DNA from: a virus
DNA: 42,175 nt
Virus record (IMG/VR): IMGVR_UViG_3300049846_001066
Span: 1 to 42,175 of that record
Direction: 5' to 3' (one strand)
Part shown: piece by piece, positions 1 through 42,175 of the stretch
Layout of the letters: every line of letters begins with the position of its first letter
How positions within the stretch are numbered: the stretch's first letter is position 1
The notes under the pieces: generated by a model
Database searches by the model: none
Told to the model about the DNA's origin: nothing
The model's input: the letters and a program-made list of their open reading frames with translations, nothing else
Made by a program: the position numbers and the translations under genes

Positions 1-127
1 CTCCAGGTGCGGCGGCGGGTACGGTAAAGGCAGGTTTAGGTGGTGCGGTGAAAACAGCAGCGATGCAGGGTGCAAGGGGAGGTGCGATAGGACTAGGTGC
101 TTATCAGACTGGACAAGCATTACAAGA
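1..127. repeat. Terminal direct repeat, first copy (circular overlap)
   Basis: Bases 1-127 are identical to 42049-42175. The copies lie inside one gene and keep its reading frame, so joining them gives a closed circle of 42,048 bp. A length of exactly 127 bases equals a k-mer size often used as the maximum in short-read assembly, so this is most simply an assembly overlap rather than a packaged terminal repeat. Confidence 0.97.
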
Positions 128-1562
128 AGATAAGCCTTTTAGTCAGGTCGCTTACGAAGGATTGAAGGGTGCCACTCTCGGTGCGGGTACTGGTGCGGTA
201 TTGGGTGCAGGGATAGGGGCTGCAAGCTATGGTGTTCAGAAGGGAATAGGGATGGCCACTAAAGCTGGATCAAAATTAAAAGATAAAGCAACCTCTGATC
301 TAGAGGGAAAGTACAATGAGATATTTACAGGAACAAAGGCTGGCACAAAGAAATTAGATAAATCATTGAGTCGTGGCAAGGACCCAGCAAAGTTTTTGGC
401 AGAACACGGATATATTGTAGATGTAGAAAATGGGAAAGTGATGAGTACAGGACTCGTAGATAGGATGAAACAAGACGTACAACCATTAGAGGATGTATTA
501 GACGAGATTTTAAAGGCTAAAGATGCTAGGATGGCTACTAGTCAGAGAATTAATTTACCCAAGCTGGCCGCACAGGTAAAAAAATCACTTACGACTGATT
601 TTAACAAGGCCAGTGGCGAATTAAGCAAGATGTATGCAATGGTTGACGATGTGGTTGGTGAACTAAGGATTCAGTATGGGGACGATGTAGGTCTATCTAC
701 ATTGAATCAAATTAAGCGTGGTCAATGGGGTCAAACAGGTTTTGACTTAACAAAGCCCAAATATAGTAGCGAAGTATCCTATAAAATTGGTAGTGCTGCT
801 AAAAAGGCTATCGAGGATGCTGTCAGTGAAGCGGATATAAAACAACTTAATAATTATATTGGTGATTATTTCAATTCAATTACATTACTTAATCAGGTAA
901 ACGGTAACGCAATTAAGGGGGGTAGGCTAGGTAAGTATTTTGCTAGAACATTAGGAGCAGTAGCGGGGGCTAAGGCTGGACCAATTGGGTCATTGGCGGG
1001 AGCAGTAACTGGCGACACAGTCGCTAATATAATGCAAAACAATTACATCTCAAACCCTATAAAGAGGATGTTACTGCAACGAATAATGCGACAAACAGGC
1101 ATAAATAGCCCAATTTACCAAGCAGCACAAGAAGCGTTAAAAGAATTAACTAAAGTACCTCTGTTACCAGCAGGACGAGGCATCAATCAAGCGGGTAGGG
1201 TTATAAACAATAATCCGATTAACTTACCTTCCAAACTACCTAATTATGGAGACGAAGCGGCTTTTAAAGGTAAGGGTGCCTTATCAAGAGGGGGAAGCAA
1301 CGCCAAAGATTTTTTAGAGGGAATGACGGATACTAATATAGGGGCTACTACGAGAAAAATTAATCCCAATATAAGAGATCCTTTAAAAGATACTGGTAGC
1401 GCTTATTACAATCGCTTAAATAAATATGAAGCACAGTACTTGAAAGAAGTTAGTAGTAAATTGAAAAAGAAGAAGATAAATAAAAATACAGCCAGAAGGG
1501 CTGGGAAGTTGTTTGGAGCAGGTATGACGGCCTTAGCTACTTACTTTGGCTCGAAGAAATGA
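1..1562 (+). CDS. Large internal/ejection-type virion protein, 3' part (continues from 41625)
   Basis: This is the C-terminal part of a 661-residue protein that starts at 41625 and crosses the circular join in frame. A GTG at 48 is internal, not the start. The visible part has several Gly/Ala-rich hydrophobic stretches (for example encoded near 165-230 and 945-1020) between charged helical regions, and a Lys-rich C-terminus that ends in another short hydrophobic segment. This composition, the position after the CHAP-bearing 726-residue protein and the place among tail genes fit an internal virion protein that is ejected and inserts into the host membrane. That role is inferred; no catalytic motif is seen. 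Confidence 0.75.
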   Translation, partial: PGAAAGTVKAGLGGAVKTAAMQGARGGAIGLGAYQTGQALQEDKPFSQVAYEGLKGATLGAGTGAVLGAGIGAASYGVQKGIGMATKAGSKLKDKATSDLEGKYNEIFTGTKAGTKKLDKSLSRGKDPAKFLAEHGYIVDVENGKVMSTGLVDRMKQDVQPLEDVLDEILKAKDARMATSQRINLPKLAAQVKKSLTTDFNKASGELSKMYAMVDDVVGELRIQYGDDVGLSTLNQIKRGQWGQTGFDLTKPKYSSEVSYKIGSAAKKAIEDAVSEADIKQLNNYIGDYFNSITLLNQVNGNAIKGGRLGKYFARTLGAVAGAKAGPIGSLAGAVTGDTVANIMQNNYISNPIKRMLLQRIMRQTGINSPIYQAAQEALKELTKVPLLPAGRGINQAGRVINNNPINLPSKLPNYGDEAAFKGKGALSRGGSNAKDFLEGMTDTNIGATTRKINPNIRDPLKDTGSAYYNRLNKYEAQYLKEVSSKLKKKKINKNTARRAGKLFGAGMTALATYFGSKK

Positions 1563-1631
1563 TTATTTAAATGAATCTCGCCAAAATGAAACTATGAGTA
1601 CGGCAAATATTATGCCTAAAATAGCAACCAT
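1563..1631 (-). CDS. 22-residue single-pass membrane peptide on the opposite strand
   Basis: A minus-strand reading frame starts at ATG 1631 and stops at 1563, directly after the stop of the plus-strand gene. The peptide is hydrophobic for about 16 residues and ends in a charged tail (WRDSFK), as expected for a tiny single-pass membrane peptide. It has no clear Shine-Dalgarno sequence, but a good minus-strand promoter lies about 20-50 bases upstream (1654-1682). It fills most of an otherwise empty gap in a plus-strand operon. Its function is unknown and expression is unproven. Confidence 0.4.
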   Translation of the reverse strand: MVAILGIIFAVLIVSFWRDSFK

Positions 1632-1646
1632 AATAACTATATTAAT

Positions 1647-1682
1647 TAATTAAATTATACCATGAATGAAGAATTAAATCAA
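1647..1682 (-). promoter_or_regulatory. Minus-strand sigma70-like promoter
   Basis: On the minus strand TTGATT (1677-1682) and TATAAT (1654-1659) are separated by exactly 17 bases. The -35 box lies inside the start of the plus-strand gene at 1662. The predicted start of transcription is near 1647, about 16 bases before the ATG of the 22-residue peptide. The region is AT-rich, so a chance match is possible. Confidence 0.4.
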
Positions 1683-2012
1683 GTAGCCCTAGAGGGGCAA
1701 GATGACCCTACTGGGTTTGAGCAAGATATAGTCAGCGATGATCTAACACCAGATGAGGCTGCGGCTTCGTTATCCTTTGCCAATACCTTGGCCGAAGATA
1801 GTATGCCACAAGCCCCTGAAAGCCCAGAAATGGCGCAAGGTGAGGCGGAAGGCGAGGAAATGACAGAAACTAAGGGTCAAGAAAAAGAGGCTGATATAGA
1901 GGCTCTAGTGGACGCTAAGGTAGAAGAAAAGATGAGCGAATTACGGGAAGAATTAACCTCTGCTTTGGCAGAAGAAGAAACATCTGAAGAAGATGGACAA
2001 GAAGAAGATTAA
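1662..2012 (+). CDS. Small acidic protein, possibly virion-associated
   Basis: This 116-residue protein is very rich in Glu and Asp, with a helical, coiled-coil-like second half and an acidic tail ending EEDGQEED. No catalytic motif or membrane segment is visible. It overlaps the next gene by 20 bases, which implies translational coupling with the coiled-coil fibre protein. Acidic helical proteins in this position may be chaperones or scaffolds for appendage assembly, but the sequence does not show which. The function is unknown. Confidence 0.6.
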   Translation: MNEELNQVALEGQDDPTGFEQDIVSDDLTPDEAAASLSFANTLAEDSMPQAPESPEMAQGEAEGEEMTETKGQEKEADIEALVDAKVEEKMSELREELTSALAEEETSEEDGQEED

Positions 2013-3054
2013 AAAACTATTGGCAGTTCTAAAGCCTGATGCAACGCAGGTTGATTTTGCTGACTTTGATAAGAAGGTAAAAGAATTACAGGACAGCCTA
2101 AAAGAGAAGATCCAAGCACAAACCCTAGATGATGTTAGGGGTCAACTTGATAAATTCCAAAAGAAGATTGATTTTGCACCTCTATCTGATTCAGTACAGA
2201 GTATTGAGGAAAGCCTAAACACCAAATTAGAGGCAATTTCACAGGCAATAGATGAGGAATTGGCTACCTTAAAGGGGTTGATTGATAGTAAGGATAGCGA
2301 AGCAAAGGGTGGCATAACACAAGTAAATGAGAATATAAAGTTATTAGAGGCTGAATACAAGGGATTAGACCTTAGAAAAACTACTGATATAGCAGAACTG
2401 AAGGATAGGATTAGTCAATTATCAAGCATCGCAGACACTGCTACACAGGCTATCTCTGGTCTTAAAGATGTACTAGAAGAGTCGCGAGGTGATGTTAATG
2501 TCATCAGGGATGACCTACAAGCAATAACCTCTAGCAATATTAATTCCCTTGAAAAGCTAAGACAAGAGTTAAGCAATAGAATTAATAACCTTCGCATTGG
2601 TGGTGGTAATCAGAATCGAAACATTGCTATTGGGGGTAATACTAGTGTCTTGTCGAAATATACAGATATTAACATTAAACCTGGAAGTAACGTTACCCTT
2701 ACTTACAGCAATAATGACACTACTAAATATTTAGATCTTACCATTACAGCAACAGGTGGAAGTAGTGTTGCGGGGACTACTCGCTCGATTAACCGAGAAG
2801 CTACAAGTCAAACAATGGGTGGTACTGCTAGTACGGATTACGTTTATATCGCTACCGATGGAATCCTTTTAACCCTACCAACCGCTGTGGGTAATTCTAA
2901 TTTATATACAGTTAAAAATGTGGCTGCCTCCAGTGTTATGGTTGCTACCACAGGTGGTCAAACAATAGATGGAGATTCAAATATTATATTAAACAATCAA
3001 TATACCTCAGTTGATATTGTCAATGATGGTAATGATAATTGGAGTATTACCTAA
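1993..3054 (+). CDS. Coiled-coil fibre-like tail protein
   Basis: This 353-residue protein has a long heptad-rich coiled-coil from about residue 5 to 200, a Gly/Asn-rich hinge (RIGGGNQNRN), and a beta-rich C-terminal domain. The C-terminal segment with alternating Thr, Val and Gly, ending DGNDNWSIT, resembles the end domains of phage fibre and baseplate proteins that trimerise through a coiled-coil stalk. It is followed by a beta-repeat appendage gene in a TAATG stop-start overlap. The fibre role is inferred from architecture and neighbours; no enzymatic residues are seen. Confidence 0.7.
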   Translation: MDKKKIKKLLAVLKPDATQVDFADFDKKVKELQDSLKEKIQAQTLDDVRGQLDKFQKKIDFAPLSDSVQSIEESLNTKLEAISQAIDEELATLKGLIDSKDSEAKGGITQVNENIKLLEAEYKGLDLRKTTDIAELKDRISQLSSIADTATQAISGLKDVLEESRGDVNVIRDDLQAITSSNINSLEKLRQELSNRINNLRIGGGNQNRNIAIGGNTSVLSKYTDINIKPGSNVTLTYSNNDTTKYLDLTITATGGSSVAGTTRSINREATSQTMGGTASTDYVYIATDGILLTLPTAVGNSNLYTVKNVAASSVMVATTGGQTIDGDSNIILNNQYTSVDIVNDGNDNWSIT

Positions 3055-5534
3055 TGGCATACATACCAGTACAAAATCAATCAGTTTCAGGAACTGTTGG
3101 AGCATCAGTAATTGGATTGCCTCCAGTTAACTTAAACGTTGGTGGTAATCCTGTGACCACATCCAATCCTGTTGCGGTTCAACCACCAGCATCAGGTCAT
3201 TTAGACGTAATAATTGGAGAGAGTACTAACTCCTCTGTAATTAGTATTTCTAAAGGATCAATAGCTGCTGTTATTGTTGGTGGTAGCATTGCTGCTTCTT
3301 TTACACCTCCTGCTAATCAGTCAGTATCAGGAACAGTACAGGCACAACTTCAATCAACCAATGCATCAATTATTACAGTTGGCGGCGCAGCAGGTACACA
3401 GTATTCCGAATTCCAAACAGTTCCTTCAGTAACTGGAACTGCTGTCATGTTTAAGAAAACTGCTTCATCCTCTTTGATGAGTGCAGTTACCCCTGATGCG
3501 CCTTTACCAATCTTAGCCAACTTCTACCCAGGAACAATTGATTCCTTCGGTCATTTTGTAACAGGCTCGCCTTATAACCAGATTGATGTGCCATTCTTTT
3601 CTGGAACTCCAGCTGCATTAGTCACAGTTACTACAGCAGGTGGTGGGTCAGCTATTTCAAGTGTGGGTGGAGCAGTCTTTGCAACAGGTACAGGTGTCAC
3701 AGCTAATGCCAGAGGTGTAACCAATCAAACAATCGCTTACCGAGGCGGTTCCGAAGTCTATGCCTTTATTACTGCTGCTTTTACTACTCCAACGGATGCA
3801 AATTCATTCCAGCGTGCAGGGCTATATAACGACCAAGATGGTTTCTTCTTCGGTTATGAAGGAACCAGTTTTGGAGTCACAGTAAGAAATAACGCAGCAG
3901 ACGTTACGGTCGCTGCGGCAAACTTCAATAAAGATACTTTAACAGGCGGTGCTAACTCACTCTTTACTCGTGACGGTAAGCCAGAAGCAATTGATTATAC
4001 AAAGTTAAATGTTTATCGCATTAGATTTGGCTGGCTCGGAGCAGCTCCTATTGAATATGAAGTTTTGTCGCCAGACGGACAATGGGTTACATTCCACGTA
4101 GTTAGAGAGCCTAATTTGTATTCAGTACCAAGTATTGAAAACCCAAATCTACCAGTTACAATGCACGTCTCTAAGACAGGGGCTGATGCAACTGATCTAA
4201 AAATCTTAACTGGTTGTTGGGCAGCTGGTACTACCACAGCTCTATCTAAAATCGGTGATACAACTATTACTTCAAGTACCTTAGCTGGCTTAACAAGAGC
4301 GGTAATCACTGGAGAAACCACAGCTGGAGGAGGTGGATTTGTAAACGTTAAAGTAAACCCTGCTGGTACTTTAGAAACCAACGCAACTGTTACTCAAAGT
4401 GGGACATGGCGTGTTTCTGTTGCTGGAATACCTTCAATCTCTGGAACAGTTAATGTTGGTAATTTCCCAACTACTCAAAATGTTTCAGGTAGCGTTGTTG
4501 CATTTCCAACTGGTCAATACACAGTGGTTTCGTCAATCTCTGGCGGTATCTTCCCTGTCAGTGGTTCGGTTGCAGCAACAATTACCAACACTAATGTTAA
4601 TGTGTCTGGCTCGGTTGTAGCATTTGGCTTTCCAACAAACCAGAATGTATCAGGGTCGGTGGTTGCATTTCAAGGTACTTCCCCTTGGATCACAGTACCC
4701 ACAAGTGGTTCAGTAATTGCTAATCAAGGTGGAACTCGCATTACTTCCTTAGTTTCAACAGTTCCTTCTAGCGTTATAGTTGGCGCATCAATATTCGGTA
4801 CAGTACCTGTAACACAGGTTACTTCACCGTGGCTTACAGTACCTACGAGTGGATCTGTAACAGCCCTACAAGGTGGTACAGTCATTACTTCGTTAGTTAG
4901 TACAGTTCCTTCAAGTGTTATTGTTGGTACTTCTATCTTTGGTCAACTTCCAGCAGGAACGGCAGTACTGGGTTCGGTTGCAACTTTACAAGGTACTAAT
5001 CCTTGGATCACTGTGCCGACCAGTGGTTCTGTAACTGCTTTGCAGGGAGGCACACGCATTACTTCAGTTGTTGGTTCAATTCCTTCCAGCTTATTAACTG
5101 GTAGTTATGGTCAAAGAAATGATGCAGTAGCTTCATTCTTGGGTGGTAATTTAACGTGGACACCAAAATCTACAGATTCTGCTGGAAGAACATTAACCAA
5201 ACCATTCGCACCAGAAGAAGCTAGGGTTGAAGGTTATCATTCAGTAGTAAGTACTTCGGTAACTACATTAGTAGCTGCGGCAGGGGCAGGATTAAGAAAT
5301 TACATTACAGACGTTGTCATCGCTAATACAGGAGCTACTACTACTTTAATTACATTTAGGTCGGGTGGTGGTACTTCTGTTCTTGGATATGGTATCGCAC
5401 CTGCTGGTGGGGGTTCTAATATGCTTGGGTTTGCAACTCCAATGCGTACCCTAGCTAATGAAACATTCGATTTTCAACCGACCTCTGCTTCGTCAATTCT
5501 TTATGTAAAGGTTTCAGGATTTAAAGCACCGTAA
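3054..5534 (+). CDS. Repeat-rich beta-structured tail/appendage protein
   Basis: This protein has 826 residues if started at the ATG that overlaps the previous stop (TAATG at 3052-3056). An alternative start lies 15 bases upstream but lacks support. Short repeats of the type NVSGSVVAF and QSVSGTV recur through the protein, and three longer units with a PW(I/L)TVPTSGSV core are found in the 3' third. The middle (about residues 180-430) is a non-repetitive globular region. Such SGTV-repeat proteins are common in phage tail or minor structural modules. Host binding is plausible but not shown. Confidence 0.7.
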   Translation: MAYIPVQNQSVSGTVGASVIGLPPVNLNVGGNPVTTSNPVAVQPPASGHLDVIIGESTNSSVISISKGSIAAVIVGGSIAASFTPPANQSVSGTVQAQLQSTNASIITVGGAAGTQYSEFQTVPSVTGTAVMFKKTASSSLMSAVTPDAPLPILANFYPGTIDSFGHFVTGSPYNQIDVPFFSGTPAALVTVTTAGGGSAISSVGGAVFATGTGVTANARGVTNQTIAYRGGSEVYAFITAAFTTPTDANSFQRAGLYNDQDGFFFGYEGTSFGVTVRNNAADVTVAAANFNKDTLTGGANSLFTRDGKPEAIDYTKLNVYRIRFGWLGAAPIEYEVLSPDGQWVTFHVVREPNLYSVPSIENPNLPVTMHVSKTGADATDLKILTGCWAAGTTTALSKIGDTTITSSTLAGLTRAVITGETTAGGGGFVNVKVNPAGTLETNATVTQSGTWRVSVAGIPSISGTVNVGNFPTTQNVSGSVVAFPTGQYTVVSSISGGIFPVSGSVAATITNTNVNVSGSVVAFGFPTNQNVSGSVVAFQGTSPWITVPTSGSVIANQGGTRITSLVSTVPSSVIVGASIFGTVPVTQVTSPWLTVPTSGSVTALQGGTVITSLVSTVPSSVIVGTSIFGQLPAGTAVLGSVATLQGTNPWITVPTSGSVTALQGGTRITSVVGSIPSSLLTGSYGQRNDAVASFLGGNLTWTPKSTDSAGRTLTKPFAPEEARVEGYHSVVSTSVTTLVAAAGAGLRNYITDVVIANTGATTTLITFRSGGGTSVLGYGIAPAGGGSNMLGFATPMRTLANETFDFQPTSASSILYVKVSGFKAP
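4674..5100 (+). repeat. Three degenerate in-gene repeats
   Basis: Three related coding units contain a PW(I/L)TVPTSGSV core followed by QGGT and ITS. Their conserved Trp codons are at 4686, 4830 and 5004, a spacing of 144 and 174 bases. The copies differ at many third positions, so the duplication is old or the repeat is selected at protein level. Confidence 0.75.
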
Positions 5535-6190
5535 TGGCATTCCCAACAGTAGTAAGTACAAATACTTCCGTTCAATCACCAGCGGGAACTTCACATACAG
5601 TTAATCTACCTGGCAGTATCGTGGCGGGAAACCTCTTATTAATCTTTTTTGCTACAGCTGATATACCTACAATCACCACACCTGCTAACTGGAATCTCTT
5701 GCGCAACAAACAAGAAACTACTGGTGCAACCTCCCAACAGTCAATTTTCTATAAGGTTGCTACAGGATCAGAAGGAGCCACAGTTACAATTACAACGGGC
5801 ACATCTTTTCGGTCTGCTCATGCTACCTATCAAATATCTGGGTATTCAGGCAACCCTGAGGCGTCTGCTGGTGCATCTGGTATCTCAGGTAATCCAGACC
5901 CTGATTCATTAACTCCATCTGGCGGAGCTAAAGACTATCTTTGGATTGCTAGTGGAACTTGTCGTAGTCAAACCTTTTCAGGTGCACCTACGAGTTACAC
6001 CAATCTTTTAACAGCAGCAACCTCTTCACAGGTGGCAGTTGGAACAGCAGGAAGAGAGTTAAATGCAACCTCAACAGACCCAGGTAATTTTACTATCACA
6101 GCCAGTAATGAATGGACAGGGGTAACAGTTGCTATATCTCCAACTGCTAGTGCTACAAAATTATTAACTTTATTAGGCGCAGGAGTATGA
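5534..6190 (+). CDS. Beta-rich virion appendage protein
   Basis: This 218-residue protein starts in a TAATG overlap with the repeat-rich tail protein. It is rich in Ser, Thr, Gly and Ala with alternating hydrophobic residues, as in jelly-roll or Ig-like phage surface domains. No signal peptide is evident; the hydrophobic stretch near residues 30-42 (IVAGNLLLIFFA) looks like a buried beta strand. It is probably part of the tail appendage set with the two preceding genes. The exact role is unknown. Confidence 0.65.
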   Translation: MAFPTVVSTNTSVQSPAGTSHTVNLPGSIVAGNLLLIFFATADIPTITTPANWNLLRNKQETTGATSQQSIFYKVATGSEGATVTITTGTSFRSAHATYQISGYSGNPEASAGASGISGNPDPDSLTPSGGAKDYLWIASGTCRSQTFSGAPTSYTNLLTAATSSQVAVGTAGRELNATSTDPGNFTITASNEWTGVTVAISPTASATKLLTLLGAGV

Positions 6191-6441
6191 GCGAAGAACA
6201 GATTACTAAGATACTGAAACACTTAGAGAGACAGGATAGGGCGATAGCAGATTTGTCCAATCTTGGTAATGAATTGAAAACAGAGATAAAGGAAATTAAC
6301 GAAAGAATTAATCCAGTGGTAGAGCTTCTACACGATGCATCAGGGTTTAAAAAGGTCAGCGTAGCATTTATTAAGGGTGTATTGCTTTTTGGTAGCGGTG
6401 TTGGTGTTATCTACGCATTCGTTAACTGGATAAGGAACTGA
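6187..6441 (+). CDS. Small coiled-coil membrane protein, holin-like
   Basis: This 84-residue protein has a charged coiled-coil N-terminal half (about 1-50) and one C-terminal transmembrane segment (about 60-80), ending in a short basic tail. This layout resembles haemolysin XhlA-type proteins that accompany holins and endolysins. It starts in an ATGA overlap with the upstream gene and lies at the beginning of the lysis region, which supports a lysis or membrane role. A structural membrane-anchored protein is the alternative. Confidence 0.6.
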   Translation: MSEEQITKILKHLERQDRAIADLSNLGNELKTEIKEINERINPVVELLHDASGFKKVSVAFIKGVLLFGSGVGVIYAFVNWIRN

Positions 6442-6442
6442 A

Positions 6443-6700
6443 ATGAAGATACCTAAATCGCTAAAATCTCAGGGTATAGTCTGGGTGGTTAGGTACAATG
6501 ATGACATAGAGCCTTTAGGCGTAACAGACTATGATAAAAAAGAAATAGTGATAAGAAAATCACTACCCCAAGAATTAAAAGAAGCAACCTTTTTGCATGA
6601 GATATTCCATACTTTTAATACTACAGTTGACCATGCATTGGTCGATTCCCTTGCTATGCAACTTTATCAAACATTAAAAGAAAATAAGTTAATTAAATGA
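6443..6700 (+). CDS. Small HExxH zinc-metallopeptidase-like protein
   Basis: This 85-residue protein contains HEIFH at about residues 52-56, an HExxH zinc-binding motif, within a helix that follows a short beta region. A third zinc ligand could be the downstream Asp or His (VDHALVDSLA). Phages and mobile elements often carry such minimal ImmA/IrrE- or SprT-like domains. It sits between a membrane protein and a cysteine protease, one base after the previous stop and with an ATGA overlap to the next gene. The substrate is unknown. Confidence 0.6.
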   Translation: MKIPKSLKSQGIVWVVRYNDDIEPLGVTDYDKKEIVIRKSLPQELKEATFLHEIFHTFNTTVDHALVDSLAMQLYQTLKENKLIK

Positions 6701-7566
6701 ACGAAGAAATAGGATTTGGAGCGTTACCTGACCTACCAGATAGTCGGGACTATATTGCAGAAATACCCATGGGTGCTGTTAGCGTTGATTGGGATGTTGA
6801 GTATCGGTTACCAGAACCACCAACCTTTGACCAAAGATCTAGCGATTCATGCGTAGCTTGTGCATGGAGTTATTATCATTGGCAGTTAACTGGTAAAACA
6901 TTTTCTAAGAGAGATTTATTCTGTCGAATATTCCAGCAGTACGGAGCGTATATCAGAGATGGTGGATTAAAGCTAATTAAAGAGGGACAGGCGGACAATA
7001 AAGAAGTTAAAGACCCAAGCCGACCAACCATGCAAAATATGCGAGATAGCTCTGGTACAAAAGAGGAGTTTAGGGTAGATGATATACAGTCTAATAGCTT
7101 TAAATTACAAGACCAAACCATAGACGGAGTGGCATGGGGCATCAAAGAATACAAGGGGGTCGTGTTTGGGGTAGTGGGTAGTAATGAGGGTTGGCAAGAT
7201 AAATTGAATCCTAGACCGCCAATGCTAGGAGAGAAAACATGGGGTCACGCATTATACGCTTTCGGTTATCACAAGCATGACGGAGTAAAGTGTATTATCG
7301 CAAAGTCCAGCTGGAGTGCGACCAATGAACATCATATTAAAGAGAATTATTTTCAGGCACTAGATGCAACTTTTAGTGCGTGGACATTAATTCCAAAGGA
7401 GCAACAAATGGATAATGAGTTTGTTCAGACCATTAATAATAAGGGAAAAGTAGGGGTAGTTATCTATGCCGATACGGTGGATAATTACAAGTTTTTGTGT
7501 AAAACATACTTACTTGAGCCAAAAATTAAGCCTGACGGATCAATCGAAACCGACTTGACCGTATAG
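6697..7566 (+). CDS. Papain-like (C1A-type) cysteine protease
   Basis: This 289-residue protein has the layout of family C1A peptidases. A start motif LPDSRDY (about 13-19) is followed by the oxyanion Gln in DQRSSDSC (Gln46) and the likely catalytic Cys52. A His lies in GHALYAFGY, and an Asn in the SSWSATN segment. There is no signal peptide. The final ~50 residues form a small separate region. The enzyme may process a virion or host protein, or act on the cell wall's cross-bridges; none of these is shown. It is translationally coupled (ATGA) to the HExxH gene. Confidence 0.75.
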   Translation: MNEEIGFGALPDLPDSRDYIAEIPMGAVSVDWDVEYRLPEPPTFDQRSSDSCVACAWSYYHWQLTGKTFSKRDLFCRIFQQYGAYIRDGGLKLIKEGQADNKEVKDPSRPTMQNMRDSSGTKEEFRVDDIQSNSFKLQDQTIDGVAWGIKEYKGVVFGVVGSNEGWQDKLNPRPPMLGEKTWGHALYAFGYHKHDGVKCIIAKSSWSATNEHHIKENYFQALDATFSAWTLIPKEQQMDNEFVQTINNKGKVGVVIYADTVDNYKFLCKTYLLEPKIKPDGSIETDLTV

Positions 7567-7685
7567 TATAATATAAGTGAAATATTAATCGCTGGAAAAC
7601 TGTCTGGGAGGGCGGATTAGAGGGATGATTCTGGCAACTAAAAGCGAAAAGGGCTGTAATCATAGAACGCTTCAAACGAGTTCTC
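7567..7685 (+). other. 119-base leader with inverted repeats upstream of the endolysin-like gene
   Basis: No convincing gene lies here. Short inverted repeats are present: ATGATT (7625-7630) with AATCAT (7658-7663), and AAGCG with CGCTT in an interleaved order. A short frame from ATG 7625, preceded by GGAGGG, stops soon and looks non-coding. The stems are short enough to be chance; the region may be an untranslated leader that controls the lysis genes. Confidence 0.3.
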
Positions 7686-8162
7686 TTGTTACTAGCTTTA
7701 ACATATTGGCTCTTACCTCAACCAATAGAGGCTCAGGAAAAATATGAATTTATTTATCTAGACAATCAGGTTGTCAGCTTGCATGACGAATCTAGTGTCT
7801 TGGAGGGGGATAGGGCTGTTGCAGAACAACTCTATCAACAATGGCTTATAAAGCCAAAAACCCAATTATTAAAGAAGCCTGCAGATTATAATCCTTGTTC
7901 GTGTGTATCATATGCAAGGTGGCGATCAGGAATAAATGTCGGCTCAATCGGTGTAGCTCGGAATCATCCAGTTAATAGCCACACTCCAAGTATCGGAGCA
8001 ATCGCTATAACTTATGAGAGTAGTGCTGGACACCTAAGTTATATAGTTGATATGGATGATACATACATCTATGTCGATGAAGCTAATTACACAAGGTGTA
8101 GAGTAACCTACCGAAGAGCAATACCAATCAATTCTAAGTTGATTAAAGGCTATTACAAATGA
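7686..8162 (+). CDS. Secreted CHAP/NlpC-like cell-wall hydrolase (endolysin candidate)
   Basis: The protein has at least 158 residues. It opens with a hydrophobic signal-like segment ending ...PIEAQ, which may act as a signal peptide or signal-arrest-release anchor. The catalytic part shows Cys in YNPCSCVSYARW (about residue 72) and His in AGHLSYIVD (about 116), as in CHAP or NlpC/P60 cysteine amidohydrolases. The start is uncertain. TTG at 7686 is used here, but the frame is open back to 7629 and extra basic residues (ERFKRVL) just upstream would complete a signal peptide if a rare ATA start at 7662 were used. It overlaps the holin gene by ATGA. Confidence 0.7.
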   Translation: MLLALTYWLLPQPIEAQEKYEFIYLDNQVVSLHDESSVLEGDRAVAEQLYQQWLIKPKTQLLKKPADYNPCSCVSYARWRSGINVGSIGVARNHPVNSHTPSIGAIAITYESSAGHLSYIVDMDDTYIYVDEANYTRCRVTYRRAIPINSKLIKGYYK

Positions 8163-8404
8163 ATAAATTTCTAGCTTCGAGTACGGATCCGAAGCAACTA
8201 TCCCTAACTATTAAGGGAGCTTTAGTGTTAATCATTCCTTTAGCGTCAGTATTGATTAAATACTTTGGTGGAACAATAGATGACAGAGAATTAGAACAGA
8301 TTGTTGATATAATTGCGGATATTGCTTTCTTTGCAGGTTCGATAGTATCACTCCTTGCTATGTTTGCTGGTGCTATCCGTAAGATTTCTAACTCATTTAA
8401 ATAG
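8159..8404 (+). CDS. Holin-like protein with two membrane segments
   Basis: This 81-residue protein has two transmembrane helices (about 18-38 and 52-72) linked by a short acidic segment (DDRELEQ), and a basic C-terminus. This is the usual form of a class II holin. It overlaps the upstream hydrolase gene by ATGA, forming a lysis pair. A strong terminator follows at 8411, so it ends the structural and lysis transcription unit. Confidence 0.75.
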   Translation: MNKFLASSTDPKQLSLTIKGALVLIIPLASVLIKYFGGTIDDRELEQIVDIIADIAFFAGSIVSLLAMFAGAIRKISNSFK

Positions 8405-8410
8405 GTTAAG

Positions 8411-8434
8411 CCACTCTTTTAGAGTGGTTTTCTT
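8411..8434 (+). terminator. Rho-independent terminator after the holin gene
   Basis: A 7-bp perfect stem CCACTCT/AGAGTGG (8411-8417 and 8421-8427) with a TTT loop is followed by TTTTCTT. It lies seven bases after the holin stop codon. Confidence 0.85.
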
Positions 8435-8437
8435 ATG

Positions 8438-8606
8438 CCTTTTCTCAAGTCCTCGTAAATCGACTATATCCGCCTCGTGCCGATACAGCGTAGTGGCCAA
8501 ATTGAGGAAAGGGACAAGAGATGCCTTGCTTCGGGTTCGCCCAGCCTTGGTCACTTTGTTTCGGTGGTGTTCATTTGGCGAACCCCAAGGAGGGTAACTC
8601 TTTACC
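8438..8606 (+). ncRNA. Candidate structured RNA element upstream of a small HNH gene
   Basis: The 200 bases between the terminator and the HNH gene hold no good reading frame but many complementary segments. Helix 1 pairs 8438-8448 with 8502-8512 (11 bp with one G-U on the plus strand, which would be an A-C mismatch on the minus strand). Segment 8533-8541 pairs with 8577-8585 (9 bp). 8545-8550 pairs with 8585-8590, which would form a pseudoknot. 8496-8502 pairs with 8573-8579 as an alternative to the 9-bp helix. A small hairpin, 8593-8597/8602-8606, sits just before the ribosome binding site. It could be a small RNA, a leader switch for the HNH gene, or a mobile RNA element. No known family is recognised. 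Confidence 0.5.
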
Positions 8607-8627
8607 AATCCAAAGGGGGAATTAGAT

Positions 8628-8867
8628 ATGCGTAGACCAAAAAGTAGGCATGGGTTTTGTTGCGCTTGCATTCGTATCAGAGTGCTGGAAGCTCATCACT
8701 GCGTGCCACAGAGAGTAGAGAAGGCAACCACAACGTCAGAGATGCTTCATCTTTGCACTAAATGTCATCTTGAATTACATAGAGATTGGATAGACCCGCT
8801 TGGGAAACAGCCTCGGGAGGTATATATCGAAACAACCAGACAATTCCTCTGGGAAAAAAGGAATTAA
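8628..8867 (+). CDS. Small HNH endonuclease domain protein
   Basis: This 79-residue protein contains a compact HNH fold with CxxC (residues 12-15), the His pair EAHHCVP (about 21-27), then CxxCH and LH (about 44-51). The two Cys pairs bind structural zinc and the His residues form the metal site. A good ribosome binding site (GGGGGA) lies eight bases before ATG. Small HNH proteins can be homing nucleases or packaging nucleases. Here it follows a structured non-coding element and precedes a metallophosphoesterase. Confidence 0.8.
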   Translation: MRRPKSRHGFCCACIRIRVLEAHHCVPQRVEKATTTSEMLHLCTKCHLELHRDWIDPLGKQPREVYIETTRQFLWEKRN

Positions 8868-8876
8868 GGAGTATTA

Positions 8877-9893
8877 ATGATCAAACGAAACCATCAAAAG
8901 GAGTTTGACTATGACAAAAAGCTCATTGAGCGAGAGTCTAAGTCAAAACTGCTTACTAAGAAGTACAGGGAAGCCTTGAGAATGATTAAGGCTTTAGAGC
9001 GTCAGAACCGACTAATCAGTGGTTTGAAGTCAACAGTTCAGACTGCTAAAATCTCCCCTAAAAAAGGAGTTGGAACATCTGAAGCAACTTGTATTTGGGT
9101 GGCTTCGGACTGGCACGTTGAAGAAAACGTGAACCCAGAGGTCATTAACGGCCTGAACAAATACAACATGGCTATTGCCAAAGAGCGAGCAGAAAACTTC
9201 TTTACAAGTGGTTTAAAGCTCACTAATATCTTGGCAAGAGACGTAGAAATCTCGACAATCGTTATTGCTTTGCTGGGAGATTTTTTCAGCAATGACATTC
9301 ACGATGAACTTATGGAGATTAACGAGGTTGAGCCACTCCACGCAGCGATTTACGCCCAGAACTTAATTGCATCTGGCATTCAATACATACTAGACAACAG
9401 CGAGTACAATATCGTTGTTCCGTGCCACAGCGGTAACCATGGTCGCACGACCAAGACTACCCGCTTTGCCACAGAAAACGGTCATAGCTTGGAGTTTTTT
9501 ATGTATAACTTTCTCTCCGACCACTTCCGAGATAATAAGCGAGTGAAGTTCATCATCGCTGGTGGGCAACACAGCTACCTTGATATTTATGGTTACAAGA
9601 TTCGTTTCTTGCATGGCCATAGTGTCAAGTATCAAGGCGGTGTCGGTGGTTTAACCATACCTGTTAATAAGGCAATCGCTCAGTGGGACACCGCTGAAAA
9701 AGCGTACTTAACTGTAATGGGACACTTCCACCAGTTTTTTGATGGTGGGAATTTTATCACCAATGGGTCAATGATTGGGTATAACGCCTATGCGTTAAGC
9801 ATTAAGGCAAAGTTTGAAAAACCCAAACAGGCTCTTTTCTTGATTGATAAAAAGAGAGGGAAGACAGCAGTTTGGCCAATCTTGTTCGACTAG
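8877..9893 (+). CDS. Calcineurin-like metallophosphoesterase
   Basis: This 338-residue protein has the complete metal-binding motif series of the family: SDWH (Asp78, His80), GDFF (Asp135), GNH (Asn187, His188), HGH (near residue 244) and GHFH (near 281). A charged helical N-terminal extension of about 65 residues may bind a partner. Relatives in phages are annotated as phosphoesterases or SbcD-like nucleases, but there is no SbcC partner here. A strong ribosome binding site (AAGGAG) precedes the ATG. Confidence 0.85.
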   Translation: MIKRNHQKEFDYDKKLIERESKSKLLTKKYREALRMIKALERQNRLISGLKSTVQTAKISPKKGVGTSEATCIWVASDWHVEENVNPEVINGLNKYNMAIAKERAENFFTSGLKLTNILARDVEISTIVIALLGDFFSNDIHDELMEINEVEPLHAAIYAQNLIASGIQYILDNSEYNIVVPCHSGNHGRTTKTTRFATENGHSLEFFMYNFLSDHFRDNKRVKFIIAGGQHSYLDIYGYKIRFLHGHSVKYQGGVGGLTIPVNKAIAQWDTAEKAYLTVMGHFHQFFDGGNFITNGSMIGYNAYALSIKAKFEKPKQALFLIDKKRGKTAVWPILFD

Positions 9894-9921
9894 ATCTAGA
9901 CACGCCTGCAGGGTGCTAGTA

Positions 9922-9950
9922 GTGGTGGGGAGATTACTTCAAACCACCAC
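9922..9950 (+). other. Hairpin in the gap before the membrane protein gene
   Basis: GTGGTGG (9922-9928) and CCACCAC (9944-9950) form a perfect 7-bp stem with a 15-base loop. There is no T-run, so it is not a normal terminator. It may protect or process mRNA ahead of the ribosome binding site at 9958-9963. Confidence 0.4.
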
Positions 9951-9967
9951 GCCAATTAGGAGGTAGT

Positions 9968-10222
9968 ATGAAACTTTTTTTCTTGGCATTCCTGCAATTG
10001 TTTCTATTGACGGTTCAATCAAGATTCGCCAATAGATGCCAGTATGTGGGAATGGCGTTCACTAATATCGCTGTTGGTATCTGTTACTTTTCCATCTTCC
10101 ATGAGTTGATGAAAGCAATGGAGGAAACCAATGGCGTTTACTTTTACGTTGCAGGTACAACCTGCGGATCACTGCTCGGAGCTTATGTTCACAATAAGTG
10201 GTCAAGGAAGAAAATGGAATGA
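9968..10222 (+). CDS. Small membrane protein of unknown function
   Basis: This 84-residue protein has an N-terminal hydrophobic segment (about 2-16) and two further hydrophobic stretches (about 28-46 and 57-73), with a basic C-terminus (WSRKKME). It has an excellent ribosome binding site (AGGAGG) and overlaps the next tiny gene by ATGA. It is probably an inner-membrane protein; no enzyme motif is seen. Confidence 0.65.
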   Translation: MKLFFLAFLQLFLLTVQSRFANRCQYVGMAFTNIAVGICYFSIFHELMKAMEETNGVYFYVAGTTCGSLLGAYVHNKWSRKKME

Positions 10223-10296
10223 AAGACGAAGATAAGGATATGTTTGTACTTGTTGTGCTTCTCTTTCTTCTGTCGTTTCTAAATTGGTACTGCTAA
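10219..10296 (+). CDS. 25-residue membrane mini-protein
   Basis: The frame from ATG 10219 to TAA 10296 encodes a charged N-terminus (MKDEDKDM) followed by about 15 hydrophobic residues and the C-terminus NWYC. Its start overlaps the stop of the upstream membrane protein gene (ATGA), and a strong ribosome binding site for the next gene begins right at its stop. The context makes a real translated single-pass peptide likely. The function is unknown. Confidence 0.55.
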   Translation: MKDEDKDMFVLVVLLFLLSFLNWYC

Positions 10297-10303
10297 GGAG
10301 GTT

Positions 10304-10615
10304 ATGATGAAAGCTTTATTCAGAAAGGTTATGGCAGTTCGCCGACCTGTTGTGTTTAGAGCGAGGCACTTGCTCTATGGATGGGTATTCCCAGAAATTG
10401 AGGGCGGTGCGATATTCATCAACCTCTCTCGTCATGGTTTGGAAGATCCAGTGATGACTTATCTACACGAGTGCCTACATTGTATCTACCCAGATAAAAC
10501 AGAAGAAGAAATTATTTCTCTAACTGACAAGGTTTGGTACTCATTGACATCCCATGAAAGATTCTTGCTAAGTAAGAAATTATTTAACAGGAAATGGAAA
10601 ACGGAGGAGCTATGA
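10304..10615 (+). CDS. HExxH metallopeptidase-like protein
   Basis: This 103-residue protein has HECLH at about residues 55-59, a zinc-binding HExxH motif, followed by a helical region with acidic residues (DKTEEE) that may give the third ligand. It is basic at the N-terminus. AAGGAGG lies just before ATGATG, so the first or second ATG may be used. It is the second small HExxH protein of this genome; the two share little apart from the motif. The substrate is unknown. Confidence 0.6.
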   Translation: MMKALFRKVMAVRRPVVFRARHLLYGWVFPEIEGGAIFINLSRHGLEDPVMTYLHECLHCIYPDKTEEEIISLTDKVWYSLTSHERFLLSKKLFNRKWKTEEL

Positions 10616-10980
10616 ATGTTGAAATGAAATACTTAGTTCGTGGCTTTATTCGCTGGCTGATGCTTATTGGGATTGGTTTAAATCTCATTGTATGGACAGC
10701 GATTATCGCTCGTTGTCAACATCGAACTCTTCATACCGATCAAGACGAATGGGAAAGTTCCATTAGAGTTAAGATTGTCACTGCCACAAGCAGAGACGAT
10801 AACTTGGTTTACTGGAAAAAGAGCAAGAAATTCGAGGTCGTTATGTCGAGCTTCGGTTACGATAAAGACACCAGATTCTCAGATTTTGAAATCGGCAAGT
10901 GCTATCAGGTATTCTACTGCGAGAAACACTTGATGAGTTATATCTGGGATAGGATAGACAAGAAATACTGCGGAGGTTAA
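10612..10980 (+). CDS. Single-pass membrane protein with soluble C-terminal domain
   Basis: The start at ATG 10612 is chosen because it overlaps the previous stop (ATGA) and follows GGAGGAGC. The 122-residue protein has one membrane segment (about 16-36) and a soluble C-terminal domain with four Cys, two of them in YCEKH and KYCGG. It is probably membrane-anchored with the domain on one face. No family is recognised. Confidence 0.6.
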   Translation: MNVEMKYLVRGFIRWLMLIGIGLNLIVWTAIIARCQHRTLHTDQDEWESSIRVKIVTATSRDDNLVYWKKSKKFEVVMSSFGYDKDTRFSDFEIGKCYQVFYCEKHLMSYIWDRIDKKYCGG

Positions 10981-10981
10981 T

Positions 10982-11206
10982 ATGCCTATTGTGGACTTGG
11001 TTGCAATTCCTTGCAAAAGATGTGAAAAGGGGTTCATGTATAAGTCCACTTTAGAGGACAATTATGGAAACCCTGCTGCTTTTGCACTCGTTTATAGTTA
11101 CCACAAGAACTCTATTGTCTTTCAGGGACTTTGTGATTTTTGTGGTCAAGAGTTTAGAATCTCTTGGATATTGGAAACTTTACTTCATTATCCAAAAGCC
11201 GACTAA
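10982..11206 (+). CDS. Small zinc-ribbon protein
   Basis: This 74-residue protein has two Cys pairs, CKRC (residues 11-14) and CDFC (about 51-54), separated by 36 residues, as in a zinc ribbon. A ribosome binding site (GGAGG) precedes the ATG. It is the last gene of the rightward unit before the convergent terminator. The role is probably nucleic-acid or protein binding, but this is unproven. Confidence 0.65.
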   Translation: MPIVDLVAIPCKRCEKGFMYKSTLEDNYGNPAAFALVYSYHKNSIVFQGLCDFCGQEFRISWILETLLHYPKAD

Positions 11207-11265
11207 CCCGCCAGAACCCTTCCGTATCTACACATACCTAAATTGGCTACCCCTAGCCGACTAAA

Positions 11266-11303
11266 AGACCGACAGCTTCTCCAGCTAATCGGTCTCTTTT
11301 TTT
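11266..11303. terminator. Bidirectional terminator between convergent transcription units
   Basis: AGACCGA (11266-11272) and TCGGTCT (11289-11295) form a 7-bp stem with an extra AGCT-based pairing in the loop. CTTTTTTT follows on the plus strand, and the minus-strand side has a TTTT run as well. It lies between the rightward gene ending at 11206 and the leftward gene ending at 11302, so it can stop both. Confidence 0.85.
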
Positions 11304-11388
11304 AAATCACTCTCCCACCAGCTAGAACCATAAAGATTAAGATACTAGCTAGGATTAAACCCATTAAGATTATTGGTATGTATGTCAT
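11302..11388 (-). CDS. 28-residue membrane mini-protein
   Basis: The minus-strand frame from ATG 11388 to TAA 11302 encodes a nearly all-hydrophobic peptide with a short GGRVI tail. Its start overlaps the stop of the preceding minus-strand gene in an ATGA arrangement, the same coupling used by neighbouring genes. It is the last gene of the leftward operon. It is probably a single-pass membrane peptide; the function is unknown. Confidence 0.55.
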   Translation of the reverse strand: MTYIPIILMGLILASILIFMVLAGGRVI

Positions 11389-11705
11389 CGGAACTCATTA
11401 GTTAATACTTTGTATCTGCGGTTTAAATTGGCTTTAAAGGCCTTCAATTGTCTGATACGCCTCTCGATAGCCTTTTGCTCCTTAAACTCGTCTGTGAGGG
11501 CTAATTTTCGCTTTCCAGCGGCGTCTGAACCCCACTTGTCTGCTAAGTCATCATACAAAACAGCCACTACTTGGTCAGCTTCCGCAAGGCGTTCCTCAAA
11601 GTCTCCTATAAATCCAGCCACCCAAAAGATAAGTTCATCCACCTCTCTGTAGTCAGCAAGATTAGTTGGGTCTTGCATCTTTTCTAATACTTGTTTAAAT
11701 GTCAT
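11385..11705 (-). CDS. Helical phage protein of unknown function
   Basis: The start at ATG 11705 is preferred because GGAGA lies just upstream; a start 36 bases earlier is possible. The 106-residue protein is charged and helical with coiled-coil character, and ends in a basic segment. No catalytic motif is seen. It overlaps the upstream small gene by 11 bases and the downstream mini-gene by ATGA, so it belongs to the leftward operon. Confidence 0.6.
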   Translation of the reverse strand: MTFKQVLEKMQDPTNLADYREVDELIFWVAGFIGDFEERLAEADQVVAVLYDDLADKWGSDAAGKRKLALTDEFKEQKAIERRIRQLKAFKANLNRRYKVLTNEFR

Positions 11706-11877
11706 CAAAAGTCTCCTCATAGAAGTTGTCTTTATCGACACCCATTAAACCACAATGACAATGTTCGTATCCATCCCACCGCTCCCAAGATTTTCGGTGG
11801 TAACCTCTTTTACACATAAAATCATCCCACCTCATGGAGATATTGTCTATCCACCATTCTTCAAATTTTTCATTCAT
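11695..11877 (-). CDS. 60-residue Trp-rich protein with a possible zinc knuckle
   Basis: This small protein has six Trp and a C-x-H-like cluster (CKRGYH near residue 22, HCHCG near 39), which may form one zinc site. It starts in an ATGA overlap with the nuclease gene and overlaps the next gene by 11 bases. The function is unknown. Such small leftward proteins in phages often target host factors, which is only a guess here. Confidence 0.55.
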   Translation of the reverse strand: MNEKFEEWWIDNISMRWDDFMCKRGYHRKSWERWDGYEHCHCGLMGVDKDNFYEETFDDI

Positions 11878-12269
11878 AAAAAATTTAACATTCTGCCTAG
11901 TTTTTTCTTCAAGGCGTTATATTCTTTTTGATCTACTAACTCAATTTTAATATCAGGGTAATGTTTTTCCATTCTGCGGAGTTTGAGTGTTCCTTGTCTA
12001 TAGCCCTTAATTTCAACCAGATAAAAAGTGTCGTCATTTCTAGTAACCTTGAAGTCTGGTAAGTACCCATTGCCTAGTGGGTGTCCGTCTTTAGCATAAA
12101 AATAGTATCTTGGTCTTGGCTCGTATTCCCAATTCTTAATTTCTCCTTGTTGTTTCAACCATTCCAAGTAGAAGGCGTAATTGATTTCCCATGTGGATCT
12201 AAAGGTTATTGGCTTACCCTCTTCAAACTCGTGTGTATGCCTTAGTATATTGTCCCACATTGCTACCAT
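11874..12269 (-). CDS. PD-(D/E)XK nuclease, endonuclease-I-like
   Basis: The 131-residue protein shows Glu28 in a helix (STWEINYAF), Pro-Asp at 71-72 (LPDF) and Glu86-x-Lys88 (VEIKG), the standard active-site layout of PD-(D/E)XK nucleases. The order resembles phage Holliday-junction or replication endonucleases such as T7 endonuclease I, and also DUF1064-type phage nucleases. A ribosome binding site (AAAGGA) supports ATG 12269. It probably processes branched phage DNA or host DNA. Confidence 0.75.
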   Translation of the reverse strand: MVAMWDNILRHTHEFEEGKPITFRSTWEINYAFYLEWLKQQGEIKNWEYEPRPRYYFYAKDGHPLGNGYLPDFKVTRNDDTFYLVEIKGYRQGTLKLRRMEKHYPDIKIELVDQKEYNALKKKLGRMLNFL

Positions 12270-12538
12270 AGACCTTTCCTTTCTGTCTTATTTTGTGTAC
12301 CCCACTTATCGAGAAAGTCTTTTACATTGTCTGTAATCTCTGCTTTACTGCTCCATTTATAGCCTATAATAGCGTTGTTTTTCATTATATGCTTCACTTC
12401 TGGTGACTCACTGGGTCTTAGGATTCTCTCTGCTGTCGCTGTTTTGTAACCCCATTGCTTGCATAGAAAGGCTAAATCATCCAGTGACATTGATTCGTGT
12501 TCTTTTAGATAGTTGTGTAGTTTTGTTTTTAATCCCAT
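12263..12538 (-). CDS. Small DNA-binding-like protein (winged-helix candidate)
   Basis: This 91-residue protein has an N-terminal region (about 5-60) with helix-turn-helix spacing (MSLDDLAFLCKQWGYKT) and a likely wing (IMKNNAIIGYKW), as in small winged-helix domains. The C-terminus is charged. It overlaps the nuclease gene by 7 bases. It may be a replication or regulatory accessory protein. The fold call is by eye and uncertain. Confidence 0.5.
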   Translation of the reverse strand: MGLKTKLHNYLKEHESMSLDDLAFLCKQWGYKTATAERILRPSESPEVKHIMKNNAIIGYKWSSKAEITDNVKDFLDKWGTQNKTERKGLW

Positions 12539-12547
12539 ATATTTGGA

Positions 12548-12967
12548 TTAGAATGGTATATCTGAGGTGTCAATTTGATAGTCCTCTGCTTGTAGTTCTT
12601 CTTTCTCGGTTTTGCTGTGTCCATAAACAACTATCTCGGCAAGCCTTTTGGCTGGAGTAGCTTGAAGCATAGCCTCTTGAATGCTCTTGCCAGACTGGAT
12701 ATATGCCTGTAAGAACAGAGATTGGCATTTACCTACGTTCTCTCTGTCATAATCCCTACCAGACGCAAAATTTGGCACGCTGTGGGGTGTTTCTAGGGAA
12801 AGTGGGGCTTGGTCTAGCTTAGGTCTTTGAGCAGGCTTAAATTGGCAAAATTCGCCATTTGGACCCTTTACCTCACAGGCATAGAAAGCCTTATAGGGTT
12901 GCCCTGTTTTTTTACTGACTCCTGCTGGCCTTACAGCCATTTCTGTGTTGTGAATTTCGCAAATCAT
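12548..12967 (-). CDS. Zinc-finger protein with an SSB-like C-terminal tip
   Basis: This 139-residue protein has an N-terminal Cys/His cluster (Cys3, His6, Cys31, Cys41) that resembles a topoisomerase-type zinc finger. A helical middle follows, and then an acidic tail ending DTSDIPF. That tip matches the C-terminal DDDIPF peptide by which bacterial SSB proteins recruit replication and repair enzymes. The OB fold of a true SSB is not evident, so this may be a divergent ssDNA-binding protein or a mimic of the SSB tail. Confidence 0.65.
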   Translation of the reverse strand: MICEIHNTEMAVRPAGVSKKTGQPYKAFYACEVKGPNGEFCQFKPAQRPKLDQAPLSLETPHSVPNFASGRDYDRENVGKCQSLFLQAYIQSGKSIQEAMLQATPAKRLAEIVVYGHSKTEKEELQAEDYQIDTSDIPF

Positions 12968-12984
12968 ATTATTAGTTATTTTAA

Positions 12985-13215
12985 TTATAGGATGCCTTCT
13001 CGCATCATTTCTTCAGTATGAGTCTGGTCGCTAGACCATTCATCGTGGGTATCTTCGTCGAAATCATCGCCAAACATACGGGCAATATTCTCGACTTGGT
13101 TCCTTCGTTCTACTGTACCATCAAATCCGTAGTAATCGTTGATCTGCTCAATCGTTAGATTTTGAGCTTCTTCGTGCCTATTATCGGCATCGAAAAGTGT
13201 ATCGTAGGTGTTCAT
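12985..13215 (-). CDS. Small acidic protein of unknown function
   Basis: This 76-residue protein is rich in Asp and Glu, with no Cys, membrane segment or known motif. It starts in an ATGA overlap with the upstream transglycosylase gene. Strong negative charge is common in phage proteins that mimic DNA or block host nucleic-acid-binding proteins, but nothing further supports this here. Confidence 0.5.
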   Translation of the reverse strand: MNTYDTLFDADNRHEEAQNLTIEQINDYYGFDGTVERRNQVENIARMFGDDFDEDTHDEWSSDQTHTEEMMREGIL

Positions 13216-13541
13216 TTTAAGTGCCTTTTGTATGCTAGATTCTTATACGCTGACCAAGGTTTGAAGCCTTGTGCCTTGTAAAGATTGTAAGCATAGTTAA
13301 TGTTAAATTCACAGCTTAATAATTCTTCAGGGTTGGGTCTACCCTCTAAATGTCTAATTTGGAATACTCCATAGCTTTTTCCATACTCTGTACCATTTTT
13401 CATAAAGGCTATGTGTCCATCACCTACCGCTTCACAGCGTAGGCCAGATTCTGCTTTGGCTATTGCTAAGGCTGTTTTACAATCCCAGTCTTTAGCACAA
13501 ATCAGTTTCTCAATAGTAGTTTTAGGTGTTACCTTGGCCAC
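13212..13541 (-). CDS. Lytic transglycosylase (SLT/lysozyme-like)
   Basis: The 109-residue protein has the SLT motif order: catalytic Glu31 in KAESGL, then GxxQ in KSYGVFQIRH (about 55-63), then NINYAYNLY (about 80-88). It would cleave glycan strands of peptidoglycan. There is no signal peptide. The start is GTG 13541 with a strong site AAGGAGG. The position in the leftward, presumably early operon, next to a membrane peptide, is unusual, because such enzymes normally sit with the virion or lysis genes. Confidence 0.75.
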   Translation of the reverse strand: MAKVTPKTTIEKLICAKDWDCKTALAIAKAESGLRCEAVGDGHIAFMKNGTEYGKSYGVFQIRHLEGRPNPEELLSCEFNINYAYNLYKAQGFKPWSAYKNLAYKRHLK

Positions 13542-13558
13542 TACGCCAGCCTCCTTGG

Positions 13559-13714
13559 TTATTTTAATTTTGGGTAGTCTGTGTGGTATGCGTTAGCGAA
13601 TTGAGTAATCTTATCGCTTAACATACTAGATGCCTGTAAGACAGAGAAGTATAAGCCGATAACTACAAGGGCGAATACTACTACTTTCTTATAGTGACTC
13701 TTTATGAAATTCAT
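13559..13714 (-). CDS. 51-residue membrane or exported peptide
   Basis: The frame from ATG 13714 (with AAAGGA upstream) to TAA 13559 encodes a basic N-terminus (KSHYKK), a hydrophobic segment of about 18 residues, and a polar tail. It looks like a type II membrane anchor or uncleaved signal. It is immediately upstream of the transglycosylase gene, whose ribosome binding site begins at its stop. It could provide membrane passage or anchoring for that enzyme; this is inferred from adjacency. Confidence 0.6.
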   Translation of the reverse strand: MNFIKSHYKKVVVFALVVIGLYFSVLQASSMLSDKITQFANAYHTDYPKLK

Positions 13715-13731
13715 AGATTCCTTTCGTTAAT

Positions 13732-13754
13732 GATTTAACTATTTGGGTTAAATC
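13732..13754. other. Inverted repeat between the HNH and membrane peptide genes
   Basis: GATTTAAC (13732-13739) and GTTAAATC (13747-13754) form a perfect 8-bp inverted repeat with a 7-base spacer. It touches the stop of the HNH gene. On the minus strand no T-run follows, so it is more likely an operator-like site or processing hairpin than a terminator. Confidence 0.4.
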
Positions 13755-14175
13755 AGATAATTTTTATTTTTTGGTTATCAATTTTCTTATGATAATCCTC
13801 ATGATGTGTTTTACATAACCATTTCACATCATAGGGTTTAGAGTAATCGTCATGATGAGCTTCGCCGATTTCCACACACATGTTCGCACCGCATATCTTT
13901 CTAGTAATGTCTCCTCGTATAACTGCTCTATTTAGGGCCTGTCGGGATAAATATTTTTGATGTTCTTCTGGCATCTGGATGAATCTATTTCTCTGATAAT
14001 CTAAGTTTCTTATCCTCCACTTACGATACGATTCTTTTTGTCTAACTTTCTTTTCTTCTATCGATAACTTGGTTCTCGGTTTCGTGCCTTGTTTTAATCT
14101 CCATTTCTTTAGGTATTCTCTATTATATTCCCTCAAACTTTCTTTGTATTTTTGGTATATCTCTCTTCTTGGCAT
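13753..14175 (-). CDS. HNH-family protein with basic N-terminal domain
   Basis: The 140-residue protein has a very basic helical first half (about 1-95) suited to DNA binding. Its C-terminal zinc/HNH-like core contains CGANMC, then EAHHDDY, and then CKTHHEDYH. Proteins of this form are common in phages and are usually annotated as HNH endonucleases. The ribosome binding site is weak. It begins only 26 bases after the structured RNA element at 14201-14449, an arrangement like that of the small HNH gene at 8628. Confidence 0.7.
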   Translation of the reverse strand: MPRREIYQKYKESLREYNREYLKKWRLKQGTKPRTKLSIEEKKVRQKESYRKWRIRNLDYQRNRFIQMPEEHQKYLSRQALNRAVIRGDITRKICGANMCVEIGEAHHDDYSKPYDVKWLCKTHHEDYHKKIDNQKIKII

Positions 14176-14200
14176 TAAATCATCTTAATATTGTTTTTGT

Positions 14201-14449
14201 AGGTCTGGTAGGTACTTCACTTAGGTTCAAGGTTTCCCTCTCTCGTTCGCTTTTCCCTACCTTCTGGTGACCTAACTGCCTAAGCAGTAAGTAGTCGGTA
14301 AGCCACAAAATTCAGAGATTAATTTGCCGAGTAACAAATTGCTTACCAACTATTTACCACAGACAGGGGTCGGGGCTTAGTGACGCTATCATTCCGTTAT
14401 AAACTACTCTGATGCTTTCCTAGGGTTAAGCCCCCAACTCTGTCTATGG
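14201..14449 (-). ncRNA. Candidate multi-helix structured RNA (unrecognised family)
   Basis: This gap has no reading frame and folds into consecutive helices. P1 pairs 14440-14449 with 14357-14366 (10 bp) and continues as 14427-14438 with 14369-14379 (11 bp, one bulge). P2 pairs 14341-14357 with 14287-14303 (17 positions, one mismatch, one G-U) and encloses hairpin 14321-14326/14335-14340. P3 is 14276-14279/14284-14287. P4 pairs 14269-14273 with 14201-14205 and 14256-14261 with 14207-14212. A GAAA tetraloop hairpin lies at 14230-14239. In both parts of P1 a U-G wobble on the minus strand would be a C-A mismatch on the plus strand, so a minus-strand RNA is favoured. It follows the mini-gene at 14444. 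An origin structure is an alternative. Confidence 0.6.
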
Positions 14450-14578
14450 CTTTTGGATTAATTGTTCAAGGTACAGATTCCAAGGTAGTCGGCTCTTCTT
14501 TTTTGCCTTTCTTAACTTTTCCCATGTACTGTCCTCTAATCGGATATTTCTTAGCTTTTTCTTTTCTTCAATCTTCAT
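14444..14578 (-). CDS. 44-residue ribbon-helix-helix-like mini-protein
   Basis: The frame from ATG 14578 to TAG 14444 encodes a basic N-terminus followed by a short beta strand (KLRNIRLEDS) and two predicted helices (TWEKLRKAKK and WNLYLEQLI). This is the pattern of CopG/Arc-type ribbon-helix-helix DNA-binding proteins. A near-consensus promoter places the start of transcription on the A of the ATG, so the mRNA would be leaderless. It may autoregulate the leftward operon. Its stop codon lies inside the first helix of the downstream structured element. Confidence 0.65.
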   Translation of the reverse strand: MKIEEKKKLRNIRLEDSTWEKLRKAKKKSRLPWNLYLEQLIQKP

Positions 14579-14613
14579 AGTTTTATTATATACTAAGTAT
14601 TTACTTTTGTCTA
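14578..14613 (-). promoter_or_regulatory. Near-consensus sigma70 promoter for the ribbon-helix-helix gene
   Basis: On the minus strand TAGACA (14608-14613) and TATAAT (14585-14590) are separated by 17 bases. Counting seven bases from the end of the -10 box puts transcription start at 14578, which is the first base of the ATG. Confidence 0.7.
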
Positions 14614-14644
14614 TACCTACCTGTGCATAAGTTAATTATCTCGC

Positions 14645-14950
14645 TTAATTATGAGATAAATTATTCCGATGATAAACTATATCTTTTGGAAAATAGTAAA
14701 TTGTCTGGCATTGTTGGCATCGGTAAAATTGTGAATAAAAATACTTTCTTTTTAATTTTTTTGCGGTAATTTTGGGAACTTTGACAATCAACTTGCCATT
14801 GCATTTGCGACAGATCTTATAATTATGGGTTTTTTTCGGTTTAACAGGAAAGGTAACGACATTACCACAGAATTTACAAGTAGCCTCGATAAAGGAATCT
14901 ACCTCATTAAATGACCAATTATTCTCAAAACATTTATTGCAATTATACAT
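14645..14950 (-). CDS. Zinc-ribbon protein with four CxxC pairs
   Basis: This 101-residue basic protein has four Cys pairs at residues 4/7, 25/28, 47/50 and 78/81, enough for two zinc ribbons. Lysine-rich linkers suggest nucleic-acid binding. It overlaps the replication initiator gene by 8 bases and so is produced with it. It might be a transcription or replication accessory protein; the family is not recognised. Confidence 0.65.
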   Translation of the reverse strand: MYNCNKCFENNWSFNEVDSFIEATCKFCGNVVTFPVKPKKTHNYKICRKCNGKLIVKVPKITAKKLKRKYFYSQFYRCQQCQTIYYFPKDIVYHRNNLSHN

Positions 14951-15422
14951 TTTTCTTTCCCCACCTTTCTTTCAATTTTTTATATGCTTCTAAATTTTCA
15001 ATATTCTTTCTTTTGTTTTCTTTCTTTTCTTTTGTGTGTAAACCCCGCTTAACTACTTTAGTTAACCCCGCTTTACTACTTTTTGACGAATTTTTAACTA
15101 GTAAAGTGGTATTAACTACCCATGTATTCCAATATTTATTGATTTTATAGGCATTTTCGTGCCTACCTGGTAAAGACCGCTTTACTAGTATATTTCTATA
15201 AACTAAATTTTTTATTGTTTTTACAATGGTGGGTCTTGAAAGGCTTGTCCCTAATTCGAACTGTGTAAGGCTTACAAAGTCCTCAGTTTTTTGCCATCCG
15301 TAGGTTTTACGAATGACAAAAAATATTACTTGATACTCCGAACCTAGTAAACACGCCTTAACTAGTTGTTCAAGTAATTCATTAACAATTTTCGTATGTC
15401 CATTTTCAATTTGTAATTTCAT
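14943..15422 (-). CDS. O-type replication initiator
   Basis: The N-terminal domain (about residues 3-85) matches the phage replication protein O DNA-binding region, with motifs QIENGHTKI, RKTYGW and LSRPTIVKTIKNL typical of its winged-helix fold. The C-terminus is charged and would contact a helicase or loader. The start ATG 15422 (159 residues) fits the family better than a TTG at 15479 that would add 19 residues inside a hairpin region. No helicase loader or polymerase gene is present, so host replication proteins must be recruited. Origin iterons were not clearly found. Confidence 0.8.
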   Translation of the reverse strand: MKLQIENGHTKIVNELLEQLVKACLLGSEYQVIFFVIRKTYGWQKTEDFVSLTQFELGTSLSRPTIVKTIKNLVYRNILVKRSLPGRHENAYKINKYWNTWVVNTTLLVKNSSKSSKAGLTKVVKRGLHTKEKKENKRKNIENLEAYKKLKERWGKKNV

Positions 15423-15432
15423 ATAATATAAA

Positions 15433-15484
15433 ACCCCGTCCAACCTTGCGAGTAGAAACGGGGTATATATTTGTTGCAAGGTTG
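15433..15484 (-). promoter_or_regulatory. Interlocking hairpins in the leader of the replication gene (attenuator-like)
   Basis: Two inverted repeats interleave. CAACCTTGC (15441-15449) pairs with 15476-15484 (9 bp), and ACCCCGT (15433-15439) pairs with 15458-15464 (7 bp). Both cannot form as simple hairpins at once. In the minus-strand transcript the 9-bp arm comes first. The second hairpin is followed by TTTAT and ends ten bases before the start codon, so it could terminate transcription or block translation. Together they could act as antiterminator and terminator, or form a pseudoknot. Confidence 0.6.
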
Positions 15485-15507
15485 TTTTGTTTATTTGTTC
15501 ATTAAAC

Positions 15508-15543
15508 TAACCTAATTTTATACTAGATAAAAATTTTTGTCAA
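15508..15543 (-). promoter_or_regulatory. Promoter for the leftward replication operon
   Basis: Minus-strand TTGACA (15538-15543) is separated by 17 bases from TAAAAT (15515-15520). The predicted start near 15508 gives an 86-base leader that contains the interlocking hairpins. Confidence 0.8.
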
Positions 15544-15563
15544 ATCGGAGGGGTTGTGGATAT

Positions 15564-15573
15564 CTCATTTGAG
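15564..15573. promoter_or_regulatory. Short palindrome overlapping the rightward -35 box (operator candidate)
   Basis: CTCA-TT-TGAG is a perfect inverted repeat within a longer imperfect one. It overlaps the -35 element of the rightward promoter, so a bound dimer could repress that promoter. No second copy was found. Confidence 0.35.
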
Positions 15574-15604
15574 GTATTTTCTAAATAGGTTTATAATGAA
15601 AGTA
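15569..15604 (+). promoter_or_regulatory. Promoter for the rightward glycan operon
   Basis: TTGAGG (15569-15574) and TATAAT (15592-15597) are separated by 17 bases. The predicted start near 15604 gives a leader of about 12 bases without a Shine-Dalgarno sequence before ATG 15616. Confidence 0.7.
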
Positions 15605-15615
15605 ACAAACACCAC

Positions 15616-16659
15616 ATGAGCAAGAAAGATCAAGTACAGATTAATCCACAGGAAGCTACAAGGTTACTAAATAACTTTTATATTCAAAATGGTCTGAACG
15701 CAGACTACAATCGGCTGGTATTAGATTCCCAGCTTTTAAATTATTTCTTAGAGCATACAGGTGATGTAAAGAAAAAAGCTAAGGTTGCCTTTTGTAGCGT
15801 AGTCCTAAATCCTCCTTACTGGGAATATACCAAAGATCTAATCGATGGTGCAAGGCAGTTTTTCTTGCCAGGACATGATGTAGATTTCTTTATCTGGTCT
15901 GACATTCCTAAAGAAAAGTCTGACATGGAGAAATTAAGGGACAAATTCAAAGCACAAGACCCAAATTGGGATGACAAGCTCTTCATGGAGCAGTTAACAA
16001 CGCTGAGTGAGTTGGTACATACTAGCACTACAGTTACGGAAACAGAGGGTGTGTCTTGGCCTTACCCAACCCTAATGCGTTATCATCTTTACTTGCAACA
16101 AGAAGAAAAGCTTAAAGAATACGATTATGTATTCCACTGTGATGTAGATATGAAGTTTGTCAACGTGGTTGGAGATGAAATACTTGGTAATGGTTTGACT
16201 GCAGCCCAGCACCCTATGTACGCACTTAGAAAAGAATACTGGCCACCTTACGAGCCTAACGAAAAGAGCGAAGCCTTTATTAAGCGACCAGGTAAGGTTA
16301 TTAACGATAATGGCAAGCCTCGCTTTATGCCACTTTATTATGCAGGAGGCTTTCAGGGCGGTAAATCTGCTGACTGGATCAAGGCTATGCGTACAATGAA
16401 AAAGATGATTGATACAGATATGACTAATAACTACATTCCTATTTGGAACGAGGAGTCTATTTGGAATAAGTATTTATCAGAGAATACACCAGACGTTGTA
16501 CTTACCCCTAGTTATATTTACCCAGATAGCTTGATTGCAGAGTATTACGAGAAGATTTGGGGTTGTTCATATCAGCCAAGATTAGTAACCCTAACTAAGA
16601 AATTCACAACATCAGCAGAGGGTGGTCAGGCAGTTCAAGAAATGCTTAAAAATATATGA
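15616..16659 (+). CDS. Glycosyltransferase family 6 (ABO-type)
   Basis: This 347-residue protein carries the GT6 landmarks: SWPYPTLMRYH (about 147-157), the metal-binding DVD (176-178) in FHCDVDMKF, YYAGGFQGG for acceptor and donor recognition, then PIWNEESIWNKYL and VLTPSYIYPD. GT6 enzymes transfer Gal or GalNAc from UDP-sugars in alpha-1,3 linkage. An intact DxD is like the vertebrate enzymes, whereas many bacterial members are described with NxN. An extra N-terminal ~50 residues are not part of the family core. It is the first gene of the rightward unit and would act in the cytoplasm or at the membrane. Confidence 0.85.
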   Translation: MSKKDQVQINPQEATRLLNNFYIQNGLNADYNRLVLDSQLLNYFLEHTGDVKKKAKVAFCSVVLNPPYWEYTKDLIDGARQFFLPGHDVDFFIWSDIPKEKSDMEKLRDKFKAQDPNWDDKLFMEQLTTLSELVHTSTTVTETEGVSWPYPTLMRYHLYLQQEEKLKEYDYVFHCDVDMKFVNVVGDEILGNGLTAAQHPMYALRKEYWPPYEPNEKSEAFIKRPGKVINDNGKPRFMPLYYAGGFQGGKSADWIKAMRTMKKMIDTDMTNNYIPIWNEESIWNKYLSENTPDVVLTPSYIYPDSLIAEYYEKIWGCSYQPRLVTLTKKFTTSAEGGQAVQEMLKNI

Positions 16660-16937
16660 TAAATCGTAAACAAATCCCAATCTATTCAGGAGTCGTCAAG
16701 TATTTCCCCAACGCTTTAGCAGAAATAGCAAGGGTATCTTTAGCAGGGAATAAACAACACCATGACGGAACACCTCTTCATTGGGATAAATCTAAAAGTA
16801 GCGATGAACCAGATGCACTTATGAGGCATCTAACAGACCACGCAAAGGGTATTGAGTTTGACGATGACGGAATGAGGCACTTATCAAAAGTAGCATGGAG
16901 AGCCTTAGCTCTCTTAGAAAGGGAATTAACCAAATGA
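16656..16937 (+). CDS. dATP/dGTP diphosphohydrolase-like protein (DUF5664)
   Basis: This 93-residue protein has the conserved core GNKQHHDGTPLHW, DKSKSSDEPDALMRHL and HLSKVAWRALALLERE of the DUF5664 family, which is often annotated as phage dATP/dGTP diphosphohydrolase. The helical His/Asp/Glu pattern fits an all-alpha NTP pyrophosphohydrolase. It would alter nucleotide pools. It is wedged in the glycan operon by ATGA overlaps on both sides. No PurZ or modified-base polymerase is present. Confidence 0.75.
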   Translation: MINRKQIPIYSGVVKYFPNALAEIARVSLAGNKQHHDGTPLHWDKSKSSDEPDALMRHLTDHAKGIEFDDDGMRHLSKVAWRALALLERELTK

Positions 16938-17596
16938 TGTTTTCCATAATTATACCCTCGTACAACCAGCAAGAGTATCTTTGTGATGCTATTGATTCTG
17001 CACTAGCACAACCTGTTAGTGAGGTAATCGTAATTGATGATGGCTCAACTGATAACTCTCTTGCCATAGCTCGTGGCTACGAGAAACATGGGGTCAAAGT
17101 CATTAGCCAAGTTAACAAGGGATTAGCATCTGCTCGCAATACAGGCATTATGAACGCACAGGGGTCGTGGATTTTACCTTTAGACGCAGATGATATATTG
17201 CTAGACGAGTGCGTGGAGAAAATCATAGAAACTATCAGTAGATACAGCCCAGACATAGTCAGTGCATCTTTTCGTGAGTTTGGAGTTAGAAACACTAATA
17301 TTGTGTTAATGGATAACCCAACGATAGAAGATTTTGTCACTGGTAACAGGGTTGGTTATTGTTCAGCAATTAAGAAGTCTATACTGCAAGCAGTGGGTGG
17401 CTATTCACCCAGAATGGATAAGGGTTATGAGGATTATCATTTGTGGTTTAACCTTTTATCTCGTGGTTACAGTATAAAGACTATTCCTGAAATGTTATGG
17501 CTATATCGGACTAAGGAAGAAAGCATGATAACAGAATCGCAAAAGCATCACAACGAGTTAATGGCTCAAATTAATAAGGACTTTAAATTATGGTAG
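16934..17596 (+). CDS. Glycosyltransferase family 2
   Basis: Started at ATG 16934 (ATGA overlap), this 220-residue GT-A protein has the N-terminal strand FSIIIPSYNQ, VIDDGS in the nucleotide site, and the metal-binding DADD (LPLDADDILL). It continues to the acceptor-side GYEDYHLW motif typical of bacterial GT2 polysaccharide transferases. It uses an NDP-sugar; the sugar cannot be told. Its stop overlaps the next transferase gene by 7 bases. Confidence 0.85.
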   Translation: MMFSIIIPSYNQQEYLCDAIDSALAQPVSEVIVIDDGSTDNSLAIARGYEKHGVKVISQVNKGLASARNTGIMNAQGSWILPLDADDILLDECVEKIIETISRYSPDIVSASFREFGVRNTNIVLMDNPTIEDFVTGNRVGYCSAIKKSILQAVGGYSPRMDKGYEDYHLWFNLLSRGYSIKTIPEMLWLYRTKEESMITESQKHHNELMAQINKDFKLW

Positions 17597-18174
17597 AAAT
17601 AGAAAAATTATGGGGTAGGCTTTCTAACAATATGTTTATTTTTGCTGCCCATTATGCAAGATGTGCCGAGAATGGCGACCATTTCTTTGTACAAGATGAA
17701 AAGTATTTTGAAAAGTACAAGTATCAAATTAGACAACTGTTTAGCGCGGGAATTGTACCCAACTCAATTGAAAAGACTGCTATACATGTTCGATTAACAG
17801 ACTATGTTGGCAATTCCTTCTATGTAGATCTTGGACACCATAAGCATTCAGACATGAGTGACAATTACTATGTTAAGGCTATGGCAGAGTTCCCAGCGGA
17901 TACAAAGTTTTTAATTTTTTCTGATGATGTTGAGAAAGCAAAAACTATGCCAATGTTTCAAGGTGATAGATTTGAATTTTCAGAGGGGAAGACAGCAGTA
18001 GAGGATATGAACACAATGGCATCGTGTACAGGTATCATTATTGCAAACAGTTCATTTTCATGGTGGGCTGCATATTTATCACAAGCTAGTAAAATTATTG
18101 CTCCTAAGCAGTGGTTCTCAAACCCTGATGACGACCAATATATAGGGATACCAAATACATGGTTGCGTTTGTAA
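17590..18174 (+). CDS. GT11-like alpha-1,2-fucosyltransferase
   Basis: This 194-residue protein has the GT11 landmarks: an N-terminal GRLSNNMFIFAAHYAR loop (like GxLGNQMFQYA), the HxRxxD motif as HVRLTDYV (about 67-74), FSDDVEKAK, and the C-terminal ANSSFSWWAAYLS with IAPKQWF. GT11 enzymes transfer fucose from GDP-fucose in alpha-1,2 linkage. At 194 residues it is shorter than most members (about 270-300), so the central region is reduced. It overlaps the dehydratase gene by 16 bases. Confidence 0.8.
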   Translation: MVEIEKLWGRLSNNMFIFAAHYARCAENGDHFFVQDEKYFEKYKYQIRQLFSAGIVPNSIEKTAIHVRLTDYVGNSFYVDLGHHKHSDMSDNYYVKAMAEFPADTKFLIFSDDVEKAKTMPMFQGDRFEFSEGKTAVEDMNTMASCTGIIIANSSFSWWAAYLSQASKIIAPKQWFSNPDDDQYIGIPNTWLRL

Positions 18175-19106
18175 CAGGCATTAATGGCCAAACAGGCTCT
18201 TATTTAGCAGAGATCCTTCTTGAGAATGGGTATGAGGTACACGGGATGATAAGGCGTGGTTCTACCCATAAGACAGAACGAATTGACCATATTTTAGATA
18301 AGATTACTTTCCATATTGGAGACTTAGAGGATGTTAACTCATTAACAAAGATATTACAGGAGGTTCAACCAGACGAAATTTACAACTTCGCTGCAATGTC
18401 ACAAGTGAGGATTAGTTATGATATTCCAAGTTATACAGGTAAGGTTACTGGTATTGGTTTTGCAAATCTTATTGAGGCTGTGCGCTTGGTATGCTCGCAA
18501 GCCAAGGTCTATCAAGCCTCTTCCTCGGAGATGTTTGGTAAGGTATTGGAAGTTCCTCAACGTGAGACCACGCCTTTCTACCCTCGCAGTCCGTATGGTT
18601 GTGCCAAGGCATATGCGTTTTATCTTGGACGAGCTTATAGAGAAGGATATGGTCTCAAGGTCTACAATGGTATCCTTTTTAACCACGAGTCTCCAAGACG
18701 AGGTGAGGAGTTCTTATCCAAGAAGGTCTGTAAAGCGGTTGCAAGAATTAAGAAAGGCCTCCAAGACAAATTAGAACTAGGAAACCTAGAGGCAAAAAGG
18801 GATATTGGTTATGCAAAGGATTACGCTTACTGGATATGGAGAATAATGCAGGGAGAGCCAGATGACTATGTTATTTCAACAGGTGAAACTCACTCAATGG
18901 AAGAGTTTGTCGAGGAAGCGTTTGGTCATGCAGGTTTAAACTGGAAGGATTATGTGGTTATCAACGAGGATTTGAAACGCCCAGCAGAAGTTGATTACTT
19001 ACAGGGGGACTCAACAAAAGCTAAGAAGATGCTCGGTTACGAAGTAAAGACTTCTTTTAAGGAACTTGTAAAAATAATGGTAGATTATGAGCTTGAAAAC
19101 ACCTAA
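18159..19106 (+). CDS. gmd: GDP-mannose 4,6-dehydratase
   Basis: This 315-residue short-chain dehydrogenase begins with TGxxGxxG (residues 6-13). It has the Gmd signatures RRGS (about 32-35), FAAMSQV (77-83), SSSEMFG (121-127), and catalytic YxxxK (Tyr146, Lys150), followed by FNHESPRRG. It makes GDP-4-keto-6-deoxymannose, the branch point to GDP-fucose, GDP-rhamnose, GDP-perosamine and others. No GDP-fucose synthase is clearly present; the DegT aminotransferase two genes on suggests an amino sugar. It is slightly shorter than usual. Confidence 0.88.
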   Translation: MVAFVTGINGQTGSYLAEILLENGYEVHGMIRRGSTHKTERIDHILDKITFHIGDLEDVNSLTKILQEVQPDEIYNFAAMSQVRISYDIPSYTGKVTGIGFANLIEAVRLVCSQAKVYQASSSEMFGKVLEVPQRETTPFYPRSPYGCAKAYAFYLGRAYREGYGLKVYNGILFNHESPRRGEEFLSKKVCKAVARIKKGLQDKLELGNLEAKRDIGYAKDYAYWIWRIMQGEPDDYVISTGETHSMEEFVEEAFGHAGLNWKDYVVINEDLKRPAEVDYLQGDSTKAKKMLGYEVKTSFKELVKIMVDYELENT

Positions 19107-19710
19107 AATATCAATCGCTTGCCCTGTCTATGATATGCCTAATGGCGATTTCTTCATGAAAAGACTAATTAAAAGCCTTGAACAGCAGACTTTTACAGAT
19201 TTTGAATTAGTTATTACGCAGGAAGGCAAAATGGCAGAAAACACTAACGCGGCTATAAAGAAAAGTAGGGGTGAGTTGATTAAAATCCTCTATATGGACG
19301 ACTATTTAGCACACCCTGATGCTCTTAAGAATATTGTTGATAACTTTGCAGGAAGGTGGCTTGTTACAGGTTGTAATCATGACAATGGTATAGAGATTTT
19401 TAACCCCCATATACCTTATTGGAATCCAGAAATGGTCAAGGGTGCTAATACTATTGGATCACCCTCTGTACTGACAATAAAAAATGAAGATCCTCTATTG
19501 TTTGATGAGACGATGACATGGCTGCTTGATTGCCATTATTATAACCAAATGTATCAGAAATATGGAGTACCAATTTTTCTTAATAGTATAGATGTAACGA
19601 TTGGACTTGGACCCCATCAGATGACTAACATTTTGACTGAAGAGGAAAAAGAGAGGGAACGTAATTATTTAGCAAATATATATGACAAAAATTTCTTTAA
19701 CACAAAATAA
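19087..19710 (+). CDS. Glycosyltransferase family 2-like protein
   Basis: This 207-residue protein has a GT2-like N-terminus (ISIACPVYDMPNGDFF), a region NTNAAIKKSRGELI, and an acidic metal site LYMDDYLAH, all in the GT-A order. The C-terminal half is less typical and ends in LGPHQMTN. It overlaps the dehydratase gene by 20 bases, and a homing endonuclease gene overlaps its last 29 bases. The sugar specificity is unknown. Confidence 0.7.
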   Translation: MSLKTPKISIACPVYDMPNGDFFMKRLIKSLEQQTFTDFELVITQEGKMAENTNAAIKKSRGELIKILYMDDYLAHPDALKNIVDNFAGRWLVTGCNHDNGIEIFNPHIPYWNPEMVKGANTIGSPSVLTIKNEDPLLFDETMTWLLDCHYYNQMYQKYGVPIFLNSIDVTIGLGPHQMTNILTEEEKERERNYLANIYDKNFFNTK

Positions 19711-20137
19711 GCACGCATTGATTGATGACTCTGATGTAGATATGGTCGGCAAGTATAAATGGAACTATACCTCGCACGGATATGCTGAAACTCGGATAGA
19801 AGGCAAGTTGGTTCGTATGCATCGTTTGATTATGTCCGCCCCTAGAGGCGTATTGGTCGATCATATTAATATGAATGGTATAGACAATCGAAAATCAAAT
19901 CTTAGGCTGTGTACTAAATCGGAAAACATGAGAAATAGAAATAAGACCAAATTGAACACATCAGGGTATAAAGGGGTCGTTTGGGATAAAGTTAACAAAA
20001 AATGGAGGTCACAGATAAGAATGGACGGTAAAAATTATAATATCGGACGATTTCTCTTGAAAAGAGATGCTGTCATGGCCTATAACAATAAAGCTAAGGA
20101 ATTTTTTGGACAATTTGCAAGATTAAATAATATATAA
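19682..20137 (+). CDS. HNH homing endonuclease with AP2 DNA-binding domain
   Basis: The 151-residue protein has an HNH core (MHRLIM, VDHINMNGIDNRKSNLR) at about 39-82. A C-terminal AP2-type domain (SGYKGVVWDKVNKKWRS, then the ARLN end) spans about 97-150. This pairing is typical of freestanding mobile endonucleases in phages. Its frame begins inside the end of the GT2 gene and stops five bases before the aminotransferase, so it looks like an insertion that keeps the operon intact. Confidence 0.85.
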   Translation: MTKISLTQNKHALIDDSDVDMVGKYKWNYTSHGYAETRIEGKLVRMHRLIMSAPRGVLVDHINMNGIDNRKSNLRLCTKSENMRNRNKTKLNTSGYKGVVWDKVNKKWRSQIRMDGKNYNIGRFLLKRDAVMAYNNKAKEFFGQFARLNNI

Positions 20138-20141
20138 AAAT

Positions 20142-21254
20142 ATGCGAAGAGTAAATTTACTCCAACCAACTTTTGACGACCAGACTCTAGAGGAGTTAAT
20201 GGCTGTGATGAAGTCTGGCTGGGTGGGCTTTGGCTCAAAGACAATTGAGTTTGAAGAAAAGTTTGCAGAATATGTGGGTGCTAAGTATGCAATAGCAACT
20301 AACAGTGCCACTTCTGCACTAGATTTGTGTTTAAAGGTTTACGATATTAATGGGGGTGAGTTAATCACACCTGCTTTTACTTTCGTGTCCGATGCAATTG
20401 TCGGAGAGTGGAATGGCATGGGTGTAACTTTTGCAGATATTAATCCTCGAACATTTTGTATTGACCCAGAGAGCCTTGTGTTAAGCAAGGACACAAAGGC
20501 CATTATAGCAGTTGATTGTCATGGACGACTGGCTGATATTGATGGTATCCGCGCTAAATGCAATGAGGCTGGCATTAAACCCTTGATAATTGAAGATGCG
20601 GCTCATGCTATGTACACACCAGGGGTAGGTAAGGGTGATATTGTTGTTTGGAGCTTCCAAGCGGTAAAAAGCCTCCCTATTTTTGATGGTGGAATGATTA
20701 CTACTAATGACGAAGAAGTTTACAAAAAGTTAAGACCTATGACATGGCTGGGTGTGGAGAAGCTAACCTATGAGCGAGTACAGGGCGGTAAATATACATG
20801 GGATTATGATGTCAAAATCGGTAATGGTATTAAGGCTTACATGACAGATGTGCAGGCGGTCTTGGGTATTGGACAGATGAGGAGACTAGAAGAAACGAAT
20901 GCACGCAGAAGAGAGATACAGGATAAATACAACAAGGCGTTCTCTGGCTATGATTGGTTTGTAGCCCCTGAATATAGCCATACAGTACAGTACTATACGC
21001 CAGAATGGGCGGGTGATAGAGACGCCTTATCACAATTTTTAGGGGAGAATGGTATCCATACCTCTGTACACTTTAAACCAATATCAGAGTTTACTTATTG
21101 GAAAAAGGCCAAGAAGAGACCACTGCCACAGCAGGACAGTGTGTGGTTAAGATTATTAAGCCTTCCTGTACATAATGCCCTTACAGATGAGGAGCAGGAC
21201 TATGTGATAGAGAAGGTTAAGGAGTTCTACAATGAAGATTCTAGTAACAGGTAG
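20142..21254 (+). CDS. DegT/DnrJ/EryC1 sugar aminotransferase
   Basis: This 370-residue PLP enzyme has the family marks: NSATSALDL (54-62), EDAAHA with Asp152 for the pyridine nitrogen, and SFQAVK with Lys176 as the Schiff-base lysine. The presence of Lys argues for transamination rather than a ColD-type dehydration, which has His. With GDP-mannose 4,6-dehydratase in the same operon, GDP-perosamine or a related 4-amino sugar is a plausible product. Length is normal for the family. It overlaps the epimerase gene by 23 bases. Confidence 0.87.
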   Translation: MRRVNLLQPTFDDQTLEELMAVMKSGWVGFGSKTIEFEEKFAEYVGAKYAIATNSATSALDLCLKVYDINGGELITPAFTFVSDAIVGEWNGMGVTFADINPRTFCIDPESLVLSKDTKAIIAVDCHGRLADIDGIRAKCNEAGIKPLIIEDAAHAMYTPGVGKGDIVVWSFQAVKSLPIFDGGMITTNDEEVYKKLRPMTWLGVEKLTYERVQGGKYTWDYDVKIGNGIKAYMTDVQAVLGIGQMRRLEETNARRREIQDKYNKAFSGYDWFVAPEYSHTVQYYTPEWAGDRDALSQFLGENGIHTSVHFKPISEFTYWKKAKKRPLPQQDSVWLRLLSLPVHNALTDEEQDYVIEKVKEFYNEDSSNR

Positions 21255-21942
21255 TAGGGGCTATATAGGCACTAAACTGTGCGAACAATTAGAAGCAGAG
21301 GGTCATGAGGTTATTGGTTGTGATATTAAATCTCGTACTGCTATTGAGGACACTTATTACGAGGGGATAGAGCTTATCTATCACTTAGCTGCACAAACAG
21401 ATGTCCAATACTCTAGAACTCATGCGCTGGAGGATGCAGAGTATAACATCATCTTAACTCTTAAATTACTTGATAAGTACCCTAATGTTCGGATTATCTA
21501 TCCTGCTAGTGCAGCGTCTTTGACAATTAACTCGCCTTATGGTCTTTCCAAGAGGGTAGCACAAGAGTATATCCAGCTACTTAGAAATGATTATGTTATC
21601 TGTACCTTAGGAAATATTTGGGGTAAGGGTGGACATGGAGCTATTGACCACTTTATGCAGGCAGATGTTATTAGGGTTAATGGCGATGGCTCACAGACTC
21701 GTTCGATAATCCATGTTGATGACGTTGTAAGAGGTTTAATACTGGCAAAGGATTGGGAAACAGGTGTGTACTCATTAGGTGGTAACGATATGGCGTTAAA
21801 AGAGATTGCAGAAAAGATAAGTGCAGATCGTGGTGTTCCAGTTGAGTACGACCTTGATTATGACCCTAAAATTAATGGTGAGGTTTATGCGGCTGTAATA
21901 CCGAATACTACTCCTAACTGGCAAGCGGAGATAAAACTTTGA
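21232..21942 (+). CDS. NAD-dependent sugar epimerase/dehydratase
   Basis: This 236-residue extended SDR protein has the GxxGxxG site (LVTGSRGYIG, 4-13), HLAAQTDV, and YxxxK in SPYGLSK. Members normally have about 300 residues, so the C-terminal substrate part is short. The substrate is not clear. It could reduce or epimerise the product of the dehydratase, or act on a UDP-sugar. Its stop overlaps the TTG start of the next gene. Confidence 0.78.
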   Translation: MKILVTGSRGYIGTKLCEQLEAEGHEVIGCDIKSRTAIEDTYYEGIELIYHLAAQTDVQYSRTHALEDAEYNIILTLKLLDKYPNVRIIYPASAASLTINSPYGLSKRVAQEYIQLLRNDYVICTLGNIWGKGGHGAIDHFMQADVIRVNGDGSQTRSIIHVDDVVRGLILAKDWETGVYSLGGNDMALKEIAEKISADRGVPVEYDLDYDPKINGEVYAAVIPNTTPNWQAEIKL

Positions 21943-22532
21943 AATTACCACAGGTAACATTAATAGCTGTATCAGGTATTGGATACGATTCAGAGGGACA
22001 CAAGAAAGCATTTGAAAAGTCTTGTAGGAATATAGATTTTGGTGCGGTTAAGCATATAGAGTTAGGTGAGATTAAGGATATTGATACTTGGAATAAGGCG
22101 GTTATATATGAGTTACCCAAATATGTGGAAACAGATTTTGCATTATTAATACACCCAGATGGTTATGTAGTGAATGCAGACTGCTGGGATGATAATTGGT
22201 TAAATTATGATTACATCGGAAGCCCATGGCCAGAGCCACAAGATACGTTCTCCTATCGTGACGTCAAAGGTGAAATCCAACGTGTCGGTAACAGCGTATC
22301 CCTTAGGAGTAAAAGACTTCTCGATGTGGCGAACAAACGTAACTTGGAGTGGAAACCCTTTTATGGTTACTACAACGAGGACGGATTCATCTGCGTCAAC
22401 TATCGCCATATATACGAAGAAGAGGGCTGTAGATTCGCTCCACTGGAGGAGGCGGTAAGGTTTGGTAAAGAGTGGGATATACCAGAGAATAGAAATATTA
22501 ATAAGACGTTTGTCTTTCATTCAACACAATGA
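21939..22532 (+). CDS. DUF5672 glycosyltransferase-associated protein
   Basis: This 197-residue protein matches the DUF5672 pattern: FALLIHPDGYV, WLNYDYIGSPWP, VGNSVSLRSKRLLD and EDGFICVNYR in order. The family is found in polysaccharide loci and is thought to contain GT-A-like transferases, but the reaction is not established. The start is TTG 21939, overlapping the previous stop. It is coupled by ATGA to a GT11-like gene. Confidence 0.75.
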   Translation: MKLPQVTLIAVSGIGYDSEGHKKAFEKSCRNIDFGAVKHIELGEIKDIDTWNKAVIYELPKYVETDFALLIHPDGYVVNADCWDDNWLNYDYIGSPWPEPQDTFSYRDVKGEIQRVGNSVSLRSKRLLDVANKRNLEWKPFYGYYNEDGFICVNYRHIYEEEGCRFAPLEEAVRFGKEWDIPENRNINKTFVFHSTQ

Positions 22533-23299
22533 TATACGGGATTATTCATAAGGGGTCAGGGTTGGGAAACCAACTCCACAGATATGTGGCAACAAGGGTA
22601 CTTGCCCTTGATAATGGGTATGATTTTGGTTTTGTAGCACCAGGGTTATTTAAGGGTATATCTTTTATGAAACCACAGATGGGTACTGTCTATGAGGAGT
22701 ATGCAGATATCCCTTATACCATTGAAGAGCCAGCAGGTAAGGTTGTTGCTAAGAGTGATATACCCTTATGGGTAGAGGGAACAGACTATTATAACCCAGA
22801 GTTTAATTTTATTAGTGATAATACAATAATTGATGGCGAATTTCAGGACGAAAGATACTTTGGACACAGACTGCCAGAGATAAGAGAATGGCTTAAAACA
22901 GAGTATATGGATATGCCAGACGACTTATGTGTTATAGGCTTTAGAGGTGGTGAGTTCGCCATTTACCCAGATTTATTCTTAACACCTAGTTACTGGCTTG
23001 AGGCTATCTCAATTATGAAAGGTATAAACCCTAAGATGAGATTTGAAGTCCATACAGACGACCCAGGCATGGCTAAAAGGTTTTTCCCAGAATATAAAAT
23101 CATTCATGATATAAGCATTAACTGGAGATCAATAAGATATGCGAAATATAGTATTATCGCTAATTCTAGTTTCTATATACTCCCTTCACTACTTAACGAC
23201 AAGGCAGAGAAGATAATAGCACCTAGATATTGGGCGAGAAGAAACACTGCGGTATGGTCGATGCCACAGAATTATTACAAGAAATTCCATTACATTTAA
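22529..23299 (+). CDS. GT11-like (fucosyltransferase-type) glycosyltransferase
   Basis: This 256-residue protein shows GSGLGNQLHRYVATR near the N-terminus, IGFRGGEF in place of the HxRxxD region, HTDDPGMAK, and the C-terminal ANSSFYILPSLL with IAPRYWA. These are GT11/GT-B fucosyltransferase marks, although the Arg motif is altered (FRGGE). It is the second GT11-like gene here and differs strongly from that at 17590. The donor is probably GDP-linked; the exact sugar is unknown. Confidence 0.7.
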   Translation: MIYGIIHKGSGLGNQLHRYVATRVLALDNGYDFGFVAPGLFKGISFMKPQMGTVYEEYADIPYTIEEPAGKVVAKSDIPLWVEGTDYYNPEFNFISDNTIIDGEFQDERYFGHRLPEIREWLKTEYMDMPDDLCVIGFRGGEFAIYPDLFLTPSYWLEAISIMKGINPKMRFEVHTDDPGMAKRFFPEYKIIHDISINWRSIRYAKYSIIANSSFYILPSLLNDKAEKIIAPRYWARRNTAVWSMPQNYYKKFHYI

Positions 23300-23886
23300 T
23301 GAAGTATGTTCTTAGTCGTTATAATCACAATGTTGCTTGGGTTTCTGGCTACTCTGATGATGTTGTTATTTATGATAGAAGCGAACAGCCATTACCGAAT
23401 ACCATTGTGGTTGCTAATGTCGGCAGTGACATTTACGATAAGTTTACCTATATTATTGACAATTACGATAATTTGCCAGAGGTTGCTCTGTATTCTAAAG
23501 CAAATTTGTTTGATTATATAAAGCCGAGAGAGTTTGAATTAATAAAAGATAACAAGTCGTTTACCCCTTTGCTTACTTTGGAGCATAAAGTATATGAACC
23601 TGTTTGTTGGTACGAGAATGGACTTTACTGCGAGTTGAATAACTATTGGTATTTACACTATCACCCAGCGCGAAAGGCGGATGAATTAGTAAAGCTACTA
23701 GGTATGGATAAGAGGGAGTATAACAAGTTTGCACCAGGGAGTAATTACATAGTCCCACGTGAAAACATACTGAAGCATCCTAAATCGTATTATGAAAAAT
23801 TAAGAAGCTATCTTGATTGGTCTGTTTATCCAGGGGAGGCACAGATATTAGAAAGGAATTTATATTATATATGGTCTATGACGTAG
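23299..23886 (+). CDS. DUF3431-like glycan-associated protein
   Basis: The start at ATG 23299, overlapping the previous stop (TAATG), gives 195 residues. Motifs such as VVANVGSDIYDKFTYIIDNYDNL, FAPGSNYIVPRENIL and YPGEAQILERNLYYIW resemble DUF3431 proteins found beside glycosyltransferases. It probably has a glycosyltransferase-type fold, but no DxD site is evident. It overlaps the GT17-like gene by 16 bases. Confidence 0.6.
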   Translation: MKYVLSRYNHNVAWVSGYSDDVVIYDRSEQPLPNTIVVANVGSDIYDKFTYIIDNYDNLPEVALYSKANLFDYIKPREFELIKDNKSFTPLLTLEHKVYEPVCWYENGLYCELNNYWYLHYHPARKADELVKLLGMDKREYNKFAPGSNYIVPRENILKHPKSYYEKLRSYLDWSVYPGEAQILERNLYYIWSMT

Positions 23887-24635
23887 TCACTTATAACGGA
23901 GAGGAAGAACTTTTTGATATAAGATACAACACGCTTTATTATCTTGTTGACGAGTTTATCGTAGTAGAAGCACCAACTACCTTCTCTGGTAAGCCCAAGC
24001 CTTTGTACTTCGAACAGATAAGGCATAGATACCCAGATGTAAAATACTTTGTTATCAACGAAGATTATACAGAGGAAGAGATAAGACAGGCGAGGGAATC
24101 ACCTAATACAGTTGGTGCAGAGCATTGGAAGCATGAATTTTTACAGAAAGAGAGTATAAAGAAGGCGTTAACCCACTTAGACGACAACGATATAGTTTAC
24201 ATAGGTGATTGTGATGAAATATGGAGCGTGGCTTTAGATCCAGGTGAAAAAGTGTTTAAGCTGGGGTTAGAGGTCTATACATACTTCCTGAATAATAGGT
24301 CAAGCGAGGAGTTTTGGGGAACGTTGTTAGCAAGATATAAAAATATTAAGAATGAATGCCTAAATCATCTAAGACAGAGCGCGAAAAAGACTAATTTTAT
24401 ACTAGGTTGGCACTTTACTAGCATGGCAAGAGATCTACACAGGAAACTTCTTGACAGTTATACAGAGGAAACCTACGCCAATAAAGATGTTATGGATAAC
24501 CTACTCGTTAATATTGTCAATAACCAAGACTTTCTAGGTAGAGATTTTGAGTTTTGGTTGGATGAGAGTAACTGGCCAGATTATCTGACAAAAAATAGGG
24601 ATAAATTTTTACATTTAATAAGAAAAGGAGTATAA
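23871..24635 (+). CDS. Glycosyltransferase family 17-like protein
   Basis: The ATG at 23871 is preferred, giving 254 residues. The N-terminus YDVVTYNGEEELFDIRYNTL and VDEFIVVEAPTTFSGKPKPL match GT17, the family of beta-1,4-N-acetylglucosaminyltransferase III. YIGDCDEIW supplies an acidic metal site. GWHFTS further on is also typical. Bacterial and viral members exist, but their specificities are mostly unknown. It is the last transferase of the island before groES. Confidence 0.78.
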   Translation: MVYDVVTYNGEEELFDIRYNTLYYLVDEFIVVEAPTTFSGKPKPLYFEQIRHRYPDVKYFVINEDYTEEEIRQARESPNTVGAEHWKHEFLQKESIKKALTHLDDNDIVYIGDCDEIWSVALDPGEKVFKLGLEVYTYFLNNRSSEEFWGTLLARYKNIKNECLNHLRQSAKKTNFILGWHFTSMARDLHRKLLDSYTEETYANKDVMDNLLVNIVNNQDFLGRDFEFWLDESNWPDYLTKNRDKFLHLIRKGV

Positions 24636-24639
24636 TTAT

Positions 24640-24867
24640 ATGAGAATACTTAATAATCGCATCCTTCTAAAGGCGGTTGAGCCAGAGAAGAGCGATATTA
24701 TAAAACCTTACGAGGTTAAGCACTATGAGGTTGCAGGAGTGGGTCCAAAGGTCGAAGAGGTAAAAGTGGGTGATAAGGTACTGTATCAGCAGGGAGCTAA
24801 GGTGAATATATTAGGTGAGGATTATGTCCTTATCGAACCAGATGATTTAATTTGCGTACTAGAATGA
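24640..24867 (+). CDS. groES: Co-chaperonin GroES (short form)
   Basis: This 75-residue protein has the GroES order: N-terminal LNNRILLKAVEP, VAGVGP, then VKVGDKVLYQQGA and a C-terminal YVLIEPDDLICVLE. Cellular GroES has about 95 residues. Here the mobile loop that contacts GroEL is cut to a short EKSDIIKPYE stretch and the roof is reduced. A strong ribosome binding site (AAAGGAG) lies before ATG, and the stop overlaps the groEL start (ATGA). Confidence 0.88.
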   Translation: MRILNNRILLKAVEPEKSDIIKPYEVKHYEVAGVGPKVEEVKVGDKVLYQQGAKVNILGEDYVLIEPDDLICVLE

Positions 24868-26423
24868 AACAAATCAATTTTGAACCTAAAAACAAGCTAA
24901 AGGCAGGATTAGACAGAGTAGCAGATGCAGTTAAGCTAACAATTGGTCCAATGGGTCGGAATGTAGCCATTGAGAGGGGTGCAGAGCCACTTATTACCAA
25001 TGATGGCGGTACTATCGCTCACGAGATAATACTAGGTGACAAGGACGAGAATATGGGAGCGCAGATAGTACGAGGGGTAATTAGAAAGACCAGTGAAAAA
25101 GTAGGCGGTGGTAGAACTGCAAGTGCAATTTTAACCCAAGCTATTGTCAAAGAGGGATTAAAACAAGCTCAATTTGGTATTAATATTAATGAATTTAAGC
25201 GTGGCATGGCTAAGGCTGTGTCAGATATTACAGAGGAGTTGAAAAAGAATGCGAAAGAAGTTCAATCTAAAGAAGAATTGGAACAAATTGCAACTATCTC
25301 AACTGAAGATAAAAAACTTGGAGCAACGATTGCGGATGTTGTCTGGCAAACAGGTAAAGACTCAATTGTAACAGTAGAGGAATCGCAAGGCTTAGATATT
25401 ACCACAGAGGTCGTTGATGGTGTGAAGTTTGATAAGGGGTGGGTATCGCCTTATATGGTGACTAACCCAGAACGCATGGAAGCGGAGCTTAAAGATGTAC
25501 CCGTACTTGTAACAGATAAGAAAATCTCAATTTATAAGGAAATATACCCAATTATTGAGAAATTAGCAGGTAAGGGGAAGAATAGTCTATTGGTTGTATG
25601 TGAGGATTTTGAGGGTGATGCTTTAAATAACAGCGTTTTAATGAAAATCAGGGGTGTATTTAACTTAGTAGCAGTGAAATTCCCTCTTATAGGCAAAGAT
25701 GACTGGATAGAGGATATAGCAAAAAGCGTGGGTACAGAGATCATATCTGATAAAACAGGATTTACTTATGCCAATATAGGATTAGGATTAGCGAAGAAAG
25801 CAATTGTGTCTAAGGATAGTACAGTAATAATGGGGTCAGCAGACATAAAAGACCATTTGCGTAATCTTAAGTTATTAGCAGAGAATACAGAGAATGTGGT
25901 AGAAAAGGATAAATTGGAACGCAGGATAGCGGTATTGGGTGGGGGGATCGCTGTAATAAAGGTGGGTGCATCAACAGAAGCAGAAATGAAGTATCTAAAG
26001 CAGAAGATAGAGGATGGAGTCAATGAAAGTAAGAGAGCCTTAGAGGAGGGTGTGGTAGCAGGTGGTGATGTAGCATTTGTTAATGCGGTGAAGAGCTTAG
26101 AGTTATTACCCGAATCTGATCAAGGAATGGGGTATAATACAGTAGTAAGCTCGGTAAGCGAGCCATTTAAACAGATAATCAGAAACGCGCAAGGCTCCCC
26201 AGAGGTTATCCTAAATCAAATAACTACAAACAAGAGTAAAACAATAGGATATAACGCAATAACAGATAAGATAGAAGAAGATATGTTCAAAGCAGGGATT
26301 ATCGACGCCCTAAAGGTAGTAAGAACTGTCCTTGAGAACGCAGTAAGTGGCGCAGGTATGTTCTTAACAATAGAAGCCACAGTTAATGAAAAAGTAGAAG
26401 AGAAAACTAAATTAGAATACTAA
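24864..26423 (+). CDS. groEL: Chaperonin GroEL (divergent)
   Basis: Started at ATG 24864 (ATGA overlap with groES), this gives 519 residues. The ATP site keeps TIGPMGRN (26-33) and TNDGG with Asp47 (equivalent to E. coli Asp52). The GDGTTT motif is GGGRTA (81-86), which replaces catalytic Asp87 by Gly. The later acidic residue in KIEDG, equivalent to Asp398, is kept, as is EEGVVAGGDVAF. The apical domain is recognisable (FDKGWVSPYMV), while the C-terminal GGM tail is absent. It may fold capsid or fibre proteins with altered ATPase behaviour. Confidence 0.9.
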   Translation: MKQINFEPKNKLKAGLDRVADAVKLTIGPMGRNVAIERGAEPLITNDGGTIAHEIILGDKDENMGAQIVRGVIRKTSEKVGGGRTASAILTQAIVKEGLKQAQFGININEFKRGMAKAVSDITEELKKNAKEVQSKEELEQIATISTEDKKLGATIADVVWQTGKDSIVTVEESQGLDITTEVVDGVKFDKGWVSPYMVTNPERMEAELKDVPVLVTDKKISIYKEIYPIIEKLAGKGKNSLLVVCEDFEGDALNNSVLMKIRGVFNLVAVKFPLIGKDDWIEDIAKSVGTEIISDKTGFTYANIGLGLAKKAIVSKDSTVIMGSADIKDHLRNLKLLAENTENVVEKDKLERRIAVLGGGIAVIKVGASTEAEMKYLKQKIEDGVNESKRALEEGVVAGGDVAFVNAVKSLELLPESDQGMGYNTVVSSVSEPFKQIIRNAQGSPEVILNQITTNKSKTIGYNAITDKIEEDMFKAGIIDALKVVRTVLENAVSGAGMFLTIEATVNEKVEEKTKLEY

Positions 26424-27559
26424 TGGATATAAAACTACTTACTCCCTATGAGAAGAACGCCAAAAAGCATCCCCGAAAGCAAATAGAGCAAGTTGCGGCA
26501 AGTATTAAAGAGTTTGGATTCAATCAACCAATAGTTGTTGATAAGAATAATGTGGTTATTGTCGGTCACGGGAGACTAGAAGCGGCAAAACTGCTTGGCT
26601 TAGAAGAAGTGCCTATAATCACTGTAGATCTAACAGAAGAACAAGCAAAAGCGTACAGACTAGCTGACAACAAACTTAACGAATCAGAGTGGGATATGGG
26701 CTTAGTTATTGATGAGTTGAAGGGTTTAAGTGAGGATATGCTCGACCTTACAGGCTTTGACAAAGACCTAATACTAGAGCCTGATGAAAAGGATGATGAG
26801 ATACCTGAAAATCCTCCAACAAGGGCTAAATTAGGCGATATATGGCAGTTAGGCAAGCATAGGGTAATATGTGGTGACTCTACCAGTTTAGAGGCAGTAG
26901 AGAGGCTAATGGACGGCTCTAAGGCTGATTTAGTAGTAACAGACCCACCGTATAACACAGGGATGGATGGTGAGGGAAAAGCGGAGAAAGCCTGGCTTTC
27001 TCATATGTTCAATGACAAGATAGAAAACTGGGAACAATTCCTTACTGATGTATTCGCTAATTGCTTTGCAGTTACCAAAGGACAGTGTGCTTTCTATGTG
27101 TTTATAGATTGGCGTAAGGTTGCAGATATTCGTGTTGCCCTTGAAAAACTAATGGAAGTTAAGAATGTAATAGTTTGGGATAAGAAGGTACACGGACTAG
27201 GTAGTGATTATAAATTTACTTATGAATTATGTGTAGTAGGCAAAAAGGGTAAGCCAGAGATAAATAATCGTTATGGCACAGATTATCAGGATATATGGCG
27301 TGTACAACGAGATATGGGTAGGAATGAAAACCACGCAACAGCCAAACCAATAGAGTTATTAGAAAAACCTATTATTCACGCTAGTAAGCAAGATGATATT
27401 GTATTAGATTTATTCCTCGGCTCAGGCTCAACTCTAATAGCTTGTGAGAAAACAGGAAGAATATGTTATGGAATGGAACTAGACCCTAAATATGTAGATG
27501 TAATTATAAAACGCTGGGAAGACTATACGGGTCAGAAAGCAGAGAAAATAAATGGATAA
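26423..27559 (+). CDS. ParB-domain DNA methyltransferase
   Basis: The 378-residue protein has an N-terminal ParB/Srx-like domain (VVIVGHGRLEAAKLLGL, about 44-60). A class beta-type amino-methyltransferase follows, with DPPY at 174-177 and the S-adenosylmethionine motif DLFLGSGST near residue 325. DPPY favours N6-adenine methylation. Such ParB-MTase proteins are common in phages and may protect DNA from host restriction. No cognate nuclease is adjacent. It overlaps groEL by TAATG and the next gene by 8 bases. Confidence 0.87.
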   Translation: MDIKLLTPYEKNAKKHPRKQIEQVAASIKEFGFNQPIVVDKNNVVIVGHGRLEAAKLLGLEEVPIITVDLTEEQAKAYRLADNKLNESEWDMGLVIDELKGLSEDMLDLTGFDKDLILEPDEKDDEIPENPPTRAKLGDIWQLGKHRVICGDSTSLEAVERLMDGSKADLVVTDPPYNTGMDGEGKAEKAWLSHMFNDKIENWEQFLTDVFANCFAVTKGQCAFYVFIDWRKVADIRVALEKLMEVKNVIVWDKKVHGLGSDYKFTYELCVVGKKGKPEINNRYGTDYQDIWRVQRDMGRNENHATAKPIELLEKPIIHASKQDDIVLDLFLGSGSTLIACEKTGRICYGMELDPKYVDVIIKRWEDYTGQKAEKING

Positions 27560-27905
27560 AAGAGATTTTACAACTAAATATAAATGGTGGGAGGACTTGG
27601 AAAAAAAACTTAAACTAGAACAGGCTTTTGCTATTGGTTGTACGGATAAAGAAGCTTGTAGTTATGCGGAAATTACGGAAGACCAATTATATTACTATGA
27701 AAATGAGATAAATAAAGAATTCCGAGTAAAAAAGCAAGAATTAAAGGATAAACCTATTCTAAAGGCTAAACAGACAATAGTTAAAAACTTAGAAGACCCA
27801 ACTCATGCTAAATGGTATTTAGAAAAGAAAGCACATCAAGAGTTCGGACAAAGATTAGAGTTAAGTGGTGAAGTAACTAAAAAGATAATCTCAATAGATG
27901 AGTGA
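27552..27905 (+). CDS. Small terminase subunit (candidate)
   Basis: This 117-residue protein is helical and charged, with an N-terminal helix-turn-helix-like part (AFAIGCTDKEACSYAEITEDQLYYYE) and a C-terminal helical oligomerisation region, as in phage small terminases that recognise DNA for packaging. The next packaging gene, the large terminase, is separated only by an FkbM methyltransferase. The assignment rests on fold pattern and position. Confidence 0.72.
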   Translation: MDKRDFTTKYKWWEDLEKKLKLEQAFAIGCTDKEACSYAEITEDQLYYYENEINKEFRVKKQELKDKPILKAKQTIVKNLEDPTHAKWYLEKKAHQEFGQRLELSGEVTKKIISIDE

Positions 27906-28512
27906 TCATACACCAATACCACCAGCAGAGTTGGAGTTATTTAAGAAACTGCCTAGCCTAAAGGTTATATTTGATGTGGGTGCAAGAGCAGACTGTGACT
28001 ACTTAGATTTAAAGCCTAAAGCAGAGTGCCATCTATTTGAGCCTAATCATTTATTCTTTGATGAGTTAAAGCAGAATGTAGGTAAACGAAAAGCATACTT
28101 AAATAACTTCGGCTTGAGTAATAAGTCTGGTTATTTATTTTATAACCAAGGAATACAAACAGTAGAGGGTAGTGAAGCATGGGCAGGCAATGGCGATATG
28201 AGAGTTAAAGTAAAGACCTTAGATAGCTACGCAAAAGATATACCACAAATAGACTTCCTTAAGATAGACACAGAGGGTAATGATTATAAGGTTTTATTAG
28301 GCGGTAGGAAAACAATACAAAGAACGCGGTTTATTCAATATGAACACTGGAACGACAAAGAGGAGTTTCATAAGCTATTAGAACCCCTATTCCATTTAGA
28401 GTATGTGGGTTACAGAAATGTATTGTGTATTAATACTAAGCTAGTGTCTAAACAGACTAAAGAGAGATTGATTAAATTTATAAGAGATAATGAATACTCA
28501 AAACTCGCCTAA
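27898..28512 (+). CDS. FkbM-family methyltransferase
   Basis: This 204-residue protein shows the FkbM order: VIFDVGA (S-adenosylmethionine site, about 24-30), CHLFEPN (about 44-50), VKVKTLDSY, and DFLKIDTEGNDYKVL (about 120-134). FkbM enzymes O-methylate sugars or other small groups. It overlaps both the small terminase gene (8 bases) and the large terminase gene (23 bases), so it is co-translated with packaging genes although it logically belongs with the glycan island. Confidence 0.85.
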   Translation: MSDHTPIPPAELELFKKLPSLKVIFDVGARADCDYLDLKPKAECHLFEPNHLFFDELKQNVGKRKAYLNNFGLSNKSGYLFYNQGIQTVEGSEAWAGNGDMRVKVKTLDSYAKDIPQIDFLKIDTEGNDYKVLLGGRKTIQRTRFIQYEHWNDKEEFHKLLEPLFHLEYVGYRNVLCINTKLVSKQTKERLIKFIRDNEYSKLA

Positions 28513-29890
28513 TATAGTTAAGTTTAGTGAGATGACACGCTTCTTTCCGAAGCAACAGGAAGCTCTAGACGCTAGTAAGCGGTTTAAATATGTATTATTC
28601 GGTGGCTCGGTAGGAAGTGGTAAGTCATACTGGATACGCTGGAGTTGTCTTTACTGGTTGATGTATTATTATAATAAATATGACTTAAAGGGTGTTAGAG
28701 CAGGTCTATTCTGTGAAGATTACCCTAGTTTAAACGATAGACACTTAACTAAGATTAAATATGAATTTCCTGACTGGCTTGGTACATTTAATGAAGCTAA
28801 GAAAGAATTTACCCTTGCACCCGACTATGGTGGGGGTATTATCGCATTCAGAAACCTTGATGATCCTAGCAAGTACCTTAGTGTAGAGTTTGCTGTTATC
28901 GCTATTGATGAGGTAAACCGTAATCCAAAAAGTACATTTGATATGCTTCGCTCTCGTCATCGTTGGCCTGGTATTAAAGACACCAAGTTTATAGCTGGCT
29001 GTAATCCATTAGGTGAGGCGTGGGTAAAGAATATGTGGGTTAAAAGGTTATTCCCTGCAACAGAGCAAGAGCAGTATGAGTTTGTATATGTACCAGCACT
29101 CCCAACAGACAACCCTCATCTACCACCAGAGTATTATAAGAGCCTAGAATCCTTACCAGATACCCAGCGTAAGGCTTATTTAGAGGGTAATTGGGATGCA
29201 TTCGACGAAGAAATGGACGACAAAGGATATGTTCGTCTTGTTAATGATCGTGAGTTACAAAGCTCAATAGTGAATAATGGTGACCATTCAGGCTTCAGAA
29301 TACTAGGAGTTGACCCTGCTGCGGGTGGGGATAACTCGGCAATTGTACTTAAGAGTGGTAACTTACAAGAGGTATTATTTAATCAGAAATTGCAGAACAC
29401 TATGGATTTAGTGGGTGTTATCATGGAAAAATGCAGAGATTATAGCGTGGACTTGATTGTTATTGATAAAACTGGTATCGGACAAGGAGTTTTTGATAGG
29501 CTTAAAGATTTAGATTATAATGTAAGAGGGGTTTCTTTCGGTGAAAAGAGTGAAGATCCACAGTTTGGTAATCTGAAAGCAGAATGGCATTGGCGACAGC
29601 GTAAGTGGTTGTTATCAGGTGGCAGGTTGCTTCAAGATTTTGGTTGGAATGAATTTGAGGTTGTTAAGTATAAGAACAAAGACGGAAAGATAGTTATCCA
29701 GCCTAAAGAAGAATTATTTAAGGATGGTATAGCAAGTCCTAATTGTGTTGACGCAGCAGTTCTCACAATGGCTATCCCAGATCAAGCAATACAAGGACAA
29801 AGAATAATAAAAGCAAACAGAGGTCGTCCGTTCTACGATGCAATGGATTCTGTTTGGGAAGGAAAGTCAATTGACCGATTCATTGGATAA
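28490..29890 (+). CDS. terL: Terminase large subunit
   Basis: The 466-residue protein has a P-loop GGSVGSGKS (about 38-46), a Walker B segment AVIAIDEVN, and the coupling TKFIAGCNP. The nuclease domain starts with LGVDPAAGGDNSAIV and continues with VIDKTGIGQGVFDRL and a C-terminal acidic site near CVDAAVL. It packages DNA into the prohead. The architecture is complete, with no truncation. It overlaps the FkbM gene by 23 bases. Confidence 0.92.
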   Translation: MNTQNSPNIVKFSEMTRFFPKQQEALDASKRFKYVLFGGSVGSGKSYWIRWSCLYWLMYYYNKYDLKGVRAGLFCEDYPSLNDRHLTKIKYEFPDWLGTFNEAKKEFTLAPDYGGGIIAFRNLDDPSKYLSVEFAVIAIDEVNRNPKSTFDMLRSRHRWPGIKDTKFIAGCNPLGEAWVKNMWVKRLFPATEQEQYEFVYVPALPTDNPHLPPEYYKSLESLPDTQRKAYLEGNWDAFDEEMDDKGYVRLVNDRELQSSIVNNGDHSGFRILGVDPAAGGDNSAIVLKSGNLQEVLFNQKLQNTMDLVGVIMEKCRDYSVDLIVIDKTGIGQGVFDRLKDLDYNVRGVSFGEKSEDPQFGNLKAEWHWRQRKWLLSGGRLLQDFGWNEFEVVKYKNKDGKIVIQPKEELFKDGIASPNCVDAAVLTMAIPDQAIQGQRIIKANRGRPFYDAMDSVWEGKSIDRFIG

Positions 29891-30209
29891 CCAAGACTGG
29901 TATGGACAAGGGGTAGAAACCGACCCTATAAAGCTAGAAGAAGATGGCACTGGCAAGGCCATTATAATGAGGGTATTTGAGTTTACATTGCCACCTTTTG
30001 AAAACGATAACGACTTGCCAACCGAGGCAGAGCTTGTAGAGGCTCATAAGTCAAAAATTACAGCATTTTTGTGGAGAGATGAATTAGTACCAGTGATGGA
30101 CTACAAGGCTGTTATCTCTGCTGATAAGAAGTCATTTAAGGTATTTGCTACAGCCCAAGCTAAGGCTGGCAGTAATGTACTAGAAAAACCACAACAGCTT
30201 AATGGATAA
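29871..30209 (+). CDS. Small protein between terminase and portal genes
   Basis: This gene encodes 112 residues if started at TTG 29871, which follows GGAAAG and gives a 20-base overlap like its neighbours; an ATG at 29838 is the alternative. The sequence has an acidic N-terminus, a beta-rich middle (AIIMRVFEFTLPPF), and a C-terminal part (KAVISADKKSFKVFATAQAK). It has no known motif. Its position suggests a small structural or portal-associated protein. Confidence 0.55.
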   Translation: MTDSLDNQDWYGQGVETDPIKLEEDGTGKAIIMRVFEFTLPPFENDNDLPTEAELVEAHKSKITAFLWRDELVPVMDYKAVISADKKSFKVFATAQAKAGSNVLEKPQQLNG

Positions 30210-32088
30210 TAAATATGTACAGGACAGATACGAGGAGTCTCGTAACTTCCTACAAGCTCGCAAAGAGCGACAAGTACGACAATTAGTTCTTTTAAATAAC
30301 TTACAGCGAGGAGACCAGAATATAGCCTCAACGCTGCTTTTGACTTTATTTAACCGCCTAATGTCATCTACCTATGACGATAAGATACAGATAAAGTTCC
30401 TACCTTCTCAAGGGATAAATCAAGACCAAATAAACGCTTTCAATACATTATCCCAGTCAGACTATCTTGAAATGGACAAGGCACAGTTAGACTATGATTG
30501 GTTGTGGGACGCTTTATTCTTCGGTAGAGGTTATATGGAAACCCTAAAGTTTAACCTAAAGAAGAAGATAATGGAGCCTTGTGTTATAAATCCTTTAACA
30601 TTCGGCTATGACCCTTACTTTGAAGACCCCATGCAGTGGCGTTATTACTGGAAATGGATTACTAAGAGCAAGATTGAGCTGGATAGATTAATCAGAAAGG
30701 GTGTTGTTACAGGGATTAAGTCCACAGACGAGATTATGGGTGGTGTAGATGAGTACTTATGGAATTATAAGACTGTAAGAGACCAAGCCAACAAAGCCAT
30801 CGAACCACCACCAGAGTCAGCAGGTGGGGATATATTCCAAATATTAGAGTTTTATAGCTACAACGAAGAGGGTAAGAAGCAGGTTTGCTGGTATGATAGG
30901 GGTATGACCAAGGAGCTGTATAAAGAAGTACTAGATTTAGCGCCAGAGGATGGTGGAGAAGGCGATGAATGGCCAATAGTCATTAAAGAAACCTTTAGAG
31001 AACCACACTCAAGTGTTAACTTCTCGGTAGCAGATCTTCTAGAGGATAAACACAGAGCAAAGAGTGTATTGTTAAACCTTGCATTTATAGCGGCAAAAGA
31101 CAGAGCAAATCCTATTTATGGATATAACCCTGATAAAGTAAGAGATATAACACAGTTCTTCTCTAGGCAGATCAACCAGCATATCCCAATGGATGATGAA
31201 TCTGCAGCTTGGCCAATAAATACACAGGATCCAATGAGTGCAGGTTTAATCCAGTTCATTTCAATGCTTCAAACAGAAGCTAACGACCCTATGGGTACTG
31301 GAATGGTTGGGCAACCTATACAGGATCAGGGTAGTGATACCGCGACAGAGGCAGCTATAACCCAACAAATGAATGATATGGCTCAATCCCTGATTAGTAA
31401 GGTTGCACAGTTCGGAGAAGCACGCTTCTGGAGCCACTGGTTTCATAGATACGCAAAGCACGCAGATGAATTGGGTGAGAAGACAGCAAATATTGTGGGA
31501 GTTAAGGGTATAACTAGCGAGATTATAGACTTTGAGAACTTTAATACTGATTACCCTCCTGGTGTTATGGTGTACAGTGCTAAAGAAGCAGAATACAAAG
31601 AGTTAGTGTTAAGGCGAGATTTAATGCAGTTGTATCCACAACTAGCCCAGACACTAGACCCAGATGGACTCCGCAACTTTAACAAGCACGTATTCTTCCC
31701 TAAGTTCTTACAAGACCCAAGTTTGATTGATATAATGCTTCCGAAGACATTGGATGAAATGAAAGCAGAAGATGAGAATGAAATGTTAAAGAAAGATGAG
31801 TATGTAGAAGTATCACCGACAGATGACCACACTACCCATATCTATGTTCACCAGATGATACAGCCAAAGACGTGGGCATTATGGTTTCACTTAGCAGAAC
31901 ATGAGAAGTACTTAGCAGAACAGAAGGAGCAGGAACAGATGGCTATGCAACAACAGCAAATGACAGCGGGGCAGACCGCACAACAACCAACCAATGGAAC
32001 GCTGAACGTAGGAGCAGAAAAAAGGTCGACTCAAGCCGCAGCGAGTCCATTAAAGACAGAAATTAATCCTAAAAACTCGATAAAATAA
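30202..32088 (+). CDS. Portal protein
   Basis: The 628-residue protein has the length and layout of short-tailed phage portals: a helical N-terminus, the conserved LWDALFFGRGYMETL and NPLTFGYDPYFEDP region, and a helical stem. A Gln-rich C-terminus (KEQEQMAMQQQQ) follows. It overlaps the upstream gene by 8 bases and is followed by scaffold and capsid genes. It forms the dodecameric ring through which DNA enters. Confidence 0.85.
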   Translation: MDNKYVQDRYEESRNFLQARKERQVRQLVLLNNLQRGDQNIASTLLLTLFNRLMSSTYDDKIQIKFLPSQGINQDQINAFNTLSQSDYLEMDKAQLDYDWLWDALFFGRGYMETLKFNLKKKIMEPCVINPLTFGYDPYFEDPMQWRYYWKWITKSKIELDRLIRKGVVTGIKSTDEIMGGVDEYLWNYKTVRDQANKAIEPPPESAGGDIFQILEFYSYNEEGKKQVCWYDRGMTKELYKEVLDLAPEDGGEGDEWPIVIKETFREPHSSVNFSVADLLEDKHRAKSVLLNLAFIAAKDRANPIYGYNPDKVRDITQFFSRQINQHIPMDDESAAWPINTQDPMSAGLIQFISMLQTEANDPMGTGMVGQPIQDQGSDTATEAAITQQMNDMAQSLISKVAQFGEARFWSHWFHRYAKHADELGEKTANIVGVKGITSEIIDFENFNTDYPPGVMVYSAKEAEYKELVLRRDLMQLYPQLAQTLDPDGLRNFNKHVFFPKFLQDPSLIDIMLPKTLDEMKAEDENEMLKKDEYVEVSPTDDHTTHIYVHQMIQPKTWALWFHLAEHEKYLAEQKEQEQMAMQQQQMTAGQTAQQPTNGTLNVGAEKRSTQAAASPLKTEINPKNSIK

Positions 32089-32225
32089 TGGCTAAAAAGA
32101 TTATAGAAGAAGAGGTTGCAGAAGAAACTACTGAAGAAGTAGTCGCACCTCGCTTAACAAACGATTTCGGACGAGATGACTTGAACGAAATGCGTGATGC
32201 AATTAACGAATTATACCAACGCTAA
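32088..32225 (+). CDS. 45-residue acidic protein
   Basis: The frame from ATG 32088 (TAATG with the portal stop) to TAA 32225 (TAATG with the next start) encodes a Glu-rich N-terminal half and a C-terminal segment LNEMRDAINELYQR. Both ends use the same overlap style as its neighbours, so translation is likely. It may be a small head-completion or scaffold-like protein; the function is unknown. Confidence 0.6.
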   Translation: MAKKIIEEEVAEETTEEVVAPRLTNDFGRDDLNEMRDAINELYQR

Positions 32226-32647
32226 TGAGTTTACAGTATGCCCCAAAATTACCAATAGATGCAGGTGGAAATTCAATGCAAGAGTTACCCTCTGCAGTAA
32301 AGGCTAAAGCTACCTACGGTTCTGAAAATGCCTCTACCTCATCTGTTATTAGTGTCACCCATGATACAACAGGTATTGAGGTGGCAGCAGTTACAACAGC
32401 AGCAGTATTGCGTTGGATAGCTCGGTCAGATACAGCAGCCAGCGTGATTAGTGCAGCAGGTACAGCTAACTTTGACCATGTTGTACCAGTCGGACAAGTT
32501 AGGCGCTTTGCTATCCCAATTGAAGTTCAAGGATCTAGTCCAGCCTCCGTTCAAGGTGCTAATCGTGCAAATGGTTTGTACCAACGTGTAGCAATTAAGT
32601 CAGTAGGTGTAGGCTCGGTCTTACTTACTGAATATGGACTATCCTAA
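32225..32647 (+). CDS. Structural protein, beta-rich (head module)
   Basis: The 140-residue protein is rich in Ala, Val, Ser and Thr with alternating hydrophobic residues, as in small head decoration or tail proteins. It lies between the portal and scaffold/capsid genes. It starts in a TAATG overlap and ends in another. No enzymatic motif is present. Confidence 0.6.
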   Translation: MSLQYAPKLPIDAGGNSMQELPSAVKAKATYGSENASTSSVISVTHDTTGIEVAAVTTAAVLRWIARSDTAASVISAAGTANFDHVVPVGQVRRFAIPIEVQGSSPASVQGANRANGLYQRVAIKSVGVGSVLLTEYGLS

Positions 32648-32826
32648 TGAATATCAAGGGAGATAGTGGAGCATTTGGCTCTAAGTCAATGATGAATAAA
32701 ATTGGAAAATTACAAGCTAAGAAACCAGCGTTTAAAGGACTATCAAGCCCAATAAACCCTAAATATACAGCAAAGAATATTCGAACGAGACTTAGCAACT
32801 TAGCTAACAAAACATTTTTCAATTAA
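32647..32826 (+). CDS. 59-residue basic protein of the head module
   Basis: The frame from ATG 32647 (overlapping the previous stop, TAATG) to TAA 32826 encodes a Lys/Arg-rich protein with no Cys. Basic small proteins in the head region may contact DNA. The function is unknown; the frame is supported only by its overlap and its fit between genes. Confidence 0.5.
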   Translation: MNIKGDSGAFGSKSMMNKIGKLQAKKPAFKGLSSPINPKYTAKNIRTRLSNLANKTFFN

Positions 32827-32862
32827 AGGTCGCTTAAATAATTAATCAATAACTTATAAATT

Positions 32863-33357
32863 ATGGCAATTAGATTACCCTTACAAGGTGTATTGGACTA
32901 CGACGACGTAGGAAACCTCGGTGCTTCCTCTGTATTCGGTGGTGTAGCAAAAAGCTTTGTTCTACCACAAGATACAGATAACGTAGTAGTTAAATTTACA
33001 GCTTCTACAGCTGGTGGTGGCGTTAGTGCTACCTTCCAGACTTCAGATGATGGTGGTTCAACTTGGTACGATGTCGCTCGCACCTCTGTTGTATCCAATG
33101 CTAATAACACAACCGCACAATGGCTTTCAATCCCTGTTGTCGGTGCTGGTATTGCAACTGGTGTAAACCAGCTTAACTCTATCTTGAGCGTAGCTCCTGG
33201 TAGTGCTGCAGCTTCTACACTAGGACAACGTCAGGTTTCAGGTCTTCCAGTTATGGGAACTGTAAACCGAGTATTCTTGCGATACGATGCAGCTATTACT
33301 CAAAACCTATTAGCTCGTGTCCAAGTAAAAGCTAACTCTCAATCCGCTACCGCCTAA
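32863..33357 (+). CDS. Structural protein, beta-rich (head module)
   Basis: This 164-residue protein contains a beta sandwich-like region (VVVKFTASTAGGGVSATFQTSDDGG) and resembles the carbohydrate-binding or Ig-type folds of phage decoration proteins. Codons are of the GC-richer, highly expressed type, like those of the major capsid gene. It starts without a Shine-Dalgarno site. It is probably a capsid decoration or head-tail protein. Confidence 0.6.
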   Translation: MAIRLPLQGVLDYDDVGNLGASSVFGGVAKSFVLPQDTDNVVVKFTASTAGGGVSATFQTSDDGGSTWYDVARTSVVSNANNTTAQWLSIPVVGAGIATGVNQLNSILSVAPGSAAASTLGQRQVSGLPVMGTVNRVFLRYDAAITQNLLARVQVKANSQSATA

Positions 33358-33362
33358 CAACT

Positions 33363-33692
33363 ATGAATAACTCTAAATTTGTAATTGATAATGCTCTCAC
33401 TGATGCACCTGTGGCAGATTTAATGCCCCAGATTCGTCAGAGAGAGACAGAATTAGTTGCAATTCTAGAGGCTATCAAAGCAGTTAAGGCAAGTGAGTAT
33501 TGGCAGACGCTTCAAGAAAAGGTATTTAATAGGGACTTAGACAAGCTAACAAGGCGACTAAGAACCGAAAAAGATACTATTGAAATGTATCGGTTACAGG
33601 GTGAGGTTACATGGGCAGAGAAATACAGCCTTGAGAACCTAGAGAACCAGTGCCGAAACGAATTAACTAACTTAAGAAATCAACTACAATGA
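33363..33692 (+). CDS. Small helical coiled-coil protein
   Basis: This 109-residue protein is nearly all helix with a coiled-coil from about residue 20 to 105, rich in Glu, Arg and Leu. It ends in an ATGA overlap with a zinc protein gene. In this location it may be a scaffold or head chaperone. The function is unknown. Confidence 0.6.
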   Translation: MNNSKFVIDNALTDAPVADLMPQIRQRETELVAILEAIKAVKASEYWQTLQEKVFNRDLDKLTRRLRTEKDTIEMYRLQGEVTWAEKYSLENLENQCRNELTNLRNQLQ

Positions 33693-34024
33693 CAGAACAA
33701 CAACAACCACAAGTACGAGTAGAAAGAATGGGGACTAAGGCAGAGCCTTACGTTCGACATTACCCACAAGTAATTGGAGGAGTATGTGAGTTTTGCGGTG
33801 TAATTGATAGAAATAAGCCATCAACAGAACAGTATAAACTTTGTAGTCACTATAAGGACTTGGAGTTGCGATGCTCGTACTGTGATGAGACTAAAAATCC
33901 TACGGACGTGATTTATCGTTCAACACTAAATATTACAGATCATCCCCAGAATCCTGGAACTCTAGTAGTATGTTGCGATAGCTTTACCTGTTTAGGTAAG
34001 CACCAAGCACGTTTCCAAAGGTAA
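33689..34024 (+). CDS. Cys-rich zinc-binding protein of the head module
   Basis: This 111-residue protein has several zinc-ligand pairs: CEFC (about 33-36), CSHY (about 52-55), CSYC (62-65) and the C-terminal VVCCDSFTC. Two zinc sites are possible. It lies between a coiled-coil protein and the scaffold gene. It could be a structural protein or a regulator; no family is recognised. Confidence 0.6.
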   Translation: MTEQQQPQVRVERMGTKAEPYVRHYPQVIGGVCEFCGVIDRNKPSTEQYKLCSHYKDLELRCSYCDETKNPTDVIYRSTLNITDHPQNPGTLVVCCDSFTCLGKHQARFQR

Positions 34025-34079
34025 CTCCCTATTTATAACTTGGTCAGATATACCTAGTGAAATTATTAAGACCACTCTC

Positions 34080-34107
34080 TTAAGGCAAGGTTCGCCTCTT
34101 GCGTTAA
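34080..34107 (+). other. Hairpin upstream of the scaffold gene
   Basis: TTAA-G-GCAAG (34080-34089) pairs with CTTGC-G-TTAA (34098-34107) with one central mismatch, forming a stem with an 8-base loop. It lies 13 bases before the ATG at 34120. It could regulate or stabilise the capsid transcript. Confidence 0.45.
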
Positions 34108-34119
34108 TGCAAAATATAT

Positions 34120-34623
34120 ATGGCAGATGATTTTTTAGAAGAGTTGGGAATTGACTCGGAGGAAACTCAAGATAATTCCGAGCAAGTTAATAAAATTGAA
34201 AAACGGATAAGTGAGTTAAATAAGAAGGTTATCCTTACTGCAAAAGAGCGTGATGATCTAGCTAAAGCAAAAGAAGAATTACAGCTAGAAAAAGACACTG
34301 CTATCAAAGAGAGAGATTTCTACGCAGGTTTTGCGGATTCTATCGCTAAGTATCCTGGTGCTAATGAGTACAAGGAAGCTATCAAGGAAAAGGTATTGGC
34401 AGGCTATGACCCAGAGGATGCAACTATTGCTGTTCTTGCAAAAGAAGGTAAATACGCTCCACAGGTGCAAGAAGCTCAAGCTGAAGTACAAGAAAGTCCA
34501 GTTGGTGGTAGTGCAGTTAATCAGATGAATCTTAAGGGTGAAAAAGCCCCACAAGAGATGAATCGTGAAGAGCTAAGAGCCGCCCTCGTAGAAGCAGAGA
34601 AAAGGGGAGAACTTTCTATCTAA
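34120..34623 (+). CDS. Scaffolding protein (candidate)
   Basis: The 167-residue protein is acidic and helical. It has a long coiled-coil (about 25-75), an Ala/Pro/Gln-rich linker, and a C-terminal charged helix (MNREELRAALVEAEKRGELSI) like the capsid-binding end of phage scaffolds. It is immediately upstream of the major capsid gene, the usual place for a scaffold. No protease motif is present. Confidence 0.75.
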   Translation: MADDFLEELGIDSEETQDNSEQVNKIEKRISELNKKVILTAKERDDLAKAKEELQLEKDTAIKERDFYAGFADSIAKYPGANEYKEAIKEKVLAGYDPEDATIAVLAKEGKYAPQVQEAQAEVQESPVGGSAVNQMNLKGEKAPQEMNREELRAALVEAEKRGELSI

Positions 34624-34653
34624 CCGCTTCATCCTCGAAAGGATAATAAATTA

Positions 34654-35736
34654 ATGGCTGTTACAGCTCGTGGAACGGGTTGGGGTGGAGCCTCAAACAA
34701 CACCTCTGAACTATTGGTTTCTTACATCAATGAAGAAATCCGTGTTCTAGAACCTGAACTACAATACGCTCGTTTGGGCGTTAAGAGGGATGCCCCTAAG
34801 GGGTACGACAGGATCACTTTCCCTCAAACTAACCAGTTACCTGTCAAAATTAATACCTCTATGGTCACTGTTGGTGGTCCTGGTGGAGCCGCTGGTGGCG
34901 GTTCTGTATGGGGTAGTGGTGCTAGTGTTATTGGACAAGCAGATATCGCTCCAGGCGCTCCTGTTTCTTCAACTGCTGGTGTTGCCGCAATTACTGAAGG
35001 TACTAACCCTACCGCAATAACTTGGGGAGCTACAGCTTACTCTAGTGGTCCTGCTCAATACGGTATTCTAGTATCTGTTACTGACCTTTTGGTTCATAAC
35101 AGTGCTATCGAAGTAATCGACTCTGCTTCTCGCCAAGTACGTAATGCACTTGCTCGCTTAGTCGATACTGTAATCCAAGCAGTAGTTAACTCTGGTACTA
35201 ACGGAGTAATCTACGCTGGTGGTAAGACAAGCCGAACCACTTTAGGTGCTGGTGATACCTTCACTCAAACCGAAGCTGGTCGTGCTTACAAAATGTTAGC
35301 TTCTGCTAACGCTGCAGGTGTTGCTCCTTTCAGTGGCAACTACTACGCAGCAGTAATCCATCCTCAAGTTGAAGGAGACTTTATGGCTTCTACTTCCACA
35401 GGTGGATTTACAGACGTAGGTCGTTATACTTCCGTAGATGATCTTCGTGCTGGTGCTGTAGGTGACTTCCGTGGTGTTCGTTACCTCCGCAGTGCTTATG
35501 TTAACTTTTTTAACTCAACTGTTCCTGTATTCCCTACAACCTTTGTGGGTGATCAGTCTTTCGGTTGGGGATTCTTCCAACAACCAACTGCTATCATGGT
35601 AACCACTCCTGACAGCAATAACCCATTGAACCTTTACAACTCAATCAGTGGTAAAGTAACTCTTGGTGTTACTCGTTTCGAAGATACTGTTAGCACACAA
35701 CGCATTCAACGCGTCGAATCAGCTATTAGCAACTAA
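34654..35736 (+). CDS. Major capsid protein (N4-gp56 family)
   Basis: The 360-residue protein matches the N4-gp56 family of HK97-fold capsid proteins. It has an N-terminal arm and the long helix region VIDSASRQVRNALARLVD (about 152-169). The AVIHPQVEGDF segment and VGDFRGVRYLRSAYV close to the C-terminal domain are typical. Codon use is the most biased in the window, as expected for the most abundant protein. A weak ribosome binding site (AAAGGAT) lies 12 bases before ATG, and an inverted repeat follows the gene. Confidence 0.87.
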   Translation: MAVTARGTGWGGASNNTSELLVSYINEEIRVLEPELQYARLGVKRDAPKGYDRITFPQTNQLPVKINTSMVTVGGPGGAAGGGSVWGSGASVIGQADIAPGAPVSSTAGVAAITEGTNPTAITWGATAYSSGPAQYGILVSVTDLLVHNSAIEVIDSASRQVRNALARLVDTVIQAVVNSGTNGVIYAGGKTSRTTLGAGDTFTQTEAGRAYKMLASANAAGVAPFSGNYYAAVIHPQVEGDFMASTSTGGFTDVGRYTSVDDLRAGAVGDFRGVRYLRSAYVNFFNSTVPVFPTTFVGDQSFGWGFFQQPTAIMVTTPDSNNPLNLYNSISGKVTLGVTRFEDTVSTQRIQRVESAISN

Positions 35737-35749
35737 TAGTTGACTTTTA

Positions 35750-35775
35750 CTCCCCATTGTATTGCCAGTGGGGAG
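35750..35775 (+). other. Stem-loop after the capsid gene
   Basis: CTCCCCA (35750-35756) pairs with TGGGGAG (35769-35775) around a 12-base loop. The following bases AATTAAG are not a T-run, so full termination is unlikely. It may protect capsid mRNA or cause partial read-through. Confidence 0.55.
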
Positions 35776-35794
35776 AATTAAGTAAATTATTATA

Positions 35795-36481
35795 ATGACT
35801 TTAGCTAACGTATTATCATTCGCACGAGCGCAGGCACAAACAGACTCCAATGGGCTAACCGATGCCAATGGGATAATTTTTGCCAATGAAGCCTTGCAGG
35901 ACTTTCACAGAAGGCTTGTTTCAGCAGGTGTAGATGCCTCACAGCTCCAAGAGAGTTACACAAGTGGTGCAGCAAATCAGGGTACTTATCTTTATCCAAC
36001 CAATATGCTTTTCCTGAAGGCTATTGAGCTTGATTATTCAGGCGCAGGTGGGGCTAATTATAAGACTGCACAGCAAGTAGATGTATCTAATCTGCCTTTT
36101 GGTGGTACTGGTTCGTTCTCTTGGCTAAGACTTAACGCAGACACCTATAATCCATTATTTGATGACAGGGGTGACTGGTTTGAGATATTTCCAACACCAA
36201 CGACAATAATAAATAATCTAATCCGTATCTTCTATTTCTTAAAACCAACAGATTACACAGCGACCTCCGACACAGTAGCTTACCCAGAGAACCTTGATAC
36301 TGCTCTTTTAGGGTGGAGAATAGCGGCTATGTATTATTATGCTTTGAATAAAATGATCGAGGGTGATGCCTTTAATCAGAAGTATGAAGAAAGAGTTGAA
36401 CAGTATATAGCAACCTTGTCTAGGGGTACACAACAACCATTACAGGCTACCCCGATTCAAGATGCAGGGTGGGGCTACTAA
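35795..36481 (+). CDS. Head-tail adaptor protein (candidate)
   Basis: The 228-residue protein follows the capsid gene, and its helical start and pattern (MTLANVLSFARAQAQTDSN, FANEALQDFHRRLV, then a beta insertion and WRIAAMYYYALNK) resemble adaptor proteins of short-tailed phages that join portal to tail. It ends in a TAATG overlap. The assignment is from order and shape rather than a single decisive motif. Confidence 0.65.
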   Translation: MTLANVLSFARAQAQTDSNGLTDANGIIFANEALQDFHRRLVSAGVDASQLQESYTSGAANQGTYLYPTNMLFLKAIELDYSGAGGANYKTAQQVDVSNLPFGGTGSFSWLRLNADTYNPLFDDRGDWFEIFPTPTTIINNLIRIFYFLKPTDYTATSDTVAYPENLDTALLGWRIAAMYYYALNKMIEGDAFNQKYEERVEQYIATLSRGTQQPLQATPIQDAGWGY

Positions 36482-36678
36482 TGGCATGGACAGATATATC
36501 AAAACCAAGTTCCCAGACATATACAAATGCAAACCCTCAAGGCAAAGAGCAGTATGATGAGCCTAGTTTAACCTATGATGATGTAAGTGTGTTCTATGAT
36601 GGGGTTAATCCATCACAGTACACAGGCATATCAAAACCAACCAGTTCAGTATGGACAAATATAAGTAAACCAACATAA
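36481..36678 (+). CDS. Small Ser/Thr-rich structural protein
   Basis: The ATG at 36481 overlaps the previous stop (TAATG), giving 65 residues. The sequence has repeated ISKP(T/S)SS and ISKPT segments, a low-complexity pattern seen in small phage tail proteins. No motif indicates a function. Confidence 0.55.
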   Translation: MAWTDISKPSSQTYTNANPQGKEQYDEPSLTYDDVSVFYDGVNPSQYTGISKPTSSVWTNISKPT

Positions 36679-37547
36679 TGGCATATCCAAGTACCTTTTC
36701 CAGCTTTAATAGACCAACAACAAGTGATAGGTTAAATAACCCTAGTCACTCTGCTTTGCATAATACAGTTTCCTCTGCATTAGGACAGGTGGAGGCAGTA
36801 ATTGGTTTATCGGGAGATTCTTCTACTTTAGGTACTATAATTGGTGATTTAAGAAGTCCTGATAGTAATGGTGGTGGACACATTCAGGCAGTTAATAAGG
36901 GTGGTACAGGACAGACTTCTTATACAAAGGGTGATTTACTTGTAGCTACCTCTAGTTCTGTATTGGCTAAGTTAGTGGTAGGTTCAGATAATCAAGTTTT
37001 AATTGCCAACAGCTCTACAGCATCGGGTGTTAATTGGGGTGTGCCTCAAGCAACTAAGATATCAGCTACTGCCTCAATTATTACAGTGGTAGGTGTGGAT
37101 GGTACTTTTCCCGACACTTCAATACTATCCGTTACAATTCCAGGTAGCACACTAGGAACTTCTAACGTCATTCGTTATACGGGTCTGGTTAATAATTATA
37201 CTGGTGGGAGTGGTGCATCGGTACTAACAAAAGCTTTCTATGGAAATAATCAAATAGGCTCTGTTCTTATAAGACCAACAGCCAATAGTGCTGGTAGTAT
37301 TTTTGGTGAGATTAAAGTAACATTGTTCGCTAACAATAGTGATTCATTGCAGAGAGGAATTTTAGAAGTTAATTTGCGAAGAACTAGTGATACATACCAG
37401 AATCTTGCTTCTGTAATTGCCTTGCGCAATATGAATACTACATCCGTACAGAGTTCAGCTAACCAGACGCTCGGCGTTGTTATCACTCCGTATGGGGCGG
37501 GTCAAAATATAACTATTGACGGAACTATCGTGGAGAAAATAGTCTAA
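36678..37547 (+). CDS. Tail fibre-like protein
   Basis: The 289-residue protein has a helical N-terminal region that could be a virion anchor (about 1-55). A GGTGQTSYTKGDLLVA motif (about 75-90), known in phage tail and fibre proteins, is followed by a beta-rich C-terminal domain. It starts and ends in TAATG overlaps. It probably forms a trimeric appendage. Confidence 0.68.
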   Translation: MAYPSTFSSFNRPTTSDRLNNPSHSALHNTVSSALGQVEAVIGLSGDSSTLGTIIGDLRSPDSNGGGHIQAVNKGGTGQTSYTKGDLLVATSSSVLAKLVVGSDNQVLIANSSTASGVNWGVPQATKISATASIITVVGVDGTFPDTSILSVTIPGSTLGTSNVIRYTGLVNNYTGGSGASVLTKAFYGNNQIGSVLIRPTANSAGSIFGEIKVTLFANNSDSLQRGILEVNLRRTSDTYQNLASVIALRNMNTTSVQSSANQTLGVVITPYGAGQNITIDGTIVEKIV

Positions 37548-39157
37548 TGGGTAATAATGTACAAACATTAGTCATAGACAACTTCAGGGGGTCTTTTACC
37601 GAGCTACTTGATGGTGATATAAACTCTGGTCTCGCAAATATAATCAGTAGTTCTGGTTATAATTCTTTTCATAAACCTGGTAATTTAACATGGAGCGAAG
37701 ATCCTGTACAGATAGATCCAAATGCCAGTGTTATTACCGACCTTATAATGGCTGGAAAGCCACGAGTCGAAAGTGGTATAACCTATGTCTATACTATTGG
37801 TCACACGGGACGCCTTTATAAGATACAGGTCAATGACCCTACTACTTTTAATCCTGATTATGATAATCCCGTTCTTCTCGCAACACTTTCTATTAACACA
37901 CCTACCTTTACGAGAGGTGGTTTTATAGACTTCTATGGGGCTACAGAAAAGATTTACATTGGACACGACAAGGGTGTTACCTCAATTAACTTTGATGGTT
38001 CGGGTGAGGCATTTGTTGGTGCCTTAGGAAGCTGGACGCAGAACGTTCCAAGACCACTAAAGCAGTTTACGGGTGTCCTTTATGTAGGTAATGGGGAGAA
38101 TATCGCGGCAATTGATACAACAGCAACAGTTACAACTTACGCTAAAATAAATCCCGCTTTCCCTAAAGGCACACAGCTAAGGGACATGGATATATCTATC
38201 GACGGAAATTATATGCAGTTTGTCGTATCCTCACTTGCACAAGCTGATATAACTACTACAACGCAAGACACCTCAATAATTTCTAATCTAGGTTCTTTTA
38301 TTTATTACTGGAATGGTATCGAGCAGGCTGTTACTGCCACTACAAGCTTCCCATTAACCAACCTTACTGCAAATATCATTTTTGGTAATTCACAATACGT
38401 CTTTGGTTATGACATCCGTGGACCTAATTTCTTTACACCAGTAAGTCGTATATCAGCATCCGCAGGTGATTCTAATTTCGGAGAGGTTGCCTTCCCCAAT
38501 GCAATTATGTCGGACGGAGAAATGCTTGCCTTTGGTACTAACTTGTATTTTGAAGGAGCGTTAGAGTTCCTATATAGCGTATATGGTACTTACGATAGTT
38601 ATATAGGTACAGGCTACTGGTCGCCTATGAGCATGAGACCAACAAGCCCAGAAACGGATATCGTTCACGTTCCTTATTTACAGTCAGTAACAAACTTCCT
38701 GCAAGGTATTTCCTCTAATGGTTATACAAGTAATATATACGGAACTTCTACTGTTTATTTCTCAACAATGGAAACGTCGTCCGCTCCAACCACTAAGTAC
38801 AGACTTTATAAATGGTCAGCAACGAATAACGGACTTAATAGGGCATCTTCATATAACTACTACCAGACACAGGCTCAAATATTCAGTAAGAAAATAATTG
38901 TAAAAGAAGTGAGAGTGTACGGAGACCCTTGGGTGGCTAATAATGAATTTAGCGTGGATTTACTAGGCAGTGGGGACAATGTACTGCACACAGAGACCAT
39001 GACAGCAGGTTCTAATTTAACAATAGGTGATGATTTTTATTGGTTTAACCCTGTTACTAAACCAACTTATAAACTTTCAGTTGGTATAATGAATATAGGT
39101 ACAGCCAACAATGTAATTGACAAAATTGAGATAGATTATGCAACAGCAGGTAAATAA
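37547..39157 (+). CDS. Tail protein with repeated beta-strand (propeller-like) structure
   Basis: The 536-residue protein has many beta strands with spaced Gly/Asp turns (ITYVYTIGHTGRLYKI, KIYIGHDKGVTSI, VLYVGNGENIAAI), which suggest a beta-propeller such as those of tail nozzle or stabilisation proteins. The C-terminal part (KIIVKEVRVYGDPW) looks like a separate sandwich domain. It lies between the tail fibre gene and the ejection proteins. The nozzle role is inferred. Confidence 0.62.
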   Translation: MGNNVQTLVIDNFRGSFTELLDGDINSGLANIISSSGYNSFHKPGNLTWSEDPVQIDPNASVITDLIMAGKPRVESGITYVYTIGHTGRLYKIQVNDPTTFNPDYDNPVLLATLSINTPTFTRGGFIDFYGATEKIYIGHDKGVTSINFDGSGEAFVGALGSWTQNVPRPLKQFTGVLYVGNGENIAAIDTTATVTTYAKINPAFPKGTQLRDMDISIDGNYMQFVVSSLAQADITTTTQDTSIISNLGSFIYYWNGIEQAVTATTSFPLTNLTANIIFGNSQYVFGYDIRGPNFFTPVSRISASAGDSNFGEVAFPNAIMSDGEMLAFGTNLYFEGALEFLYSVYGTYDSYIGTGYWSPMSMRPTSPETDIVHVPYLQSVTNFLQGISSNGYTSNIYGTSTVYFSTMETSSAPTTKYRLYKWSATNNGLNRASSYNYYQTQAQIFSKKIIVKEVRVYGDPWVANNEFSVDLLGSGDNVLHTETMTAGSNLTIGDDFYWFNPVTKPTYKLSVGIMNIGTANNVIDKIEIDYATAGK

Positions 39158-39446
39158 CAACGCAGTCGGATTAGATAAATTAATTGATGACAGAATCAAG
39201 GCTGTTTTACCAATATATTTAAGTGGTAATGCGTTCACACAGAGAAAGGTAACAGATACACCCAACGATTCGTTAGAAGTAGTAAATAGAAAATTTGTAA
39301 CATTAAATGGCGCAGTAGCCGATAGACCAACCTCGTCAGTTGCAGTGATCGGGCAAACTTACTTCGCTACTGATACTAATATACCTATGACTTACAGCTC
39401 CACAGGCTGGAGAAATGGAGTAGGCTCAATAGTAGCACAAGCATAA
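39138..39446 (+). CDS. Small structural protein
   Basis: This 102-residue protein has an N-terminal helix and a segment VTDTPNDSLEVVNRKFVT of the kind repeated in phage virion-associated proteins. The C-terminus is beta-rich. It overlaps the previous gene by 20 bases. It probably attaches to the tail or an internal protein. Confidence 0.58.
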   Translation: MQQQVNNNAVGLDKLIDDRIKAVLPIYLSGNAFTQRKVTDTPNDSLEVVNRKFVTLNGAVADRPTSSVAVIGQTYFATDTNIPMTYSSTGWRNGVGSIVAQA

Positions 39447-39447
39447 T

Positions 39448-41628
39448 ATGGCAGTAACTAACAATAAATCAACAAAATCAGCCTCAACAAAACTATCTAG
39501 TGATTTAGCAACAGCAAAGGCAAAAACAACTGGAATGGACACCAGTCGTATTAACAGTGCAGGAACATATCAGGAGTTAAGTAGAATTTCTAAAGGTACA
39601 AGAAAGTCTAGTGATTTACTGCCTCCTGGTTATAAAGAGGGCGTTGGTATAGAACCCACACCAACAGTTGCACCTATGGCAGAACCAACTCCTACTGTTG
39701 CTCCTATTCAAGAACCGCCACAGGCAAACGCAGGGGTTATTACACCACAAGAAGCACTGAAGAACGCACAGGCATCAGGAACTCCACCACCACAGGATAG
39801 TGGTGAGGCTCGCTCGCAGTTGGGTAAGTTTATGCCACAGGCGGGTGCGACCTTTTACAAACCGTCAGCTGATTCAGCACAGGTTTATGATGCATCAGGT
39901 AAGGCTTTGTCCTATGACCAATATATAGCAGCAGGTGGCAAGGCAGACTTCTCTAATGTTCAGGCAGGGTTACCAGATAACGCAATAACAACTCAAGTAG
40001 AATCAAGTCCTGAATATCAGGCTCTTGTTGAGTCTAAAAAAGAATTTGACGATGTTCTTAATCAAAGACAGTCACTAACACAAGAGTATGAAGCCTTATC
40101 CAAAAAATTAGGCATTGACTCGATTAATACAGAGTTGATGAATATGAAGAACGTGATTGAGGGTACAGAGGATGATTTACGTACTGAAATTACTAAAGCA
40201 GGTGGATTTGCGACAGAGAGTCAGGTACAGGCTTTAACAATGGCTCGCAATAAACAGCTAGTTAAGAACTACAACAATCTCTTAGAAACCAAGCAAATGG
40301 CTATGGAGACTTTGAATACAATGATTGGTTTGGCAGCACAGGACAGGCAGTTTGCTATGCAGGCAGTTAGCCAGAAACTTCAGATTGAGCAACAAATCCT
40401 CAACTACAAGACTATGATGCAGCAGAATGCCCAGAATCAATTAAACCAAATTGCACAGCAATACGGTTATGGTGCTTTAATGACTGGTGATCCATGGCAA
40501 GACGCTTTAACAGAAAAAACTCTTGGTCTTGGTCAAGGCGGTTTAAGTACGCTTGTTGGTATGAAAACCTTAGAACAACAACGATGGGATCAGCAAATGG
40601 GATTCCAGCGTGAACAGTTTGAATGGAGTAAGACAATGGATATGGCAAAGATAGGAGCCAAGGTAGATGCTAATGGTAATATTACAATGCCAGTACCTGG
40701 AGAAGAAGAACTAACAGTGGACGAAATTAAAAAATGGACGGATCTAGGTTATGATGTGTTCCCAGGTATGACCCAATCTGATTTGAAAGTTATGTCTCCA
40801 ACTAAAGGATTGCAATTAAAACAAGATGCAAAGAGTCTGGCTAGTGAGATACAGTCCATGCTTACTGAAGGAAAAGGATTAAGTGCTATAGGTTTTTCTA
40901 GAAATATTTATGGATGGGCTATGTCGAGAATATCAGGTACAAATGCAAAGAAAATGATGAATAGTATAGATGGGTTAAAATCACTATTATCTTTGGATAA
41001 TATCAAATACCTAAAGGGTCAAGGTGCTATATCTGATGCTGAACGATTAACTTTAGAGCAAGCATCTAGTAGGTTAAATGCGGGATTGAAGGAAGAAGAC
41101 TTCCAAAAAGAATTAGATAGAATTAGAGCAGCCTTGAGTCAACCAGCACCAGAGAATCCTAGTGCTCTTAGACAACAGTTTGAGCAGTCACAAACTAACC
41201 AAGTTAAGGGTATGCAACAGCAAAATATCATAGGTAAAATGCCAACTATCCAAATGGATAACAAAAAGGTAGCTTTATTGCCGCAGGTCTACCCACAAGG
41301 CTCGACTGGTGGTCAATGTGGGGTTTGGGTAAGAAGTATAGTTGAAAGACAGGGACTAACTTATCCTCGTGTGGGCGATACTTTAACAGAAAAAGCCCGC
41401 ACTGTACAAAAATATGGTCTTCCAATAACTCAAGCTCGTCCTGGCAGTGTTTTGATTACGGCAGAAAATAAGAAGACTGGACACGTTGCTTATGTACTAG
41501 CAAGAACTGCACAAGGTGTTTATGTGGCAGAAAGTAACTATGGCTTAAATGGAAAGGTAAGTTATGGACGGTTTATACCATTTAACTCACCAATTGCACT
41601 GGGTGTAATTAATCCAACAAGAGCATGA
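39448..41628 (+). CDS. Large internal virion protein with C-terminal CHAP hydrolase
   Basis: The 726-residue protein has a low-complexity N-terminus with repeated EPTPTVAPI units (about 70-95), a long coiled-coil middle (about 185-345), and a C-terminal CHAP domain from about 610. The domain has Cys in GGQCGVWVR, His in KTGHVAYVLA, and an Asn/Glu in AESNYG. It would cut peptidoglycan as DNA enters the cell. It overlaps the next gene by ATGA. The coiled-coil part may also set or fill the tail or core. Confidence 0.82.
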   Translation: MAVTNNKSTKSASTKLSSDLATAKAKTTGMDTSRINSAGTYQELSRISKGTRKSSDLLPPGYKEGVGIEPTPTVAPMAEPTPTVAPIQEPPQANAGVITPQEALKNAQASGTPPPQDSGEARSQLGKFMPQAGATFYKPSADSAQVYDASGKALSYDQYIAAGGKADFSNVQAGLPDNAITTQVESSPEYQALVESKKEFDDVLNQRQSLTQEYEALSKKLGIDSINTELMNMKNVIEGTEDDLRTEITKAGGFATESQVQALTMARNKQLVKNYNNLLETKQMAMETLNTMIGLAAQDRQFAMQAVSQKLQIEQQILNYKTMMQQNAQNQLNQIAQQYGYGALMTGDPWQDALTEKTLGLGQGGLSTLVGMKTLEQQRWDQQMGFQREQFEWSKTMDMAKIGAKVDANGNITMPVPGEEELTVDEIKKWTDLGYDVFPGMTQSDLKVMSPTKGLQLKQDAKSLASEIQSMLTEGKGLSAIGFSRNIYGWAMSRISGTNAKKMMNSIDGLKSLLSLDNIKYLKGQGAISDAERLTLEQASSRLNAGLKEEDFQKELDRIRAALSQPAPENPSALRQQFEQSQTNQVKGMQQQNIIGKMPTIQMDNKKVALLPQVYPQGSTGGQCGVWVRSIVERQGLTYPRVGDTLTEKARTVQKYGLPITQARPGSVLITAENKKTGHVAYVLARTAQGVYVAESNYGLNGKVSYGRFIPFNSPIALGVINPTRA

Positions 41629-42175
41629 CAAAACAAGAAGAGATTTTACTTAGGAAAAAAGCAATGGATTGGGGTTATGATGCTAATAAAACCAATCAAT
41701 TCATAGAATTTGCAAAGCAAAAACAAGAGATAACTCGAACCCCAGTAGAACAAGATCAACCTCAACAAGACGGTATCTTAAAATCAATTATCAAAGATCC
41801 TATTAAAGAATTACTTGTTAGACCAGCTGTCCGTGCCACTCAGGCTGGTATTGCTGGTGTAGGCGGTGCTATTGGTAAGCTAACAGGCAACGAAGCTCTC
41901 AAAAATAGAGCTTTAGACTTTTCACAACAGGAACAAAATGTCTCCCTACCGTTGTTGGGTAATTTTAATATACCTGGTCAAAAAACAGGAATGGCTGGCG
42001 CAAAGCAGATTGGTGGCGATATATTAAAGTCAGCTTCTTATCTGTATACTCCAGGTGCGGCGGCGGGTACGGTAAAGGCAGGTTTAGGTGGTGCGGTGAA
42101 AACAGCAGCGATGCAGGGTGCAAGGGGAGGTGCGATAGGACTAGGTGCTTATCAGACTGGACAAGCATTACAAGA
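41625..42175 (+). CDS. Large internal/ejection-type virion protein, 5' part (continues at base 1)
   Basis: The ATG at 41625 overlaps the previous stop (ATGA), which supports this start. The frame runs past the window end, and the repeat makes it continue at base 1 to 1562, for 661 residues in all. The N-terminus has a KKAMDWGYDANKTNQFIEFAK helix of the type found in phage internal proteins, then a hydrophobic Gly-rich segment (AGIAGVGGAIG). The join is in frame: base 42096 equals base 48. Confidence 0.85.
   Translation, partial: MTKQEEILLRKKAMDWGYDANKTNQFIEFAKQKQEITRTPVEQDQPQQDGILKSIIKDPIKELLVRPAVRATQAGIAGVGGAIGKLTGNEALKNRALDFSQQEQNVSLPLLGNFNIPGQKTGMAGAKQIGGDILKSASYLYTPGAAAGTVKAGLGGAVKTAAMQGARGGAIGLGAYQTGQALQ
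42049..42175. repeat. Terminal direct repeat, second copy
   Basis: This is identical to bases 1-127 and closes the circle. See the first copy. Confidence 0.97.

What the first reader, a model, noticed from the sequence alone, without database searches (positions are those of the whole stretch)
14201..14449. Large multi-helix structured RNA candidate on the minus strand
The 270-base non-coding gap contains four consecutive long-range helices, including a 21-bp and a 17-position stem, plus a GAAA-capped hairpin. In the first stem two pairs are U-G on the minus strand but would be C-A on the plus strand, while only one pair favours the plus strand. The gap is also transcribed leftward from a near-consensus promoter at 14578-14613. 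I recognise no known RNA family. It may act in replication control, as a regulator, or as an RNA partner of the adjacent HNH protein.
Basis: partly seen in the sequence, partly recalled or inferred. Interest (0 to 1): 0.78.

Follow-up and report, generated by a model that had tools for sequence, protein, structure and literature searches.

The report
Orphan folded leader before phage endonuclease
In an uncultivated phage, a non-coding stretch of about 250 bases just before a small DNA-cutting (HNH) gene folds much better than chance would give, most likely as a folded part of that gene's messenger RNA; no relative of it was found anywhere we could search, so neither the fold nor a function is proven.

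Summary
The observation largely holds. The 14176-14443 gap on the minus strand contains four successive helices. P1 and P2 are among the five strongest wide inverted repeats of the 42-kb window, and the strand folds at z = -4.4 (plus strand -1.25). The near-consensus leftward promoter is there. One argument is wrong: wobble pairs do not favour the minus strand (1:1 in P1, 1:1 in P2), and P1 and P2 alone fold equally well on both strands. The minus-strand bias comes from P4 and A-rich loops. Nothing in Rfam matches. Neither sequence nor covariance search found a homologue in this phage's family, in 80 loci with a related HNH gene, in pattern-fetched loci or in about 200 bacterial genomes, so compensatory change cannot be tested. 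HNH relatives usually lack any such RNA (68 of 80 have under 100 nt of upstream non-coding DNA), so an obligate RNA partner of the HNH protein is unlikely. The window's only other recognised HNH gene (8628-8867) also follows a 223-nt gap with two large adjacent inverted repeats. Best reading: a cis-acting structured leader or intercistronic mRNA element of a free-standing homing-endonuclease-like gene, a kind known from T4-like phages. The sequence is an orphan; the function is inferred.

The parts
14198..14449 (-). Structured non-coding element (candidate RNA), four helices in a row
   Evidence: z -4.40 for 14190-14460 minus; z -3.85 for 14198-14449 minus against -2.22 plus; single copy in the record
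14357..14449 (-). P1: arms 14427-14449 and 14357-14379, 20 of 23 positions paired, 47-nt apical part with a small inner helix; its first bases overlap the stop codon of the 44-aa ORF
   Evidence: rank 3 inverted repeat of the window
14287..14357 (-). P2: arms 14341-14357 and 14287-14303, 16 of 17 positions paired, 37-nt apical part with an inner helix
   Evidence: rank 5 inverted repeat
14275..14288 (-). P3: 5-bp hairpin with loop UUAG
14200..14274 (-). P4: two stacked 6-bp helices 14269-14274/14200-14205 and 14256-14261/14207-14212 around a purine-rich internal loop holding a 4-bp GAAA-capped hairpin
   Evidence: prefers minus strand, z -2.46 against +0.57
14585..14613 (-). Promoter TAGACA-17-TATAAT; a start about 7 bases after the -10 box would fall on the ATG of the 44-aa ORF (14578). 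A palindrome ATACTnAGTAT lies in the spacer
   Evidence: 11 of 12 matches; its counterpart at 15515-15543 is part of direct repeat D2; start site inferred
14444..14578 (-). 44-aa ORF with the look of a small ribbon-helix-helix protein; no Shine-Dalgarno, so leaderless if real
   Evidence: no family match; RBS test
13753..14175 (-). HNH endonuclease-like protein, 140 aa
   Evidence: phrog_2340 'endonuclease' 2.2e-18; HHxDYxKP..WLC..HH motif shared with relatives; weak ribosome site
8435..8627 (+). Possible second element of the same layout, upstream of the second HNH gene: inverted repeats 8431-8448/8502-8519 and 8516-8541/8577-8602; whole-stretch folding only weakly above chance
8628..8867 (+). 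Second small HNH endonuclease-like protein, 79 aa
   Evidence: phrog_7370 HNH endonuclease 3e-5

Best explanation
The element is a cis-acting structured stretch of the leftward early mRNA. Transcription from 14585-14613 would run through the 44-aa ORF, then the element, then the HNH gene; no intrinsic terminator was found on this strand between them. The folded stretch separates the two genes and probably sets how much HNH protein is made, by ending ribosome read-through from the 44-aa ORF, by offering long helices for processing or protection by ribonucleases such as RNase III, and by leaving the weak HNH ribosome site dependent on its own initiation. Shown: the fold potential, the position, the promoter match, the absence of a terminator match, the weak ribosome site. 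Inferred: transcription, folding in the cell, and the effect on HNH expression.
For: Minus strand folds at z -4.4 against -1.25 for plus with A-rich loops; P1 and P2 rank among the five best wide inverted repeats of the window. Promoter on the same strand just upstream and no minus-strand terminator in 13500-15700. The HNH start lies only about 25 nt after P4, with a weak ribosome site (-3.5 kcal/mol). The other recognised HNH gene of this phage also has a >200-nt gap with two adjacent large inverted repeats directly upstream on its own strand; by the ORF list only three internal gaps of the window reach 200 nt. Structured leaders that control homing endonucleases are established in T4-like phages (I-TevI, II, III, segB, mobE), and seg43(25) of Aeromonas phage 25 has a very stable hairpin just before a ribosome site it does not cover (PMC2988022; PMC3014915).
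Against: No homologue, hence no covariation and no proof of selection on the fold. The element does not clearly bury the HNH start (mean unpaired probability 0.51 with it, 0.63 without), so the best-known mechanism is not met. Most HNH relatives do without such a leader. The second element (8435-8627) folds only weakly above chance (z -1.6). Coding parts of this genome reach similar z-scores.
Confidence: 0.42

Rival explanations
1. A separate small regulatory RNA that acts in trans, cut out of or ending within the transcript from 14585-14613.
For: Compact run of four helices with its own upstream promoter; no Rfam family.
Against: No terminator match between the element and the HNH gene; no conservation in any relative; the 44-aa ORF occupies the first 130 nt of the transcript.
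Confidence: 0.17
2. Remnant or divergent form of a mobile intron or ribozyme that once carried the HNH gene.
For: Phage HNH genes live both free-standing and in group I introns (PMC2988022). A relative's locus (L306) has an HNH ORF with a strongly folded 286-nt stretch before it (z -5.3) and more helix-rich non-coding DNA after it.
Against: No Rfam intron hit even at E = 10; the ORFs on either side cannot be joined into one gene, since the 51-aa ORF downstream has an in-frame stop just before its start; the 38-nt gap after the HNH gene has no room for the 3' half of a group I core.
Confidence: 0.13
3. The inverted repeats act as DNA (cruciform, protein site, homing-endonuclease target or recombination site), not RNA.
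For: Wobble pairs are symmetric between strands, and P1 and P2 score the same on both strands as RNA and also fold as single-stranded DNA.
Against: Wide loops (37-47 nt) are unusual for DNA operators; P4 and the A-rich loops favour the minus strand; single copy, no matching ends seen.
Confidence: 0.15
4. Guide or scaffold RNA of the HNH protein, as in RNA-guided nucleases.
For: Adjacency, same strand, similar size to the 262-nt IsrB scaffold (PMC9581776).
Against: Protein is 140 aa with no RuvC, PLMP or other matching domain; 68 of 80 HNH relatives have no space for such an RNA upstream; no HEARO match.
Confidence: 0.03
5. Chance: a GC-richer intergenic stretch with inverted repeats and no selected RNA.
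For: Orphan sequence; other parts of this genome, including coding parts, reach equal z-scores.
Against: Two of the five best inverted repeats of 42 kb lie side by side here, 0.47 such repeats being expected in all; z -4.4 with 0 of 200 shuffles.
Confidence: 0.1

Closest known systems
Structured leaders of phage homing endonucleases (I-TevI, segB, Aeh1 mobE; seg43(25) of Aeromonas phage 25) (PMC2988022, PMC3014915)
   Same: Folded RNA directly before a free-standing phage endonuclease gene, transcribed with it; seg43(25) also has a very stable fold that does not cover the ribosome site
   Different: Four helices over about 250 nt instead of one hairpin; no clear burial of the start; no late promoter within the fold; unrelated sequence
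HK022 put RNA (PMC9378689)
   Same: Cis-acting folded RNA in an early phage transcript downstream of a promoter
   Different: put is about 70 nt with two stem-loops and acts on RNA polymerase; this element is about 250 nt with four helices; no antitermination evidence
HEARO / omega RNA of IsrB and IscB (PMC9581776)
   Same: Similar length; lies before a gene whose protein carries an HNH domain
   Different: No RuvC or PLMP domain, no Rfam match, HNH protein is of the phage homing-endonuclease type
GOLLD and ROOL phage RNAs (PMC12286853)
   Same: Large structured phage RNAs of unknown role
   Different: Much larger, near tRNA genes, widely conserved, in Rfam; no match here
RNase III sites between early genes of T7-like phages (own knowledge)
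   Same: Intercistronic long hairpins in an early polycistronic mRNA
   Different: One hairpin per site; processing not tested here

Membership tests
Structured leader of a phage homing endonuclease gene | Folded RNA immediately upstream of the endonuclease gene on its coding strand | tested here: met
Structured leader of a phage homing endonuclease gene | Fold buries the ribosome site or start codon | tested here: inconclusive
   Mean unpaired probability around the start 0.51 with the element, 0.63 without
Structured leader of a phage homing endonuclease gene | Effect on translation or mRNA level of the endonuclease | not testable with these tools
   Needs expression data
HEARO / omega RNA | Match to the covariance model | tested here: not met
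   No match at gathering score or up to E = 10
HEARO / omega RNA | Associated protein has RuvC-like (and PLMP) domain | tested here: not met
   140-aa protein, no Pfam hit, PHROG endonuclease family only
Group I or group II intron | Conserved catalytic core found by Rfam models | tested here: not met
Group I or group II intron | Interrupts a gene whose halves join in frame | tested here: not met
   44-aa ORF ends with its own stop; downstream 51-aa ORF has its own start and an in-frame stop just before it
HK022 put-type antiterminator RNA | About 70 nt, two stem-loops, just downstream of an early promoter | tested here: not met
   Size and helix number differ (PMC9378689)
HK022 put-type antiterminator RNA | Suppresses termination in cis | not testable with these tools
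   Needs transcription assay
GOLLD / ROOL | Match to the Rfam model | tested here: not met

The most novel reading that the evidence does not exclude
The two HNH genes of this phage each carry an upstream multi-helix RNA of one undescribed type, with two adjacent wide-loop hairpins in a row, that travels with or controls mobile HNH endonucleases in a family of uncultivated phages.
Probability: 0.15. Interest if true: 0.55.

Novelty: new member of a known kind. Interest (0 to 1): 0.33.

Why it matters
If real, it adds a larger and more complex example to the set of RNA leaders through which phages keep mobile endonuclease genes in check, and gives a sequence-defined target in a family of phages with no cultured member found here. 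It would not by itself open a new class: without homologues the claim rests on one sequence.

Tried and rejected
Rfam at gathering score and at E up to 10: nothing. DNA similarity in GenBank phages and plasmids: only 20-30 nt chance pieces; the Geobacillus phage piece lies at the start of a coding gene. A covariance model from the single sequence found nothing beyond itself in 718 kb of the phage's family, 913 kb and 279 kb of pattern-fetched loci, 80 HNH loci, 46 whole viral records or 198 bacterial genomes of one phylum; such a model has low power for distant relatives, and the host is unknown. Close relatives of the HNH, zinc-ribbon and O-like proteins: none or very distant. TerL found 42 related viral contigs but no close relative of the leftward early genes. 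A conserved gap upstream of TerL in relatives turned out to be coding. Structured gaps in relatives G002, G005 and G011 are not alike in sequence to this one. A pseudoknot between the P3 loop and P4 (8 pairs, 14279-14286 with 14218-14225) is possible, but helices of that size are common by chance here.

Full report
What the window is. The window is a whole 42,175-base virus record. It carries phage structural, terminase, GroES/GroEL and glycosyltransferase-type genes, and its terminase has 42 relatives among uncultivated viral contigs but no match in 50,697 GenBank phage records at E = 1e-20 and none confirmed in genome contigs. The leftward early block 11385-15479 runs O-like replication protein (Pfam Phage_rep_O 1.6e-18), zinc-ribbon-like protein, 44-aa ORF, gap, HNH protein, and further small genes. 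Relatives share the right-hand and structural genes but have different early blocks.

Noticed in passing
8405-8627 (+) and 8628-8867 (+): Two adjacent large inverted repeats, including the strongest of the window, in a 223-nt gap directly before a second small HNH gene, behind a holin-like gene and a terminator-like hairpin.
   Followed up: partly
15038-15368 within the O-like gene 14943-15479: Four copies of a 22-nt repeat (consensus about GTAAAC-CCGCTTTACTACTTT) plus inverted copies: a probable lambda-type replication origin inside the replication gene.
   Followed up: partly
33370-33475 (+) and 32520-32650 (+): Strongly folded stretches inside or at the end of structural-gene ORFs (z -6.8 and -4.4), stronger than the element under study; function unknown.
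   Followed up: no
24640-26423 (+): A GroES-like gene followed by a full-length GroEL gene in a 42-kb phage; relatives share it in part.
   Followed up: no
13715-13752 (-): Perfect 9-bp hairpin UGAUUUAAC/GUUAAAUCA between the HNH gene and the next small gene.
   Followed up: no
14589-14599: Palindrome ATACTnAGTAT in the spacer of the leftward promoter: a possible operator, perhaps for the 44-aa ribbon-helix-helix-like protein.
   Followed up: no
L065:12965-13205 (record G011): A related phage has a 240-nt multi-branched RNA-like stretch closed by a 9-bp helix ACGCUCCGC/GCGGAGCGU behind a terminator, upstream of its terminase genes; no Rfam or GenBank phage match, but only moderate z (-2.4 on its own).
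   Followed up: partly
L058:361-747 (record G002), minus strand: Strongly folded 387-nt stretch (z -4.4 to -5.8) before another HNH ORF; much of it is a terminator and promoter-region inverted repeats.
   Followed up: partly
L306:220-2597: An N4-type capsid-like gene seems split between 702 and 1019, and an HNH gene at 1863-2474 sits inside folded non-coding DNA (z -5.3 before it); possibly introns that Rfam does not recognise at gathering score.
   Followed up: no
15616-23886 (+): A long run of glycosyltransferase- and aminotransferase-type genes (DegT family at 20142-21254) in a phage genome.
   Followed up: no
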